From: Opitutaceae bacterium EW11
GTDB lineage: Bacteria > Verrucomicrobiota > Verrucomicrobiia > Opitutales > Opitutaceae
DNA: 64,000 bases
Direction of reading: 5' to 3'
NCBI GenBank assembly: GCA_003054665.1
Contig: QAYY01000013.1
Coordinates: forward strand, 186,001 to 250,000
The notes beneath the pieces are model-generated. The model did not search any database. It was not told where the DNA came from and was given only the letters and a program-made list of their open reading frames with translations. The number at the start of each line of letters is the position of its first letter. The first letter of the stretch is position 1. Below, in pieces: positions 1-64,000 of the stretch. The translations under genes were made by a program, and so were the position numbers.

Positions 1-486
1 CTCCACGGCGACGACGCGTGGGTAGAGTGCGTGCAGATTCCGGCGAAGCGCCGCGCGATCGCCCGTGGCGGCCGCGATCCAGCCGATCGGTTCGCCGTCG
101 CGGACCAGGAAAGGACGGTCGGGAGTGAGGCCGAGCTGCTGCGCGAGGAGGGCGTTGTTTCCGATCTCGGGGTGAGCGTCGAGGGGCAGGTGATTGGAGT
201 AGAGCGCGCAGTTGCCTCGAATGAGCGTGGCGACGCGCTCGTACACCGGGCCGACGAGTGGTCGCGGCATGTCCCAGTACATCCCGTGGTGCACGATCAG
301 AAAATCGATGCCTGCAGCGACGGCCTTCTGAAAAGGAATCAGTCCGGCGTCGACCGCGGCGCCGATGCGCGTGACCTTTCCCGAGTTGGCCACTTGTAGT
401 CCGTTTTGCGCGCCGGGGGCGTCCTTGAACGCCGTCCGCCGCGTGCGTTGATCGCAATAGTCGACGAGTTCCTGAAGCGTTGCCAT
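1..486 (-). CDS. Nif3-like dinuclear metal-centre protein (partial)
   Basis: The minus strand from the ATG at 486 reads open for 162 codons and runs off the left edge, so the C-terminus is missing. The N-terminus carries family landmarks: NGLQV at residues 28-32, a metal-binding HHG at 66-68 in the context FLIVHHGMYWD, and SNHLPLDAH followed by GNN at about 98-113. These are typical of the Nif3/YbgI (GTP cyclohydrolase 1 type 2-like) family, hexameric proteins with a two-metal site whose physiological reaction is not settled. It lies 143 nt downstream of a sugar ABC ATPase on the same strand, so co-transcription is possible but unproven. Confidence 0.88.
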   Translation of the reverse strand, partial: MATLQELVDYCDQRTRRTAFKDAPGAQNGLQVANSGKVTRIGAAVDAGLIPFQKAVAAGIDFLIVHHGMYWDMPRPLVGPVYERVATLIRGNCALYSNHLPLDAHPEIGNNALLAQQLGLTPDRPFLVRDGEPIGWIAAATGDRAALRRNLHALYPRVVAVE

Positions 487-629
487 GGGGCAAACCTGCG
501 AGGATGCCCGGAAAACTCACGAAAAAAGGAGGCCGGCGCACGGGCGGACGCGGCGGTTTGCCGGCCCAGTTCGACGACTCCAGGGAGTGGCGGGACCAAC
601 GATTTCCCCGCTGCCCGAATGCCGCTGGT

Positions 630-1754
630 TCAGGCGAGCGTCGATCCCGACGCGGCGTCGAATACGTGAGCGCGGGAAAGGTCCAGCTGCAGGTCCACCG
701 TGCCTCGATGAAGCACCTCGGCTTCGGAGCCGAGCCGGGCGACCAGACGATGCGCGCCCGTCGAAACGTGGAGAAACGTTTCCGCACCCATCGGCTCGAC
801 GAGCTCGACGGGAAACGAGCGCACCTCGCCGGAGGCCGCACGGCCGTCGGCGAGAGTGACGGCTTCGGGTCTCAGTCCGACGACCACGGCTTTGCCCGCC
901 TGGGAGCGCGCGGCTTCCGCAAGACCGGCGGGAAGTTTCAGCGTCAGGGGAGTGCCCTTGGAATTCGATTCGACGAATTCCACCGCAGCGTCGGTGGTGC
1001 GCAGGATTCCCTGCAGAAGATTCATCGGAGGGGAGCCGATGAAGCCGGCGACAAAGAGATTCTCCGGCCGCCGGTAGAGATCCAGCGGCTTGGCCACCTG
1101 CATGATTGCACCGTCCTTCATCACGCAGATCCGATCGCCCATCGTCATCGCCTCCACCTGATCGTGCGTGACGTAGATCATCGTCGCGCCGAGCTGCTGG
1201 TGGAGTTTCGAAATCTCGGCGCGCATCGAAACGCGCATCTTGGCGTCGAGGTTGGAAAGGGGTTCGTCGAAGAGGAACACCTTCGGCTTGCGGACAATGG
1301 CGCGGCCGACCGCCACGCGCTGCCGCTGTCCGCCGGAGAGCGCCTTGGGACGCCGCTCAAGGAGCTTCTCCAAGCCGAGAAGGGTGGCCGCTTCGCGAAC
1401 CCGCGTCTCGATTTCCGGCTTTGGCAGCTTCCGGAGTTTTAGGCCGAAAGCCATGTTCTCGAACACCGTCATGTGCGGGTAGAGCGCGTAGTTCTGGAAA
1501 ACCATCGCGATGTCCCGGTCCTTCGGAAGCACCTGGTTCACCACGCGACCGCCGATGGAGACCGTGCCTGCTGAAATCTCCTCCAGCCCGGCGATCATGC
1601 GCAGCGTGGTGCTTTTTCCGCAGCCGCTCGGGCCGACCAGCACCATGAATTCCCCATCGGCGACGCTGAGGTCGATGCCTTTCACCGCCGTCACCTCGCT
1701 GCCCGATTTGTCGGAGAACCGCTTCGTCAGTTGGGTGAGCACTACATCGGCCAT
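630..1754 (-). CDS. Sugar ABC transporter ATP-binding protein, MalK/UgpC/MsmX type
   Basis: A 374-residue ATPase that would energise a carbohydrate importer at the inner face of the membrane. Walker [10 protein letters not shown] is at 41-49, the ABC signature LSGGQRQR at 139-146, Walker B VFLFDEP at 159-165 and the switch His at 197. About 140 further residues form the OB-fold/TOBE regulatory domain expected of the MalK/UgpC class. The frame is open upstream to 1826, but the first 24 codons there look unlike the family, so the ATG at 1754 ([11 protein letters not shown]) is chosen. No permease or binding-protein gene is adjacent in the window. This fits the shared, orphan ATPases such as MsmX that serve several sugar importers. 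The substrate cannot be inferred. Confidence 0.9.
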
Positions 1755-2054
1755 CGGGAACGGCTTAACGGCGGCGCGCCCCGAATCGACAAGAAAGCGG
1801 AGTCGAGCGCGGTTGTCGTCTTTCACGCCAGTCGGGCACGGCCGTCCGAGAAAGCGACTCGGAGAAACAACGCCGGCTCACTCCGGGCGATCGGCGTTCG
1901 GTTCACCGGGAGTGCTGTCCAGGGGCGAAGCATCGTCGACGACGGGCGGCACGCCGACTGCGGCGGGAGCGACGCAGCCGTGCTTCTCGAAAACGGCCGC
2001 GAGGGCGAAAGGGCGGGCGATGGACAACGAGGCGGAGGGCGCGGGCCAGAGAAG

Positions 2055-2082
2055 GGATCATGCGTGCAGCATCGCATGATCC
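2055..2082. repeat. Perfect 10-bp inverted repeat (hairpin or operator)
   Basis: GGATCATGCG at 2055-2064 is exactly mirrored by CGCATGATCC at 2073-2082 around an 8-nt spacer. It lies in the 422-nt non-coding stretch between the ABC ATPase start (1754) and the end of the unknown gene (2177). There is no T-tract on either side, so it is not a classical terminator; an operator or an RNA hairpin in the leader of the ABC gene is possible. Confidence 0.5.
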
Positions 2083-2111
2083 TGGGGATCTCGGAACGGA
2101 CGCCCTCCGCG

Positions 2112-2142
2112 CCCGGACAGGCGGGGGACGCGGCTGTCCGGG
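2112..2142. repeat. 9-bp inverted repeat downstream of the 2177-2920 gene
   Basis: CCCGGACAG at 2112-2120 pairs with CTGTCCGGG at 2134-2142 across a 13-nt loop. It sits 35 nt past the stop codon of the minus-strand gene ending at 2177. No U-tract follows, so at most it is a weak 3'-end hairpin. The rest of 1755-2176 shows no convincing gene. Confidence 0.35.
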
Positions 2143-2176
2143 AGTCGCTCGCAGCGCCGCTCCCGCCTCCGGGTCG

Positions 2177-2920
2177 TCAGGCTCGCTTTTTCGCTCGAGG
2201 CGAGGAGCGGCCCTTCAACCTGAGCTGCTTGGCACGGAAGCTGAGGCCGATCCGGTTGGAGAGTTTTCGGATGCGCTCATCCCAATCCGCTCCGGCGAGG
2301 TTTTTGTTTTCCGCGAAGAACGAACCCAACGCTCGCGCGACCTGCGGTACGCTGTTCAGCCGGGAGATTTCCGGCCAGTAGAACCAGAGAAGAAGGTAGA
2401 TGCGGGTCGCGTCGGTCGTGCTGCTCTTCGCCTGCCGGTCGAGCAACTCGGGCAGCCGGTTGCCGATGGCCATGCCCTCGATGAACGCGCGGCGTTCGGA
2501 GAAGCCGGACTTGAACAGCCGGTTGATGACGTGCTGCTGAAACTCCGGCGAGTGGGTGAACGTGCCCGTGCCGACCTCGACGGCCACCTGCTCCGTTTTC
2601 GGATCGAACCCCAGCCGGTGAGCCAACTCGCGGGCGAACTCGCTGCCGCCGTCGCCGGGTTGGTTTTTGGCGAGATCGCCGGCCTTCGCAGCCCAGGCGA
2701 CCGCGATGCCCTCGGCGAACACGGACGCATCCTGGGAGAGGATCGAGGTGTATTCGCGCGGGATGAACTGCTCCTTCAGGATGCGCATCACCCGCTGCGT
2801 CCAAGCGGGAAACTGGCCGAGCTTGGCCGGAACCATCGCGACCTGGATCGCTTCGGCAAAGCGGTCCAGGAGACGCTCCGGCGTCAGCTCCGGCAGAGAA
2901 ACCTGTTTGGAAATCGGCAC
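2177..2920 (-). CDS. Conserved-looking protein of unknown function
   Basis: A 247-residue soluble protein that I do not recognise. It is mostly helical in composition, with an N-terminal stretch (LDRFAEAIQVAMVPAKLGQF) and a very basic tail (KGRSSPRAKKRA). There is no signal peptide, membrane segment or clear catalytic motif. Codon use and amino-acid composition look like a genuine gene rather than an antisense shadow. It starts 69 nt after the end of the isoaspartyl peptidase gene on the same strand and may be the last gene of that operon. A 9-bp hairpin follows its stop. Confidence 0.7.
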   Translation of the reverse strand: MPISKQVSLPELTPERLLDRFAEAIQVAMVPAKLGQFPAWTQRVMRILKEQFIPREYTSILSQDASVFAEGIAVAWAAKAGDLAKNQPGDGGSEFARELAHRLGFDPKTEQVAVEVGTGTFTHSPEFQQHVINRLFKSGFSERRAFIEGMAIGNRLPELLDRQAKSSTTDATRIYLLLWFYWPEISRLNSVPQVARALGSFFAENKNLAGADWDERIRKLSNRIGLSFRAKQLRLKGRSSPRAKKRA

Positions 2921-2989
2921 CGGCGCCGTAGCTGAACGGTTTTTTCCGCGAGATCAACCGGGAAGGATCCGGGAACCGACTGCACGTCG

Positions 2990-4066
2990 CTATTCGTCGC
3001 CGAACATCGCGACCTTCTTTTCGCCGGTGGAAAGGCGGAAACCGCGGAACATGCCGGGGGTGTTGAACTGCATCGTCACCTTGCCGTCGTGGTCGATGGC
3101 GATCACGCCACCCTTGCCGCCGAGCGCGCTGACGTTGGTGAGCGTCGCCGCGGCCGCTTTTTCCAGCGGCATGCCTTGGTACTCCATGCGGGCGGATACG
3201 TCGTGGCCGACGACTGCGCGGATGAAATACTCGCCGTGCCCCGTCGCGCTCAGCGCGCAGGTGCGGTTGTTGGCGTAGGTGCCGGCTCCGATGATCGGCG
3301 AGTCGCCCACGCGCCCGAACTTCTTGTTGGTCATCCCCCCGGTCGAGGTACCCGCGGCGAGGTTGCCCCGCTTGTCGAGCGCGGCGCATCCGACCGTGCC
3401 CCATTTGTGGCGTTCGGGGTCGGCATGGTCGTCGATCGTGACGAAACTGATCCGGCCCTCGGCATCGCGAATGGCGGTGTGGCCTCCGCCGGCGGCCTCG
3501 ATTTCCTTGGCCTTCTCTAGCTGCTTTTTCCGGAGCGGAGTCTGGAAATACTCGTTGGGCACGAGTTCGTAGCCGAGCTCGCGGGCGAACTTCTCGGCGC
3601 CTTCTCCCGCCAGCATGACGTGCGCGGACTTCTGCATGACGTCGCGCGCCAGCGTAATGGGATTCTTGATATGCTGCAGCCCGGCGACCGCGCCCGCGGC
3701 CTGGGCCTTGCCGTCCATGATGGAGGCGTCGAGTTCGCACACGCCTCCCGCATTGAGCACGGCGCCCTTGCCGGCGTTGTAGAGCGGCGAGTCCTCGAGG
3801 ACCCGGATGGCCGCCACGACGGCGTCGATCGCCTCGCCGCCGCTGTCGAGCACGGCGTATCCGGCGTCGAGCGCCTCTGACAACTTGGCCTGGTGCTCAG
3901 CTTGGAGCTCGGGCGACAAATCTTTGCGCAGGATCGCGGCTGCGCCTGCGTGAATGACGAGACCGTAGGAATGCATGGAAGCGGGAGCGGCCGCAGGCTG
4001 CGCGAAAGCGAGGCCGGGTGCGGCGAGGGCGAAGCCGAGGCCGAGTTTAGGAAGCCGCGGGAACAT
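2990..4066 (-). CDS. Exported isoaspartyl peptidase / L-asparaginase (Ntn-hydrolase)
   Basis: A plant-type asparaginase (EcAIII/IaaA family). It cleaves isoaspartyl dipeptides or asparagine after splitting itself at a catalytic threonine. That residue is Thr224 in KWGTVGCAALD, followed by the family motif TSTGGMTNK at 240-248 and GRVGDSP. The first 22 residues (MFPRLPKLGLGFALAAPGLA then FA) form a signal peptide, implying a periplasmic enzyme. The frame is also open to a GTG at 4096; the ATG at 4066 is preferred because it gives a conventional signal peptide. Either start overlaps the upstream SIS gene, suggesting translational coupling. About 358 residues, slightly longer than E. coli IaaA because of the leader. 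Confidence 0.88.
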   Translation of the reverse strand: MFPRLPKLGLGFALAAPGLAFAQPAAAPASMHSYGLVIHAGAAAILRKDLSPELQAEHQAKLSEALDAGYAVLDSGGEAIDAVVAAIRVLEDSPLYNAGKGAVLNAGGVCELDASIMDGKAQAAGAVAGLQHIKNPITLARDVMQKSAHVMLAGEGAEKFARELGYELVPNEYFQTPLRKKQLEKAKEIEAAGGGHTAIRDAEGRISFVTIDDHADPERHKWGTVGCAALDKRGNLAAGTSTGGMTNKKFGRVGDSPIIGAGTYANNRTCALSATGHGEYFIRAVVGHDVSARMEYQGMPLEKAAAATLTNVSALGGKGGVIAIDHDGKVTMQFNTPGMFRGFRLSTGEKKVAMFGDE

Positions 4067-5114
4067 CGGAGCAAAAACCGTAGAGGAGGTCGTCACGTCC
4101 CTTGCCGGGCCAGTTTACCTGGTCGACTTGGCGGGCGGCGATGGCGCGGTAAACGAGGCGGTTGAGGGCAGCCTCGAAGCCGAAAATGGACGTGAGCGGC
4201 GGCGCGTCGACGTGGACGACATAAGCGTCGAGTCCCACTGTGCGCAGCATGCCGATGCTCCGGCCGACGAGTTCGGTCTCCAGCGGCGAGTTGCCCTGAA
4301 GAATGATCACCGGTCGCGGATGGGCCGTGATCTGCTGAAACGGGCCGTGCGCGAACTGCAGGAAGTCGGAGATCGGCGGGCAGGGCCAGAACAGCCCTTC
4401 CATGAATTTGCAGGCGAGGTTCTGGGCGAAGTCGGAGATCGGGGCTGCCGTGACGAGATTGAACCCGTTGGCGAAGCGGTCGGCGTGATGCAGGATCGCG
4501 TTCACCAAGTCGGTCGGCGGCTCCGCGCTGAGCAGCGGAAGGATGTCTTTCGCCGCCGGAGGCCGGAAGCGGCAGGCGGAGAGTTGGGCGACGAACTGCA
4601 GGCACGCCAGGTAGCCGGCCATGGGCCCGACGAAGCGGATCAACGTCGTGTATTCCTCGGCCAGGGGAAACTCCACCAGCTCCCCGCCGCCCTCGAGCAG
4701 CGTTTCGAGCAGGGCGGCGCGGTCGGGCTTGCCCGCGCGCCGGGCCGTGTCGGGGTTGGTCGCGGTGAACAGCACCGTATGCGCAAAATCCTTACGCCGG
4801 CGCAGCGCGATCTGGGCGTTGGGCGAGACGCCCTGGCTGAAGACGACGAGCGTTTTCCCGGCAAACGCGGGCTGGTGCGTGTCGCTGAATCCGGAGAGCG
4901 GCAGATAACTCGCCGCCTTCTCGGTGTAGAGGTTCAGCAGCATCTCGAGGTAACGCGCATGCGCCTCGGAACTGCCCGTGCCGGTGATGATGAACCGCGG
5001 GGAGTTCATCGTGCCCGGTTTCAGCGGCGCGGGCCCGCGGGCGAGCATCTCCTCCAGCACGGAGGGAATCTGATCGAGCCGCTGCTGAAGAAGCTGGTGG
5101 CCGAGCGGGTCCAT
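4047..5114 (-). CDS. SIS-domain (sugar isomerase) protein
   Basis: A 355-residue protein with two SIS-like halves, the fold used by GlmS isomerase, AgaS and related enzymes to bind phosphosugars. GTGSSEAHARYLE at about 45-57 and FSQGVSPNAQIAL at about 95-107 resemble the phosphate-binding Ser/Thr loops of the first domain; GNSPLETELVGR marks the second. No glutaminase domain is present, so it is not a full GlmS. Its substrate is unknown. The gene overlaps the asparaginase start and follows the tandem GTP cyclohydrolase II gene by 73 nt, so it probably belongs to that operon. Confidence 0.75.
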   Translation of the reverse strand: MDPLGHQLLQQRLDQIPSVLEEMLARGPAPLKPGTMNSPRFIITGTGSSEAHARYLEMLLNLYTEKAASYLPLSGFSDTHQPAFAGKTLVVFSQGVSPNAQIALRRRKDFAHTVLFTATNPDTARRAGKPDRAALLETLLEGGGELVEFPLAEEYTTLIRFVGPMAGYLACLQFVAQLSACRFRPPAAKDILPLLSAEPPTDLVNAILHHADRFANGFNLVTAAPISDFAQNLACKFMEGLFWPCPPISDFLQFAHGPFQQITAHPRPVIILQGNSPLETELVGRSIGMLRTVGLDAYVVHVDAPPLTSIFGFEAALNRLVYRAIAARQVDQVNWPGKGRDDLLYGFCSDVPAAS

Positions 5115-5187
5115 GGCGATGGCTAGTCGTTCGTTCTCCGAGAGACGAGCGTCGTGGCGCCGGACTCCGAAGTTGGGGTCAGCCTGG

Positions 5188-6780
5188 TCAATCGGACAGC
5201 GCGTGTTCGTCGAGGAAGATCCACTTGTCGACCTCGATGTGGTGATCGTTGAGAGCGCTGGCGTACTCCTTCTTCTTCACGAGGCTGGCCGGCGAGTTCA
5301 TCACCATCTGGATCTTTTCGTTCGGGATGTGGTGTTTCAGCAGCATCATCGACGCGTCGTAATCGCGGCTGTCGTAGCCGACCCCGAGCTTCCGGTACGC
5401 CTCGTCGCTCGAAAGCGCCTGGCCGGTCTCGGTCATCATCAAATCCGTCGCGTACGCGCCGAAGCCGGCGCCCCGGCCGTCGTAGTACAAAAGCAATACG
5501 GCGCCGACGCCATAGGTGACGATGTGTTTGATCGATTTCTTGAACTTGTCGCGATTGTCGACGCTGCGCAGCGGGAAGCGGTTGAAGAGGGACTCGCTCT
5601 GCAGGCGCACGACGGGGATGTCGTAGATGTGCGGCTTGCCGTGGGTGAGAACCACGAATTCCTGGCTGGTCACCACGTCGTAGTAGACGTGAACGCGGAA
5701 CCAGTACGGCGTGGTTAAAAGGTCGACGATCGGATCGTGCGGGTTCTCCCGCTTGAACGCGGTCAGGTTCTCCGGATCGATGCGCACGAAAAACCGGTTT
5801 TCACGAATCAGCTGGTAGCCGAGGAGGAGCGGCTTGGGACCCGCCATGTACCGCTCGATGGACTTCTTTTTGAACAGGTCCTTGAACTGCTCCTCGGTGA
5901 GCAGGATGTCGTTGTCCACCGGCTTCACCGGCAGAAAGTAGCTGGCCGAGTAGATGAAGCGGCGCGCATTCGGTAGCGCGTGCGGCTTGAACGGCACGAC
6001 GGGCTCGGGAGGAAGTGCGCGGCGAAAAGTCGATTCGCGCGGCCGTTTCAGGATGTGACCGCTGGCCGCCTTGGAGGTGAGGTACGCGAGGTTGAACGGC
6101 GAAGGCTCGAACTCCAACGCCTCGGTCCCGGCGACGTGCAGCCCCTGCGCCTTGAGGGCGTCGACCTTGTCGGGATTGTTCGTCAGCACGACGAACGAGG
6201 CCTTGATTCCGAGCAGGTAGCAGATCTGAGAAATGTTGTCGTAGTTGCGGTGGTCTTTTTTCAGCCCCATGGCGGCGTACGCCTGGAACGTGGAGAGCTG
6301 GTCGAGCGAGGCCTGGACGAGCATGCGGTCGCGCGCCTTGCCGACGTAGCCGACGCCGCGGCCTTCCTGCATCAGGTAGAACAGGATGCCGTTTCCCTTT
6401 TCCGAGATGACCTTGAACGCGCCCTCCAGCTGCTGCACGCAGTCGCAGTCGCAGCCGCGCAGAGTCTCGCTCGTCACGCACGAGGAGTGCAGCCGCGTGT
6501 AGAGGACCTTGGCATTGACGATGTCGCCGTGGGCGAGGGCGATGATGTAGTGCTTGTCGATGATGTCCTGGAAAATGTAGGCGCGCCACGTGCCGAAGCG
6601 CGTGTCGAGGGAGCAGTTGGCGATGTAGAGCGTTTGTCCATACAACGGCCGTTCGTCGACCAGGTGCGGCGTGAGGACGGACCCCGTCAGCGGTTGGAAT
6701 TGCCGAATGAGGCTTTCGAAATCCGGCACCGGCTCAGCCGGTTGGGCCGCTTTCGAATCGAATTTTACGACGTTGCTCAT
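5188..6780 (-). CDS. Tandem GTP cyclohydrolase II-like protein (second copy degenerate)
   Basis: A 530-residue protein made of two RibA-like domains. The first (about 45-245) has what GTP cyclohydrolase II needs: the zinc cysteines C101, C112 and C114 in RLHSSC and CDCDC, EGRGVG at 139-144 and TNNPDK at 200-205. The second (about 320-525) keeps the layout (VRLQSES at 391-397, YDGRGAGFG at 433-441, NSPASLVKKK) but has lost the His and all cysteines; no Cys occurs after residue 187. Ordinary RibA is about 200 residues and makes the first riboflavin intermediate from GTP. The gene lies 14 nt after a purine/uracil-type permease gene, so a nucleobase-catabolic role like that of URC1 (a GCHII homologue in uracil catabolism) is an alternative. 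Confidence 0.82.
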   Translation of the reverse strand: MSNVVKFDSKAAQPAEPVPDFESLIRQFQPLTGSVLTPHLVDERPLYGQTLYIANCSLDTRFGTWRAYIFQDIIDKHYIIALAHGDIVNAKVLYTRLHSSCVTSETLRGCDCDCVQQLEGAFKVISEKGNGILFYLMQEGRGVGYVGKARDRMLVQASLDQLSTFQAYAAMGLKKDHRNYDNISQICYLLGIKASFVVLTNNPDKVDALKAQGLHVAGTEALEFEPSPFNLAYLTSKAASGHILKRPRESTFRRALPPEPVVPFKPHALPNARRFIYSASYFLPVKPVDNDILLTEEQFKDLFKKKSIERYMAGPKPLLLGYQLIRENRFFVRIDPENLTAFKRENPHDPIVDLLTTPYWFRVHVYYDVVTSQEFVVLTHGKPHIYDIPVVRLQSESLFNRFPLRSVDNRDKFKKSIKHIVTYGVGAVLLLYYDGRGAGFGAYATDLMMTETGQALSSDEAYRKLGVGYDSRDYDASMMLLKHHIPNEKIQMVMNSPASLVKKKEYASALNDHHIEVDKWIFLDEHALSD

Positions 6781-6794
6781 GAAGCGCGGCCTGC

Positions 6795-8132
6795 TCAGCC
6801 GCTGAACGGGAAGATGTGGAAAAACTCCAGAAAGAAAACACCGGCGATCAGATATCCGATCGGGCTCAGTTCCTTGACGCGGCCGGTGACTGCGGCGAGG
6901 AGGGCCGAGGCGATCAGCCCCAGGCCGATGCCTTCGGCGATGCTGAAGGTGAGGGGAATGGCGAGAATCGTGAGGACTGCGGGTGCGGCGACGAAGAAGT
7001 CGCGCATCTCGATTTCGGTCACCGATTGCATCATGAAAATCCCTACAATCACCAACGCGGGCGCCGTCGCCGCGGGAGGGATCACGAGAATCAGCGGAGT
7101 GAGGAAAAGCGCGAGCAGCATGAGCGTGGCGGTCGTGAGCGTGCTCAGGCCCGTGCGTCCGCCGGCCGCGACGCCGCTGGCGGATTCGATGTAGCTGACC
7201 ACCGTCGAAGTGCCGAAAAGGGCGCTCAAGATCGTGGCGGTGGAATCGGCGACGAGCGCCCGCCCGGCGTTGGGCAGGTTGCCTTTTTCGTCGAGGTAGC
7301 CGGCCCGCTTGGTCACCCCGATCAGGGTGCCGATGTTGTCGAACATATCGACGAGCAGGAGCGTGAGGATGAGCGGAAGCGCCTTCTGGAAGCTCTGCAC
7401 GTCGGTCAGGAAATGGAACGTGAGCTTCAGGAACACCGGTGAAATGGATGCCGGAAGCGAGACGATTGAGGACGGCAGTTCCGTGACCCGCCGCCCGTCG
7501 GGCCCGGCGACGAAGAGCCCGGCCAGCGTGACCGCCAGAATGCTGAGCACGATCGCGCCGGGGACCTTGCGCGCCACGAGCACGGCGGCGAGACCGATTC
7601 CGGCCAGCGCGAGAATGACGGGGCCGCTGCCGAAGTTGCCGTAGGTGGTCAGGGTCTGGGCGTGGGCGACGACGATGCCGGACTTCTGCAAGCCGATGTA
7701 GGCGATGAAGAGCCCGATCCCGCAGGTGATGGCGATCTTCAGCGGATACGGAATTGCCGAGATAATCCGCTCGCGGATCCCGGTGACGGACAGGACCAGA
7801 AACACGACGCCGTTGACGAAAACCATGCCCAGCGCCTCCGACCAGGGGACATTGGCGCCGAGACAGATGCTGAAGGTGAAAAACGCGTTGATCCCCATGC
7901 CCGGCGCCAGCGCGATGGGAAAGTTGGTGAGCAGCGCCATGATCGCCGTGCTCACGGCGGCGGTGATGGCGGTGACGGTGATCAACGCCGGCTTGTCCAT
8001 GCCCGTGTTGGCCAGGATCGAGGGATTCACCGCCAGGATGTAGGCCATCGCGGCAAACGTCGTGAGACCGGCTTGGAGCTCGCGGGGGACGGTGGTGCCG
8101 TGGTCAGCGAGGCGGAAGAATCGGGAGAGCAT
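6795..8132 (-). CDS. NCS2 nucleobase permease, AzgA/PbuG type
   Basis: A 445-residue inner-membrane protein with about a dozen hydrophobic segments. It matches the AzgA-like branch of NCS2 permeases that import hypoxanthine, guanine or adenine with protons. Family features include LQAGLTTFAAMAYILAVNPS near the N-terminus, APGMGINAFFTF, and a late helix pair around LVDMFDNIGTLIGV. The reading frame continues upstream to 8273, but that part is polar and atypical, so the ATG at 8132 (MLSRFFRLADHG) is chosen. It is the first gene of the probable operon running down to 2990. The exact base transported cannot be assigned. Confidence 0.88.
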   Translation of the reverse strand: MLSRFFRLADHGTTVPRELQAGLTTFAAMAYILAVNPSILANTGMDKPALITVTAITAAVSTAIMALLTNFPIALAPGMGINAFFTFSICLGANVPWSEALGMVFVNGVVFLVLSVTGIRERIISAIPYPLKIAITCGIGLFIAYIGLQKSGIVVAHAQTLTTYGNFGSGPVILALAGIGLAAVLVARKVPGAIVLSILAVTLAGLFVAGPDGRRVTELPSSIVSLPASISPVFLKLTFHFLTDVQSFQKALPLILTLLLVDMFDNIGTLIGVTKRAGYLDEKGNLPNAGRALVADSTATILSALFGTSTVVSYIESASGVAAGGRTGLSTLTTATLMLLALFLTPLILVIPPAATAPALVIVGIFMMQSVTEIEMRDFFVAAPAVLTILAIPLTFSIAEGIGLGLIASALLAAVTGRVKELSPIGYLIAGVFFLEFFHIFPFSG

Positions 8133-8210
8133 GTGCGGCCAAAGTGACAGAAGTGGATGGTGGATCGAGCCGGATTCTGGAAGCGCCTGGGTGGCGGTGA
8201 GCCGGTTCGG

Positions 8211-8235
8211 TTCTTCGAAACGTTGCCTCGAAGAA
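8211..8235. repeat. Perfect 8-bp hairpin upstream of the nucleobase permease
   Basis: TTCTTCGA at 8211-8218 pairs with TCGAAGAA at 8228-8235 around a 9-nt loop, about 80 nt before the permease start on the minus strand. It could form in the 5' leader. The rest of the leader does not show a purine-riboswitch core, so I make no claim about ligand control. Confidence 0.4.
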
Positions 8236-8407
8236 TCGGACGCTCCCCCCGGAATCCGGCCCGCCCGGTGCATACGCTGTGCCGAAGACGGAGGAATTCC
8301 CGAACCCGCGCTTCAGCCGGACCGCCGGGGTCGCACTGCCGGGGCAGTCGCGTGCCCGGAGCGACGATGCTAGCCGCGGTGTTCCACCGACCGGATACGT
8401 TTTTCGG

Positions 8408-9841
8408 TCAGGAAGCCGGCTTCTGAGACGCTGCGGCAGGTGCGTGAGCGGGAGGTTGCGTCGGCTTCGGCACCGGCTGCTTTTCGGCAGCCCGGATCAG
8501 GTCGTCCAGTCGGCGCCCGGTCGTTTGCCGGTAGCAGCGCGCCACGGTCTTCATGTCGACCTGCCGGCGGGGGGTCTTGCCAATTTCCTTCAGAAGCTTG
8601 GGCACACTGTCTTCGCCGCAAGAGTCGGCCATCATGAAAATGGCCCGCGTGGCGAACGCGTAGTGCGCCTTGGAGACCGGCGAACCTTTGTCCTCCTTCC
8701 GCTGCTTCTCCGCGGCGACCCAGCGGAGCAGCCGGACTTTGCGCTGGAGAGGAGCGGACGAAGCGAGTTGCGCCTGAAGGTCGTAGGCTTGGCGCGCGAC
8801 GTCGGCGCCGGCGCGATCGCGAATCACCTTCCACGCGACGTAGTTGGCGATGCCTTCGCAGAACCACCGCCGGTCCGGGCTGCCGATGTACCGATCGACG
8901 AGTCCGGCTTCCACCACTTCGTGAAAGATGGTGTGGGCGATCACGAGATTCCCGGAGCGGAACGACTGTCCCGACTCGTCGAGCAGCGATTGTACGTTCT
9001 TGATCGCCGTCTCGGCGAACTGCTCGACGGGCAACTTGGCCTGGGTGTCTTTTCGCACGACCGGAAAGGGAACCGACTCGGCGGGTTCGACCAGATTGTA
9101 GGTTCGTCGGGGAGGCAAGGGGTCGGCCTTGATCTGCGAGTCTCCGCCCGTCTTGAACGTGAAGCCGGCACCGACGTCGATCACCCCGTCTTTCAGGTTG
9201 TAGTTGAATTCCGACTCGAGCTGGGACTGGGCGACGGCCTCGTCCGCCTTCTGTTTTTCGGCCACTGCCTCGGGTGGAACCGTGGGGACGTAGTCGAACC
9301 TCACCAACTCGGTCTTCGGCTCCCAGCTGAAATAGGCGATCTTTTCGCCGCTTTTCAGCCGCGCCGCCAGTTCCGGTTTTTCCCAGACGGTGACGTACCG
9401 AAGGTTCGACATGTGCCAGATGGCCTCGGTGAGCTTTTCCGTGGTGCCTTCCAGGTCTTCGTAGGGCTTGAACATGCGGTTGAACACCGCGACCTGAAGC
9501 GGAGTCGGCTCATCGAGCCCCATGGCCACAGCCAACTGCCGGAGAATTTCGTCGCGATGGGCGCGCAGATCGCGGGCGCTGAGCGGAGCGGGTGCGGTTT
9601 CGAGCGACGCGAGCCACTTCGCCTCTCGATCGGCGACGTCGCGGTTCCAGGCTGCGGCCTTCGCGGCGAGCGCGTCCACCAATTCGTCCTCACCGGGCGA
9701 ATACTCGAAGCGGATTCCCTCCACGGTGCGGGTGAGCCGGTTTGCAGGAAGATGGGGCTGGTCGGACGCCGCTCCGGATGAAAAGGCGGTCGATCCGAGG
9801 CAGAACAGGGTGAGGGGCAGCCACCGCTGGAACGCATTCAT
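8408..9841 (-). CDS. Exported gluzincin-like protein with altered HExxH motif
   Basis: A 477-residue protein with a signal peptide (MNAFQRWLPLTLFCLGSTAF, then SSGAA). The C-terminal half resembles the gluzincin peptidase core: an AHTIFHEVVEAG segment at 302-313 stands where HExxH should be, and WFCEGIANY at 326-334 matches the downstream helix that carries the third metal ligand. The second His of HExxH is Glu311, so it may be a non-catalytic relative or bind metal differently. The C-terminal tail is rich in Pro and Ala. The frame extends upstream to 9970 but the leader defines ATG 9841. It is divergent from the amidohydrolase gene at 9979. Confidence 0.65.
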   Translation of the reverse strand: MNAFQRWLPLTLFCLGSTAFSSGAASDQPHLPANRLTRTVEGIRFEYSPGEDELVDALAAKAAAWNRDVADREAKWLASLETAPAPLSARDLRAHRDEILRQLAVAMGLDEPTPLQVAVFNRMFKPYEDLEGTTEKLTEAIWHMSNLRYVTVWEKPELAARLKSGEKIAYFSWEPKTELVRFDYVPTVPPEAVAEKQKADEAVAQSQLESEFNYNLKDGVIDVGAGFTFKTGGDSQIKADPLPPRRTYNLVEPAESVPFPVVRKDTQAKLPVEQFAETAIKNVQSLLDESGQSFRSGNLVIAHTIFHEVVEAGLVDRYIGSPDRRWFCEGIANYVAWKVIRDRAGADVARQAYDLQAQLASSAPLQRKVRLLRWVAAEKQRKEDKGSPVSKAHYAFATRAIFMMADSCGEDSVPKLLKEIGKTPRRQVDMKTVARCYRQTTGRRLDDLIRAAEKQPVPKPTQPPAHAPAAASQKPAS

Positions 9842-9978
9842 GCGGGCGCGAGCTGAGCAGACTTGCGGGCCGGCGTCACGCGCGACGTGGTTCGATTTCG
9901 GCGGGCCGCCAGCCACCCGGGCGGACGCCGGCGGAGAAAAGGACTTTGTCGTCCCGGATTTTCGTGACAAACCGGGGC

Positions 9979-10872
9979 ATGCGGATCGTCGACGCCCACG
10001 TCCACCTGTATCCGCCGGACGCGAATCGCGATCCGGCGGGCTGGGCGCGGAAGCAGGGCGAAACGCATTGGGAGATTCTCTGTGCCCGAGTGCGCAAGAA
10101 CGGGCTCGCCGTCCAGGGGTTCCCGAGCGTGGACGAACTCCTTCGGACGATGGACGCCGCCGGCGTCGATCGTGCTGTGCTGCAGGCCTGGTATTGGGAA
10201 CGCCACGACACGTGCGTGCTGCAAAACCGGTTTTTCGCCGCCTGCCTCGCGGCTCATCCTGACCGTATTTCGGCGTGCCTGACCTTTCATCCGGGGGCAG
10301 GTGCGGATGCCGTCCTGCAAGAGCTGCGGTGGGCGAAGGACCACGGCTTTTGCGGTGTCGGTGAAATGTCGCCGCACTCTCAGGCGTTCGCGGTCGACGA
10401 TCCCGTTTGGCGAGAGGCGTTGCAGGCGTGCGCCGTGCTGGCGCTCCCTGTCATGCTCCACGTGACAGAGCCGGCCGGTAAGGGCTATCCCGGGCGCATT
10501 CTCACGCCGCTCGACGATTTCGTGCGATTGGCGCGGGAGCATCGGGCGACGCAGTTCATCCTCGCGCACTGGGCGGCGCGCCTTCCGCTCGATCCTCAGC
10601 TCGGTCCGGAGTCGCGGTCGCTTCTCAACGTCGCGTACGACACTGCGGCGTCGCCGTTGCTCTACCCGGCTGGAGTCTTTCGTGAGATGATCGCGGCGGT
10701 CGGGGTGGATCGCGTGCTTTTCGGCTCCGACTATCCGCTCAACCTGTATCCGCGGGAGCAAACGACTCCGGAGATGGGGCGGTTCGTTGCGGAGGCGACC
10801 GGCGCTGGGCTTTCGGCGGTCGAGTCGGCCTCGCTGCTGGCGGCCAATGCCGAACGGATCTACGGGCTGTAG
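9979..10872 (+). CDS. Amidohydrolase family 2 (TIM-barrel metal-dependent hydrolase)
   Basis: About 297 residues. It opens with the metal-binding HVH motif (MRIVDAHVHLYPP, His7 and His9) and ends with VDRVLFGSDYPLN, the conserved aspartate strand of the amidohydrolase-2 family; an intermediate HWAARL matches the His on strand five. Such enzymes hydrolyse or decarboxylate small cyclic or aromatic acids, but the substrate is not evident. The frame is open from a TTG at 9946, which has an AAAAGGA only 2 nt upstream; the ATG at 9979 is preferred because family members begin just before the HxH motif. The gene is divergent from 8408-9841 and convergent with the amidase. Confidence 0.85.
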   Translation: MRIVDAHVHLYPPDANRDPAGWARKQGETHWEILCARVRKNGLAVQGFPSVDELLRTMDAAGVDRAVLQAWYWERHDTCVLQNRFFAACLAAHPDRISACLTFHPGAGADAVLQELRWAKDHGFCGVGEMSPHSQAFAVDDPVWREALQACAVLALPVMLHVTEPAGKGYPGRILTPLDDFVRLAREHRATQFILAHWAARLPLDPQLGPESRSLLNVAYDTAASPLLYPAGVFREMIAAVGVDRVLFGSDYPLNLYPREQTTPEMGRFVAEATGAGLSAVESASLLAANAERIYGL

Positions 10873-10892
10873 CGGGAGCCGTCGGGGGCGAC

Positions 10893-12179
10893 TCAGCGCT
10901 TCAGCACCCACGGGATCACCGGGCTGTTGGGGTCGTTGACCACGATCTGGATGCCGGTCGAGAGTCCGTTTTCCAGCGGCACCGGAACGGTGAGCACCGG
11001 CAATCCGCCCAGGCTCGCCGGGGTATTCAGGGCGAGGAGACGTTCGCGGTTCTCCTGCGTGCATTCCGATTTGCGGAGGGCGGGGAAGGGCGCGATAGGC
11101 AGGACCAGGTAGTCGTAGGTGAGGAAAAAACTCGCCCACGTGTTTCGCACGATCGTCTGCCGGACCGCCGCGGCCTGCCGCTGTTCGGGCGTCCATCGGC
11201 GACCGCGATCGATGCGAGCCCACACCGCCGGGTCATACAGGGGGCGGTACACGTCGAGCCACGGCGCATGCACTTCGTAGGCTTCGATGCTCTGCAGCAC
11301 GCCGTAGCTTCCGCCGCATCCGGTGAAGGCATGGCGCAGTTGCTCCTGCGTGTCTTGGTCTGCCGGAAAAGCGCAGCGCTCCATGGCGCTACGAACCGCG
11401 GATGAAACCTCCGGTTCCGCCGGCATCTCGAGCATGCCGAAATCGGCGAAACAGCCGCGGGGCGAACGATCCGTCGTCGCCGGCCGCGCGATGAGAAAGC
11501 GCATCAACGTCAGCAGGTCCTGCGGGTTTCTCGTGAACCACCCGGCGGTGTCGTAGGAGCGCGCGAGCGGAAACGCGTCGGCGATGAGGGCGTGCCCGGC
11601 GGACGTTCGATAGCCGTAGAGTCCGCAGAACGCAGCGGGCACGCGGATGGAGCCTCCGGTGTCGGTACCGGCGGCGAACGGCACGAGTCCGCTGGCAACG
11701 GCCGCGGCCGAGCCGCTGCTCGAACCGCCGCTCGTTCGATCCGGAAAGTGAGGATGTTCGCAATGACCGAAGTGCGGGTTCTCACCGGTCAGGCCGTACG
11801 CGAATTCGTGGAGCTGAGATTTCCCGGCGAGGATCGCTCCGAAGCCGCGGAGGGCGTGCGGGAGTTTGCTGTCGCGCGGCTGTGTCGGAAGGGCTCCGGG
11901 CGGGAAAACGGATCCGGCGCGGAGCGGCTCGTGCGCGGTGTAGAAAAGGTCCTTCAGCACGTACGGCACGCCGGCGAGAGGTGCGATGGTATTGGCGACG
12001 CGCTCAAAGGCGGCGACGAGGTCGGCTTCGGAGCGCGGATCGAGCAGCACGGCCCGCCGCTGTTCCGGAGTGAACGCGACCGACAAACGCCGGAATAATT
12101 CCCGGCCCGCATCGGCTGGATTCTTCGCGGCAAGTGCCTGCCACTCGCCAAATGACCACGGCGGAATTTCGGACGCCAT
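10893..12179 (-). CDS. Amidase signature-family hydrolase
   Basis: A 428-residue enzyme with the full Ser-cisSer-Lys triad of the amidase signature family: Lys76 in PYVLKDLF, the GGSSSGS loop at 151-157 and the nucleophile Ser177 in TDTGGSIRVP. It would hydrolyse a carboxamide to an acid and ammonia. Length and domain order suit free-standing amidases; there are no GatB/GatC neighbours, so a role as GatA is unlikely. The frame extends upstream to 12356, but the ATG at 12179 (MASEIPPWSFGEW) gives a conventional start. It is divergent from the ridA-like gene, with 109 nt shared for two promoters. Confidence 0.87.
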   Translation of the reverse strand: MASEIPPWSFGEWQALAAKNPADAGRELFRRLSVAFTPEQRRAVLLDPRSEADLVAAFERVANTIAPLAGVPYVLKDLFYTAHEPLRAGSVFPPGALPTQPRDSKLPHALRGFGAILAGKSQLHEFAYGLTGENPHFGHCEHPHFPDRTSGGSSSGSAAAVASGLVPFAAGTDTGGSIRVPAAFCGLYGYRTSAGHALIADAFPLARSYDTAGWFTRNPQDLLTLMRFLIARPATTDRSPRGCFADFGMLEMPAEPEVSSAVRSAMERCAFPADQDTQEQLRHAFTGCGGSYGVLQSIEAYEVHAPWLDVYRPLYDPAVWARIDRGRRWTPEQRQAAAVRQTIVRNTWASFFLTYDYLVLPIAPFPALRKSECTQENRERLLALNTPASLGGLPVLTVPVPLENGLSTGIQIVVNDPNSPVIPWVLKR

Positions 12180-12288
12180 CAGAGTGATGAAGGTGCGCAG
12201 AGCTGTTCCGAGCGCAATCTTCCAATGTGTGCGGATCGTTCGCGACAAAGGCTTTGCTTCGGCGCGCGTTTGTGGACGTTCTTGGCCC

Positions 12289-12750
12289 ATGAATCCCGAA
12301 GCCAAACTCGCCGAGCTGGGCCTGACGCTGCCCGATGTCACTCCCGCCGCAGGCAACTACGTCCCGACCGTTCGCACTGGGAACCTCCTCTACTGCGCCG
12401 GAACCATCAGCATCGCGGGCGGAAAGATCACGCACGAGGGCCAGGTGGGCAAAGAGCAGACCGTGCAGACCGGGTACGAATCGGCCCGTATTTGCGCGCT
12501 AAATACCTTGGGCAACATCAAGGCCGCGGTCGGCTCGCTCGACAAGGTGTCGCGGGTCGTTTTTGTCTCCGGTTTCGTGAACTCGATCAGCGGTTTCACG
12601 GAGAGCCCGGGGGTCATCAACGGAGCGAGCGATCTCCTGGTTGCGGTATTCGGCGAAGCCGGAAAACACGCCCGGGCCGCTGTCGGCGTAAGCGGTTTGC
12701 CGCGCAACTCCACCGTCGAGGTGCAGGTGGTGGTCGAGCTGAAGGGCTGA
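12289..12750 (+). CDS. RidA/YjgF/UK114 family protein
   Basis: A 153-residue member of the Rid family, which hydrolyses reactive enamine/imine intermediates from PLP enzymes or has related roles. The sequence follows the pattern of the roughly 150-residue bacterial subgroup: NYVPTVRTGNLLYCAGT near residue 25, GYESARICALNTLGNIKAA in the middle, and the end ARAAVGVSGLPRNSTVEVQ, where the conserved Arg of the active-site pocket lies. ATG 12289 is chosen because the longer open frame upstream overlaps the divergent amidase gene and is antisense to it. It faces the PEP-CTERM gene tail to tail. Confidence 0.9.
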   Translation: MNPEAKLAELGLTLPDVTPAAGNYVPTVRTGNLLYCAGTISIAGGKITHEGQVGKEQTVQTGYESARICALNTLGNIKAAVGSLDKVSRVVFVSGFVNSISGFTESPGVINGASDLLVAVFGEAGKHARAAVGVSGLPRNSTVEVQVVVELKG

Positions 12751-12760
12751 ACCGCGAGGG

Positions 12761-12792
12761 GAAAAAAAAGAGCCCGGCGCGTGGCCGGGCTC
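12761..12792 (-). terminator. Rho-independent terminator of the PEP-CTERM gene
   Basis: GAGCCCGGC (12770-12778) and GCCGGGCTC (12784-12792) form a 9-bp stem with a 5-nt loop. On the minus strand it is followed by eight T residues (the A-run at 12762-12769). It lies 25 nt past the stop of the gene at 12818. Confidence 0.85.
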
Positions 12793-12817
12793 GAAAAGCG
12801 GATTTGTCCGAAGGCGA

Positions 12818-13351
12818 TTAGCGGCGGCGGCGACGAATCAGCACGAGGCCGGCGAGAGCGGCGGCGCCCAGCAAACCGTACGTCGACGGCTCGGGAACGG
12901 CGGAGAAATCTCCGCTGACGCGGAAAGCGTAGTTTTGCAGGTGCACCCCGTGATCGCTGACGTAGGCCGAGTACGATCCGCCCGTGGTGAACGGGAGCGC
13001 GTAGAGGCCGTCGTTGTTGATGTCGACATGGAGATCGTCCGGAGCGGGGTTGCCACTGTAACCGTACGTGGTGCTGTCGCCCCAGCCGTCCATCCACGCC
13101 TTGTAGTTGATGTCGAGGGCGCTGGTGGAAACGGTCGAGATCACATAATCGTTGGCGGAGCCGCCGAAGAGGAGAGCCGCGGCTTCGCGACCGGAATACA
13201 CCGGCGTGGTGTAGAGGTCGTTTGATGTCGCGGCCCAGAACGGTCCGTCGTCGACAAACCAGGACCCCACGTAGGTGTAGGTCAACTCGGCCCGAGCCGA
13301 GGACAACCCGAGGCTGATAAGCGCAAGGATGAGGAGAGGAAGTTTCTTCAT
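12818..13351 (-). CDS. PEP-CTERM sorting-domain surface protein
   Basis: A 177-residue exported protein. The first 21 residues form a signal peptide (KKLPLLILALISLGLSSARA). The last 26 residues are a textbook PEP-CTERM tail: VPEPSTYGLL, a hydrophobic helix (GAAALAGLVLI) and a terminal cluster of five arginines. This tail is the substrate signal for exosortase, and an exosortase-EpsI gene is encoded in this window at 33987-35624. The mature part is rich in Tyr, Ser, Gly and Asp and has no known enzymatic motif. It ends in a strong terminator and is monocistronic. Confidence 0.92.
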   Translation of the reverse strand: MKKLPLLILALISLGLSSARAELTYTYVGSWFVDDGPFWAATSNDLYTTPVYSGREAAALLFGGSANDYVISTVSTSALDINYKAWMDGWGDSTTYGYSGNPAPDDLHVDINNDGLYALPFTTGGSYSAYVSDHGVHLQNYAFRVSGDFSAVPEPSTYGLLGAAALAGLVLIRRRRR

Positions 13352-13475
13352 GTGGTTTTAAGTGCGGTGTCAGCCAACCAGCGAGCGACCAGAGTATCAG
13401 TGCATTTCGCCGCCTGCTTTGCCCGGGGTTGGCCTCCGGGATTCCCTTGTCCTCGGTATGGGTGTGCAAAACGGT

Positions 13476-13491
13476 TGTGTGCCTGATCACA
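13476..13491. promoter_or_regulatory. Possible CRP/FNR-type operator upstream of the PEP-CTERM gene
   Basis: TGTGT-GCCTGA-TCACA resembles the CRP consensus TGTGA-N6-TCACA with one mismatch. It is centred about 130 nt before the PEP-CTERM start on the minus strand. A 16-bp near-palindrome can occur by chance and no CRP homologue is in the window, so this is weak. Confidence 0.25.
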
Positions 13492-13705
13492 CGGTTGCGA
13501 GGCATCGAGCGGTGGGCGGATGGGTCTCTCCAGGCCGGCGACTCAACCCACGAGCTCGGCGGGAAATGAAGATCTGCGGTCAGACCCAGCTGCGTCATGG
13601 CACGAGGGAGGGTAGTCTTCGCCCCTGTTTGATCGGTGTGGATCAACCCTCCTTAACGCCTGGGGTTCCGAAGGCCGGCGTGTCAGCCGTGGCCCTGTCG
13701 GAGGC

Positions 13706-13780
13706 TGGTGCGAGCGTCGGGAGTCGAACCCGAATCAACGGCTTCGGAGACCGCTACACTATCCATTGTGCTACGCCCGC
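13706..13780 (-). tRNA. tRNA-Arg (anticodon CCG), CCA end encoded
   Basis: The minus strand folds into a full cloverleaf. The acceptor arms are GCGGGCG and CGCTCGC (one G-U pair), the D-arm uses GCAC/GTGT, the anticodon loop is CTCCGAA (anticodon CCG, reading CGG), and the T-arm is CGGG-TTCGACT-CCCG. The discriminator A and the CCA tail are genomically encoded (13706-13709 on plus). It lies inside the 663-nt gap between the PEP-CTERM gene and lpdA. The rest of that gap, 13352-13705 and 13781-13961, shows no gene I would call. Confidence 0.95.
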
Positions 13781-13961
13781 AGAACAGCGCTTTGCAGGAA
13801 ACGGAAGGTTTAGGGCTGCCCCACAAAGTTCAAGATGTTTCTCCGCCACAGCCGCGAAGTTCGTGCCCGCGCCGGTTTCTCACCTGCAGATAGTTGTGTT
13901 TGCGGCCATGCCGGGCGCGCCGCGTGGCGATGGATCCTCGGGGCGCTGCAGCGTGTGGATA

Positions 13962-13998
13962 CAAAAAAGGCCGCACGCGCAGATAACACGTGCGGCCG
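13962..13998 (-). terminator. Rho-independent terminator of lpdA
   Basis: GGCCGCACG (13969-13977) pairs with CGTGCGGCC (13989-13997) around an 11-nt loop. On the minus strand it is followed by six T residues (A-run 13963-13968). It is 17 nt past the lpdA stop. Confidence 0.85.
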
Positions 13999-14014
13999 CC
14001 TGCAAAGGTTGGAC

Positions 14015-15412
14015 TCAGATGTGGATCGCCTCGCCCATCGTGGCGGCGGAGGCTTCCATGACTGCTTCCGAGAGGGTCGGGTGGGCGTGAATCGTTTGAT
14101 GGATCTCCTCGACGGTGGCTTCGAGTTCGCGGGCCAGTCCGTATTCGGCGATCAACTCGGTCGCCTCGGCTCCGATGATGTGGGCGCCGTAGATCTCGCC
14201 GGTTTTCGCGTCGCTGATCACCTTCACGAACCCTTCGCTCTCCGCGGAAGCGACGGCTTTGCCGGACGCTGTGAACGGGAACTTGCCGACCTTGTAGGCG
14301 AGGCCCTTTTCCTTCGCGGCTTTCTCCGTCAAACCCGTGCTGGCGACCTGCGGCTGGCAATACGTGCAACCGGGAAAGTTCTTCACGCGCTTGGCGTGGT
14401 GGATGCCGAACATGCCGTTGACGGCGTTGACGGCCTCGTAGGTGGCGACGTGCGCGAGCCACGGCGGCCCGATGATGTCGCCCGCGGCGTAGATGCCTTT
14501 GACCGTGGTCTGGTAGTCGTCGCCGACCTTCAGATAGTTGCGGTCCATCTCGGGCTTCACGTTCGCGGCGAGCACGCCCTCGATGTTCGCGACCACGCCG
14601 ATGGCGGAGAGGAGAACCTCGGCCTCGACTTCCGTGCGGGTCTCGCCCTGCACCAGATCGACCTTCACGGAGTCTTTGCCCACCCGGAAGTTTTCGCACT
14701 TCGTGTTGACGTAGGACTTGATGCCCTGCTTGTCGAAGGCGCGTGTGAGGGTCTTGGATACCTCTTCATCCTCGACCGGCAGAACCTGCGGCAGCATTTC
14801 GACGAGCGTCACCTTCGATCCGAAGGCGTTGTAGAAATAGGCGAACTCCACGCCGATCGCACCCGCGCCGACGATGATGATCGACTTCGGGAGCGTTTTG
14901 GACGCGAGGGCTTCGCGGGAGGTCATCACGCGGACGCCGTCGTATTCAAGCCCTGGAATGCGGCGCATCTTGCAGCCGGTGGCGACCAGGATGTTTTTCG
15001 TCTTGAAGAACTTTCCTTTGTGTTCGCCGTCGAGAATCGAAACCATGCCGGGCGCGGTGACCTGGCCGCGGCCGACGAAATAATCGACCTTGTTTTTGCG
15101 GAAGAGGAACTCGACGCCCTTCGCCATCTGGTCCGAAACGGACCGCGAGCGCGTCATGACCTTGGCGATATCGAAGCTCACCTCGCCGACGCTGAGACCG
15201 TAGACGTCGGCCTTCTTGATCTTCTGGTAGAGCTCGGCGCTCTTCAGCAGGGCCTTGGTCGGAATGCAGCCCCAGTTCAGGCAGGTGCCGCCCGCACGCT
15301 CCATTTCGATGCAGGCAACTTTCTTGCCGAGTTGCCCGGCGCGAATGGCAGCCGCGTAGCCGGCCGGCCCGCCGCCGATGACAATGAGGTCGTATTCAGT
15401 GGATTCAGCCAT
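14015..15412 (-). CDS. lpdA: Dihydrolipoyl dehydrogenase
   Basis: A 466-residue flavoprotein (E3) that reoxidises dihydrolipoamide in pyruvate, 2-oxoglutarate or glycine-cleavage complexes, passing electrons to NAD+. It shows the FAD motif VIGGGPAGYAAA (11-22), the redox disulfide C44/C49 in GGTCLNWGCIPTK, an NAD-binding VGAGAIGVEFA, and the C-terminal catalytic HAHPTLSEAV. The open frame begins upstream at 15475, but ATG 15412 places the FAD motif at the normal distance. No E1 or E2 gene is adjacent, so it probably serves several complexes. A strong terminator follows. Confidence 0.95.
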   Translation of the reverse strand: MAESTEYDLIVIGGGPAGYAAAIRAGQLGKKVACIEMERAGGTCLNWGCIPTKALLKSAELYQKIKKADVYGLSVGEVSFDIAKVMTRSRSVSDQMAKGVEFLFRKNKVDYFVGRGQVTAPGMVSILDGEHKGKFFKTKNILVATGCKMRRIPGLEYDGVRVMTSREALASKTLPKSIIIVGAGAIGVEFAYFYNAFGSKVTLVEMLPQVLPVEDEEVSKTLTRAFDKQGIKSYVNTKCENFRVGKDSVKVDLVQGETRTEVEAEVLLSAIGVVANIEGVLAANVKPEMDRNYLKVGDDYQTTVKGIYAAGDIIGPPWLAHVATYEAVNAVNGMFGIHHAKRVKNFPGCTYCQPQVASTGLTEKAAKEKGLAYKVGKFPFTASGKAVASAESEGFVKVISDAKTGEIYGAHIIGAEATELIAEYGLARELEATVEEIHQTIHAHPTLSEAVMEASAATMGEAIHI

Positions 15413-15518
15413 GGTAGGAAAGGTGTCGCTGGGTGTGTGAGCGTGAACCGTCGCCACGCGGGTGGGGCCGGTCAAATTGAAAGAAGGCGGCGGAAATTCG
15501 GCTCGTCGGAGCCGTCGC

Positions 15519-15941
15519 CTAGATATCGATTACGTCGTCCGATTTGCCGCCGCGCCGTGCGGGAGGCTGCGGCGTGGGTGCGCGGCGCGCGCTTCCGATG
15601 AGGCGCGACACGATGAAGGTCGTCACGCTCACGACGACGGCGCCGCCCACCGCGGACCAAAATCCATCCACTTGGAATCCCTGCACGAGTTTGCCGACGA
15701 AGAGGAACAACAAGGCATTGATTACCACTACGCCCAAGCCCATCGTGACCAAGATGAAGGGCAGCGTGAAGAGAACCAGGATGGGCTTGAGGATCGCGTT
15801 GAAGAAGCTGAGCAACAGCACGACCACGATCAGGGCCGCCATGTCGTCGCAGTGGATCCCCGGAATGATTCGGGTGGCAATCGCGACGCCGAGGGCCAGC
15901 ACGCCCCAGCGCATCAGCATTTGCATAAGCGGATGAGTCAT
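15519..15941 (-). CDS. Phage holin 4-like / YvlD-type small membrane protein
   Basis: A 140-residue protein with four hydrophobic helices. It has the signature of the widespread YvlD group (Pfam phage_holin_4_2): RIIPGIHCDDMAALIVVVLLL, then LSFFNAILKPILVLFTLPF, then GLGVVVINALLFLFVGKLV. Despite the family name these are usually chromosomal genes of unknown role, sometimes linked to envelope stress. The C-terminal tail is cytosolic, basic and proline-rich. ATG 15941 (MTHPLMQMLMRWG) is chosen over an upstream extension to 16055 that would overlap the divergent glycosyltransferase. Confidence 0.85.
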   Translation of the reverse strand: MTHPLMQMLMRWGVLALGVAIATRIIPGIHCDDMAALIVVVLLLSFFNAILKPILVLFTLPFILVTMGLGVVVINALLFLFVGKLVQGFQVDGFWSAVGGAVVVSVTTFIVSRLIGSARRAPTPQPPARRGGKSDDVIDI

Positions 15942-15979
15942 CGAAGGTCCCACTGTCCGCCCGTTTCGCCGATGCGCAA

Positions 15980-17089
15980 ATGAAAATTCTGGTGCTGCAG
16001 GACTACCTTCGAAGCGGAGGCACGGAGCGGCAATCGGTGTTGATGTCGCGAGCATTTCAGTCGGCGGGGCACGAGGTGTTGTTGCTGACTTTTCGCCCTG
16101 GCGGAGCGCTCGCTCCGACCTTGGGCGCTTTGCCGCACGCGTCGCTCCAACTGTTCGACACCGGCCTCGATTGGTTTGCCCCGGGGCTTCATCGCGCGGT
16201 GCGGAGATTCGCTCCCGACGTGGTCTTGTGCATGGGGCGAATGGCGAACTGCCGCGCGGGCGGCATTCAATCCGCGCTGCTGAAAGGAACCGGTTTGACC
16301 CCGGTCGTCGCGACCATGCGCACGGGCAAGCCGCTTCCGTTGCTCTTCAGGCGTTCGCTGGAAACCGTGCAGCACGTGGTGGCCAACAGCGAGGACGCGA
16401 AACGCACGCTCGTGAACCAATATGGGCTCGCTCCGCGGCGGGTCTCCGTGATCCGGAATGCACTCGTGTTTCTGCCGCGGGTGGAGGACGGGCCAGGCAG
16501 CGTGGCGGAACGCGATCAGTCGTTGCGTTCCCACTACGACGTCGGTCCGGGCGCCTGCGTGCTGCTTTGGGTCGGCATGTTCCGGCCCGAGAAGAATCAG
16601 AGCGAACTGATCGAACTCGCCGCCCATCTGCCCGAAGATGCCAACTGGCGCCTCTGGTTTGCCGGCGACGGACCGGAACGGCCGGCGTGCGAGGACTTGG
16701 TGAACCAGCTTGGGCTGCGCGAGCGGGTGCGGTTTTTTGGATTCGTGCAGGATCCTTCGCCGCTGTACGCGGCCGCTGACATCGCCGTGCTCACCTCGAA
16801 GAGCGAATCGCTCTCCAACTTTCTCATCGAAGCGCATGTGCACGGAGTACCTTCTGTCTCGTACCGGGCGGCGGGGGTCGTGGAGTGCGGAGGCCACGTC
16901 GTTCCGGCGGGAGACCAGCAGGCGTTTGTCGACGCCCTGGCTCCGCTGATGCGCGACGCGAGAGTGCGGCACACCGAAGGCGAGCGGGTGGCGGCGTTTG
17001 CACGGAAGCACTTTTCGCCGACCGGCCAAGCGACCGCATACCTCAATCTGTTCCGAACGCTGATTCAGAGAAACGCCTACGAAGAGTAG
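15980..17089 (+). CDS. GT4-type glycosyltransferase
   Basis: A 369-residue enzyme of the GT-B fold. The N-terminal half starts MKILVLQDYLRSGGTERQ, with the Gly-rich acceptor loop. The C-terminal half has VGMFRPEKNQSELIELAA (donor phosphate contact) and the EX7E region LTSKSESLSNFLIEAHVHG. Such enzymes transfer a sugar from a nucleotide donor in LPS, capsule or other glycan synthesis. There are no sugar-pathway neighbours, so donor and acceptor are unknown. It is divergent from the YvlD-type gene with a 38-nt gap, and tandem with the large uvrA gene downstream. Confidence 0.87.
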   Translation: MKILVLQDYLRSGGTERQSVLMSRAFQSAGHEVLLLTFRPGGALAPTLGALPHASLQLFDTGLDWFAPGLHRAVRRFAPDVVLCMGRMANCRAGGIQSALLKGTGLTPVVATMRTGKPLPLLFRRSLETVQHVVANSEDAKRTLVNQYGLAPRRVSVIRNALVFLPRVEDGPGSVAERDQSLRSHYDVGPGACVLLWVGMFRPEKNQSELIELAAHLPEDANWRLWFAGDGPERPACEDLVNQLGLRERVRFFGFVQDPSPLYAAADIAVLTSKSESLSNFLIEAHVHGVPSVSYRAAGVVECGGHVVPAGDQQAFVDALAPLMRDARVRHTEGERVAAFARKHFSPTGQATAYLNLFRTLIQRNAYEE

Positions 17090-17227
17090 CAAAGCGGCGC
17101 ACTCGCGAATTCGTCCCGGCATCGGCGCTCCTGACATAACGCTGTCAGGGACGCGTGCTAGGGTTTGGGGCCCGTCGCCGACGGCTCCTTTTGCATCCCG
17201 TTTGTTGAACTCTCACCAACTCTGCTC

Positions 17228-20200
17228 ATGGGTTTGGGTCCTCTTGTGAACGCCACCGCTTCGACTGACTGCATCCGCTTGCGCGGCGTGCGGCAAAACA
17301 ACCTCAAAGGCTTCGATCTCGATTTGCCGCTCGGCAAATACATCGTCGTGACCGGCCTGAGCGGGGCGGGAAAGTCGTCGCTCGTTTTCGACACCCTGCA
17401 CGCCGAAGGCCAGCGGCGCTACGTCGAGACATTCAGCGCCTACACGCGGCAGTTTCTCGATCTGCTCGACAAACCGAAGGTCGACACGATCGAGAACATC
17501 CGTCCGTCGATTGCCATCGAGCAGACGAACACGGTGAAGACCGCCCGTTCGACGGTCGGCACGATGACGGAGCTCACCGATTTCTTCAAAGTGTGGTTCA
17601 GCCACGTCGCCGAGTGCTTCGATCCGGAGACCGGTGAAAAGGTGGAGGACGACACGCCGCAATCGATCTGGGAGAAAACGAGTTCGTCGCGCCCCGGTGC
17701 TCAAGTGGTGGTCGCGTTTCGCGTGGCCAAACCCGACAACCTCAGCTGGCGCGAGATCCTTACCAATCTAAAGGGGCAGTCCTATGTTCGCGTCTTGATC
17801 CGCGGCGGAAACGGCGTGCTGGCGGCGCACCGTGTGGACCAGCTGCTGGAAAACGACCGGGAGCTTTCGGGCGTGCTCAAGAACCAGGCGGAGCTGTTCG
17901 TCGCTCAGGATCGCGTGAACGTCGACGAGCCGAACCGCAGCCGGTTTCTCGAGGCGGTGGAGACCGCGATGCACTTCGGCAACGGCCAGGTGCGCTTGTT
18001 CGACGCGGCCGGCTTTTCCGAAATCGGCCACTATTCGCGCGGACTTCACTCGCCGAAAACCGGACGCACCTTCCGGGCCGCTACGCCGGCGTTGTTCTCG
18101 TTCAACTCGCCGCTCGGGGCATGCCCGAAGTGCCGCGGTTTCGGCCGGGTGATCGAGATCGACTACCGGCTGGCGCTTCCGGATCAGTCGCTTTCCATCG
18201 ATCAGGGCGCGATCAAGTGCTGGGAGGGCGAAGTCTACAGCGAGTCGAAAAACGACCTGATGGTCTTCGCGAAGCGGCGGAAGATTCCGACGAACGTTCC
18301 GTTCGCGTCGCTCACTCCGGAGCAGAAAACGTATATCGTCGACGGCGAGCCGGGCTACGGCGAGAACGGCAAAACCTGGCCGCAGCACTGGTACGGCGTG
18401 AAGGGCTTCTTCCGTTACTTGGAGTCGAAGACGTACAAGATGCACGTCCGCGTCTTCCTTTCGCGGTACCGCGCGTACAACCCGTGTCCCGACTGCAAAG
18501 GGCAGCGCCTTCAGCCGGAATCGCTTTGCTGGAAATGGCGCGGCCGGACCCTGCCGGAGCTTTATCAGATTCCCGTCGGAGAACTGCTCCGTCTGCTGAA
18601 GCCGGAAGCGCAGTCGGCGACTTTGGAGGTGTTTTCCGCTTCCGGGCAGCACCAGCGCGATCTTGCCTTCGATTCGATCGTCACCCGGCTCCGCTATCTC
18701 GAGCAGGTCGGGCTCGGTTACCTGACGCTGGATCGCGCCTCGAAGACTCTGTCGGGCGGCGAGGTCGAGCGTGTCAATCTGACGTCCTGCCTCGGTACCT
18801 CCCTGGTGGATACGCTGTTTGTGCTCGACGAGCCGAGCGTCGGTCTCCACCCGCGGGACATCGACCGGCTGATCGCGATCATCCGCTCGCTCACGGACGC
18901 CGGAAACACGGTCGTCGTCGTCGAGCACGACGAGGCGATGATTCGCGCCGCGGATCACGTCGTCGAGGTCGGTCCCGAGCCGGGCGGCAGGGGCGGGCAT
19001 ATCGTTTTTCAGGGCTCGGTAGGCGAGATGCTCGACTCGGATTCGAGCATCACCGGAGCGTATCTTTCCGGGAGGAAACGGATCGACGTGCCGGCGTCGC
19101 GGCGCTGCGTCGCCGCGGTAGCGTCGCGCTCGGCGAAAAAGCCCGCGGCGGCCCCAGCGGCTCAGGGGACTGGCACGGACGGTTGGTTGACGTTTACCAA
19201 CGCCACAAAACACAACGTCCGCGGGCTCACGTTCCGGCTCCCCCTTCGGCGCTTGGTGTGCCTCAGCGGCGTCTCGGGATCCGGAAAATCGACGCTCCTC
19301 GACAACGTCATCTACCAGGGACTCCTGACGCAGCGGAATCTGATGACGGAGGATCCGGCGGAGATCGAGCGGATCGACTGCGACATTCCGTTCTCCGAAA
19401 TCGTGCTCGTCGACCAGTCGCCGCTCAGCCGGACTCCGCGCTCGAATCCAGCCCTCTACACCGAAGCGTGGGACTTCATCCGCGAGTTGTTCGCCCAAAC
19501 GCCGGCGGCCCAGCAGTCGGGTTTCAGCCCCTCGAGCTTTTCTTTCAACAGCGGTGACGGACGCTGCGATCACTGCCAGGGACTCGGCTACGAGCGCGTC
19601 GAGATGCAGTTCCTGTCCGACGTCTTTGTTCCTTGCCCGATTTGCGAGGGCAAACGGTTCAAGCCCGAGGTGCTGGCGATCACCTGGAACGGCCGATCCG
19701 TCGCGGACATTCTGGCGACCAGTGTGTCCGATGCGCTGCCGCTCTTCGCGGAATTCCCCGCCATCCACTCGCGTCTCGCGAGCCTGGAATCGGTGGGGCT
19801 CGGCTACCTGACGCTCGGACAGCCGCTCAACACGCTTTCCGGCGGCGAATCGCAGCGGTTGAAGCTCGTACGGTACCTCGGCGTCTTCGGCGCGAGTTTG
19901 AGCGATTCCGTCGGAGGTTCGGCTCTGCTGCTCCTCGACGAACCCACGACGGGCCTTCACCGGCACGACGTGAAGCGGCTCCTCTCGGTCCTTCATGCCC
20001 TCGTCGATCGCGGTCACAGCGTGGTGGTAATCGAGCACAATCTCGACGTGCTCAAGTGCGCCGACTGGCTCCTCGAAGTCGGACCGGACGCCGGAGCCCA
20101 AGGCGGCAGGATCGTCGCCGAAGGATCGCCGGAGGAGGTGGCGAAGAAAGACACCGCCACGTCGCCGTTCCTGCGGGACGCCCTGCGCGAGGATTATTCC

Positions 20201-23161
20201 GGCCGCGGCGAAGTTGAGCGGATGGCCGCAGAAGCCGCGCCCGAGCCTGCGTCCGCGGAGGCCGACGAATCGTGCCTGACCGTCGTGGGCGCGTGCGAGA
20301 ACAACCTCAAGAACCTCACTGTATCCATCCCGCACCAACGGCTTTCGGTCGTCACCGGCGTTTCCGGTTCGGGCAAATCGACGCTCGCGTTCGACATCAT
20401 CTTCGCGGAAGGCCAGCGCCGGTTCATGGAGTCGATGTCGCCGTATGCGCGGCAGTTCGTGGAACAGCTACCGCGTCCCGCCATCGACCGCCTGACCGGA
20501 ATCCCGCCGACCGTCGCGATCGAGCAGCGCGTCACGCGCGGCTCGCGGAAATCGACCGTGGCGACAATCACGGAAGTCGCGCAGTACCTCCGGCTGTTGT
20601 ACGCCCGCATGGGTGTCCAGCATCATCCCGATACGGACAAACCCGTGACGCCGCTTTCGCTCGGCGCGCTCAAGAAACTGCTGGCCAAGGTGCTCGATAC
20701 GCCGAAGGCGAAACGGGCGAAGCACCTCTATCTCTGCGCGCCGCTCGTCCGCGGTCGGAAAGGGCACCACCAGCCGATCGCCACCTGGATGGGCAAGCAG
20801 GGCTTCGAGCTCATGCGGGCGGACGGACAACTCCAGCGAGTGGATACGTTTCAGAAACTCGACCGCTATCGCGAGCACGACATCGAAGTCGTCGTGGCGG
20901 ACCTGAAAGAATCCGGAAGGCTGAAGTCGGAGGTCGGAGGTCAGAAGTCAGAAGCCAGAGCGCGGAGGGGCGTGGCCGGTTCGCGGAGTTCGGAAACGGG
21001 ACAACGGCTTGGTGCCTCGCCGGGACTGGCGCTCGGAATGAAGAGTCTCGGGCCGTGCCTGGAAGAGGCGCTGCGCCTCGGCAAGGGGGCATGTTTTCTG
21101 CTCACGCCCGACGGCGAGATTCTTTCCTGGTTTTCGACCACGCGCACCGACATCGAAACGGGCGAGTCATTCCCTGAGCTGGACCCGAAACAGTTTTCCT
21201 TCAATTCGCCGCGCGGCTGGTGCCCGGCGTGCCGCGGACACGGACGCATTTTCCCGTGGATGCTCGAGCCGGAGGATGAGGAGAAACCGGAAGAAAACTA
21301 CCTCCGTGAATCCGGCCTGGTGGACCCCGACGCGGACATTTCCGAAGAGGGTGAGCCGTGCCCGGAGTGCCATGGCGCGCGGCTGAATCGGATCGCTCGG
21401 GCGGTGAAGCTTCATTTCCGCGGGCGGCAGGCGCCGCTGTCGTTGCCGAATCTTCTCCGCAGCACACCGAGCGAGCTCCTGACGCACCTCCGCGGGCTGG
21501 AGTTGGACGAGCGCGGCCGCCTCATCACCCAGGACATCGTGCCGCAAATCGAAGAACGGCTCCGTTTCCTGGATCACGTGGGCCTGGGGTACCTTTCGAT
21601 GGATCGCCCCACGGAGACCCTGTCCGGCGGCGAGGCCCAGCGTATCCGCTTGGCGGCTCAGCTCGGGTCGAATCTTTCCGGCGTACTCTACGTCCTCGAC
21701 GAGCCCTCGATCGGCCTGCATGCCCGCGACAATGACCGGCTGATCCGGACGCTCGAGTCGTTGCGTGAGAAAGGAAACACGCTGCTGGTCGTCGAGCACG
21801 ACGACGAACTGATGGAGCACGCGGATCGCATCGTCGATCTCGGTCCGGGCGCCGGTGTCCACGGTGGACAGTTGCTGGCCAACGGCACGCCCGACGAGAT
21901 CAAGCGAAACGCCGCGTCGCTCACGGGAGTTTTCCTGGCCAAAGGCATCCCGCACCCGATCCGCGGTTCATACCGGCCCCTTCCGGAATCCGGTGGAAGC
22001 CGGCGCGGAGCGGCGAAGTCGGAGTGGCTGGAGCTGACCGGGGCCCGGATGCGCAATCTGAAAGGTTTCGACCTTCGGCTTCCGCTCGGCCGTCTCATCA
22101 TGGTGGCGGGGCCGAGCGGCGCGGGGAAGTCGACGCTCTTCCGCGACCTGCTGCATCCGGTTGTTCACTACGCGATCAAGGAAAACAAGCCGCGCGTGAC
22201 GGCGAAGGAAGTGCTGAAGGCGGGTGCGCTGCCTGCGGAGGACACCTCCTATGGCGTGCGCCGGACGGAACCACCGTTCGCGGAGCTGCGCGCCGCCAAC
22301 GCGTTCAAATCGGTGATCGAGGTCGATCAATCGCCGATCGGAAAAACGCCGCGTTCCACGCCGGCGACGTACCTCGGGATCTTCGACCTCATCCGGCAGT
22401 TTTTCGCGTCGCTTCCGGAAGCCAAGATGCGCGGCTACACCGCTTCGCGTTTTTCGTTCAACACCGCGGGCGGACGCTGCGAAACCTGCCAGGGCGCGGG
22501 ACGGGTGAAGCTGGAGATGGCCTTCATGCCCGACACGTATCTGCCGTGCGACGACTGCGGAGGTCTCCGCTACGGCCCGGAAGTCGCCGACATCGCCTGG
22601 AAGGGCAAAAATATCGGCGAGGTGCTGCAGCTCACGTTTGACGAGGCGGTCGGCTTCTTCGATTTCCATTCGAAGCTGTCGCAGGTTTGCCAGCTGATGG
22701 TGGAGTGCGGCCTGGGATATCTTACTTTGGGGCAGAGTTCGCCGACGCTCTCCGGTGGCGAAGCCCAGCGGCTGAAACTCGTGACGGAGCTCAGCCAGGG
22801 ACTCGCCAGCTATCAGGAGCGTTCGCGGGGGACGCTTCCGCGCAATCTCTACCTGCTGGAAGAGCCGACGATCGGCCTCCACTTGAGCGACTGCGAGAAA
22901 CTGATCCGCGTCCTGCATTCGCTGGTCGAACAGGGTCACACGGTCGTCGTGATAGAACACCACCTCGATCTGCTCGCCGAGGCGGACTACATCATCGAAC
23001 TCGGCCCCGAAGGCGGACCGGCGGGCGGCGATCTCATGTATCAAGGCCCACTGGCCGGGCTGCTGAAGACGAAGGAATCTCCGACTGCGCCGTATCTGCG
23101 GGCGAAGTTGGAGCCGCGACGCCGCGGCGTCGTCGCGGAGAAGTTGGAAGTTGGAAGTTAG
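17228..23161 (+). CDS. uvrA: Tandem (double) UvrA excinuclease subunit
   Basis: A 1977-residue protein, twice the usual 940, made of two full UvrA units (about 1-985 and 1020-1977). UvrA dimers find DNA damage for nucleotide excision repair. Four Walker A motifs occur near 43, 679, 1042 and 1626 ([36 protein letters not shown]). Four signatures follow near 508 (degenerate LSGGEVERV), 870, 1465 and 1841. Zinc-finger pairs are kept in both units (CPKC/CPDC, CDHC/CPIC, CPAC/CPEC, CETC/CDDC). ATG 17228 is chosen over an in-frame codon at 17165. A heptad-repeat insertion encodes residues about 1232-1248, and the stop codon itself lies in another heptad array. No frameshift is visible. Confidence 0.93.
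20922..20970 (+). repeat. Heptad array inside the uvrA coding sequence
   Basis: Seven imperfect 7-mers in a row (TGAAGTC GGAGGTC, then GGAGGTC AGAAGTC and so on). They belong to the same heptad family as the intergenic elements at 23.1, 29.7, 37.2 and 53.4 kb. They encode a low-complexity Lys/Ser/Glu/Gly segment in a loop of the second UvrA unit, and the reading frame is preserved. Confidence 0.7.
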
Positions 23162-23381
23162 GAGTCGGAGTTCGAGCCCTGGCTGCTTCCAAGACTCGCG
23201 GAAAGGTGCCTCGCGAAGTGGTACAGGCCACCAAATCGGAAGACTGTTGATTTCTGGAGAGCGCCGGTACGACGGCGCCTTAGGGCAATGGCAACCTGCT
23301 CGTCACCAACTACCAACTTCGAACTCCCAACTTCCAAATTCGAACTTCCAACTTCCCGCGGCGCGTTCAGCGCCGCGCCTA
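23114..23381. repeat. Hairpin-heptad element A
   Basis: Left end: 8-bp hairpin CCGCGACG/CGTCGCGG (23114-23138), then heptads AGAAGTT GGAAGTT GGAAGTT AGGAGTC to about 23177. Right end: inverted heptads (ACCAACTA, CCAACTTC and so on, 23305-23356), then hairpin CGCGGCGC/GCGCCGCG (23357-23377) directly against the minus-strand stop codon of the oppF-like gene. It overlaps the last 16 codons of uvrA and supplies its stop. The interior, about 125 bp, is not obviously coding. Confidence 0.75.
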
Positions 23382-24362
23382 AATCTCCCCGATCCGCACG
23401 CATGCGGCCTCGTGGCCGGGGGCGACGCCGATCATCGGCGGGAACGCGGCCTTGCATCGTTCCTGGGCATAGGGACAGCGGGGATGAAACGTGCAACCCG
23501 CGGGTGGGTTGATCGGCGAAGGCGGGTCGCCGGGAAGAACGATGCGGCGACGGCCTCGCTCTACCTCAGGATCGTGGCGGGGGATGGCGCTGATCAGGGC
23601 ACGGGTGTACGGATGGCTGGGACGCTCGATCACGTCCACCGCGGGGCCGAGCTCGACGATCTTGCCGAGGTACATCACCGCCACCCGGTCGGAGATGTGT
23701 TTCACGACGGAGAGATCGTGGGCGATGAAGATCAGGCTGAGGTCCATCGTCCGACAGAGACTCGAGAGCAAATTGAGGATCTGGGCCTGGATCGAGACAT
23801 CCAGCGCCGAGACGGGCTCGTCGGCGACGATGACCTTCGGGTTGAGAGCCAGGGCCCGCGCGATGGCGATGCGCTGACGCTGCCCGCCGGAGAACTCGTG
23901 CGGGTATTTCTTCATCAACCGCGGAGCCAGGCCAACGCGTGTCAGAAGATCGGATACCCGGGCCGAGACAGCCTCCGCGGCGCAAATGCGGTGGACCCGG
24001 AGCGGTTCGGCGAGCGTATCGAAAACGGTCTTTCGCGGATTGAGCGAAGCGTACGGATCCTGGAAAACCATCTGCAGGTCTCGGCGGACTTCGCGGACCT
24101 CCATTTCGGATCCCTGGGTGAGGTTCTTCCCTTCCAGGATCACGGCCCCGCCTGTCGTAGGCACGAGTTGGAGGATCGTCCGGGCGAGCGTCGATTTTCC
24201 GCAGCCGGATTCACCGACGAGCCCCAGCACCTCGCCTCGTCCGAGCGAGAGCGTCACGCCGTCGACTGCCTTGACCGTTCCGGCCTGCTGCTTGAACAGC
24301 AATCCGCGGTGCACGGGGAAGTGCGTTTTCACGTCCCGGAGTTCTAGGATCGGTTCAGGCAT
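23379..24362 (-). CDS. oppF: Oligopeptide/dipeptide ABC transporter ATPase, OppF type
   Basis: A 327-residue ATPase of the Opp/Dpp class. It has Walker A GESGCGKST (about 50-58), the signature FSGGQRQRIAIARAL, Walker B VIVADEPVSALD, and the C-terminal oligopeptide-transporter extension with the Cys cluster GCTFHPRCPYAQERC, characteristic of OppD/OppF. The frame extends 154 codons upstream through the neighbouring gene, but that stretch is Arg/Ser-rich shadow; ATG 24362 is the real start. It follows the OppD-like gene by 76 nt. No permease or binding protein is adjacent, so partners must be encoded elsewhere. The stop abuts repeat element A. Confidence 0.9.
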   Translation of the reverse strand: MPEPILELRDVKTHFPVHRGLLFKQQAGTVKAVDGVTLSLGRGEVLGLVGESGCGKSTLARTILQLVPTTGGAVILEGKNLTQGSEMEVREVRRDLQMVFQDPYASLNPRKTVFDTLAEPLRVHRICAAEAVSARVSDLLTRVGLAPRLMKKYPHEFSGGQRQRIAIARALALNPKVIVADEPVSALDVSIQAQILNLLSSLCRTMDLSLIFIAHDLSVVKHISDRVAVMYLGKIVELGPAVDVIERPSHPYTRALISAIPRHDPEVERGRRRIVLPGDPPSPINPPAGCTFHPRCPYAQERCKAAFPPMIGVAPGHEAACVRIGEI

Positions 24363-24438
24363 GGGAGCACGGTACTCGCTTACGGCGTAGCCTCGAGTGG
24401 GTGGTTGCGGAACGATGCCTTGTTCGGGCGGCGCGCGT

Positions 24439-25443
<1,005 letters not shown>

Positions 25444-25505
25444 GCTGAAATGCCGACGCCGAACGGCAAAGCTTTTCCGCCTGCAGACGCCCGAGTGCGC
25501 TGACC

Positions 25506-27440
25506 TCAGTTCTTCGGCAGGAAACGCCGGACTGCCGGCACGACTTCCTCCGGCTGCAGTTTTGCGAGGTTTCCTCCGCCCGTCCGGGGACAGCCCTGGG
25601 GCTGGACGACTTGGAAAGGCGACGAGTAAACGGGCGACGTCCGCACAGGATTGGTCGGGCCGAAAAGCGCGACGACGGGCACGCCGAGCGCGTTGGCGAG
25701 GTGCATCCCGCCGGTGTCGTTGCTGACGAGCACCGTACATTGGCGGAGCTGGTTCATGTAGGCCGGAAGATCGGTTTTGCCGGCCAAATCGACCAAGCGG
25801 GCGCCGAGGCCGTCTCCGATCGCGGCCGTGATAGGCTGATCGTTTGCCGTGCCGAGAAGCACGAAGGTCGCGTAAGGATACTCGGCGGACAGCGCCACGA
25901 TGAGGGTGCGCCAGTGTTCGACCGGCCACCGCTTCTCGGGATTGTTTTCAGAGCCTGCAATGAAGCCGATCACCGGGTGAACCGGATCGCTTACGTGGAC
26001 CGAGGGCGTTTGCTCGGGCGTTTTCCTGAGGCTGATCGGCGACCGGTCGACTTCGCCGCTGAGGCCGAAATTACGGAAGAACGCCTCCCAGGTTTCCAAC
26101 TGGTGGTGTTCGGCTTCGTCGAAACCGGCCGGCATCTCGTAGCGGTGGGTCAGAAGCGGACGCCGTTTTCCCGAGCGGACGACGCCGAAACGTTGCGGGC
26201 AGCGCGTGAGCCAGGCCTCGAGATCTCCGCGGGTGGAGTGGGTGAACAGCGCGTAAACGTCAGGATACTTCTGACGAAGGCGCCAAAAATGGAGGAAATA
26301 ACCGCCTCCGCGTTCGGGCAGCGGCTCCACGTGATCGGCGAGCCCGCAGTGCTCGAGCAGCGGGCGGAGCGACGGTTTGGCAATCAGAGTGATCTCCGCG
26401 TCCGGCCGCGACGTCCGCAACGCCCGAAGCAGGGGCAGCGCCATGACGACGTCGCCCAGCCAATTGGGCATGCGTATCCAGATTCTGGTTTTCTTCGGAA
26501 GCTCGGACCAAGTGCGACGCACACATTCATCGTGAAGCAGATTTCGTTTCGCTTCGAGGCGGAATCTGCGTTGGGGAACGTCTTGGTTACGCCACCGGTC
26601 GTGTGTCCACAACCACGATGAGCAAACGTTGTCGTCGGCGGTCAGCGCCTGCTCGAGCCATTGGTTCAACGCGATCGTCGCACCGGCGGCGGTGCCGTCG
26701 TACGCGATCGGCGTCAGTTCAAAGTGTATACGCCAGAAACCCGCGCGCCGCGCGAAATACACGCCCAGCCGGGTCTTGTGTTTCTCGCACAGCAGACCTG
26801 CCAGCTCGCTGGTGGAGCAGACGCGGCCGAAGAGCGTCGTGAGCGCGCCCTGCATCCCGGCGTTCTGGTCGAAGAGCACGCCGGCGATCGCGTTTCTCTT
26901 CAGAAGTTTGAATGCCTCCTGCAGCCCGGTCTTCCGCGAAAGCAGGCGCATGCCGAAACGCTCCCGCGTCTTTTTGATCCAGGCGTCGGCGGCCGCATTG
27001 TTCAGCGGGCGGAAGATCACGCCGAGTTCGGGCATCGGCACGGAGATGAACAGGCTGACCCAGCACAGGCTCTCCCAGTACGCCATGTGCGGAGCAACCA
27101 TCACCAGAGGTTTCGGATTTTCGTGCTGCGTGCGGAACCAGGCGTCGAGTTCGGCACTGCTCGTGACACTTCGCCGGATCCGCGACTCCGTGAAGTAGGG
27201 CGTTGCCAGCGACAAGAGCATCGTTTCGAAAAACCGGCGGCTGCACTCCCTGGCGATCTGCCAATGCCAATCCGGTGAGCGCTCGGGAAACGCGTGATGG
27301 AGATTCGACAGCACGACCCGGCGCCTCCGCCGCGAGAAGACGAGCGTGAGCCGGCCGAGGGCGATGCAGCTCGCGTTCAGCAGCGGTTCGGGGGTGTGAG
27401 AAACAATCCACCCGAGGACTTGTAAGAAAACTTTAATCAC
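25506..27440 (-). CDS. Fusion of LpxL/HtrB-type acyltransferase and GT9 heptosyltransferase
   Basis: A 644-residue fusion. Residues 1-300 are a lysophospholipid-type acyltransferase of the LpxL/HtrB family. They have a membrane-anchoring N-terminal helix, the HX4E catalytic motif at 118-123 (HMAYWE), and a late WLWTHDRWR motif typical of lipid A late acyltransferases. Residues 318-644 are a family 9 glycosyltransferase (WaaC/WaaF-like), with MPNWLGDVVMALPLLRAL at the N-terminus and SNDTGGMHLANALGVPVV near 585, the donor-binding region. Both activities belong to LPS assembly: lipid A acylation and inner-core heptose transfer on the cytoplasmic face. Two more GT9 genes follow at 27566 and 28575. 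Confidence 0.88.
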   Translation of the reverse strand: MIKVFLQVLGWIVSHTPEPLLNASCIALGRLTLVFSRRRRRVVLSNLHHAFPERSPDWHWQIARECSRRFFETMLLSLATPYFTESRIRRSVTSSAELDAWFRTQHENPKPLVMVAPHMAYWESLCWVSLFISVPMPELGVIFRPLNNAAADAWIKKTRERFGMRLLSRKTGLQEAFKLLKRNAIAGVLFDQNAGMQGALTTLFGRVCSTSELAGLLCEKHKTRLGVYFARRAGFWRIHFELTPIAYDGTAAGATIALNQWLEQALTADDNVCSSWLWTHDRWRNQDVPQRRFRLEAKRNLLHDECVRRTWSELPKKTRIWIRMPNWLGDVVMALPLLRALRTSRPDAEITLIAKPSLRPLLEHCGLADHVEPLPERGGGYFLHFWRLRQKYPDVYALFTHSTRGDLEAWLTRCPQRFGVVRSGKRRPLLTHRYEMPAGFDEAEHHQLETWEAFFRNFGLSGEVDRSPISLRKTPEQTPSVHVSDPVHPVIGFIAGSENNPEKRWPVEHWRTLIVALSAEYPYATFVLLGTANDQPITAAIGDGLGARLVDLAGKTDLPAYMNQLRQCTVLVSNDTGGMHLANALGVPVVALFGPTNPVRTSPVYSSPFQVVQPQGCPRTGGGNLAKLQPEEVVPAVRRFLPKN

Positions 27441-27565
27441 TCAGGAGAGCACCCTCCGGGATTGTCGGCCGATTCGTGGCGAATAGCATTTGATTTTACG
27501 GGTGCAGTCCCCATCAAACGGAGCGCCTCCGTATCTTAAAAGCAGAATTTCCGCCGGACGGCGCC

Positions 27566-28519
27566 ATGACTCACGTCCTGATCATCAAACCTTCCTCGCT
27601 TGGCGACATCGTTCACGGGCTGCAGGTTGCGACGTCGCTTAAGGCTCAGCGCCCGGACCTTCGAATCTCCTGGATCGTCCGGGACGTGTTTGCGCCGCTG
27701 GTGAGACGTTGTACGGCGGTGGATCGGGCGTACGTATTTCGGCGCGACGCCGGAGTGATGGCGTTCCTGCACCTGATGCGCGAGGTGCGTCAGACGGAGT
27801 TTGATTACGTATTCGACATGCAAGGACTGCTACGCACCGGGCTGATGACGTTTCGCGCCCGGGCGAAGCGGAAAGTCGGACGGTCCGATGCGAGGGAAGG
27901 ATCCGGATTTTTCTACGACGAGAAAGTGCCGCTTCCGGCCGAGGGGCGCCGCGCTCATGCGTTGGAAAAGGTCCTTCAGTTTTGTCCTGTTCTCGGCCTC
28001 AAGCCCGAGCTCGTGGGAACGTTGACCTTTCGCGAAGCCGACGGCCTCAATCTCAGCTATGTCGAAGGGCCCGGAAAAACCCGGCCGATCCTGATGTTTC
28101 CGGACAGCCGTCGCGCCGACAAACGCTGGACGGGTTTCAAGCAGCTGACCGAGATGCTGCTCCGCGAAGACCGGCGCCGTCGGATCGTCTGGGCGGGGAA
28201 CAACTACGTCCCCGATAAGGACGCGTTTCTTCCCGATCGTTTCCTCAATCTCACGGGTAATACCAGCGTGGTGACGCTGCCGTCTCTCGTACAACGCGCC
28301 GCGTTCGTGATTTCGAACGAGAGCGGGCCGCTGCAGCTCGCGGCCTCCCTGCATGTGCCGGTGCTCGGAATCTTCGGGCCGGGCGATCCCCAGGTTTTCG
28401 GACCGTATCCCCCGCGCGCTCCAACCAACTTCGTCATCCAGGCGCCGGTCGGCGACCTGAAGCTGCTCTCCGCCAAAGATGTTCACGCTCGTCTGAAGCG
28501 TATCGCGCCTCAGATTTGA
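27566..28519 (+). CDS. GT9 heptosyltransferase (LPS core)
   Basis: A 317-residue GT-B enzyme of family 9. It has IIKPSSLGDIVHGLQVATSL at the N-terminus (acceptor side), MFPDSRRADKRW in the middle, and VISNESGPLQLAASLHVPVL near 245 (the ADP-heptose pocket, S/T-x-x-G-x-x-H/L-L-A pattern). The usual His after Gly-x is Leu here (GPLQLAA), a minor departure. It is divergent from the acyltransferase-GT9 fusion (125-nt gap) and convergent with the next GT9 gene. It probably adds heptose or a related sugar to the LPS core. Confidence 0.86.
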   Translation: MTHVLIIKPSSLGDIVHGLQVATSLKAQRPDLRISWIVRDVFAPLVRRCTAVDRAYVFRRDAGVMAFLHLMREVRQTEFDYVFDMQGLLRTGLMTFRARAKRKVGRSDAREGSGFFYDEKVPLPAEGRRAHALEKVLQFCPVLGLKPELVGTLTFREADGLNLSYVEGPGKTRPILMFPDSRRADKRWTGFKQLTEMLLREDRRRRIVWAGNNYVPDKDAFLPDRFLNLTGNTSVVTLPSLVQRAAFVISNESGPLQLAASLHVPVLGIFGPGDPQVFGPYPPRAPTNFVIQAPVGDLKLLSAKDVHARLKRIAPQI

Positions 28520-28574
28520 CGACGCGGTCGGGCGGTGCGGCGCGCCGCCGCCCGGATGCCCGATGTCTGTGCGG

Positions 28575-29618
28575 TCAGCTGCCTCCGGCGCGCGAAAGCG
28601 CCTTTTCGATCATTGCCCACACGGCAGGCGCCTCGATGAGAGTCATCGCAGCGGGATCGTGGACTCGATAGTGCCAGTCGACCGACGCCGGATCGCGGCC
28701 GGCGAGGCGCTGGACGGCTTCGGGGTACGCGTCGACGGTGTACTCGAGGGCACGATACGGACCCGACAGCTCAGGCCGGGCCACGGCGTATAGGCCCACC
28801 ACGGGGACGTTCTCCACTCGTGCCAGATGGACGGCGGCGGTGTCGGGACTCACGACGGCCGACGCGTCGCGCAGGACTCGCCGAAGCTGGTTCAAGTTCG
28901 TGCGGCCGGTGAGATCGACCGCGCGCGGACACTCCGTGCGAAACGCGTGGGCGGCGGACGTCTCCGCAGAGGACGTGCCACCCGTGAGCACCACCTGAAG
29001 TTCGTAGTCCGCGGCGAAACGCGCGGCCAGTTCGCCATGCCGGTAGGCAGGCCAGCAGCGCTCCGGTTTGCTCGTGCCGCAGTGCACGACGACGTAGGGG
29101 CGTTTCAGTTGCAGACCTTCCCACCAACTGGCGACCGACTCCACCGGCCAGGCCGGCCAGACGGGATTTTGTTCGCGAGGCTTCCCGGTGGCGGCGGAGG
29201 CGAATTGGAGGAAACCGTCGAGCAGGTGTTCGTCGCGGTGCTGGATGGCTTCGTTGACGAAACGGCGCTGCCCGTCGCGCGCGCGGCGGCGGTCGAAACC
29301 GATCCGACGCGTGGCCTTGATGCCGGCATAGATTAGGTTGACTCGAAAGGCCGCCTGCATCGCGAGCAGGACGTCGTAGTGCTCGGAGCGCAGTTGCCGC
29401 CAAAGGCGCACGTAGTCGAAAACGTTGCGCGGTTTCCGTATCGGAATTGCCCGGACGCCGGGCACCGCCTCCGCGAGTTCCTGGAATCGCTCGTCGATCA
29501 CCCACGAAATCTCCGCGTCCGGCAGCTGCCGCCGCAGCGCCATGATTGCAGGCTGGGCGAGAATCAGGTCTCCGAGCGCGGAGAGCCGGACGGCAAGGAT
29601 GCGGAGCGGTCGATCCAC
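28575..29618 (-). CDS. GT9 heptosyltransferase (LPS core)
   Basis: A 347-residue family 9 glycosyltransferase. RILAVRLSALGDLILAQPAI opens the protein, VVVHCGTSKPERCWP starts the donor domain, and VSPDTAAVHLARVENVPVV is the nucleotide-sugar motif. The frame stays open to 30209, but the upstream part runs through heptad repeats and into the opposite strand of serS. The GTG at 29618 (VDRPLRILAVRL) puts the acceptor loop at the usual distance. With the fusion at 25506 and the gene at 27566 it makes three GT9 enzymes within 4 kb, an LPS inner-core locus. Confidence 0.84.
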   Translation of the reverse strand: MDRPLRILAVRLSALGDLILAQPAIMALRRQLPDAEISWVIDERFQELAEAVPGVRAIPIRKPRNVFDYVRLWRQLRSEHYDVLLAMQAAFRVNLIYAGIKATRRIGFDRRRARDGQRRFVNEAIQHRDEHLLDGFLQFASAATGKPREQNPVWPAWPVESVASWWEGLQLKRPYVVVHCGTSKPERCWPAYRHGELAARFAADYELQVVLTGGTSSAETSAAHAFRTECPRAVDLTGRTNLNQLRRVLRDASAVVSPDTAAVHLARVENVPVVGLYAVARPELSGPYRALEYTVDAYPEAVQRLAGRDPASVDWHYRVHDPAAMTLIEAPAVWAMIEKALSRAGGS

Positions 29619-29668
29619 AGAGCGTCCAGTCGCTACGCCTTCGGGCAGCGAAGGCAAGGAAGGACATG

Positions 29669-29951
29669 CCGCGCCGCGGCGGCGCGGAGAAGTTGGAAGT
29701 TCGACATTGGCGGCCCGCAAGCCTCGCGCGTCGAGGCCGGCGGCTGGGAGGCTCACTGATCTTCTTGGGGGCTCGGGAAGGTCCCCAGACTCGCGGGCGC
29801 CTTCGATCGGCCGGGCACCCTCACGCGTCGATCTTCGATCTGTGACGCCGGTCTTCCGACCTTCGACGAGCTTCCGACTTCTGACCTGATCTCTGATGTC
29901 TGACATCTGACTTCTGGTTTTTGGTCTCCGACCTCCGGGCCTCGCCTCTGA
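29669..29951. repeat. Hairpin-heptad element D
   Basis: Left end: hairpin CCGCGCC/GGCGCGG (29669-29687), then heptads AGAAGTT GGAAGTT CGACATT. Right end: a long inverted heptad tract from about 29858 to 29951 (CTTCCGA, CTTCTGA, TCTGATG, TCTGACA, TCTGACT and so on). Here the consensus drifts towards AGAAGTC. No clear terminal hairpin is seen on the right. It fills most of the 379-nt gap between the divergent GT9 and serS genes, so it must overlap or flank one of their promoters. Confidence 0.65.
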
Positions 29952-29997
29952 ATTTTGGGATTTATTCTGCGCCCGGGGCGCGCCATACGAGAACCCC

Positions 29998-31269
29998 ATG
30001 CTCGATCCGAAGCTCCTCCGCGATTCCCCCGATCTGGTCCGCGCTGCGATTGCCAAGAAACACTTGGACGTCGATCTCGACGGCGTTCTTGCGCTGGACG
30101 CGTCCTGGCGTGCGCAGTTGCAGGAAGTCGAGCAGCTCCGCGGCCAGCAAAAAGCGGCCAACAATGCGATGGCGAAGCTGCCGAAAGGTACGCCCGAATT
30201 CGTGGCCAAGGTTCAGGAGATGAAGGCGGTTTCGGCCCAGGTGAAGGAGCGCGAGGGCCAGCTGAAGGAGACGGAGGAGAAGTGGCGCCAGGCGATGCTC
30301 ACCCTCCCGAACCTGCCGCACGCCTCGGTGCCCGAGGGCAAGACGCCCGAAGAGAACCAAGTGTATGCGACGCATGGCGACATCAACGCCGTTTCCCCGG
30401 ACGCCAAGCCGCACTGGGAGATTCCCGGGTTCAGCCGCCTTTTCGATTTCGAGCGCGGTGCGAAGGTCACCGGCGCCGGTTTCCCGTTCTACGTCGGTGA
30501 TGGCGCCAAGCTCGTGCGCGCCTTGCTCCAGTTCTTCCTGGATGAGGACGGCAAGGCCGGCTACGTCGAGGTGAACCCGCCGGTGTTCGTGAACGCCGCG
30601 AGCGCCACCGCCACGGGGCAACTGCCCGACAAGGAGGGGCAGATGTACGAGACGGTCCCGGACAAGTTCTACGCTGTCCCGACCGCGGAGGTGCCTCTGA
30701 CGAACTTCTTCCGCGACGAGATTCTCGAGGAGAGCGCCTTGCCTGTCTACCGCTGCGCCTACACGCCGTGCTTCCGTCGCGAGGCCGGCAGCTACGGCAA
30801 GGACGTCCGTGGCCTGAATCGCCTGCACCAGTTCGACAAGGTCGAGCTGCTCAAGTGGGTCCACCCGTCGACCAGCTACGAGGAACTCGACAAGCTGCGG
30901 CTCGACGCCGAAAGCCTGCTCCAGAAGCTGGGTCTGCCCTACCGCGTGCTGCTGATGTGCGGCGGCGATCTCGGCTTTGCCCAGGCGAAAAAGTACGACC
31001 TCGAGGTCTGGTCCGCCGGCCAAAAGCGCTGGCTCGAAGTTTCGAGCTGCAGCAACTTCGAGAGCTTCCAGGCCCGTCGTGCGCAAATCCGCTTCCGAGC
31101 GAAAGACACCGGCAAGCCCGAACTCGTGCACACGCTCAACGGCTCCGGACTTGCGATTCCGCGCGTGCTTGCGGCGCTGCTGGAGAACAATCTCCAGTCT
31201 GACGGGAGCGTGAAGGTTCCCGCGGTTTTGGTGCCGTATTTCGGAAAAGACTACCTCACCTTCGCCTAA
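29998..31269 (+). CDS. serS: Seryl-tRNA synthetase
   Basis: A 423-residue class II synthetase that charges tRNA-Ser (and tRNA-Sec where present). Residues 1-110 form the long antiparallel coiled-coil arm that grips the tRNA variable arm (rich in Lys, Glu, Gln, Ala). The catalytic core follows: VPTAEVPLTNFFRDEI, motif 2 CFRREAGSYGKDVRGLNRLH, and motif 3 NGSGLAIPRVLAALLENN. Length and N-terminus (MLDPKLLRDSPDLVRAAI) are standard. Repeat element D lies immediately upstream, ending about 47 nt before the start. Confidence 0.97.
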   Translation: MLDPKLLRDSPDLVRAAIAKKHLDVDLDGVLALDASWRAQLQEVEQLRGQQKAANNAMAKLPKGTPEFVAKVQEMKAVSAQVKEREGQLKETEEKWRQAMLTLPNLPHASVPEGKTPEENQVYATHGDINAVSPDAKPHWEIPGFSRLFDFERGAKVTGAGFPFYVGDGAKLVRALLQFFLDEDGKAGYVEVNPPVFVNAASATATGQLPDKEGQMYETVPDKFYAVPTAEVPLTNFFRDEILEESALPVYRCAYTPCFRREAGSYGKDVRGLNRLHQFDKVELLKWVHPSTSYEELDKLRLDAESLLQKLGLPYRVLLMCGGDLGFAQAKKYDLEVWSAGQKRWLEVSSCSNFESFQARRAQIRFRAKDTGKPELVHTLNGSGLAIPRVLAALLENNLQSDGSVKVPAVLVPYFGKDYLTFA

Positions 31270-31367
31270 ACGCGGCGGTTAGGTGGCGTTCCTGGGATCG
31301 CGGACGTTATCGGCCGATGTCTTGCGAGGCGACGGGACTCGTTGCCTCCCAGGGCGCTGCGCCGGCC

Positions 31368-31838
31368 CTATTCCGAGGGCGGCGAGTCCGCCCTGGCAGG
31401 GGTATCGATGACGATCGTGACCGGACCGTCGTTGACCAATGCCACCTGCATGTCGGCGCCGAATTCGCCGCGCGCCACGGCACGCCCCAGCGCCTTCTCC
31501 ATTTCGACGAGAAACAACTCGTATAGCGGAACCGCCACAGGCGGCTTGGCTGCGTCGTCGAAGGAGGGGCGCGTTCCCTTTTTTGTCCGGGCGAGAAGGG
31601 TGAATTGGCTTACCACCAGCACGCCGCCGGAGATGTCGCGGACAGAGCGGTTCATCCGGCCTTCGTCGTCCGAGAAAATCCGGAGGGCCGCGATCTTCTC
31701 GGCCATCCAGCGGACCTCGTCCGCCGTATCCAGGTGGCCGATGCCGAGCAGGACCAACAAGCCCTCCTGAATCTCGCCGGCGATGCGACCGGAGATCGTC
31801 ACGCTGGCGGAACGAACGCGCTGAACGACGGTGCGCAT
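31368..31838 (-). CDS. dtd: D-aminoacyl-tRNA deacylase
   Basis: A 156-residue DTD. It removes D-amino acids (and glycine mischarged on tRNA-Ala) from tRNA. Both family motifs are present: SQFTLLA near 80 and the Gly-cisPro active-site NDGPVT near 138. The start is the canonical MRTVVQRVRSASV at 31838. The frame extends upstream to 31958, but this would overlap the fabV terminator. It is convergent with serS and tandem with fabV. Confidence 0.94.
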   Translation of the reverse strand: MRTVVQRVRSASVTISGRIAGEIQEGLLVLLGIGHLDTADEVRWMAEKIAALRIFSDDEGRMNRSVRDISGGVLVVSQFTLLARTKKGTRPSFDDAAKPPVAVPLYELFLVEMEKALGRAVARGEFGADMQVALVNDGPVTIVIDTPARADSPPSE

Positions 31839-31860
31839 GCGGAAAGGAGAGGGCGCGGTG

Positions 31861-31900
31861 GCTGGCTCGGAAAGAAAGAAGCCGGCCCGCGGGCCGGCTC
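31861..31900 (-). terminator. Probable terminator of fabV
   Basis: AGCCGGCCCG/CGGGCCGGCT (31880-31899) is a perfect 20-bp palindrome. On the minus strand it is followed by TTCTTTCTTTCC, a pyrimidine-rich tract. On the plus strand it is followed by TCGATTTTT, so it may also work weakly that way. It lies 25 nt past the fabV stop and 42 nt before dtd. Confidence 0.7.
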
Positions 31901-31923
31901 GATTTTTCGAAAGGCGCTCCGGA

Positions 31924-33111
31924 TCAGAGCATCGGCAGGTGCGGCTCGATATCCGCATCGTAGTCGATGCCGTCGAGACCGAACCCGAACAGCTTGAGAA
32001 ATTCGTGGCGGTAGCCCGCGATATCCGTGAGTTGCTCGATGTTCTCCGTCGTGACCTGCGGCCAGAGGCGGGCGACCTCGGCCTGTACGTCGGGCTTCAT
32101 CTCCCAATCGTCGACCCGCACGCGGCCGCCGTCGTCGAAATGGAGGGCGGAGTTGTTGTACATCTGCGTGGCGAAGAGGCGTTGCATCTGTTCGATGCAG
32201 CCTTCGTGGGTGCCTTTCGCCTTCATGATCTTGTACAGGATCGAAATGTAGAGCGGTACCACCGGGATCGCGGAGCTCGCCTGGGTGACGAGCGCCTTGT
32301 TCACCGAGATGAAAGCGCGCCCGTAGCCGTGCGCCTTTAGCAGGGCGTCGATGCGCCGGCCGGCGGCTTCGAGGTCGTTTTTCGCGAGGCCGATCGTGCC
32401 GTTTTTGTAGATCGGCCAGGTGACCTCCGGTCCGATGTACGAATACGCAACCGAGGTTGCGCCGGGAGCGAGCACCTTGGCGTCGGCGAGAGCGTGAATC
32501 CACATTTCCCAATCTTCGCCGCCCATGACCGCGATCGTGTCGGAAACCTCGGTGTCCGCTGCGGGCTCGATGGTGACGTTGCTCACCACGCCCTTGTCGG
32601 TATCCACCGTCTTGTTGGTGTAAGGGGCGCCGACGGGCTTGAGGACGGACTTGTGAACCACGCCGGTTTTCGGATGCGTGCGGCGCGGAGAGGCGAGTGA
32701 ATAGACAATCAGGTCCACCTGACCCAGGTCGGCTTTGATCAGGTCCACGACCTGCTGCTTGATCTCGTTCGAGAAGGCGTCGCCGTTGATATTCTTGGCG
32801 TAAAGGCCCGCTGCCCGGGCGGCTTTGGTGAAGCCGATGGTGTTGTACCAGCCGGGGGTAGCAGGGCGGCCCTCCTCCGACGGACGCTCGAAAAACACAC
32901 CGATTGTGGCCGCGCCGGAACCGAAGGAGGCGGCAATGCGGGAGGCCAGTCCGTATCCCGTCGAAGCACCGATCACGAGAACCTTCTTGGGACCGTTTTT
33001 GATCGGGCCCTTGGATTTAACGTAATCGATCTGCTCCTGAACGTGAGCCGCGCAACCTGCGGGATGCGCAGTAACACAAACGAAGCCGCGGACTTTCGGT
33101 TTAATGACCAT
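31924..33111 (-). CDS. fabV: Trans-2-enoyl-CoA/ACP reductase FabV
   Basis: A 395-residue NADH-dependent enoyl reductase of the FabV family, which performs the last step of fatty-acid elongation and is insensitive to triclosan. The start [19 protein letters not shown] and the displaced Rossmann motif [15 protein letters not shown] (about 48-62) are diagnostic. [19 protein letters not shown] contains the catalytic Tyr and Lys with the FabV spacing. The C-terminal region [16 protein letters not shown] is also typical. ATG 33111 is chosen over an upstream codon at 33150. The gene is monocistronic with a strong palindrome after it. Confidence 0.95.
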
Positions 33112-33200
33112 TCGGAAAGGTTTGGAAATGCTTGGCGGAGGGTCGAGCAAAGTTTTTCACGGCTGAGCATTTATGAGCACAGCCGCGCCGTTTCCGGGCC

Positions 33201-33797
33201 TCACCACGCTCCGCTTGCGACGACAGGGCCGCTCGGTTCGGTTGCCCCCGCTTTTTCCTTCGAGAGTTTCACGCCGGTCGCGGACTCGATCGGAGCTGCG
33301 GGGCGTATTAGGAGGCGCGCAGAGCCGTCGGAGTCCGGCTGAACGGCGCCGGCGCTCACCGGCACGGCGAGCAGGGGGCCGGTGAGCCAGAGGCGGTACT
33401 CCTCTCCGGTGGGAAGTGCCGGCAGGTTCCAAGCCCGCAGCAAGCCTTGCCGGACGACGGGATTCCAAACCGCGACGGCCGAAGCCGCACCGGCCGGTTC
33501 AGAGAACGAAAGCGTCGCAACTGCCCATTGCGCGGGATCGCTCGCTCGCAGGAGGTCGTTCGTCTGCCGGCTGGCGATGATCCGCTCGGCCTCGAGGGTC
33601 TGCTTGAGGCTCCTGGCTTCGAGTTTCGCGAGTTCGGCATTCTCTCGCTGCAGGGCGGATTCGGTGCGGACCGCGGCGGTCCGAAACGTCGCGTACGCCG
33701 TCGCTAGACCGCAGGTCACCGCCAGAGTCCAGCCGAGCCAGGCCATCCAAACCGAGGCGTTTCGAGGGGGCGGTTGGGGTGACGAAGCGGAGTTCAT
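33201..33797 (-). CDS. Membrane protein with RskA-like (anti-sigma-K) C-terminal domain
   Basis: A 198-residue protein. A short Pro-rich cytosolic N-terminus is followed by one membrane helix (about 16-38), a heptad-rich coiled coil (about 42-70) and an extracytoplasmic domain. That domain resembles the C-terminal domain of RskA anti-sigma factors (LPTGEEYRLWLTGP then SAGAVQPDSDGSARLLI). The N-terminal zinc-binding anti-sigma domain and an adjacent sigma-factor gene are both missing, so it may be a structural or sensory relative. The frame is also open from an ATG at 33890 that abuts the stop of the 30-residue peptide; ATG 33797 is preferred because the extra 31 residues look unstructured. 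Confidence 0.6.
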   Translation of the reverse strand: MNSASSPQPPPRNASVWMAWLGWTLAVTCGLATAYATFRTAAVRTESALQRENAELAKLEARSLKQTLEAERIIASRQTNDLLRASDPAQWAVATLSFSEPAGAASAVAVWNPVVRQGLLRAWNLPALPTGEEYRLWLTGPLLAVPVSAGAVQPDSDGSARLLIRPAAPIESATGVKLSKEKAGATEPSGPVVASGAW

Positions 33798-33890
33798 CGG
33801 CGGAAAAGGGGGATGGTCCGGGCTGCTGAACGAGTGGCAAACAGAAAGGCGCACCGCGGCTGGAAGCGCCGGGCGTCGGCGGAGGACCAT

Positions 33891-33983
33891 CTAGATCAGC
33901 CAGAGCCCGATCAGGCCGAGCACCAGCAGGACGGCGATGACGCTCAGCGTGAGTCGTTCTTTTGCGGTGAGTCGAAACAGCAT
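33891..33983 (-). CDS. 30-residue membrane peptide next to exosortase
   Basis: An open frame too short for usual gene calling. The ATG at 33983 comes 3 nt after the exosortase stop and the TAG at 33891 directly precedes the next ATG (33890). It encodes a Lys/Arg-rich start (MLFRLTAKERLT) followed by one strongly hydrophobic helix (LSVIAVLLVLGLIGLWLI). The tight spacing on both sides and the clean amphipathic layout favour a real small protein, possibly an accessory of the exosortase. It could still be chance. Confidence 0.55.
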   Translation of the reverse strand: MLFRLTAKERLTLSVIAVLLVLGLIGLWLI

Positions 33984-33986
33984 GGC

Positions 33987-35624
33987 TCAGAGTCCTAGAG
34001 GCTGAAGTTGGCGAACGATGTCGGCGATCAGCGGCTGGGGCGAGAGCTGATCCCACGGGCGGTTGCTGGAGACTCGAATGAAAACCTGGGGGCCGTCGTT
34101 CCGGAATCCGTAGTGCCAGGCCAACGACAGCAGCTTGGCGGGGGAGCCGACGCCCTCGTGTTGCACCAGACGTCCATCGTAGAAGTGCCAGAACCACACG
34201 TGCTGCGGGTAGCCTTCGAGTTCGAAGCGCCGGTATTCCGCCGGCGGCAGCGTCCCCGAGTCGAAGGGGAGCCGAACGCGGCCGTGCGCCGAGGGATCCT
34301 CCCGCCAGCCTGCGCCGGGCCAGCACGCGTCCGGCGTGTGCGATGCGACGAGGCTGACCGGCACCTGCCCGGCCGGCCAGAAGGCGACGTACACCGTGAT
34401 CTGAAACGGACCGGCGGAGTCGCTGCGTGTGTAGGTCTGCTGGACGAGGTGCGTCGTCTGCAGCTGCGAGGAAAACCTGTACAACGTCGCGCTCGTCCGC
34501 GTTTCCCAGCCCGCCGCTTGTCGCGGGAGCAGCGCGGCCATGTCGGGGCCTCGAGTTGGCGCAACGCTCGGCCGGGTTCGGAAGGCAAAGACCCCGATCA
34601 GGAGCAGGCACGCGAGGGCGCCGGCGAGAACGATACCCGCGGACGCCCCGAGCCGCGGGCGAGCCTCGGGTTGGTTTTGAGACCCAGGGATTTCTTCGAC
34701 CGGCGCCGGCGCTTCGGACGATTTTCGTTCGAGAAGCCAAGCCAGTCCGGCGAGCAGCGCAGCGGTAGCCGCAAGAATCGCGAAACCGGTGACGTCGTGC
34801 CATGCGCCGCGGATTTCGACTCCTGCGTTGGCCAGAAGCGTGAGCAGCAGCGAACGAACGAGATTCATCGCCAACGCGAGAGGTCCGGACAACGCGATCA
34901 AGAGGACACGCTGCCACGGACGCCGGACGAGGAGGGCGGACAAAACGATGCCGGCGAAGAGGCAGGAAACGAGGCTGCGCACGCCGGTGCAGGCGTCCTC
35001 CACGCCCACGCTTGTGTGGGCGAGATTGATCACGTTTCCGTTTCGCACCGCCGCAATGCCGAGGAGGTTGAGCGTCGACAGCACCGCCCCGGTTACTCCG
35101 AGCTGGAGGTGTTGCGTAAGCCGAGTGTAGCTGCCCGGGGGAAGCGGAGCGGTGAAAAGCCAGCCGAACACCGCTACGGCGGCGGGCCAGCTGAAGGATA
35201 TCAGGCGGCTGGCCCGCCCGCAGCCGGCCAGCCAGGCCGACGCGAGAAGCGTCGCGAGTGAGCACGCGAGAAGCGCTTCGACCACCGCGTGCGACCACGT
35301 CAGCGCCGCGGCGTAGAGCCCGCCGAGCGCGAGCAGGACCACGGAAACGACAGCCGTGAAGAGCACCGCTAGGGTGAGCGTCCGCGAGGCTGGGAGAAAA
35401 CGCGGCGCCGAGATTCTCCGCGCCTCCGCCATGAGGGCGATGAAGAGCAACGGCGTCAGCAACCCGTGCGACAGGTCCGGGTTGTGCAGCCATTGCGGCC
35501 AGAGCTGCACGCACCAGGCGAGCAGGATGAGCGCGATCAGAACGGCGGATGCTCGTTCGGTCCGCGACGCCTCGGTCCACCGGCGGAACCCCGGGCCAGC
35601 CGAGCTGGGCGCCCGCGAACTCAT
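33987..35624 (-). CDS. Exosortase fused to EpsI domain
   Basis: A 545-residue inner-membrane protein. Residues 25-300 form the multi-helix exosortase core with the catalytic triad: Cys212 in EDACTGVRSL, Arg257 in NLVRSLLL and His276 in WHDVTGF. It is the transpeptidase-like enzyme that cuts PEP-CTERM tails. Residues about 345-545 form the periplasmic EpsI (DUF3485) domain, with LLPRQAAGWETR and a conserved HTPDACWPGAGW. The ATG overlaps the stop of the upstream TPR gene in an ATGA, implying coupling. A likely substrate, the PEP-CTERM protein at 12818-13351, is 20 kb away. Confidence 0.93.
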   Translation of the reverse strand: MSSRAPSSAGPGFRRWTEASRTERASAVLIALILLAWCVQLWPQWLHNPDLSHGLLTPLLFIALMAEARRISAPRFLPASRTLTLAVLFTAVVSVVLLALGGLYAAALTWSHAVVEALLACSLATLLASAWLAGCGRASRLISFSWPAAVAVFGWLFTAPLPPGSYTRLTQHLQLGVTGAVLSTLNLLGIAAVRNGNVINLAHTSVGVEDACTGVRSLVSCLFAGIVLSALLVRRPWQRVLLIALSGPLALAMNLVRSLLLTLLANAGVEIRGAWHDVTGFAILAATAALLAGLAWLLERKSSEAPAPVEEIPGSQNQPEARPRLGASAGIVLAGALACLLLIGVFAFRTRPSVAPTRGPDMAALLPRQAAGWETRTSATLYRFSSQLQTTHLVQQTYTRSDSAGPFQITVYVAFWPAGQVPVSLVASHTPDACWPGAGWREDPSAHGRVRLPFDSGTLPPAEYRRFELEGYPQHVWFWHFYDGRLVQHEGVGSPAKLLSLAWHYGFRNDGPQVFIRVSSNRPWDQLSPQPLIADIVRQLQPLGL

Positions 35625-37111
35625 GGCTGTTTTGCGACCGATGCCGGCGGCCGCGGCTGGTAATATCGTTCGAGCAACGCCAGCGTCACCTCCGACGGGA
35701 GCGGCTGCATCGCCGGCAGGTAGCTCTCGATGCGACTACTGGCTCCTTCTCCGCGGAAAAACGCCTCGACCTGTTTCAGGGCGCGGAACTCGGTTCCGGA
35801 GATGCGTTTCATCTCCGCGCCCGCTTCGCGAAATCGGCCGAAATCACCCGAGGCCGCGGCGGCGCAGAGCAGCCCGGCCCAGGCGCGATAGCCCCCGGCG
35901 TCGGTTGGCAGGGGATGGGCGCTCACGGCGGCGAACAGGCCGGCGAGAAGCCCTGAGTTCGGATGGCGGACGAGGTAAGCGGAAAGGAGTTCGACCGTCG
36001 TCACGTCCGACTGGGCGGAGAGGATGGCGCCGATCTCGGTTTCCACAGCGCTGGTGCGGTCGAGAAGCGTCAACGCATCGAGCCGGAGGGCGATTCGGTC
36101 GCGCATGGGCAGGCGCGAATGCTCGAGTAGCGCGAGCGCGTCCTCGGGGTAGCCGAGCTCCAGGAGGCGCCTGGGGCGATAGTATTCAAGATACGGCGAC
36201 GCGCCGATTGGGGGAAGCTCCAGCAGGGCGGCCCGCGCCGCTTCCGGCGTTTCGTGGGTACGAAGCTCCAGTTCGGCGACCGACCGGACGTCGAGCTTCT
36301 TGCCGGCGGCCAATTCGCGGAGAAGCGCGTCGTTCGGGCTTCGCCGCACGGCGAAGATGAGCGAGTGCAGCCAGGCGGTCGTATGCCCCGGATCGCGCAG
36401 AAGGCCTTCGCGGGAGACCGTCTCGACGGCGGCGAAATCGGCGCGCCAGAGAAGGGCCTCGTTCCAGGCGGCAAGCGTTTCCGCGGCCCGGTCGGGGTGC
36501 AGCTGCAGGAGTTGGGAGTACGTCTGGTCGGCGAGGCCGGGCTGCCCGAACTGCGTGAGTTGTGCGAGCACCCGTCCGAGCGCGTAGTTCGACGGATCCA
36601 ACCGGAACGAAACCGCGAGGGACATGATCGCGTCGGGAACGTCGCCGCGGTCGAGCGCGCGCTGGGCTCGCTGGGCGAAGACTCTGCTCTGTGCGAGGTG
36701 AAATTCCGACCAGCGACCCGGCCAAGCCACGTCGACGTAGCCGAGCGGATATCCGCGCTGCCGCAGCAGCCCCCAGGCGCCGAGCGAGCCGAGGACAAAA
36801 ACGGCCAGGGCCGTCGCCGCGGCAATGACCGCCGCGCGTCCCCAGAACGGGCGCACGTCCGCCGTATCCACGGAGCAACGCCAGCGGCCCTGCGCGTCCT
36901 GCCTCAGCAGCGGACAAACCCGCCGAAAACGAGCGGGTTTGCGAAGAAGAATCGACGGCTCGCAGCCGGTCTCCCAGGCCCGGCCCGAGTCGCTGGGCGT
37001 CTGGCAGGGGCAGGGCACACGGTCGCGTCGCGCACGGAAAACCGTCTTGCGGAAATTCCAGTACAGCAAACCCCAGGCGAGTTGAAGCGCGTCACCGATC
37101 GGACCGAGCAC
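35621..37111 (-). CDS. Membrane-anchored TPR-like protein of the exosortase locus
   Basis: A 496-residue protein. The N-terminal 90 residues contain five cysteines (34, 36, 50, 66, 79) in a CPC-x13-C-x15-C-x12-C arrangement that looks like a metal-binding or ribbon module. A single membrane helix follows at about 92-116. The remaining 380 residues are helical repeats of TPR type (for example ALDRGDVPDAIMSLAVSFRL and LAAWNEALLWRADFAAVETV). Proteins like this often scaffold exopolysaccharide or protein-sorting systems. It is translationally coupled (ATGA) to the exosortase-EpsI gene. The precise role is unknown. Confidence 0.75.
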   Translation of the reverse strand: MLGPIGDALQLAWGLLYWNFRKTVFRARRDRVPCPCQTPSDSGRAWETGCEPSILLRKPARFRRVCPLLRQDAQGRWRCSVDTADVRPFWGRAAVIAAATALAVFVLGSLGAWGLLRQRGYPLGYVDVAWPGRWSEFHLAQSRVFAQRAQRALDRGDVPDAIMSLAVSFRLDPSNYALGRVLAQLTQFGQPGLADQTYSQLLQLHPDRAAETLAAWNEALLWRADFAAVETVSREGLLRDPGHTTAWLHSLIFAVRRSPNDALLRELAAGKKLDVRSVAELELRTHETPEAARAALLELPPIGASPYLEYYRPRRLLELGYPEDALALLEHSRLPMRDRIALRLDALTLLDRTSAVETEIGAILSAQSDVTTVELLSAYLVRHPNSGLLAGLFAAVSAHPLPTDAGGYRAWAGLLCAAAASGDFGRFREAGAEMKRISGTEFRALKQVEAFFRGEGASSRIESYLPAMQPLPSEVTLALLERYYQPRPPASVAKQP

Positions 37112-37160
37112 AGGGAAAACCTAGGGGCGCCTCCTAGGCCGGGAAAGCGTGAAGTTGGGG

Positions 37161-37412
37161 CCGCGCGGCCGTGAACCGCGCGGAGGAGTTGGGCGTTGGA
37201 ATTTGGAGGTTCGATCTTGGGCGGTGATGGGCACCTCGCGGGATTGGGTTCGTGCCCTCGGACCTGCACGGCGATGAACGCGGATGCGGCTTGTCGACGT
37301 GGCGCCAGGAGCCGGAGACGCCGAACACCGACTACCTATGTCTTGGCAGGACCGACCAACTACCAACTACCAACTTCCAACTTCCCCGCCGCCCGGCCGC
37401 GGGCGGCGGCTA
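37161..37412. repeat. Hairpin-heptad element B
   Basis: Left end: hairpin CCGCGCGG/CCGCGCGG (37161-37183), then heptads AGGAGTT GGGCGTT, GGAATTT GGAGGTT. Right end: inverted heptads (GACCAACTACCAACTACCAA, then CTTCC, to 37385), then a 10-bp hairpin CCGCCGCCCG/CGGGCGGCGG (37386-37409) that touches the dapF-like stop codon (37410-37412). It fills most of the 298-nt gap between the dapF-like gene and the TPR gene start. The interior has no gene. Confidence 0.75.
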
Positions 37413-38264
37413 AACCTTCACCGCAAACAGCTCCGCATGCATGGTGCCCTCGGCGACCTTGTTCACCGAGCCGGTCATCGTGATCGAGAAACCCTCGCCG
37501 ATCTCGATGCCGATCTGGCCGCCGGGCATGTTCACCGTAACGGACCGGTCAACCAACCCGAGCTTGTGAGCGACCGCGGCCGATGCGCTGGAGCTGCTGC
37601 CGGATGCCAGCGTATAGCCTGCGCCACGTTCCCAGATCTCGATCTGAATCGCGTTTCGATTCAGCACCTTGAGGAACTGCACGTTGGTGCGGCGGGGAAA
37701 GAGCGCGTTCGTTTCGATTTCCGGCCCGTACCGCTTGGCGAGGTCGGGAGAGATGTCGTCGAGCGGGAGGACGCAGTGCGGGTTGCCGATTGTCGCGGCG
37801 CAGAAGGTAAAAGTGCGGTCCAGAATCGTGAGTTTTTCGTTCACCACCTCGCGAGCAGGCCCGGCGACCGGGATCTTGGCGCTGTCGAAGCTCACGGTGC
37901 CCATTGCGACCGTGATCAACTTCCCGTCGTCCTTGATCTCCGACTGCACATGGCCGCCGGGAGTCTCGACGGTGAACTTCGACGATTTCACCAGGCGCTG
38001 GTCCCAGAGATAGCGGGAGAAGATTCGCAGGCCGTTGCCGCTCTTCTCGGCCTCCGAACCGTCGGGGTTGAAGATGCGCAGGCCGAACTCGCTTTTCTGC
38101 GAAGGCAGCGGACCCCAGAGGATGCCGTCGGAACCGACTCCGAAATTCCGGTGGCAGATGACCCGGATCTGCTCGACCGTCGGACCGTCTTTCCACTGCG
38201 GGAAATCGGCCGGGTTCAGGACGATGTAGTCGTTGCCGAGAGCGTGGTATTTCGTGAAGCGCAT
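37410..38264 (-). CDS. dapF: Diaminopimelate epimerase homologue lacking both catalytic cysteines
   Basis: A 284-residue protein with the DapF two-domain fold. MRFTKYHALGNDYIV, ICHRNFGVGSDGIL, IGNPHCVL and ERGAGYTLASGSS are all family motifs. DapF interconverts LL- and meso-diaminopimelate with two cysteines acting as base and acid. Here both positions are serine: Ser75 in EAEKSGNG (normally CGNG) and Ser221 in LASGSS (normally ACGxG). The protein may thus use another chemistry, act on another substrate, or be slow. ATG 38264 is preferred over an upstream codon at 38306. The stop codon sits against repeat element B. The gene symbol reflects homology only. Confidence 0.85.
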   Translation of the reverse strand: MRFTKYHALGNDYIVLNPADFPQWKDGPTVEQIRVICHRNFGVGSDGILWGPLPSQKSEFGLRIFNPDGSEAEKSGNGLRIFSRYLWDQRLVKSSKFTVETPGGHVQSEIKDDGKLITVAMGTVSFDSAKIPVAGPAREVVNEKLTILDRTFTFCAATIGNPHCVLPLDDISPDLAKRYGPEIETNALFPRRTNVQFLKVLNRNAIQIEIWERGAGYTLASGSSSSASAAVAHKLGLVDRSVTVNMPGGQIGIEIGEGFSITMTGSVNKVAEGTMHAELFAVKV

Positions 38265-38408
38265 GGAGCAGGGTCCGTGGGAACACGAAAGCGGGCGAAA
38301 CGCCAAGGTTTTTTGAACCGCTGGTCGGCAGCCGTTCTTTGCCGGGCCGGGTACACTCCGGACCCGCCATGGAGGGCCTCGGTCGGCGTCCGTTTTACGC
38401 GCGACCGG

Positions 38409-39173
38409 CTAAAGATCGTTCAGGTATCGCTCCGGGTCCCGCAGAAATTCGCGGGTGAAGTTCACGTGCGGCAATTCCGAATACTGAACAGGAACGATGT
38501 TGCCGTCGTCGAAGCTGAAAACCTGCGCACCCGGGTAGGCGAGGAGGATGGGCGAGTGCGTTGCGATGATGAACTGGGCGTTATCTTCGACCAGCGACTT
38601 GAGCACGCTCATCAGGGCGAGCTGCCTCTGCGGAGAGAGCGCCGCCTCGGGCTCGTCGATCAGATGCAGGCCGCCCGCCGTGCAGTGCGTGCGGACGAAA
38701 TCGAGAAAACTTTCGCCGGGCGACGGTCCCGATCCGGCGTATTCAGCGGATTCGCCCGAGCGGTTCTTTTCCGGGATTGCGCGCACCTCGGGGCCGACGC
38801 TCACGGTAACCGCCGCCGCCGGTTCGCTCTTTTCCCGGTTTTCACGGGCGAAATGGAAGAAGTCCTCCACGCGCAGGAATAATCCGTATTTCGTCTGCGG
38901 CGCCCAAACGAGGCGCAGCGAACGCGCGAGCGGGTGAATCGGGACCAGCGCCGGATCGTGGTCGAGCGGCCGGCCGGCGGCGCAGGGAAGCTTCGCGCGC
39001 AACCCGATCGCTTCGAGCAGGGTGGATTTGCCGGTGCCGTTTTCGCCCACAAAAAACGTTACCGGCGAGGTGAGTTCCAGTTTCCGAAATCCTCGTACCG
39101 GCGGCAGATCGAATGGAAACCCGCTGCCCGCCTCGACGTCGCCCAAGCGCTCGATGCTGCGAAGGAAGATCAT
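38409..39173 (-). CDS. AAA-type (ABC/SMC-like) ATPase, stand-alone
   Basis: A 254-residue predicted ATPase of the AAA_21/AAA_23 group. Walker A FVGENGTGKST is at 41-51, an ABC-like LSPQRQLALMSVL replaces the signature, Walker B is LHLIDEPEAAL at about 170-180, and the switch region is IIATHSPILLAYPGA. Relatives are found alone or with nucleases in defence or repair systems (OLD, RecF, YhaN-like). No TOPRIM or nuclease gene is adjacent, so it may be a housekeeping orphan. It is divergent from the rsbR operon with a 216-nt shared regulatory region. Confidence 0.82.
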   Translation of the reverse strand: MIFLRSIERLGDVEAGSGFPFDLPPVRGFRKLELTSPVTFFVGENGTGKSTLLEAIGLRAKLPCAAGRPLDHDPALVPIHPLARSLRLVWAPQTKYGLFLRVEDFFHFARENREKSEPAAAVTVSVGPEVRAIPEKNRSGESAEYAGSGPSPGESFLDFVRTHCTAGGLHLIDEPEAALSPQRQLALMSVLKSLVEDNAQFIIATHSPILLAYPGAQVFSFDDGNIVPVQYSELPHVNFTREFLRDPERYLNDL

Positions 39174-39322
39174 GGCCGTGTTTTATAAGACAGGTTCGAT
39201 TGGCCCGCAAAGCTTACCCCCAGAAAAGGGACGAAGCGAATCACCTCAAGCCCAGGAAACGCGCAACTGCATTAATCGACGTAAGTACGGGAAATTTACC
39301 TATCCCACTATAGGAACCTCCT

Positions 39323-39347
39323 GTCGTTGCATTGCGAGTGCAACGAC
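39323..39347 (+). promoter_or_regulatory. 9-bp hairpin in the leader of the rsb operon
   Basis: GTCGTTGCA (39323-39331) pairs perfectly with TGCAACGAC (39339-39347) around a 7-nt loop, 42 nt before the rsbR-like start. It lies in the 216-nt divergent region. It could be an operator or an RNA element; there is no T-tract. Confidence 0.45.
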
Positions 39348-39389
39348 CGGACCATCGAGCGGCTCGGAGCACACTTTTATATCCGGTAA

Positions 39390-40262
39390 ATGAATACCCC
39401 TACCACGATCCCTCAGATGATCGAAAACCATCGGGACTCGCTGCTCGCCGACTGGTTGCAGGAACAGGCGACCATCGGAAGCCAGCGCCTGTTGATCAGC
39501 GACGCGGAGCTTCGACAGCAATGTCTCGATTTCCTTCGGCTGCTTCAGGAAGCGACCGCAAGCGGCGGAATGAAGGACATGAACTCGCCGCAGTGGGACC
39601 GCGTGAAGGAGCTGCTGGAATCCGTGGCGACCAGTCGGGCGCAGCAGGGGTTCAGCCCCACCGAGGTCGCGACGTTTGTATTCTCGCTCAAAAAGCCGCT
39701 CTTCGGCCGATTGCGCCAGGACATCCGGGACGTCGAAAACCTCGGCCGGGAGATTTGGGCCGGCACAGAGATGATCGACCGCCTCGGCCTGTACACGGCG
39801 GAGGTGTATCAAAAGGCTCGCGACGAGACGATTTCCCGACAGCAGGCCGAGATGCTGGAGCTGTCCACGCCGGTGGTGAATCTCTGGGAGGGCATTCTCG
39901 CCCTGCCGCTCATCGGCACGCTGGATAGCTCCCGCACGCAGGTGGTGATGGAGACGCTCCTGCAGAAGATCGTGGATACAGGCTCGACGGTCGCCATCAT
40001 CGACATCACCGGCGTGCCCACGGTGGACACGCTGGTCGCCCAGCACCTGTTGAAAACGGTGACCGCCGCCCGGCTGATGGGCGCCGACTGCATCATCAGC
40101 GGGATTCGCCCGCAGATTGCGCAGACCATCGTCCATCTCGGCGTGGAGCTCGGCGACGTCGCCACGAAGGCGAGTCTGGCCGACGCCTTTCAACTTGCGC
40201 TCAAGCGCGCGGGGTTGGAGATCCGGAGACCGGCCGCATCCGCATTGGCGGGGGAGGACTAG
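39390..40262 (+). CDS. rsbR: RsbR-type stressosome protein
   Basis: A 290-residue protein. An N-terminal helical RsbR-type sensor domain (about 1-150) is followed by a STAS domain (about 160-280). In stressosomes, RsbR scaffolds with RsbS and is phosphorylated by RsbT on STAS threonines. Candidate sites here are Thr177 in LIGTLDSSR and the DITGVPTVDT segment (205-214), both matching family positions. It abuts the next gene with no gap. It heads a seven-gene operon that continues to 45956. What signal the N-domain senses is unknown. Confidence 0.93.
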   Translation: MNTPTTIPQMIENHRDSLLADWLQEQATIGSQRLLISDAELRQQCLDFLRLLQEATASGGMKDMNSPQWDRVKELLESVATSRAQQGFSPTEVATFVFSLKKPLFGRLRQDIRDVENLGREIWAGTEMIDRLGLYTAEVYQKARDETISRQQAEMLELSTPVVNLWEGILALPLIGTLDSSRTQVVMETLLQKIVDTGSTVAIIDITGVPTVDTLVAQHLLKTVTAARLMGADCIISGIRPQIAQTIVHLGVELGDVATKASLADAFQLALKRAGLEIRRPAASALAGED

Positions 40263-40625
40263 ATGGATCGCATTCCCATCTTGCGGATGGGCGAGTGTCT
40301 GCTGGTGACCATCCAGGTGGACATGCACGACCAGCTCGCTCTTGCGCTTCAGGACGACCTTACGTCGGCGATCACGAAGCAGCGGACCCGAGCCGTGCTG
40401 ATCGACATATCGGCGCTCGTCATGGTCGATTCGTTCATCGGACGCATGCTCGCCAACATCTCGGCCATGTCGAAAATCCTGGACGCGGAGACCGTGGTGG
40501 TAGGAATGCAGCCGGCCGTGGCAATCACGCTGGTGGAACTCGGGCTCCAGCTTCCCGGAGTGCGAACGGCGTTGAACGTGGATCAAGGGATGAAACTTCT
40601 GCGGCGAGCTCTCCGTGCAACTTGA
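40263..40625 (+). CDS. rsbS: RsbS-type STAS antagonist
   Basis: A 120-residue single STAS domain. It is the second stressosome scaffold, holding RsbT until Ser is phosphorylated. The phosphoacceptor is Ser57 in ALVMVDSFIGR, the conserved DSF position. It starts on the nucleotide after the rsbR stop and overlaps the rsbT start by 11 nt, so the three proteins are almost certainly made together. Confidence 0.94.
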   Translation: MDRIPILRMGECLLVTIQVDMHDQLALALQDDLTSAITKQRTRAVLIDISALVMVDSFIGRMLANISAMSKILDAETVVVGMQPAVAITLVELGLQLPGVRTALNVDQGMKLLRRALRAT

Positions 40626-41043
40626 GCCCAGAAAACCGGCCGTCGTTCGCGATCAGGTTCTGCCGCTCAAATCCGACGCCGACGTCGTTCAAGCGAGGCA
40701 AGCCGTCCGCCGCGCGGCGGAAGAGCTGAAGTTCAATCTGGTCGAGCAGACGAAGATCGTCACCGCGGCGAGCGAACTCGCGCGAAATACGCTGCTGCAC
40801 GGACGGGGAGGCACGATGAAGGTGGAGTTTGTGGCAGACCTCAGCCGCCGCGGGCTTCGGCTGACGTTCGAGGACCGGGGCCCCGGAATCGCGGATATCT
40901 CGCGCGCCCTCCAGGACGGATTCTCCACGGCGGACGGCCTCGGCCTCGGGCTGCCGGGAGCCCGTCGCCTGATGAGCGAGTTCGACATCCAGTCGAAGCT
41001 CGGCGAGGGCACGCGCGTCACGGTCGTACGCTGGAAACCATGA
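40615..41043 (+). CDS. rsbT: RsbT-type serine/threonine kinase
   Basis: A 142-residue GHKL kinase that phosphorylates RsbR and RsbS and, once released, activates a downstream partner. The family region VTAASELARNTLLHGRGG (N-box) and DRGPGIAD then GLGLGLPGARRL (G-boxes) are intact. The start is a GTG at 40615 inside the end of rsbS. The stop overlaps the next ATG. No RsbU or sigma-B operon follows; instead the downstream genes are a kinase/phosphatase and two histidine kinases, which suggests a rewired output. Confidence 0.93.
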   Translation: MQLEPRKPAVVRDQVLPLKSDADVVQARQAVRRAAEELKFNLVEQTKIVTAASELARNTLLHGRGGTMKVEFVADLSRRGLRLTFEDRGPGIADISRALQDGFSTADGLGLGLPGARRLMSEFDIQSKLGEGTRVTVVRWKP

Positions 41044-42035
41044 TCGACTCCGGAACATCGCTCCTGATCCCGATGGACGAGCCGAGCCGGGTAGGAGAGG
41101 CACGCCGGGCCGCCCAACGTCTCGCCCTACAGGCGGGTTGCGACGAACCGTTGCTCGGCCGGATCGGCATCGTCGTGACCGAAGCGGCGACCAATCTCGC
41201 GAAACACGCGCGCCGAGGCGCGCTGGTCCTGCGCGCCGACGCCGAGCCCGAGCCTCGCTTGGATCTCATTTCGTTCGATCACGGTCCCGGCATGGCCGAC
41301 GTCGAACGTTGCCTCGCAGATGGTTTTTCCACCGAGGGCACGGCCGGAAACGGACTGGGCGCGATCCGGCGGCTGGCGGACCGGTTCCAAATCTACTCTC
41401 AGCCGGGGAAGGGCACGGTGCTGTCGGCCCGCCTCGGCGGCTCGTCGGTCGAAGAACAATCCTATCGCGCTGGAGCGATTTCTGTCTGTGCCAAAGGCGA
41501 GAACCGCTGCGGCGACGGCTGGGCCGTGCAACCTCTGCCGGATCGCATTCGGGCCGTGGTCGTCGACGGCTTGGGACACGGCCCGCTCGCAGGGGAGGCG
41601 GCGGATGCGGCGATCCGGGTTTTCCGGAAGAGCGCGGGCCTGACCCTGCTGGAATTGCTCCACGCGCAGCATACGGCGCTTCGTGGCACGCGCGGTGCCG
41701 CGCTGGCGGTGGCCGACATCTTCCCGGACAAGCGTCTTCGCTTTGCCGGAGTGGGAAACATCTCCGGCTTCCTTGTCGGACCGCGAAGGTCGCACGGTTT
41801 GATGTCGCACGCCGGCATCGTGGGCCACGAACTGGCGCGCTCCGTCGAACTGGAATTCGCCTGGCCCGATCACGGGGCGTTGATCCTGCACTCCGACGGA
41901 CTCTCCGCGAAATGGAACCTCGACGCGTATCCGGGTCTGCTGGCCCAGCATCCCTCGATCATCGCGGCAACCCTCTATCGCGAGAACGTCCGCGGGCGCG
42001 ACGACGCCACCATCCTTGTCCTTACCCTGCCATGA
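41040..42035 (+). CDS. RsbT/RsbW-like GHKL domain fused to SpoIIE-type (PP2C) phosphatase
   Basis: A 331-residue fusion. Residues 1-130 are a GHKL kinase-like domain (VTEAATNLAKHA, DHGPGMADVE, GNGLGAIRRLAD). Residues about 140-331 are a PP2C/SpoIIE-type phosphatase resembling RsbX, with the metal-binding VVVDGLGHGPLAGEAADAA and a late GRDDATILVL. RsbX resets the stressosome by dephosphorylating RsbR/RsbS; here a kinase module is attached. The ATGA overlaps on both sides place it firmly in the operon. Confidence 0.88.
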   Translation: MIDSGTSLLIPMDEPSRVGEARRAAQRLALQAGCDEPLLGRIGIVVTEAATNLAKHARRGALVLRADAEPEPRLDLISFDHGPGMADVERCLADGFSTEGTAGNGLGAIRRLADRFQIYSQPGKGTVLSARLGGSSVEEQSYRAGAISVCAKGENRCGDGWAVQPLPDRIRAVVVDGLGHGPLAGEAADAAIRVFRKSAGLTLLELLHAQHTALRGTRGAALAVADIFPDKRLRFAGVGNISGFLVGPRRSHGLMSHAGIVGHELARSVELEFAWPDHGALILHSDGLSAKWNLDAYPGLLAQHPSIIAATLYRENVRGRDDATILVLTLP

Positions 42036-43825
42036 AAGGAACGGCCCCGCTTCTCTCGGTGCGTTTGGAGAATGAGCACGATGTCGTCGTAGCCCGGCAG
42101 CGAGCCAGACGGATCGCGGAATTGTTGGGCTTCGAGGAGCCCGACGTGGTGCGGATCGCCGCGGCGGTGTCGGAGGTCGCGCGCAATGCGGTGAGCCGTT
42201 CGTCGGGCGGCACCGTCGAGTTTCGCTACGCGTCCGGCGTTCCGCACCGGCTTCGCGTGGTGGTTTCCGATCTGGCGAGAGACGGGGCGGTCCTCCGGCA
42301 GCAGCTCGATCTCGGCGGCGCGGAGGTCGAGGGACTCATCGGCTGCCGTCGGCTGATGGACCATTTTGTCGTGGAGGAGCTGGACGGCGGAGGCGTGCGC
42401 GTCGTTTTCGGCAAGAATCTCCGCGTGGGACATCGCGCGCTGAGCCCGCAGGCGCTGCTCAAGCTCACTCAGGAGCTTGCGCTCCCGCCGAGTCGGAACC
42501 TCGTCGACGAACTGCAGCGCCAGAATCACGATCTGCTCCAGGCCCTGGCGGAGACGCAGAGGCTTCAGCAGGATCTCGCACAGCTCAACCGCGAGCTTCA
42601 GGACACGAACCGAGGCGTTGTGGCGCTCTATGCCGAGCTCGACGAGCGGGCCGACTCGCTGCGGAAGGCTTCGGAAGCGAAGACGCGATTCCTGTCCAAC
42701 ATGACCCACGAGTTCCGCTCGCCGCTGAACTCGATTCTCAGCCTCACGCGGATGCTCGACGAACGAATGGACGGCGAACTCAACGTCGAACAGGCAAAGC
42801 AGGTCTCGTTCATCCGAAAGGCGGCCAGCGATCTCTCCGATCTGGTCAACGACCTGCTCGATCTGGCGCGTGTCGAAGCCGGCAAGGTTCCCGTCCGCCT
42901 GAGTCAGTTTTCCGTGGCGGACCTCCTCAGCACCTTGCGCGGGACAACACGCCCCCTGGTATCCGCGCAGGGCGAAGTGGCGCTGGTTTTCGATGAGGCC
43001 CCCGAGGGCGTGGTCCTTCGGACCGACGAGGGGAAACTGGCGCAGGTGCTCCGGAACCTGATTTCCAACGCGATCAAATTCACCGAACGGGGCGAGGTCC
43101 GCGTTTCCTGCGAAGCCGCCGCGGACGGCCAGATCGCGTTCCATGTTTCGGATACAGGAGTGGGAATCGCGGCGGCGGATCACGAAAGGATCTTCGAGGA
43201 GTTCGCGCAGGTGGAGCACCCGTTGCAGCAGAAAGTGAAGGGCACCGGCCTCGGCCTTCCGCTGGCCCGTCGGTTGACCGAGCTCCTGGGCGGGGCCATT
43301 CGGGTCGAAAGCGAGCCTGGACGCGGCTCTGAGTTTACGGTGCAGATACCGATGGACTACGCCGGCCCACCCGATCTGGTCGTCGCTCCGGAAATGCCGC
43401 TGCGACACGCGGCTTCTCCGGGCTCGGGCTCGCCGTATCTGCTGGTGGTGGACGACGACGAGATATCGCGTTACCTGCTGCGGTCCTCGCTGGAGGCGAT
43501 GGGGTTTGCCGTGGCCGAGGCAAACGGCGCCGAAGCGTGTTTTGCCGCGCTGCGGCGGAGCAGGCCGGCGGCCGTGCTGCTTGACGTCGTCATGCCCGGC
43601 ATGAGTGGGCTGGCCGTGCTCGAAACCATCCGGGGCACCTCAGCCCTCGAGCGGCTGCCGGTGATCCTTCATACCGCAGCGCTTCTCGGAGACGCAGACC
43701 GGCAGTTCGCCGCGGCCCGCGGGGCCAAAATCGTCGCGAAGCAGTTCGGGGAGCGGGTGGCTTGGGAAAGCGATCTGCGCCGCGCCCTTCAGAACGCCGG
43801 GTTGCCGGTATCCATTCCTGCCTGA
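42032..43825 (+). CDS. Hybrid histidine kinase with N-terminal RsbT-like GHKL domain and C-terminal receiver
   Basis: A 597-residue cytosolic protein; no membrane helix is seen. Order: a GHKL/anti-sigma-like domain (about 1-130, SEVARNAVSRSSGGTVEF), a coiled coil (155-215), HisKA with the phosphorylated His226 in SNMTHEFRSPLN, a catalytic HATPase (NLISNAIKFTERG then GTGLGLPLARRL), and a receiver with Asp in AVLLDVVMPG near 517. The ATG overlaps the stop of the phosphatase gene. It could link the stressosome to a two-component phosphorelay. The frame is open much further upstream, but that is antisense-like sequence. Confidence 0.9.
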   Translation: MKGTAPLLSVRLENEHDVVVARQRARRIAELLGFEEPDVVRIAAAVSEVARNAVSRSSGGTVEFRYASGVPHRLRVVVSDLARDGAVLRQQLDLGGAEVEGLIGCRRLMDHFVVEELDGGGVRVVFGKNLRVGHRALSPQALLKLTQELALPPSRNLVDELQRQNHDLLQALAETQRLQQDLAQLNRELQDTNRGVVALYAELDERADSLRKASEAKTRFLSNMTHEFRSPLNSILSLTRMLDERMDGELNVEQAKQVSFIRKAASDLSDLVNDLLDLARVEAGKVPVRLSQFSVADLLSTLRGTTRPLVSAQGEVALVFDEAPEGVVLRTDEGKLAQVLRNLISNAIKFTERGEVRVSCEAAADGQIAFHVSDTGVGIAAADHERIFEEFAQVEHPLQQKVKGTGLGLPLARRLTELLGGAIRVESEPGRGSEFTVQIPMDYAGPPDLVVAPEMPLRHAASPGSGSPYLLVVDDDEISRYLLRSSLEAMGFAVAEANGAEACFAALRRSRPAAVLLDVVMPGMSGLAVLETIRGTSALERLPVILHTAALLGDADRQFAAARGAKIVAKQFGERVAWESDLRRALQNAGLPVSIPA

Positions 43826-43827
43826 CC

Positions 43828-45396
43828 ATGAGTTCCGAAAAAAGTCCGTCGATCCTCGTCATCGACGATAACGACGCCAACCGGTACACGATTTCCCGGT
43901 ACCTTGCCCGGCAGGGCTGGGAGGTGATGGAAGCGAGAACGGGTGCGGAAGGCCTGGAACTCGCCCGGAAGTTGCCGAGCGTGGTGATTCTGGATGTCAG
44001 CCTGCCCGACATCATCGGCTATGACGTCTGCAAGATGCTGAGGGCAAATCCGGAGACGCGTGCGATTCCGGTCCTCCATGTTTCCGCGAGCTTCACCAAC
44101 AGCGACGACGTGGCCTTCGGGCTGGACCAGGGCGCGGATGCGTTTCTCACCGAGCCGATCGATCCGAAGGAACTCGTCGCAACCGTCCGGGCGCTCATGC
44201 GCCTGCGCAGCGCCGAGTCTCGGGCCGAGGCGAATTTCGCGCAGCTCGAAGCGGTGATCAACAGCATGGTCGAGGGCGTCGTGACCGCGGACCGGCGCGG
44301 AAACATCCTGAAGATGAATCGGTCGGCCCTGGCGATCTACGGCTTCAGCCATCCCAACGAGTTTCCGCGGTCGCTGGACGATCAGGAACGGCAGCTGGAA
44401 CGAACGTATCTGGATGGCCGGCCGATTCCGCGTTCGGAGCTTCCGATCGTGCGCGCGGCGCGGGGCGAAACCGTCTCGAATTTCGAGATGCGCGTTCGCC
44501 GCCGGGGGACCGACCGCTGGTGGATCGGGAGTTTCAACGCCACCCCAGTGCGTTCGAGCGAGGAGGGCGAGGGCCTGGTTATCGTTACCGCCTTCGACAT
44601 CACGGAGCGCAAGCACGCCGATGCCGCGCTGGCCGAAGCGCAGGCCACGCTCCAGCGCTACGCGGATCAGCTCGAACAGATGGTGGTGGAGCGGACGTCC
44701 TCGCTCCAGGACGCGATCAGCCAGATGGAGGAGTTTTCGTACACCGTTTCTCACGACCTGCGGGCTCCGCTCAGGTCGATCAAGGGCTACGCCGAAGTCC
44801 TGGTTCAGGACTACGCGCACCGGCTGAGAGGCGAGGGCGCCCGTTATCTCGAGCGCATCATCGAGAACGGAAACCGGATGGAGCGGTTGGTGAACGACGT
44901 GCTCACGCTCAGCCGGATATCCAACGCCAAGCTCAAGCTCGAACCGGTGCCGCTTCAGCCGATCGTCGAGGCGGTGCTGCGAGAGTATCCGAATCTGCAG
45001 AGCGGCATGGCGCACATCACGATCGACCCGATGCCGGTGGTGATCGGCCACGAATCGCTTTGCACGCAGGTGTTCTCGAATCTCCTCGGCAACGCGGCGA
45101 AATTCGTCCGCCCCGGCACGCACCCGGAAATCCGCGTCACCTCGGAGCGCCAGGACGGTTCGGTGAGGGTTCGGGTGAAGGACAACGGCATCGGGATCAG
45201 TCCGGAGTTTCACGCGAAGATTTTCGGCATGTTCGAGCGGCTGGATCCAGAAAACCGATACGGCGGGACCGGAATCGGTCTCGCGATCGTGCGGCGGGCG
45301 GTTGAAAAGATGAACGGCCGGGTGGGAGTCGAGTCGGACGGGCACTCCGGGAGTTGTTTTTGGGTCGAGCTGCCGGCGGCAGACGGGAATCAATGA
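43828..45396 (+). CDS. Receiver-PAS-histidine kinase
   Basis: A 522-residue kinase that starts with a receiver (Asp56 in VVILDVSLPD), followed by a PAS sensor (about 140-275, VINSMVEGVVTADRRGNIL), a coiled coil, HisKA (His in YTVSHDLRAPLRS near 314, bacteriophytochrome type) and HATPase (NLLGNAAKFVRPG and GGTGIGLAIVRR). It lies 2 nt after the previous kinase and overlaps the next gene by ATGA. The receiver may take phosphate from the upstream hybrid kinase. Confidence 0.92.
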   Translation: MSSEKSPSILVIDDNDANRYTISRYLARQGWEVMEARTGAEGLELARKLPSVVILDVSLPDIIGYDVCKMLRANPETRAIPVLHVSASFTNSDDVAFGLDQGADAFLTEPIDPKELVATVRALMRLRSAESRAEANFAQLEAVINSMVEGVVTADRRGNILKMNRSALAIYGFSHPNEFPRSLDDQERQLERTYLDGRPIPRSELPIVRAARGETVSNFEMRVRRRGTDRWWIGSFNATPVRSSEEGEGLVIVTAFDITERKHADAALAEAQATLQRYADQLEQMVVERTSSLQDAISQMEEFSYTVSHDLRAPLRSIKGYAEVLVQDYAHRLRGEGARYLERIIENGNRMERLVNDVLTLSRISNAKLKLEPVPLQPIVEAVLREYPNLQSGMAHITIDPMPVVIGHESLCTQVFSNLLGNAAKFVRPGTHPEIRVTSERQDGSVRVRVKDNGIGISPEFHAKIFGMFERLDPENRYGGTGIGLAIVRRAVEKMNGRVGVESDGHSGSCFWVELPAADGNQ

Positions 45397-45956
45397 GTCG
45401 CCGCGAGATTCTGGTGGTCGAGAACAACGTCGATGACCTGTTCTTCCTGAAGCGGGCGCTTCGGTCGGCGGGAGTGACGGACAGCATCCATTCCGTTTCG
45501 GACGGGCGCGCGGCAATCGCCTGTCTGTCGGGGACCGGCGACTACGCCGATCGGATGCAGTGGCCGATGCCCTGGCTCGTGTTCCTCGATCTCAAGCTGC
45601 CGTACAAGTCCGGCCTGGACGTGCTCGAATACATCCGAAGCGCGCCGGACTTGAACCGCATCAACGTCGTCGTCGTGACCGCGTCGGAGGACGACAAGGA
45701 CATGAAGCGCGCCACGGAGCTCGGAGTGAACGCCTATCTCCTGAAGCCGCCGACACCGTACGTGCTTCAGCGGCTTTTCGCTTCGCCGCAACTGCGTCCG
45801 CCCGGCGACCCGGCCGACGGGAAGCGAGGCCGGAGTTATTCGCGAAATCCCTGGCGGTATCTGCACGACTCGCCGCGCGAAATCGGCTGGCTCCTCCTCG
45901 CCGCCGCGATCGGCGTCGTGGCTCTGCTATTCCTCGTCCTCGCGGCCCTGCAGTAG
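45393..45956 (+). CDS. Response-regulator receiver with C-terminal membrane anchor
   Basis: A 187-residue protein. Residues 1-130 are an Rcp1-like receiver (VVENNVDDLFFLKRAL, phospho-Asp66 in FLDLKLPYKSG, TAS at 96-98, Lys at LLKPP). A basic, Pro/Gly-rich linker follows. The last 23 residues (165-187) form one strongly hydrophobic helix (WLLLAAAIGVVALLFLVLAA), a predicted tail anchor. A receiver tied to the membrane by its C-terminus and lacking an output domain is unusual. It is the last gene of the operon, coupled by ATGA to the kinase before it. Confidence 0.85.
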   Translation: MSRREILVVENNVDDLFFLKRALRSAGVTDSIHSVSDGRAAIACLSGTGDYADRMQWPMPWLVFLDLKLPYKSGLDVLEYIRSAPDLNRINVVVVTASEDDKDMKRATELGVNAYLLKPPTPYVLQRLFASPQLRPPGDPADGKRGRSYSRNPWRYLHDSPREIGWLLLAAAIGVVALLFLVLAALQ

Positions 45957-46070
45957 CCTCGGTGCAGGCGCTCTGGCCGCGCTTTTCAACCAGGCGGCGC
46001 GAAAAAAACCTCGCGCGGGGATTGCCGGCGTCGAAGCGCGGACCGTCCGGGCTGGTCGCCGGATCCGGCG

Positions 46071-47561
46071 CTACCGCGCGGGCTGATCCGCGGCCGGTTT
46101 GTATCCAAAGAGCCCGCGTTTCTTGATCGCCTGCACGACGGGGTCGGGGACCATCTGCTCCCAGGTCGGATCTCCGCTGCGGAGCCGGCCGAGCACCTCC
46201 TTGGGAAAGATGTGCAGGATGCGCTGGTCGTAGCCCACGACGGTGTCGATATAGTGGTTCTCCAAAAGATGAGCGTAGAGGTTTCGCAGGTGATCGGCCA
46301 CCTGGAGATTCTTCGCGTTGATCAACACTCCGGAAGCGAAGGCGTGGTTCACCGCCGGCGCGTGCGGAGCGTGGGTGCCGGAGATGTACTGGTCGTAGGC
46401 CTGCTGCTGCATCGGGTATATGTAGAGTTTCACCGCGTTGCGGAAGAGCCTGCCGAACGCCTCCAGAATGCCGCCTTCCAGGTGCTCGTAGTACTTTTCG
46501 TTGAAGACCTCGATCAGGTTTCCGATGCCCATGGCGACGCCGATCATCTCCTTCGTGTAGCGGCGAAAGTAGGACGTGAGCCGGAAGTACTCGGAGTAGT
46601 TGGAGATCAGGACGGTGAAGCCGATGTCGCCGAGCAGATCGACCCGCGAAAGAAAATCCTCCGCGTCGAGCGATCCCGTCTCGAGCAGGTTGTTCATCGT
46701 GATTTCCATCAGCACGACCATGTCCTTGCCCTTCACGAGCGGTTCCTGGACGAACTGCGCGCAGGCGCAATTGAGCATGTCGACGTTGACGTGCGTCACC
46801 GGAGCGAAGCTGCCGCGCTCAACCAGCACGGCCTTTTTGTAGAGGACCTCGGACGGCTGCAGCACCTCGCCGCCGGGACCGAACATCACGGCGTTGGTCA
46901 GGCCGTGCTTCACCAGGAGGAGCGACATCAGGCGGTTGTCGACGCTTGCGAACGCCGGTCCGGAGAACTTCAGCATGTCGACCTCGATGCGATTGGCGCC
47001 GACGTTGTCGACCAGGGACTGAATCAGCTTTTCGAGATCTTCGCGGAAATAAAACGCGCCATAGATCAGGTTCACGCCGGCCACGCCGAGCGCCTGCTGC
47101 TGGAGGACGTTTTCTTTGTCCCACATCCGCACGTGCATGATGATCTCGCTCGGCTGTCCGAGCGGGTCGGTCTGGAAACGGATGCCCATCCATCCGTGGC
47201 ACTCGTTGTTCCCTTTGTAGCTGCGGGCGGCGACGGTGTCGGCGTAGACGAAAAACGTCGTGCGGTCGCCCCGCTGCGACGCGAGGCGCTCGTGCAGGAG
47301 CTCGTATTCGTGATCGAGCATGAGCAGCAGCCGCTCGCGGGAGACGTAGCGCGGCGCCTTCCCGTAGATCGCGTCGCTGAACGCCATGTCGTAGGCCGAA
47401 ATCGTTTTCGCGACGGTGCCGGAAGCGCCGCCTGCCTGGAAGAAGACCCGGGCCACCTCCTGGCCCGCGCCGATCTCGGCGAACGTGCCGTATTTCGGCT
47501 CGTCCAGGTTAATGGTGAGGGCCTTGCGGTTGGTGGTCAGCAGCTCTTTTTGGTCGCTCAT
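46071..47561 (-). CDS. Conserved large cytosolic protein of unknown function
   Basis: A 496-residue protein. Its opening pattern (PKYGTFAEIGAGQEVARVFF, then GGASGTVAKTISAYDM) recalls a widespread group of bacterial proteins of about 480 residues with misleading automatic names and no known function; this is from memory and unchecked. No signal peptide or membrane segments are visible. It contains the sequences CHGWMGIRFQTDP and MLNCACAQFVQEP. Codon use is typical of the neighbourhood. ATG 47561 is chosen over an upstream codon at 47657 in the shared promoter region. It is divergent from sppA (141-nt gap) and convergent with the rsb operon. Confidence 0.8.
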   Translation of the reverse strand: MSDQKELLTTNRKALTINLDEPKYGTFAEIGAGQEVARVFFQAGGASGTVAKTISAYDMAFSDAIYGKAPRYVSRERLLLMLDHEYELLHERLASQRGDRTTFFVYADTVAARSYKGNNECHGWMGIRFQTDPLGQPSEIIMHVRMWDKENVLQQQALGVAGVNLIYGAFYFREDLEKLIQSLVDNVGANRIEVDMLKFSGPAFASVDNRLMSLLLVKHGLTNAVMFGPGGEVLQPSEVLYKKAVLVERGSFAPVTHVNVDMLNCACAQFVQEPLVKGKDMVVLMEITMNNLLETGSLDAEDFLSRVDLLGDIGFTVLISNYSEYFRLTSYFRRYTKEMIGVAMGIGNLIEVFNEKYYEHLEGGILEAFGRLFRNAVKLYIYPMQQQAYDQYISGTHAPHAPAVNHAFASGVLINAKNLQVADHLRNLYAHLLENHYIDTVVGYDQRILHIFPKEVLGRLRSGDPTWEQMVPDPVVQAIKKRGLFGYKPAADQPAR

Positions 47562-47702
47562 GGACGAGTGGCGGGAGAGTAGGTGGAGAAGGTAGTCGGT
47601 TTCGGTCAACGCGCAAAGAGCGTGCCATACCGTCTGTCCTGCGGCCCTGCCGCTCACCGAATTTCACTGGCTGGGAGCGCGATTACAGATACCGTCCGCG
47701 GC

Positions 47703-49544
47703 ATGAAGGCCTTTTTCACCTCGTTGTTGGGATCGCTGACGGCACTCGTCCTCTTTTTCTTCGGGGGGCTGCTCGTGCTCTTCATCCTTGCGCTCGTGAT
47801 CGCTTCCGCCGGGAAGGAAAAGGCGCCGGTCATCGAGAAGGGCTCGTATCTGGTCTTCAATACGTCGCTCAACATCACGGATTCGCCTCCGCCGTTCGAC
47901 AAGGCGGCCCTGGCCAAGCTTTTTGGCGGCGACGCCGAGACCCACACGATGCAGCTCCGCCAGATCACGAACGCCCTGCGCGTCGCGGCGAAAGACGATC
48001 GCATCGCCGGGATCTTCATGTCGGGCCACCTGACGTCCGCGGGTTATGGCAGCGGTTTTGCCGCCCTGAAGGAAGTGCGCGCAGCACTGGCGGAGTTCAA
48101 GGCGGCGAAAAAGCCAATCGTGGCTTACGTGGATTTCGCGACCACGCGGGACATGTATCTGGCGTCCGCCGCGGACGAAGTGGTGCTCGATCCGTTCGGA
48201 ATGGTTTTCATGCCGGGACTCGCGTCCGAACCGATGTTCATGGCGGGTGCTTTCGAGAAGTACGGCGTCGGCGTGCAGGTCACGCGCGCCGGAAAATACA
48301 AATCCTACGTCGAACCGTTTATCCGAAAGGACATGAGCCCCGAGAACCGCGAGCAGCTGCAGAAGCTGCTGGATGATCTCTGGGGCGGGCTGGTGACGGA
48401 TATTTCCGAGGCTCGCGGAATGAAGCCGAAGGATTTCCAGGCGCTGGTCGATGCCGAAGGGTTGATTCGCGCCGACGCCGCCGTGAAGGCGAAGCTCGTC
48501 ACGCGCGTCGGCTACCGCGATCAGGTCTACGACGAACTCAAGACCCGCACCGGTCGGGCCGGCTCGAAGGAGCCGTTCAAACAGGTGTCCCTGGTCGACT
48601 ACGCTTCCAACGCCCACGACGAACCGGTGCACGCCGCCAATGCGAAGCCGGCCCCCGCCGACAAGAAGAGCAAGCCCGGCAAGATCGCGGTCGTCTACGC
48701 GGAGGGCGCGATCGTCGACGGCCAGGGGGAAAACGACGAGATCGGCGGCGACCGGTTTTCCCGCGAGCTGCGGAAATTCCGCCAGGACGACGACGTGAGA
48801 GCCATCGTGCTTCGCGTGAACAGCCCGGGAGGCTCCGCCACGGCTTCGGAAGAAATCCAGCGCGAGATCCGGCTCGCGCGCCAAGTGAAGCCGGTGATCG
48901 TTTCGATGGGCTCGTACGCCGCGTCGGGTGGGTATTGGATTTCCGCGTACGGCGATCGAATTTTCGCCGAGCCGACGACCATCACCGGCTCGATCGGCGT
49001 CTTCGGTATCTTTTTCGACGTGCAGAAGCTCTTTAGCAACTTCGGCCTCACCTTTGATCGGGTGAAGACCGGCAAGTTTGCCGACGTCGCAACCATTTCC
49101 CGTCCGAAAACCGACGAGGAAATGGCCATGTTTCAGCACATGATCGACTGGATCTACGGCCAGTTCATCAGCAAGGTCGTCGAAGGCCGGAAACTGGATC
49201 GGGCCAAGGTGGAGGAGATCGCGCAGGGCCGGGTCTGGTCCGGCGCCGAGGGTGTGAAGCTCGGGCTGGTGGACGAGATCGGCGGCCTGGACGCAGCCAT
49301 TCGTTACGCCGCCGACAAAGCCGGACTGGGCGACCATTACCGGCTGGCGGAATTTCCGCGCAAGATGGAGCTGGCCGAAGCCATTGCCGAAGCGTTCGGC
49401 GGCATAAAGCCGGCGAGTTCGCGCACGAATGGCGTCGTGTCCCAGGCGCTCGACCGCGTCCAGCAGGAGGCGCGCATGCTGGAGCAGTTCAACGATCGGT
49501 CGGGTGTTTACGCACGCATGCCTTTTGAGTTGCAGGTGAAATGA
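47703..49544 (+). CDS. sppA: Signal peptide peptidase SppA, 67K type
   Basis: A 613-residue inner-membrane serine protease (family S49) with two homologous halves. It clears cleaved signal peptides. One N-terminal membrane helix (about 10-36) precedes the catalytic regions. The Lys general base is Lys200 in RAGKYKSYVEPF and the nucleophile is Ser408 in GSYAASGGYW, matching the E. coli Lys209/Ser409 pair. ATG 47703 is chosen because the 40 upstream codons lack the hydrophobic leader. It is followed by sufT after 31 nt. Confidence 0.95.
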   Translation: MKAFFTSLLGSLTALVLFFFGGLLVLFILALVIASAGKEKAPVIEKGSYLVFNTSLNITDSPPPFDKAALAKLFGGDAETHTMQLRQITNALRVAAKDDRIAGIFMSGHLTSAGYGSGFAALKEVRAALAEFKAAKKPIVAYVDFATTRDMYLASAADEVVLDPFGMVFMPGLASEPMFMAGAFEKYGVGVQVTRAGKYKSYVEPFIRKDMSPENREQLQKLLDDLWGGLVTDISEARGMKPKDFQALVDAEGLIRADAAVKAKLVTRVGYRDQVYDELKTRTGRAGSKEPFKQVSLVDYASNAHDEPVHAANAKPAPADKKSKPGKIAVVYAEGAIVDGQGENDEIGGDRFSRELRKFRQDDDVRAIVLRVNSPGGSATASEEIQREIRLARQVKPVIVSMGSYAASGGYWISAYGDRIFAEPTTITGSIGVFGIFFDVQKLFSNFGLTFDRVKTGKFADVATISRPKTDEEMAMFQHMIDWIYGQFISKVVEGRKLDRAKVEEIAQGRVWSGAEGVKLGLVDEIGGLDAAIRYAADKAGLGDHYRLAEFPRKMELAEAIAEAFGGIKPASSRTNGVVSQALDRVQQEARMLEQFNDRSGVYARMPFELQVK

Positions 49545-49575
49545 TCTCCCGGAGAGTGCCGGTCAGTTTCCCTGA

Positions 49576-50112
49576 ATGAACTCGAATACCCTGACGCGCG
49601 AAACCACCGCGACCGCCATTCCCGCCGGCGATACGGTCAAACTCCCCGCCGGCACGGTCGTGCACATCATGCAGACCCTGGGCGGCAATGTCACCGTCCG
49701 CACGGATCACGGCCTTTTCCGAATCAATGCTCAGGATGCGGAGGCGATTGCGGGTTACACCGCCAAGGCGTTCGCGGGGCAGGCCGAGACATCCGGCGAG
49801 TTCAGCGAGCAGGCCGTCTGGGCCGCGCTGAAGACCTGTTTCGATCCCGAGATCCCGGTGAACATCGTGGATCTCGGATTGGTGTACGACCTCAACGTCG
49901 AGAAAACCGAGAGTGGCGGTCATGCGGTCGAAGTGAAGATGACCCTGACGGCGCCGGGTTGCGGCATGGGGCCCGTGATAGCGGAGGATGCCCGTCAGAA
50001 AATTGCGGCGCTTCCTTCCGTCGAGTCGGCCAAAGTTCACATCGTTTGGGACCCCGTCTGGGGCCCGCAGATGATTTCCCCCGAGGGGCGGAAAGTCTTG
50101 GGCCTGGAATAA
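49576..50112 (+). CDS. sufT: SufT/MIP18 (DUF59) Fe-S cluster maturation factor
   Basis: A 178-residue protein. Its second half is the MIP18/DUF59 domain (DPEIPVNIVDLGLVYDL, MTLTAPGCGMGP with the conserved Cys, VHIVWDPVWGPQMIS). The first half is the short beta-rich extension typical of SufT (PAGTVVHIMQTLGGNVTV). SufT assists maturation of iron-sulfur proteins. No suf genes are adjacent. It lies 31 nt after sppA and is convergent with purA. Confidence 0.92.
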   Translation: MNSNTLTRETTATAIPAGDTVKLPAGTVVHIMQTLGGNVTVRTDHGLFRINAQDAEAIAGYTAKAFAGQAETSGEFSEQAVWAALKTCFDPEIPVNIVDLGLVYDLNVEKTESGGHAVEVKMTLTAPGCGMGPVIAEDARQKIAALPSVESAKVHIVWDPVWGPQMISPEGRKVLGLE

Positions 50113-50117
50113 GAAAG

Positions 50118-50152
50118 GGCCGCAACGCTCGTCAGGCGTTTTCCGGGCGGCC
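50118..50152 (-). terminator. Imperfect hairpin between sufT and purA
   Basis: GGCCGCAACGC pairs with GCGTT and GCGGCC, interrupted by a 6-nt bulge. On the minus strand a U-rich tract (CTTTCTTATT) follows, so it may end purA transcripts. The remainder of the 213-nt gap shows no gene. Confidence 0.35.
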
Positions 50153-50325
50153 AAGAGCGCCGATCCTGACAGCGTTTGCGCAGGCGATCCGCGTGCCGGA
50201 CCGGCACGAATACGCTCGAATGGCAAATCCGACGTTCGAACAGGAACCTAGAGTTTCCGCCGACGATGAGCCTCGACGCGGCGCCGGTCACGCTGGGCGC
50301 GACCGACTGTCCGCGCTTCGAAACC

Positions 50326-51864
50326 TCAACCCAGTTTCACCAGCTCCGAGGTGGGCGGAACGTCTTTGATGATTTGCGACGGTTCCGGTCCGACTCCGAG
50401 GTAGCGGAGGTTCGGGAGCTTCTGCGGCCACGTTTCACCCTGGTAGGCGCAATCGACGATGCTCCGCATCATCGCGGCGACGTAACTGCGGGCCTTGGCC
50501 GGCAGCTGGGCAAACGAGCGCACGTGAGAGATGTCCTCCGTCCAGCCGGAATGGCGGGTGTAAACCGGGCGCAGCGTTTTCCGAAGCGCCTCGTTGCGGG
50601 GGACGTGGCTGTAACGGCGGCCACTTGCATCCTCGTAACCGATACAAATCTGGAGATCGCCGCGCCAATCGCCTTCGTGCGTGAGAGCGTCGGCTTTGTT
50701 GATCATCAGATCGTGGAAGCCGCCGTAGCGGAGGGCGTCGCCCTTTTCCACCGCATCGAACCAGCCCACCATGCGCTGGCGGCCGGTGGTCGAACCAAAC
50801 TCGAGCTTTTTCAACTTGGCCGTGAGCGGGTGTCCTTCCTCCATCTGCGTGATGAAGGTGTGCGTGCCGACTTTGGTGTCGTAGGCCTTGGCCACGCCAA
50901 AGGTGTGGATCGGCTGCAGGGGAATGCCGGCGCTTTCGAAAAACTCGGGAGAGTAGGTGTGGGACGCAGTGACGTTGGGCGAGAACCCATGGCGCTTGTC
51001 GAGCCAGTACGCCTGGCCGAACTCGCCGACGATCGTGCGGCCGCGGCGCATTTCGCGGAGGATCAACTCACGGACTTCTCCGATGTGCGGGACGAGCCGG
51101 GATCCAGCTTCCCAATACACGTCGATCAGCCGGTCCACGTTGAGCGTAAACGCGGCCGAACCGCGGAATTGCGTGAAGTCGAATTCATCGCGCTGGAAGA
51201 TTCCCGCCTCGAGCGTCTCTCCGTGGGCGCGGAGTTCGGCGGCGGTGAGCTTGTCGAAGAACCCCGACCATGTTTCAGCCGAGATCTGGCAAACGTGCTG
51301 GATGGTGCGCACCGCGCGATCCGCCCGGGAGCGCAGCTTCTGCGCAAACGCATCTTTGCCCGCGAGGAAATCGGCGTAGTAGATCTGAAATTGACCGGCC
51401 TCTTCCAGGTAGGCTGGGGTGATTCCGCGACCCGTCGCACCGCGGGGTTCGGCGCGAAGAATGGACACCCGGTAGTCTTCCCACGCCAGATCGAGCAGAC
51501 GGTGGGTGAGGTCCGATACCATCGTGCGCTCGTCGATCAGGAGGCGCGCAAAGACGGAGAATCCCTTGTGTTCTTTCTCGCGGCCTTCCCACCAGAACTT
51601 GCGAGGATCGGCGACCACGCCCGCGCCGACGCAAAGGTGCTGCACCTCGGGCGTGACCACGGCGCAGGGAAGCAAGTTGAACTTCTGACCGCCTGCCGTG
51701 TGCCCCGAGTTCGCTCCGCCGTTAACCTTCAAAACGACGGAAACGGGAGCCGACGAGCGCAGCAGCTCGTGGACGAGTTCGGGGATCAGACGCCCTTTGC
51801 CTTCATCTCCGAAAGAAATACCGACGTCGGAGATCAGCTGGCTGGAGAACGGGAGGAGTGGCAT
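50326..51864 (-). CDS. purA: Adenylosuccinate synthetase (long form)
   Basis: A 512-residue enzyme that converts IMP and aspartate to adenylosuccinate using GTP, the committed step to AMP. The N-terminal GTP loop is [11 protein letters not shown], followed by [21 protein letters not shown] and, late, [17 protein letters not shown]. It is about 80 residues longer than the usual 430, with extra segments in the middle (around [12 protein letters not shown]) and a long C-terminus. ATG 51864 is chosen because it precedes the conserved first strand by a normal distance. guaB, the other IMP branch, lies 1.8 kb away. Confidence 0.93.
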
Positions 51865-52212
51865 GTTCGGTTGAAAGCGCAACCGGAGCTATGACCCCTG
51901 TTGCGGCAGAGCAGAAAGAGCAGGGGGGGCCGCACGGCAAACAAAAACGGCTGAGTGGCGGCAACATGCCTCATTGGCGTGCGGCCGTGCCGGCTTGTGG
52001 ACTGCACGGAGCACGGCACCGGCCGTTGCATGTTGCATATCAAATGACCGGTTGCCGAAGGCGGCGCGAACCGACGGCGAGAACGTAAGCGGCTCAAGCC
52101 CAAATATTAGCTGAATGGGGCCGCGCCGTTGGCACTGGGGAGGCTAAGGAAGGGGCGCAGGCCGCTCCGCTACCCGGGACCGGCCGCGACATCACGAACG
52201 AAAGGCCTCCCC
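51865..52212. other. Non-coding region between purA and the BON gene (348 nt)
   Basis: Divergent promoter region. It contains an imperfect inverted repeat GCCGTGC (from about 51983) and GCACGGC (about 52012). I see no gene, riboswitch or convincing promoter box. Confidence 0.6.
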
Positions 52213-53028
52213 ATGAAACTCACACACACTCCTCGCTTCATTCTCGGCGCGGCCCTTGCGGGCCTGCTCTTGGCCGGCACCGGCTTGGCTCGAGCCGATG
52301 ACCGTGACGATCAGATCGAGAAGACGTTCAAGGCGTCCCACGTCTACAAAACCGACCTGCAGAAAACCGACCTGTCGATCGACTCGGAAAACGGCGTCGT
52401 CGACCTGAAAGGCTCGGTCGAAAACGAAGACCAGAAGCGGCTGGCTGAAGATACGGTGCGGGGCATTCCCGGCGTCGTGCGCGTCGAAAACCGCCTCACT
52501 GTCACCGGCAATCAGAAGGAAGGCTCCGACGACTGGATCGCGCTCAAGGTCCGCGGCGCCCTGCTGCTCCATCGCAATGTCAGTGCGACCGACACCCACG
52601 TCCAGGTCCAGAATGGGTTGGTGACCCTTACCGGCACCGCCCGATCCGAGGCGGAGAAGGCTCTCGCGGCCGAGTATGCCAACGACATCAAAGGCGTGGT
52701 TCGGGTCGACAACCAGATCCGGGTGGTCGAGCCAGCCGACCGCGATCGGGTCACCTCCTCGACCAATCCGCGAAACGACGCCGTCACGGAACGGCGAACG
52801 GCGGGCGAGCGAATCGACGACGCATCGATCACTGCGAAACTGAAATCGTCCCTCGCCATCAGAAAGTCGACGAGCGCCCTCCACACCGACGTCACCACAC
52901 GCAACGGCGTCGTGACTATTACGGGCGAGGCGAAAAACGGGGCCGAGAAGGACCTCGTGACCAAGCTCGCCGAGGACATCGAAGGCGTCCGCTCCGTGGA
53001 CAACGAAATGACCGTTCGCGAGCGCTAG
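52213..53028 (+). CDS. Periplasmic protein with three BON domains (OsmY-like)
   Basis: A 271-residue exported protein. The signal peptide (residues 1-29, with [18 protein letters not shown]) is followed by three BON domains at about 31-95, 105-175 and 205-270. Each ends in the typical VxG/VxxxVDNxxxV pattern ([33 protein letters not shown]). BON proteins such as OsmY bind membranes or lipids and rise under osmotic or envelope stress. AAAGG precedes ATG 52213. It is followed after 127 nt by the DUF1328-like peptide, with which it probably forms a stress pair. Confidence 0.93.
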
Positions 53029-53155
53029 ACCCTCCGCCGGCCGAGCCCTCCGCGCGGACGCCGGCCGGGCAACAAGCGTAGGGGAACGAGCACTACCGCT
53101 GGCCGGACCTGCGCCAGGATTCCATCGTCAACCCAAACCAAAACTAGGAGGAAAT

Positions 53156-53320
53156 ATGCTAAGCTGGTCCATCACGTTCCTGATCATTGCGATCATAGCC
53201 GCCGTTCTCGGATTCACCGGTATCGCCGGTACGGCCGCGGGAATCGCCAAGATCCTGTTCCTGTTGTTCCTCGTCCTTTTTGTGATCTCGCTGATCGTCG
53301 GGCGCCGCCCGCCAGCGTGA
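53156..53320 (+). CDS. DUF1328/YtjA-like 54-residue membrane protein
   Basis: A two-helix peptide: [20 protein letters not shown], then [14 protein letters not shown] and [14 protein letters not shown]. The pattern W-(hydrophobic)-GF-G-IAG-x-A-x-IAKILF-(hydrophobic) matches DUF1328 (E. coli YtjA), whose role is unknown. A perfect AGGAGG ribosome-binding site lies just upstream, and a strong terminator lies downstream. The short length explains why it escapes simple gene calling. Confidence 0.92.
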
Positions 53321-53341
53321 TCGAGAGAAAGAGACGCAATC

Positions 53342-53378
53342 AAAGTCCGACGGCTTGGGTGCCGTCGGACTTTTTTTA
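53342..53378 (+). terminator. Rho-independent terminator of the DUF1328 gene
   Basis: AAAGTCCGACGGC pairs with GCCGTCGGACTTT (13 bp, 6-nt loop), followed by a run of seven T residues. It is 21 nt past the stop. Its T-run touches the start of repeat element C. Confidence 0.95.
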
Positions 53379-53632
53379 GCCGCGCCTCCGGCGCGGAGAA
53401 GTTTGAAGTTGGTGGCTAGGATTTGGTGGCCCGGCTTGGCGGGAACGAACACTTAGCCTTTCCCGCGGGGCGATCGGAGAGCACGCCCTGCCACGACGCG
53501 TCGTTCGCGCCTTCGTGACGAGGCACGCGGGGCGTTTCTCGCGAAGTACCGCCAATGGCGTCCGCGGTTTCGTCACCAATTTCCAATTACCATCTTCCAA
53601 CTACGCCGCGCGCCGCGGAGCGGCGCGCGGCC
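53379..53632. repeat. Hairpin-heptad element C
   Basis: Left end: hairpin CCGCGCC-TCC-GGCGCGG (53380-53396), then heptads AGAAGTT TGAAGTT GGTGGCT and AGGATTT. Right end: inverted heptads (ACCAATT, TCCAATT, ACCATCT, TCCAACT, 53574-53602), then a 12-bp hairpin GCCGCGCGCCGC/GCGGCGCGCGGC (53605-53631), 19 nt past the guaB stop. The left hairpin sequence is the same as that of element D. It sits between two convergent genes. Confidence 0.75.
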
Positions 53633-53650
53633 AGCGCCCCTTGGCCGCTG

Positions 53651-55228
53651 TTACTGCTTCCGGGTCGAAACCTCGATCACGTCGTGCGGAGCGGCTTCCT
53701 TCATCCCCGCAGAGCTGACGCGCATGTAGCGGGCCTTCTCGTGGAGTTCGCAGATGTTGTGGGCACCGAGGTAGCCCATGCCGCTCTGGATACCGCCGAG
53801 CAGGTTCGCGAGAACGTCGTCGGTCGAGCCGGAGACCTCTTTCAACGCTTCGATGCCTTCCGCGGTGATCTTGCGATTCTGGTCGTTTTTGTCGTGCCCA
53901 TAACGAGCGGCCGAGCCGGCCTTCATCGCCGAAAGGGTACCCATGCCGCGGTACTGTTTGTAGAGCTTGCCGTTGATTTCCATGATCTCGCCCGGCGCTT
54001 CGCGGCAGCCCGCAAGCAGTCCGCCGAGGATCACCGCGTCCGCGAGCGTGAGAGCTTTGACGATATCGCCGGACTTCGTGATGCCGCCGTCGGCGATGAT
54101 GCGGACGCCGCGCGCGGCCGCGGCTTTGCTGGCGACGTAGAGGGCGGTGAGTTGGGGGATGCCGACACCTGCGACGATGCGGGTGGTGCAGATCGAGCCG
54201 GGCCCCTGGCCGATCTTGATCGCATCGGCGCCGCAACCCGAGAGGTACTCCACGCCCGAGGCGCTGGTCACGTTGCCGGCGATGATCGTGATCGACGGGA
54301 AGGCGTTGCGTACGAGCTTGACCATGTCTCCCACGCCCTGGGTGTGTCCGTGGGCGGTGGATACGGCCACAGCGTCGATGGATTCATCCATCAGCGCACC
54401 GACATGGGCGACGATCTTCTCGCGGTCGAGTTCGCCGGAGCTCTTGCGAATGGGGGAGAGTGCCGCACCGACGACGAGTCGGAAATTGGCGTCGCGGGCC
54501 GGCTTGCGGCGGGACTTGGACTCGCTCGTGATCCGCTCGACGTCCGAGCCGGTCACCAGGCCGCGCAGGCGGTCGGAGTCATCCACCACCAGCATCTTGT
54601 TGATGCCGACGTGGGCGCTGAAGAATTCGTCCGCGGCTTTGATGGGATCCTTGGCGATATGGCGTTCGTGCTCGGTGATGAGGTGATTTCGCGGCGTCAT
54701 GACGTCCGCGACTTTCTTCGCCCGGTAGCGTTCTTTCACGACATTGCCGGAGAGGAGGCCGACGAGTTTTCCCTGAGCGTCCACCACGGGAAAGGTCGAG
54801 AAGGCGAATTTCTTCACCTCGATCATCCCGAGGACGTCCCCGATGAGCGCCTCCGGCGACACGGTGATGGGGTCCTGGATGAGCCCGTGGATGTGGCGTT
54901 TCACGCGGGCGACTTCCTTGACCTGGTCCTTGTACGCCAGATTGGCGTGAATCAGTCCGAGTCCGCCGTTGAGCGCCATCGCGATGGCCATGCGGGATTC
55001 GGTCACCGTGTCCATATCGGACGAGATGATCGGAATCTGCAGCTTCAGCGTCTCGGACAGGACGGTCGACGTATCGGCGTCCTTGGGAAGGATGTCCGAG
55101 TAGAGCGTCGCGAGAGAGACGTCGTCGAACGTCAGAGCCGTCGGCACGCTAGAGCGAAAAAACGCGTCGGCGGGCTGGTAAAACTCGGCGTCGATCGCGT
55201 GGGAAGAAGACGTGGCAACCGTGGTCAT
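53651..55228 (-). CDS. guaB: Inosine-5'-monophosphate dehydrogenase
   Basis: A 525-residue enzyme that oxidises IMP to XMP with NAD+, the committed step to GMP. The order is: N-terminal barrel start ([14 protein letters not shown] and [17 protein letters not shown]), two CBS domains (about 105-240, regulatory), then the catalytic loop [11 protein letters not shown] with Cys347, followed by [13 protein letters not shown] and the flap region with [10 protein letters not shown]. It is somewhat longer than the 490-residue norm at the N-terminus. ATG 55228 is chosen; the open frame continues to 55330 in atypical sequence. Confidence 0.96.
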
Positions 55229-55487
55229 GGTTGCCGCAATCGAAATAATGGCCTGCCGGGAAAGCTCAATGAAAAGTTTTGGAGCGGGCGACGGAGGGGG
55301 CGCGCGGGTTTGCGTCCGCTCTATCCTCATCGAACGCTTTTTCGCAATTCGCCGCTGTGGGTGAAAATCGAGTAGCGGCGAACGGAGGATCGTCCCAGTC
55401 TCTGCAGCCTCCGCTTGGTCTGTCGCCGGGGTTCTTCTGCTCCGAGCGTCGCTGAACGATTGAGCCCGCGTTAGCCGTTTTTCCTCC

Positions 55488-56495
55488 GTGTCACTTCACT
55501 TCGCCTACCGTCGCTACACCGTGCCGTTCAGGATACCGGTCCGAACGGCGCATGGATTATGGACACATCGGGAAGGGGTGCTCGTGAAACTGACCGATGC
55601 AAAAGGCCGAAGTGGAATTGGGGAGGCGGCACCGATTCCTTGGTTTGGGACAGAGACTGCGGACGAGATCGAGTCGGCTTGCCGCTCCATCGGCGACTCC
55701 GTTCAGAAGCACACCGCGCTGCCAGTGCGGCTCGGCTGCCTGACCCACGCCTGGAAGTCGGCCTTGCGCGCCTTGGCGACGGAGCCGACGACCAGTCGGC
55801 ACGCCTACCTGCCGGTCGTGGCACTTCTTCCGGCGGGACGGGCTGCATTGGAGAGAATCAAGGGCTTGGCCGAAGCCGGATTTCGCACGTTCAAGTGGAA
55901 GGTGGGAGTGGGCGACCCGTCGGATGAACGGGCGCTTCTCGACGACCTCCTGGCCGCACTGCCGAACGGCGCCAAGCTCCGCCTCGACGCGAATGGAGCT
56001 TGGGTCCGCCGCGAGGCCGAACGCTGGCTGGCCTATTGCGCCGATCGTCCGATCGAGTTTGTCGAGCAGCCGGTATCCCCGGACGCACCGGCGGTGGAGG
56101 ATTCGCTCCTCGGTTTGGCGGGCGATTTCCCGACCAGGATCGCGCTCGATGAATCCGTCGCGACGCTCGCCCAACTCGAGCGCTGGCTGGCCGCCGGTTG
56201 GCCTGGAGTGTTTGTGATCAAGCCATCGCTGATCGGCGACGTGGATCTCGCGTTCGAGAAGTTGGCCAAAGCGAAATCTCCCGTGGTTGTTTCGTCCGCG
56301 ATGGAAACCGCCATCGGCGCGTACGCCGCCCTTCGCCTCGCGCTCGCGTTTCCGGGAGAACTGCTTGCGCTCGGCTTCGGCGTGTATCCGCTGTTTGTGG
56401 ACAATCGTCTGGATGGCCCCGCAGTCGCGCCGTTCGTTCGTCGCGAGGACCTCGAGCGCTTCGACCCGGAGGCCGTATGGAACGTGCTGAGCTGA
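55488..56495 (+). CDS. menC: o-Succinylbenzoate synthase (enolase superfamily)
   Basis: A 335-residue enolase-superfamily enzyme. The active-site set is complete: Lys136 and Lys138 in FKWKVG, metal ligands Asp167 (RLDANG), Glu193 (FVEQP) and Asp221 (ALDES), and Lys245 (IKPSLIG). The closely coupled menE gene points to o-succinylbenzoate synthase in menaquinone synthesis. On its own the sequence could also be a dipeptide epimerase or N-acylamino-acid racemase. The start is a GTG at 55488. The end overlaps the menE start by 19 nt. Confidence 0.85.
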
Positions 56496-57634
56496 GGGCG
56501 CTCCTGGGCACTCTGCCGAATGCCGAAGTGCGGGGACGTTTTGTCTTTCTCGCGGATCCAACGTGGCCGGAGGTCACGCGCGCCAAGTTCGCGCGGACAC
56601 TCGAGGAGGCTGAGATGGTCGACGCATCGTTCGGCTGGCTCTCCATTCCGACGGGCGGCACGAGCGGGGAGCTGAGATTTGTTCGGCACGACCAAGAGAC
56701 GGTCGGGGCGGCGGTTGACGGTTTCACGCGGCATTTCAGGGTAGAGCGAGTCAACGCGGTCGGAGTTCTTCCGATGCATCACGTGAGCGGGCTGATGGCT
56801 TGGCTGAGGTGCGCGGGAACCGGCGGCCGGTATCTTGCCCAGGATTGGAAGCGCCTTCAGACCGGGGACTGGCCGCGCCTGACCGACGAGAGGGACGACT
56901 GGTTTCTCTCCCTGGTGCCGACGCAGTTGCAGAGGCTGCTCGAATTGCCGGGAGGGGCGGAGTTTCTGCGGCGCTTTCGCGCGGTTTTCCTAGGCGGCGC
57001 GCCGGCGTGGCCGGCATTGACCGATCAGGCAGCGGAGCAGCGGATCCCAGTTTCCCTGAGCTATGGAATGAGCGAAACCGCTGCGATGGTGGCGGCGCAG
57101 TTGCCGGAGGAGTTTCTCTGCGGGTACCGCGACGCCGGTCGGGTGATGCCGCATGCCCAGGTGAAGGTCGACGTCGAGGCGGGGGGCGTGCTTCGCATCA
57201 ACGGCGAGAGCGTGTTCCGCGGCTATTTCCCGGGATTTCGCGAGCCGCGGACCTTCCTCACCGAAGATCTCGGCGAAGTGCTGCCCGGTGGCCGCGTGCG
57301 GGTGCTTGGCCGGAGGGATGCCGTGATCATCACCGGTGGAGAGAAGGTGGCGCCGACGGAGGTGGAAGAAGCACTTCGAGCCACGGGCGCGTTTTCCGAC
57401 GTCGCGGTAATCGGCGTGCCGGACCCGGAGTGGGGGCAGGCCGTGGTCGCGTGTTATCCAGCGGGAGGCTTGCGAGGCGAAGCGATCGAGGTGCGTGGTC
57501 GCTTGAGCCTCACCCTGGCGCGCTACAAGCAACCAAAGCGTTACGTTCCAATCGCCGAGTGGCCGCGAAATGCCCAAGGGAAGGTGAATCGCGCCGAACT
57601 GTTGCGCGCCGTCGAGGCGAGCCACTCAGTTTAG
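56477..57634 (+). CDS. menE: o-Succinylbenzoate-CoA ligase (short form)
   Basis: A 385-residue AMP-forming acyl-CoA ligase. The phosphate loop is IPTGGTSGELR at 57-67, the core motif YGMSETAAMV is near 195, ITGGEKVAPTEVEEAL marks the hinge, and the catalytic Lys is in QGKVNRAEL near 371. It is about 80-100 residues shorter than most MenE proteins, mainly at the N-terminus. It is translationally coupled to menC, so together they form the middle of the menaquinone pathway. menA, B, D and F are not in the window. Confidence 0.87.
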   Translation: MERAELRALLGTLPNAEVRGRFVFLADPTWPEVTRAKFARTLEEAEMVDASFGWLSIPTGGTSGELRFVRHDQETVGAAVDGFTRHFRVERVNAVGVLPMHHVSGLMAWLRCAGTGGRYLAQDWKRLQTGDWPRLTDERDDWFLSLVPTQLQRLLELPGGAEFLRRFRAVFLGGAPAWPALTDQAAEQRIPVSLSYGMSETAAMVAAQLPEEFLCGYRDAGRVMPHAQVKVDVEAGGVLRINGESVFRGYFPGFREPRTFLTEDLGEVLPGGRVRVLGRRDAVIITGGEKVAPTEVEEALRATGAFSDVAVIGVPDPEWGQAVVACYPAGGLRGEAIEVRGRLSLTLARYKQPKRYVPIAEWPRNAQGKVNRAELLRAVEASHSV

Positions 57635-57718
57635 CGGCGATTCCGTGCGGTCAGGGGATGCGCGACCGTGTGTTTGGATTTCTCGAGCCGTGAGCGGCAC
57701 TGCCGATCTCGGCCAGAG

Positions 57719-57749
57719 CCAAAAAAAGGCGCGCCGTCCGGCGCGCCTT
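57719..57749 (-). terminator. Rho-independent terminator of galE
   Basis: GGCGCGCC (57728-57735), loop GTCC, GGCGCGCC (57740-57747). On the minus strand seven T residues follow (A-run 57721-57727). It is 18 nt past the galE stop. Confidence 0.9.
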
Positions 57750-57764
57750 GGAAAGACGTAGGAA

Positions 57765-58757
57765 TCACTGTTTCCCGAAGCCGTTGGGGTGCGTCGAGTG
57801 CCACTTCCACGCGGTGGCGACGATCGGCTCGATGCTGGTGTATTTGATTTTCCAGCCGAGTTCGCTGACGGCTTTCGAAGAATCGGCGTAGAGGGCCGGG
57901 GGATCGCCGGCGCGGCGGGGAGCGGCGATGTACGGGACCTTCTTGCCCGTGACCTTCTCCACCGCGCGGATCACCTCGAGCACGGAGGTCGGGGTGCCGG
58001 TGCCCAGATTGTAGAACAGTCCGGTGCCCGGCTTTGACAGCTTGTCAAATACCGCGATGTGCGCGCGGCTGAGGTCGTCGACGTGGACATAATCGCGCAG
58101 GCAGGTGCCGTCGGGGGTCGGATAGTCCGTGCCGAACACCTGCAGGGCAGGGCGCTTTCCCGTCGCCGCATCGATTGCCAGCGGAATGAGGTGGGTCTCC
58201 GGATTGTGGTCCTCGCCGATTGCGCCGTCTTCGGCCGCGCCGGCGGCATTGAAATAGCGGAAAGCGGCAAAGCTGAGGCCATGGGCGACGGCGAGGGCCT
58301 TCAAGGCATTCTCGATGTCGAGTTTGGTCTGGCCGTAGGGATTGATCGGCGCCTGCGGCATCGATTCCACGATCGGCATCTTCGACGGGATGCCGTAGGT
58401 CGCGCAGGTGGAGGAAAAGACGAACTTCTTCACGCCCTTCGCGAGCATCGTCCGGAGGAGCTGGAGCGTCGCGACGACGTTGTTGAAATAGTATTTCAGC
58501 GGGTCGTTCACGGATTCGCCGACGTACGCAAAGGCGGCGAAGTGCATGACCACGTCGATCTTTTCGTCCACCAGGATCCGGCCGACGGCTCCCTCGTCTC
58601 CGAGGTTCACATCGTAGAACGGAATGTCGCGCCCGACCGCCGGTCGGTGCCCGAAGATCAAGTTATCGATCACAACGGGCCGATGCCCTGCAGCGATGAG
58701 CTGCCTGACGCAGTGACTTCCGATGTAACCGGCTCCACCTACGACTAGAACGTTCAT
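57765..58757 (-). CDS. galE: UDP-glucose 4-epimerase
   Basis: A 330-residue short-chain dehydrogenase-type epimerase that interconverts UDP-glucose and UDP-galactose for glycan and LPS synthesis. The NAD loop is GGAGYIGSH (7-15), the catalytic pair is in YGQTKLDIE, with SSTCATYG upstream, and the end PALYADSSKAVSELGWK is typical of GalE. Length is standard. It is divergent from the ketosynthase gene with a 61-nt gap and ends in a strong terminator. Confidence 0.95.
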   Translation of the reverse strand: MNVLVVGGAGYIGSHCVRQLIAAGHRPVVIDNLIFGHRPAVGRDIPFYDVNLGDEGAVGRILVDEKIDVVMHFAAFAYVGESVNDPLKYYFNNVVATLQLLRTMLAKGVKKFVFSSTCATYGIPSKMPIVESMPQAPINPYGQTKLDIENALKALAVAHGLSFAAFRYFNAAGAAEDGAIGEDHNPETHLIPLAIDAATGKRPALQVFGTDYPTPDGTCLRDYVHVDDLSRAHIAVFDKLSKPGTGLFYNLGTGTPTSVLEVIRAVEKVTGKKVPYIAAPRRAGDPPALYADSSKAVSELGWKIKYTSIEPIVATAWKWHSTHPNGFGKQ

Positions 58758-58818
58758 GCGGGCGAGGCTTGTATTGCCTTCCGCCGGTGCTTGGCTAGCC
58801 CTTTCCGTTTACATTTAC

Positions 58819-60054
58819 ATGAAGCTTCCCCGTATCGTCATCACCGGTGTCGGACTGACTGCCCCGAACGGCAATTCTCTGTCGGAATTCCGGGAGAATC
58901 TCCTGAAGGGCGTCGCCGGGATCGAGCGGATTGACGTGCGGTACATGGGGCAGCTGCTGGCGGGTGTTTGCCACTACGATCCGCTCAAGTACCAGAAGAA
59001 GAAAGAAGTCCGCGTCGGCACGCGTGCCGGTTCCATTTCCATCTACTGTGCCCGCGAAGCTCTGGCGGACAGCGCGGTGAACTTCGATGCATTTCCCAAA
59101 GACCGAATCGGCATCTATATCGGCTGCACCGAGCACGGAAACGTCGAGACGGAGAACGAGATCTACAACATCTCGAAGTTCAACTACGACACGAAGTTCT
59201 GGTCGCACTATCACAACCCCCGCACCGTCGCGAACAACCCGGCGGGCGAAACGTCGCTCAATCTTGGTATCACGGGCCCGGCCTACACGATCGGTGCCGC
59301 TTGCGCGGCCGGCAACATGGGTCTGATCCACGCGGCGCAGATGCTGCGGCTCGGCGAGGTCGATTTCGCTCTCTGCGGCGGAGTCAGCGAAAGCATCCAC
59401 ACCTTTGGCATCTTCGCCGGATTCAAGAGCCAGAACGCCTTGGCCAACCACGAGGATCCGAAAAAAGCCAGCCGGCCGTTCGACAAGGGCCGCAACGGCA
59501 TCGTGATTTCCGAGGGCGGCTGCCTCTACACGCTGGAACGTCTCGAGGACGCGCAGGCACGCGGCGCGAAAATCTATGCTGAGATCGCCGGTTATTGCGT
59601 GAATTCCGACGCGAGCGACTACGTTCTCCCGAATCCCGAGCGCCAAGCCCAGTGCGTTCGCCGGGCGATCGTAAACGCCGGGATGACCCCGCGGGATATT
59701 CACATCGTCAATACCCACGCCACGGCCACCCCTCTGGGCGACGTTCAGGAATGCCAGGCGATCGGCAGCGTGTTCGTCGACTGCCCAGAGACCTACATCA
59801 ACAACACAAAGAGCTTCATCGGCCACGCGATGGGGGCCGCCGGAGCGCTGGAATTGGCGGGCAACCTTCCGTCGTTCGATGACCTGACCGTTCACCCGAC
59901 CATCAACGTGGACGACCTCGATCCGCAGTGCGCCCTCCCTGGGCTGGTTTTGAATCAACCAGTGAAGGCAAAACGAGTTGACGCAATTTTGAACAACTCC
60001 TTCGGTATGTTAGGCATCAATTCCACGCTGATCGTTAAGCGTTTTGTGGCCTAA
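58819..60054 (+). CDS. FabF-like beta-ketoacyl synthase
   Basis: A 411-residue condensing enzyme. The triad is complete: Cys162 in GAACAAGNMG, His300 in NTHATATPLGD and His336 in KSFIGHAMGAAG, with Lys331. It differs from housekeeping FabF in its N-terminal part (IGCTEHGNVETENEIYN). It is followed after 20 nt by its own acyl carrier protein and then a CrtI-like oxidoreductase, which implies a dedicated pathway rather than bulk fatty-acid synthesis. ATG 58819 is chosen; the upstream frame overlaps galE. Confidence 0.92.
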   Translation: MKLPRIVITGVGLTAPNGNSLSEFRENLLKGVAGIERIDVRYMGQLLAGVCHYDPLKYQKKKEVRVGTRAGSISIYCAREALADSAVNFDAFPKDRIGIYIGCTEHGNVETENEIYNISKFNYDTKFWSHYHNPRTVANNPAGETSLNLGITGPAYTIGAACAAGNMGLIHAAQMLRLGEVDFALCGGVSESIHTFGIFAGFKSQNALANHEDPKKASRPFDKGRNGIVISEGGCLYTLERLEDAQARGAKIYAEIAGYCVNSDASDYVLPNPERQAQCVRRAIVNAGMTPRDIHIVNTHATATPLGDVQECQAIGSVFVDCPETYINNTKSFIGHAMGAAGALELAGNLPSFDDLTVHPTINVDDLDPQCALPGLVLNQPVKAKRVDAILNNSFGMLGINSTLIVKRFVA

Positions 60055-60074
60055 TCCTTCGACCAGTTTCACGC

Positions 60075-60335
60075 ATGACCAAAGACCAAGTTAAACAGGC
60101 GGTGATCGATATCATCTCCGACATCGCGCCCGACGAGGATCTGAGCAATCTCAAGCCCGATGTTCGCCTTCGCGACCAGCTCCAGCTCGATTCGATGGAC
60201 TTTCTGGATATCGTGATGGAGTTGCGGAAACGCCACGGCATCGAAGTGCCCGAGGCGGACTACATGCAGCTCGCCACTCTCGACAGTTCGGCCGAATACC
60301 TCACGCCGAAGTTCAACGCGCTCGCCAAAAAGTAG
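60075..60335 (+). CDS. Acyl carrier protein
   Basis: An 86-residue ACP. The phosphopantetheine attachment is Ser40 in LDSMDFLDIVMEL, where the usual Leu after Ser is Met. Helices before and after fit the four-helix ACP fold, and the charge is strongly acidic. It sits 20 nt after the ketosynthase gene and probably delivers its substrate. It is distinct from housekeeping AcpP in sequence. Confidence 0.93.
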   Translation: MTKDQVKQAVIDIISDIAPDEDLSNLKPDVRLRDQLQLDSMDFLDIVMELRKRHGIEVPEADYMQLATLDSSAEYLTPKFNALAKK

Positions 60336-60363
60336 AAATCTGGCGTTTTCGCTTCCGTCTTTC

Positions 60364-60388
60364 GAGGCCGGGACTTGCTCCCGGCCTC
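60364..60388 (+). terminator. Hairpin after the acyl carrier protein gene
   Basis: GAGGCCGGGA/TCCCGGCCTC, 10-bp stem with a 5-nt loop, followed by CTTTG. It has only a weak T-tract, so it may attenuate rather than end transcription before the oxidoreductase gene. Confidence 0.6.
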
Positions 60389-60518
60389 CTTTGTAGTTGG
60401 AGATCGCGTCTTGCTCAAACCGCCCCCCGAGTTGCCGGAAATCCAGGTCCGAGAAGCCGCACGCGCCCGCCACTTCGTACGACGGACGGGGACGATCCAG
60501 GTTTAGCCAGCCGCTAAG

Positions 60519-61949
60519 ATGAATTCACAAAGCCACTACGACGTTGCGGTGATCGGCGCGGGCATGTCGGGCCTGGCGGCGGCGATCCGCCTGGCCCATT
60601 TCGGGAAGCGCGTGTGTGTCTTCGAACGGCACAACGCTGTCGGCGGACTGAACGGCTTCTACAGCATCGACGGTCGCAAGTACGACGTCGGTTTGCACGC
60701 GATGACCAACTATGTGCCCCCGGGCGTGAAGGGGACGCCGTTGGTGAAGTTGCTTCGGCAGCTTCGAATCGATCGCGAGGAATTGGCGCTCAGTCCGCAG
60801 AAACGCGGCAGGGTGGCGTTCGGCGCGCACGGCGAAACCTCGTTGGTTTTCACCAATGACTTTGCGGTCTTCGAGCAGAGCGTGGCGGAACTCTTCCCCG
60901 CGCAGATCGACGGCTTCCGGCGTCTGGTGGAGGCTGTCCGAGCGTACGATGCCGTTTCGATTGTCGCACCCGTCGACTCGGCGCGGCAGACGGTCCGGCG
61001 CTACGTTAGCGACCCCTTGCTGGAGGAAATGCTCTTCTGCCCGGTGATGTTCTACGGAAGCGCTCAGGAGCGGGACATGGCCTTCCGGGATTTCGTCGTG
61101 TTGTTTCAGGCGATCTTTCTCGAGGGACTCGCGCGGCCGATCGAAGGCGTTCGCGCAGTGCTTCGCGTATTGCTCGAGAAACTTCGGGCCGCCGGGGGGC
61201 AGCGTCGGATGAAGTGTGGCGTTCAGCGCATCGTGGAGCGGGATGGACGCGCTGCGGCGTTGGTGTTGGACAGCGGAGAAGAGGTGACTGCGGACCACAT
61301 CCTGTCGTCCATCGGGTATGTCGAAACCGAAAAACTCTACCGACCGGGCTGGGTGCCGCCCGAGGATGCGAAAGGGCGGCTCTCGTTTGTCGAGACGGTC
61401 AATGTGCTTCGCTGCCAGCCGGCTCAACTCGGTTGGGGCGACGATGCGATCGTCTTTTTCAGCGCGTATCCTGAGTTCCGTTACGAGCGCCCCTCCGATC
61501 TCGTCGACACTCGGAGCGGCGTCATCTGCATACCGAACAATTTCCAGTATCCGGCGGGCGTTGGTCTGCGGGAGGGATTCTTCCGTTGCACGTGCCTTGC
61601 AAACTATGACCGTTGGGCTGCGCTCAACGAAGCCGACTATCGTGCAGCCAAGGCAACAGCGCTGGTCGAAATCACCAAAGCCGCGCGGCACTGCATGCCG
61701 CCGCTGAGTCCCGCCGAGCGGCTCTCCGAAGCGACGGTCGCGACAGATGTCTTTACGCCGTGCACAATAGAGCGATTCACCGGACACCACGCCGGCACCG
61801 TCTACGGTTCTCCGGTCAAAAACCGCGAAGGTACGACGGGATTGAGCAATCTGTATCTGTGCGGAACCGACCAAGGGTTTCTCGGAATCACTGGCGCAAT
61901 GTTGAGCGGGATTTCGATGGCCAATCTGCACATTCTGCAGAAGGGCTGA
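60519..61949 (+). CDS. CrtI/phytoene desaturase-like FAD oxidoreductase
   Basis: A 476-residue flavoprotein. The dinucleotide motif VAVIGAGMSGLAAAIRLAHF opens it, with GGLNGFYSIDGRKYDVGLHAM immediately after, as in carotenoid isomerases/desaturases and retinol saturases. The C-terminal FAD motif is NLYLCGTDQGFLGITGAMLSG. Placed after a ketosynthase and ACP, it may saturate, isomerise or desaturate an ACP-bound polyene. No phytoene synthase is nearby, so a carotenoid role is not supported. The hairpin at 60364 separates it from the ACP gene. Confidence 0.85.
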   Translation: MNSQSHYDVAVIGAGMSGLAAAIRLAHFGKRVCVFERHNAVGGLNGFYSIDGRKYDVGLHAMTNYVPPGVKGTPLVKLLRQLRIDREELALSPQKRGRVAFGAHGETSLVFTNDFAVFEQSVAELFPAQIDGFRRLVEAVRAYDAVSIVAPVDSARQTVRRYVSDPLLEEMLFCPVMFYGSAQERDMAFRDFVVLFQAIFLEGLARPIEGVRAVLRVLLEKLRAAGGQRRMKCGVQRIVERDGRAAALVLDSGEEVTADHILSSIGYVETEKLYRPGWVPPEDAKGRLSFVETVNVLRCQPAQLGWGDDAIVFFSAYPEFRYERPSDLVDTRSGVICIPNNFQYPAGVGLREGFFRCTCLANYDRWAALNEADYRAAKATALVEITKAARHCMPPLSPAERLSEATVATDVFTPCTIERFTGHHAGTVYGSPVKNREGTTGLSNLYLCGTDQGFLGITGAMLSGISMANLHILQKG

Positions 61950-62055
61950 CGGAGTCTTTTTTTGCGATTCTCGGGAACTACGCCTAGACTGCCGACTCTG
62001 TGGCGGTCGCGAACGGCCGTATCGGAGCAGTGGGGCTCCGCGCGCCCGCAGTCCT

Positions 62056-63945
62056 ATGCTTAAAACCATGCTTCTGCTCACGCTCCCCTTGGCGGTCACA
62101 CTTATTTCGGGGAACACGCCAACACCGACTCCAACCCCAACACCGCAGCCGCAGAATCTGCCTCCGGACGGCGCGCTCGTAAGAATTGTTCAGTCAAACG
62201 GCACCATCGATCGCACGGCGTACCAGAAAGTGGCGCAATTGTGGGGACCGATCTCGATTGGCGAGCGCCTGGGGCCCACGTTCGCCCAACTGAATCCGGG
62301 CGCTGCCGACGATCGACCGACGCTCTTCAAACCGCCCTCCATGGACTGCAAGGCGCTCTCCTTCGCCAATCGCACGAACCCGTACGAATTGGGCAAGGAT
62401 GGCTGCAAGGCGGACAACGACTACTGGAGCGACAGTGGCCAGGTCGGCTACGTACCGGACGATCCCGCCAACGACCCGGGTTTGGACCGCATCCAGACTT
62501 TCGCGTACTACAACTACGTTTTCGCGCTAAGTCCGCGCTTGGACTACGCCAGCGGTACGCCGCATCCCGACCCGCAAACGCGCGAGAATTACTACAAGAC
62601 GATGCTCGGCCACTTTCCGCAGCATCCGGTCGCGATGGTGCGCAACTATTCGATGCAGCAGAACGAGGCGCTGGTCGTCTATCGCGAGGGCCTCTTGGCT
62701 GTGGCGGGCACGCAGACGAGCCGCACGGGAAATGAGCGACCTTATCCCGGTCTCCTTCTGCCGTCCAACAAGGTCCCGACCGCGCTCGCCGTCACCACGA
62801 ACAACGAATTCGCACTGATCACCGTTTGGGATACGGATGCGGCAAAAGGGCAGTTAGCCGTCGTCGCTCTCGAAGGGAAATACCTCCCGTTTCACACGTG
62901 GCCCTATATGGCGATGCCGAACCAGGGCAGCTTCTCTGACTTCAAGCTGCTCGGTTATATCGATCTTCCATTCGCCACACCAACCGCGGTCGCCGCGGCC
63001 TGCAACGGGTGGTGGGGCGGACCTTCTCAAGCCGGAGGAAAGGTGCTGAGCCAAGTCGACCTGACGCAGGAGGGCTACCGGAAGGCGGCCTATGGCGGCG
63101 ATTTCGGGCTGACGCTGATTGTGGCGACCAAGGGCTACGCGGTCGTCGCTTCCAGGTCGGAAAACAAGGTTGCGCTCGTAGACATGTCACCGCTCTTCAA
63201 CTACGTCCGGGATAGCTACCTTTCGTCCACGGAGAGCTTCCTGGCGACGACGCAGAACCGCGGATCCGGAGCCGGTCAGTGGCCGGCGACGTTCACGGAG
63301 AAGCCGGAGATCAAGCCGACTGTGGTTTGGACCAAGGACTACACCGCGCCGAGCGCCGTCCTTGCCGGGCATCATACGGATCGATGGTCCATTGACCGCT
63401 ACAAGGCCCACATCGCGACGGAAGACGGGACGATCCATATCATCGATACGACTCAATTGATGAATCGCTGGAGCTGGGAGCCCAGCGGCGCGTTGGCCGA
63501 AATCGGATCGTTCAAAGTTGGACGCAATCCGGTCAGCATGTGTTTTGCGCGCTTTGGCGAGTCCGGTCTGCCGAACGCGCCTACCAAGTCCAATGGCGCT
63601 CCGGCGTCGCCGGATCCCCAGAATAACATGTTCTATGTGGCTTGTCGCGGTGACCGCGAAGTCGTGGGCGCCGTTACTTGGAATGGCACCGGCAGCGTTT
63701 TCCGCCGCATCAAGGATTCGCGCATGGGCGACCCGGTCGCGGTGAGTGTCGCCACTCGTGGGAACATTGTCACGGTGGCCGACTACGAGGGGAAAAAGCT
63801 CCTCAGCTTCCGTATCGGCTCGATTGTCGACCGTGCTGGCACGGTTTACGGCGCCGGAGCCGATGGCAAAGCCCCCTTCGAACTTGGCGGCGAGATGTCG
63901 GTGAACGGCAAACCGTTCCTTGTAGGCTCTTCCAACGTGAATTGA
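62056..63945 (+). CDS. Large secreted protein, probable beta-propeller type
   Basis: A 629-residue exported protein of unknown function. The signal peptide (LLLTLPLAVTLISG) runs into a TPTPTPTPQPQ linker. The rest is rich in Gly, Tyr, Asn and Trp, with recurring segments such as HIATEDGTIHIIDTTQL, GYAVVASRSENKVALVDMS and FALITVWDTDAAKGQLAVV that look like beta-propeller blades of the YVTN or WD type. Two Cys-containing stretches (MDCKAL, DGCKAD) may form a disulfide. It is complete in the window. The last 55 nt after the stop show nothing. Confidence 0.75.
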   Translation: MLKTMLLLTLPLAVTLISGNTPTPTPTPTPQPQNLPPDGALVRIVQSNGTIDRTAYQKVAQLWGPISIGERLGPTFAQLNPGAADDRPTLFKPPSMDCKALSFANRTNPYELGKDGCKADNDYWSDSGQVGYVPDDPANDPGLDRIQTFAYYNYVFALSPRLDYASGTPHPDPQTRENYYKTMLGHFPQHPVAMVRNYSMQQNEALVVYREGLLAVAGTQTSRTGNERPYPGLLLPSNKVPTALAVTTNNEFALITVWDTDAAKGQLAVVALEGKYLPFHTWPYMAMPNQGSFSDFKLLGYIDLPFATPTAVAAACNGWWGGPSQAGGKVLSQVDLTQEGYRKAAYGGDFGLTLIVATKGYAVVASRSENKVALVDMSPLFNYVRDSYLSSTESFLATTQNRGSGAGQWPATFTEKPEIKPTVVWTKDYTAPSAVLAGHHTDRWSIDRYKAHIATEDGTIHIIDTTQLMNRWSWEPSGALAEIGSFKVGRNPVSMCFARFGESGLPNAPTKSNGAPASPDPQNNMFYVACRGDREVVGAVTWNGTGSVFRRIKDSRMGDPVAVSVATRGNIVTVADYEGKKLLSFRIGSIVDRAGTVYGAGADGKAPFELGGEMSVNGKPFLVGSSNVN

Positions 63946-64000
63946 AGGCCTGGGCACCTCTGCGACCCGGGAATGGTTAAACCTGGGCCGCTGGAAACCG

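Follow-up and report, generated by a model that had tools for sequence, protein, structure and literature searches.

A stressosome gene cluster with a histidine kinase bearing an RsbT-like domain as its candidate output

Results

A seven-gene stressosome cluster without a sigma-B cascade

We found that a cluster of seven genes in Opitutaceae bacterium EW11 joins RsbR, RsbS and RsbT to an RsbX-like phosphatase (X), two histidine kinases (HK1 and HK2) and a receiver, and that HK1 carries an RsbT-like domain (T domain) at its N-terminus. We observe the same layout of RsbRST and a T domain-histidine kinase (T-HK) fusion in distant bacteria, a finding that points to direct control of two-component signalling by the complex. 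The reading we favour, at a probability of roughly 0.55, is a stressosome in which RsbR/RsbS form the scaffold, RsbT is the switch kinase and a histidine kinase bearing its own RsbT-like docking domain is the output. The evidence comes from the order of the genes and their domains, from phospho-sites and catalytic residues that are conserved, from predicted folds and from cross-phylum conservation. RsbRST with a two-component output is a known kind of cluster, and the variant with an RsbT-like domain on the kinase appears to be new; we found no description of the T-HK fusion in the open-access literature, and Pane-Farre 2005/2017 and Makarova 2001 may already describe the operon.

The window, meaning the whole stretch analysed, comprises 64,000 nt of assembly GCA_003054665.1 (contig QAYY01000013.1, 186,001-250,000, forward), and all coordinates are window positions. 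Open reading frames and Pfam matches place seven genes in one direction in 39390-45956:

39390..40262, + strand: RsbR, RsbRD_N sensor domain (97 bits) and STAS (49 bits), Pfam
40263..40625, + strand: RsbS, single STAS domain, Pfam
40615..41043, + strand: RsbT, GHKL serine/threonine kinase, HATPase_c/HATPase_c_2, Pfam
41040..42035, + strand: X, HATPase_c_2 and SpoIIE, Pfam
42032..43825, + strand: HK1, RsbT-like N-domain, linker helix, HisKA (H226), HATPase_c and REC (D518)
42041..42418, + strand: HK1 residues 4-129, RsbT-like fold by alignments, AlphaFold2 and Foldseek
42500..42688, + strand: HK1 residues 157-219, predicted single long helix running into HisKA, with the conserved linker signature, here ELQDTNRGVVALYAELDE
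43828..45396, + strand: HK2, REC (D56), PAS, HisKA (H309) and HATPase_c
45393..45956, + strand: receiver, REC (D66) and C-terminal membrane helix, Pfam and hydropathy
45885..45950, + strand: C-terminal hydrophobic helix of the receiver, residues 165-186, mean Kyte-Doolittle 2.99 over 19 residues

In the DNA, RsbR and RsbS abut (0 nt), HK1 and HK2 are 2 nt apart, RsbS and RsbT overlap by 11 nt provided that the GTG start is correct, and 4-nt overlaps join RsbT to X, X to HK1 and HK2 to the receiver. Junctions and reading frames thus agree on an operon-like cluster, as an earlier note on this DNA had claimed in describing seven proteins in one unit with nearly all junctions overlapping or 0-2 nt. 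The frames and Pfam matches also give the GHKL-PP2C fusion, the REC-PAS-kinase and the receiver that it had placed after RsbRST. It had further read the cluster as lacking RsbU and sigma-B, and none of RsbU, RsbV, RsbW and SigB was found among the genes of 39390-45956. A promoter scan of 39100-46100 returned none, 7 terminators were predicted compared with 5.1 (sd 2.2) in shuffles, and Rfam gave no match over the gathering score in 37000-48000.

The first three genes form an RsbRST module, in which RsbR, with its N-terminal sensor and STAS domain, adjoins RsbS and RsbT, a phosphorylatable Ser is present in RsbS and Ser/Thr in RsbR, and three of three GHKL ATP boxes are intact in RsbT. We take RsbS S57 and RsbR T214 and S180 to be the positions of phosphorylation sites. 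In the alignment, the DSF serine of solved RsbS, presumably S59 in B. subtilis numbering, is the counterpart of S57, and this position is Ser in 42 of 43 loci, with Thr in L182. T214 aligns with residue 209 (Thr) of solved 278-residue RsbR chains and S180 with residue 175 (Thr or Ala by entry; Thr in 9o4r); these positions hold Thr in 41/44 and Ser in 43/44 loci. T177 was rejected as the site, because alignment with the solved chains points to S180 and T177 is kept in only 36/44 loci.

X resembles the reset phosphatase RsbX

X combines an RsbT-like domain (residues about 5-133) with an RsbX-like PP2C domain (about 143-331), and its residues D176, D286, D321 and D322 are invariant in four orthologues. 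The PP2C fold is closest to RsbX, with the metal ligands present: Foldseek against the PDB returned 3zt9, which we take to be RsbX, and 3w40 (RsbX) at the top, then SpoIIE, with the RsbU domain of Rv1364c lower, the margin of RsbX over SpoIIE being modest (1e-12 vs 3e-11). X departs from the single-domain form of RsbX by its N-terminal RsbT-like domain, a fusion found in 40 of the 43 PP2C genes from 44 loci (single-domain in L188, L201 and L202). The entry 3zt9 belongs to the Moorella stressosome paper. An RsbU-like output phosphatase was set aside, since the PP2C part matches RsbX best. X thus looks like RsbX plus an RsbT-like domain, so that it probably belongs to the core module and is not an output.

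The N-terminal domain of HK1 is RsbT-like and has lost ATP-box glycines

HK1 is a hybrid histidine kinase in which HisKA H226, the HATPase domain and REC D518 are present by Pfam and sequence. Its N-domain is found by the window RsbT in a search of the genome (E 2.4e-11, 37% identity), and its AlphaFold2 model (mean pLDDT 83.7, from an open frame) matches RsbW from RsbV/RsbW complexes first and SpoIIAB next in Foldseek. Fold and sequence therefore place it with the RsbT/RsbW/SpoIIAB GHKL family, bearing out the RsbT-like N-terminus reported in the earlier note. A PDB sequence search with the domain gave nothing at E<=1, and it is not among the 37 places that Pfam PF13581 lists in its own genome.

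The DxGxG and GxGxG boxes of the window domain are without their glycines, E48, N52 and D80 are kept, and comparable losses occur in HK1 of Burkholderiales and Nonomuraea. Loss of the full DxGxG is confined to HK1, being seen in 7/30 HK1 domains (counting L202 and not L193), 0/43 RsbT and 0/40 X (Fisher p=5e-5; 0.003 with Burkholderiales counted once). None of the 40 X domains, which show (T/S)xGxG(L/M/F)G(A/S), fits the strict GxGxG columns, and in three RsbT the first Gly is replaced by S; we therefore base the comparison on the N and D boxes. We set aside an active kinase for the window domain because of the lost glycines, which make its own kinase activity unlikely and would fit a docking role better; the kept E48, N52 and D80 could still allow some nucleotide binding.

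In SpoIIAB, R20 has a role in partner binding, which also depends on nucleotide contacts. By alignment, R22 of HK1 occupies the R20 position, and the corresponding Arg is present in 42/43 RsbT, 40/40 X, 24/24 HK1 with boxes and 7/7 decayed HK1 (a set that includes L193 and omits L202 and L177); it could be kept for structural reasons. For the decayed T domain, dN/dS is low when the two Massilia are compared (0.050/0.254) but close to 0.8 in the two comparisons that involve L176 (0.33/0.41 and 0.40/0.52), where the kinase core gives 0.37-0.38; intact T domains give 0.03-0.45 across three pairs, a fourth yielding no dS. The value near 0.8 may reflect relaxed constraint on the decayed domain.

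In a quick tree of T domains, drawn without the HK1 row of L202, those of X and those of HK1 can each be split off at a single branch, RsbT making up the remainder, and the HK1 N-domain accordingly appears to be old and retained. On the RST tree (without L202, L188, L201 and L177) the decayed label requires 4 changes, of which well supported branches force only 1; the box lesions differ among HK1 domains, a further argument for repeated decay.

The gene order recurs across phyla

We compared 44 loci (L001-L004, L107-L111, L170-L203 and the window), leaving out L005-L006 (no T domain) and L007-L080, with no matches to RsbR, RsbS, RsbT, the X phosphatase or the HK1 N-domain at 1e-4. The T-less loci L183-L187, L189 and L200 entered through a profile match to the linker or RsbT, L203 through a search with X, and the other T-HK loci through HK1 or its N-domain plus linker. 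We find the order R-S-T-X-HK1 again in Acidobacteriota, Pseudomonadota, Deinococcota (D. radiodurans MP1) and Actinomycetota. With the doubtful L202 set aside, the T-HK fusion directly follows R-S-T-X on one strand in 26 of 29 loci, several of them closely related, yet spread over several phyla. The exceptions are L193, with RsbR and part of RsbS on the opposite strand, L203, with a receiver between X and HK1, and L177, where the fusion stands alone. Elsewhere a GGDEF domain or another kinase lies behind the T+linker part. The fusion looks old, and a unique arrangement is rejected by this survey: the order that the earlier note had thought distinctive is present in at least four named phyla, including that of D. 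radiodurans.

Discussion

Proposed mechanism and alternatives

The most likely course is that HK1 docks on the RsbR/RsbS core and that stress acts on its kinase activity by way of the linker; we infer the binding and transfer steps, whether docking turns HK1 on or off, and what the final target is. In the unstressed state, the STAS core would offer common binding places to RsbT, X and HK1, the latter two binding through their RsbT-like domains. Once a signal reaches RsbR, RsbT would phosphorylate RsbS-S57 and RsbR, docking would weaken, and HK1 (via its T domain) and RsbT would be released or repositioned. The change would run along the long linker helix to the HisKA dimer and switch H226 autophosphorylation, the phosphoryl group would pass to the receiver of HK1 and/or that of HK2, and HK2 would signal to the membrane-tailed receiver. 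X, drawn to the core by its T domain, would dephosphorylate RsbS/RsbR and reset the system. The earlier note had suggested partner switching directly controlling a phosphorelay, and an RsbT-like domain on a histidine kinase makes such a direct link plausible.

HK1 docking is favoured by the 26/29 synteny, the conserved RsbS/RsbR phospho-sites, the RsbX-like X, the RsbW-like HK1 N-domain, the retained R20-equivalent Arg, the box decay confined to HK1, the apparent age and retention of the T domain and the published activation of RsbU through its coiled-coil linker, with its proposed extension to histidine kinases (PMC12143880). It is weakened by the 9/44 T-less loci, the kept E48, N52 and D80, the raised dN/dS against L176, a possibly structural role of R20 and the V. 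vulnificus result described below.

A rather unlikely alternative is that stress-released RsbT binds the HK1 linker in trans, perhaps pairing with the T domain, as it does with the N-domain and linker of RsbU, and that the T domain is a dimerising cap instead of a STAS-docking part. The linker signature persists with and without a T domain: T-less kinases (Xanthomonas, Variovorax and others; 9/44 loci) start almost at the linker, which implies that T docking in cis is inessential in some loci. According to the cited sections of PMC12143880, RsbT contacts the RsbU linker and activates RsbU by ordering this coiled coil, and an extension to histidine kinases is proposed; kinases with the RsbU N-domain adjoin stressosome genes (PMC12143880, PMC9237108, in part). 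However, RsbU_N has no Pfam match at E<=0.1 in HK1, nor in HK2, and the R20-equivalent is kept in the HK1 N-domain, decayed copies included, for which a mere cap has no obvious need.

It is improbable that the T domain is vestigial or serves generic dimerisation, with the co-transcribed kinases following their own signals (e.g. through the HK2 PAS) and the stressosome acting elsewhere, for instance through separate PP2C and RsbW-like proteins. The lost glycines in the window, the T-less loci and the higher dN/dS in the wider comparison would agree with this, and the genome encodes four further SpoIIE-type phosphatases as well as, on contig 7, an RsbW-like frame adjoining a STAS frame. Against it, the strict synteny and the swap of output to GGDEF while T+linker stays speak for T+linker as the connector, and the window frame is open with a well predicted fold. 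A chance neighbourhood or assembly artefact has next to no probability, given the strict order in 26 loci of several phyla and the compact junctions, with nothing found in its favour.

Beyond HK1 docking itself, we tentatively propose, as a view that may well prove too broad, an old stressosome class in which three paralogous RsbT-like domains (free kinase, reset phosphatase and output) compete for one STAS scaffold. This scaffold would itself both hold and release the output enzyme, which is a histidine kinase here and a diguanylate cyclase in other lineages, and the output copy would have become a docking pseudokinase by decay that probably happened repeatedly. For the signal output of sigma-B-less stressosomes, an RsbT-like domain fused to the output would be a direct, testable answer in several phyla, including D. 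radiodurans. If true, the linker-control toolkit proposed in PMC12143880 would have a counterpart that works in cis, with histidine kinase and GGDEF outputs swapped behind one input.

Comparison with known systems

The locus on D. radiodurans megaplasmid MP1 (NC_000958.1 25219-31023) has the same gene order and fusions, STAS, STAS, RsbT, T-PP2C, T-HK-REC and REC-HK, but its HK1 T domain keeps the ATP boxes and a separate membrane-tailed receiver is absent. In the cited sections of PMC6501615 the two kinases DR_B0028/B0029 are thought to be co-regulated with an anti-sigma operon and the fusion is not described, and those of PMC7143949 name DR_B0026 RsbT; these three old tags come from the papers, and the rest of the DR_B0024-29 range follows from order.

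Vibrio vulnificus RsbRSTX with VvD1/VvD2 shares RsbRST, an RsbX-type phosphatase, two-component proteins and the lack of sigma-B, but has a globin-coupled RsbR, a single-domain RsbX and an output that probably acts on c-di-GMP (excerpts of PMC9237108 and PMC10014275). The PMC9237108 excerpts mention no RsbT-like domain on VvD1, report that an interaction of RsbT with this downstream kinase was sought and not found, and describe most downstream proteins considered as lacking RsbU_N. Bacillus subtilis RsbRST-RsbU-sigma-B has RsbR, RsbS, RsbT and RsbX homologues in common with the window, whose cluster differs in lacking RsbU, RsbV, RsbW and sigma-B, in the RsbT-like domain on its RsbX-like protein and in an output that looks like a phosphorelay.

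RsbU_N effectors (RsbU, the Moorella diguanylate cyclase MtG and RsbU_N histidine kinases) resemble HK1 in a stressosome-controlled input, a helical linker and exchangeable PP2C/GGDEF/HK outputs (PMC12143880, cited sections), whereas the window input is an RsbT-like domain in cis and theirs is an RsbU_N on which RsbT works in trans. Like X, both SypE of Vibrio fischeri (PMC12826045, in part) and Rv1364c (by Foldseek match only) have an RsbW-like domain and PP2C on one chain, but, as far as the excerpts go, in another domain order and with other companions. Bacillus cereus RsbK, which acts in a general stress pathway, is likewise a hybrid histidine kinase that has a signalling helix and ends in a REC, but its input is CHASE3-HAMP-GAF, with no RsbT-like domain in the account of PMC4574943 cited here.

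Membrane tail of the receiver

Among the loci compared, the membrane tail is a feature seen only in the window locus. It is absent from the 19 other comparison-locus frames with REC and without a kinase, T or PP2C match, several of which are unrelated genes or cut by the locus end, and from five near homologues in its own and two related genomes, and the tailed receiver was therefore rejected as a conserved part. The L183 receiver frame has a mean hydropathy of 2.13 near its N-terminal end, and its C-terminus resembles a LuxR-type DNA-binding domain by eye.

Organisation of the operon and its stressosome core

We found that the operon comprises seven genes on one strand, with coordinates from the ORF listing and domains from Pfam and the translations:

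39390-45956, +, whole cluster of seven genes
39390-40262, +, RsbR: RsbRD_N and STAS
40263-40625, +, RsbS: STAS
40615-41043, +, RsbT: GHKL ATPase
41040-42035, +, X: GHKL and SpoIIE-type PP2C
42032-43825, +, HK1: N-domain, HisKA, HATPase and REC
43828-45396, +, HK2: REC, PAS, HisKA and HATPase
45393-45956, +, seventh gene: receiver

The genes are joined by one junction of 0 nt, one 11-nt overlap at the GTG start of RsbT, three 4-nt overlaps and one 2-nt gap. The divergent frame 5' of RsbR, ATPase-like by eye, has its first ATG at 39173, 216 bases away, and no sigma-70-like promoter emerged from a scan of 39100-46100. Long antisense open frames, such as 39300-40586 on the minus strand, are found in this G+C-rich DNA, and we regard them as chance.

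By alignment, RsbS S57 corresponds to the DSF serine in RsbS chains of known structure, RsbR T214 to Thr 209 of solved 278-residue chains, and RsbR S180 to residue 175 of those chains (Thr in 9o4r, Ala in 9o3o). We take S57, T214 and S180 to be equivalent to the B. subtilis phospho-sites S59, T205 and T171, respectively. Across the comparison loci, Ser occupies the RsbS position in 42 of the 43 examined and Thr in one, the T214 position is Thr in 41/44 and the S180 position is Ser in 43/44. All three ATP boxes are present in the window's RsbT.

Proposed control of HK1

In B. subtilis, released RsbT turns the RsbU linker into an ordered coiled coil, which switches RsbU on, an idea that the authors extend to enzymes bearing an RsbU N-domain, both histidine kinases and GGDEF enzymes (PMC12143880). 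In contrast to that RsbT/RsbU pair, the effector HK1 bears an RsbT-like domain (T domain) in cis, ahead of a conserved linker. We judge that HK1 is likeliest controlled by docking of its N-domain on the STAS core (probability roughly 0.55), with binding and transfer steps that we infer. The main rival, in which RsbT would act in trans on the HK1 linker through similarly presumed binding and transfer, appears less likely.

The relationship of the N-domain to RsbT is apparent in a search of the genome itself, in which the window's RsbT matches it at E 2.4e-11. A model of HK1 residues 1-220 built on five rows (mean pLDDT 83.7, pTM 0.66) predicts a GHKL-like domain at 4-129, followed by a short helix at 139-150 and a single 63-residue helix (157-219) that continues into HisKA. 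The top PDB matches of this model are B. subtilis RsbW bound to RsbV (6m37, 6m36) and SpoIIAB (1til, 1th8), at E values from 3.5e-8 to 1.3e-6. The N-domain retains E48, N52 and D80, but its DxGxG and GxGxG boxes are without their glycines. Relatives show strong conservation of the linker signature around TNRGVVALYAELDE.

Two-component proteins are already known to follow RSTX (RsbR-RsbS-RsbT-X) modules, and for globin-type RsbR eleven downstream architectures have been catalogued (PMC9237108). The D. radiodurans kinases have been tied in print to the anti-sigma operon (PMC6501615), and other combinations include REC-RsbW fusions (TciR) and SypE (PMC12826045). No account of an output kinase fused to an RsbT-like domain turned up in the portions of the open-access literature searched.

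Retention and decay of the T domains

Seven of the 30 HK1 T domains no longer have the full DxGxG pattern (the window and loci L003, L004, L108, L176, L110 and L202), and only the glycine-rich second box is lost in L177 and L193. RsbT (43/43) and X (40/40) retain the N and D boxes, and they also keep the arginine aligned with SpoIIAB R20 (42/43 and 40/40, respectively). In HK1 this arginine is present in 24/24 domains with boxes, a set including three non-HisKA outputs, and in 7/7 decayed ones, counted here with L193 and omitting L202 and L177. In a quick tree built from 115 T domains, with few columns and no bootstrap, X (support 99) and HK1 (94) each fall on one side of a branch, RsbT forming the rest. 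On the RsbR+RsbS+RsbT tree, the decayed state requires four changes and absence of the T domain two, of which well supported branches force only one each.

Between two Massilia, dN/dS of the decayed T domain (0.050/0.254) is similar to that of the kinase core (0.042/0.196). Against L176, the decayed domain gives 0.33/0.41 and 0.40/0.52, and the kinase core 0.18/0.50 and 0.17/0.46; intact T domain pairs give 0.18/0.39, 0.28/1.10 and 0.011/0.37, a fourth pair yielding no value. From these values, constraint on the decayed domain is kept in the close pair and appears relaxed in the wider comparison.

Synteny and architectural variants

Among the 44 loci compared, 30 genes have the architecture of a T domain fused to a histidine kinase (T-HK), and setting aside L202, whose T domain is doubtful, RSTX directly precedes the T-HK on the same strand in 26 of 29. 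A receiver intervenes between X and HK1 in L203. In L193 (3017-4576), RsbR and part of RsbS are encoded on the strand opposite to the remaining RsbS and RsbT, either a genuine inversion with its breakpoint within rsbS or an assembly fault. L177 (6037-7518) holds a lone T-HK, with no RsbR, RsbS or RsbT neighbours on its strand and only an RsbR-like gene on the other.

Other outputs also occupy the place of HK1. Two genomes of the Acidobacteriota MAG's phylum carry there, behind RSTX, a T-linker-GGDEF diguanylate cyclase by eye (L198:6869-8020, L199:6883-8034), and L182 (4883-6118) a T-domain kinase missed by HisKA queries and HWE/HisKA_2-like by eye. The L182 kinase stands behind a divergent RSTX in which the RsbS phospho-site is Thr. 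L171 and L172 have an insert between linker and HisKA, GAF-like by eye, and nine loci (L109, L111, L183-L187, L189, L200) have a linker-kinase with no T domain. The gene behind HK1 is usually REC-HK or REC-HK-REC, and L171, L172, L174 and L175 lack such a gene; in L110 (Nonomuraea, 6933-9209) the T-HK-REC is followed by a different REC protein whose C-terminal part is SpoIIE-type phosphatase-like by eye. Two Planctomycetales kinases (L005:6001-7226, L006:1943-3180) also carry the linker signature and kinase core (54-55% identity), behind a different N-terminus of about 190 residues.

Distribution across genomes

Genomes were searched with a profile of the HK1 N-domain and linker, counting matches spanning nearly the whole profile; the counts are lower bounds because at most 7-10 candidates were scored per genome. 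We observe at least 4/288 genomes in the window's phylum, its own genome included. Around two centres picked as carriers of the gene and included in the counts, there are at least 9/398 in the phylum of Massilia, plus a partial match (G480), and at least 9/297 in that of the Acidobacteriota MAG, plus two with GGDEF output. Full-length X is carried by two of the 95 relatives, one of the two being the window's genome, and three others have separate T and PP2C frames. With HK1, tblastn retrieved 23 plasmid records at E<=1e-60, Deinococcus accounting for 17, and the same six-gene order lies on D. radiodurans R1 MP1. Horizontal transfer would fit this patchy spread.

X, the last receiver and other partner-switching genes

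In a model of X based on a four-row alignment (mean pLDDT 81.8), the phosphatase part matches 3zt9 first in Foldseek (E 1.1e-14), then RsbX 3w40 (1.0e-12) and SpoIIE (2.8e-11), and the N-part matches SpoIIAB. The entry 3zt9, from a stressosome paper, is presumably Moorella RsbX. On this ranking and the SpoIIAB match, X looks like RsbX with an additional RsbT-like domain.

The C-terminal helix of the last receiver has a mean hydropathy of 2.99. Since such a tail is absent from the 19 other REC-only frames of the comparison loci and from five near homologues in its own and two related genomes, the membrane-anchored end point is probably a local addition; in several relatives a REC is instead fused to the end of HK2.

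In the genome itself, an RsbT query at E<=0.001 matches only the operon's three T domains. PF13581 matches 37 places, the HK1 N-domain not among them, and its best match is an RsbW-like frame adjoining a STAS frame on contig 7 (STAS at C7:234465). Four more SpoIIE-type phosphatases are encoded elsewhere, and these together with the contig 7 frames could be alternative targets. The contig 7 region (C7:231959-235189) holds the RsbW-like frame and two STAS frames, a possible second partner-switching set.
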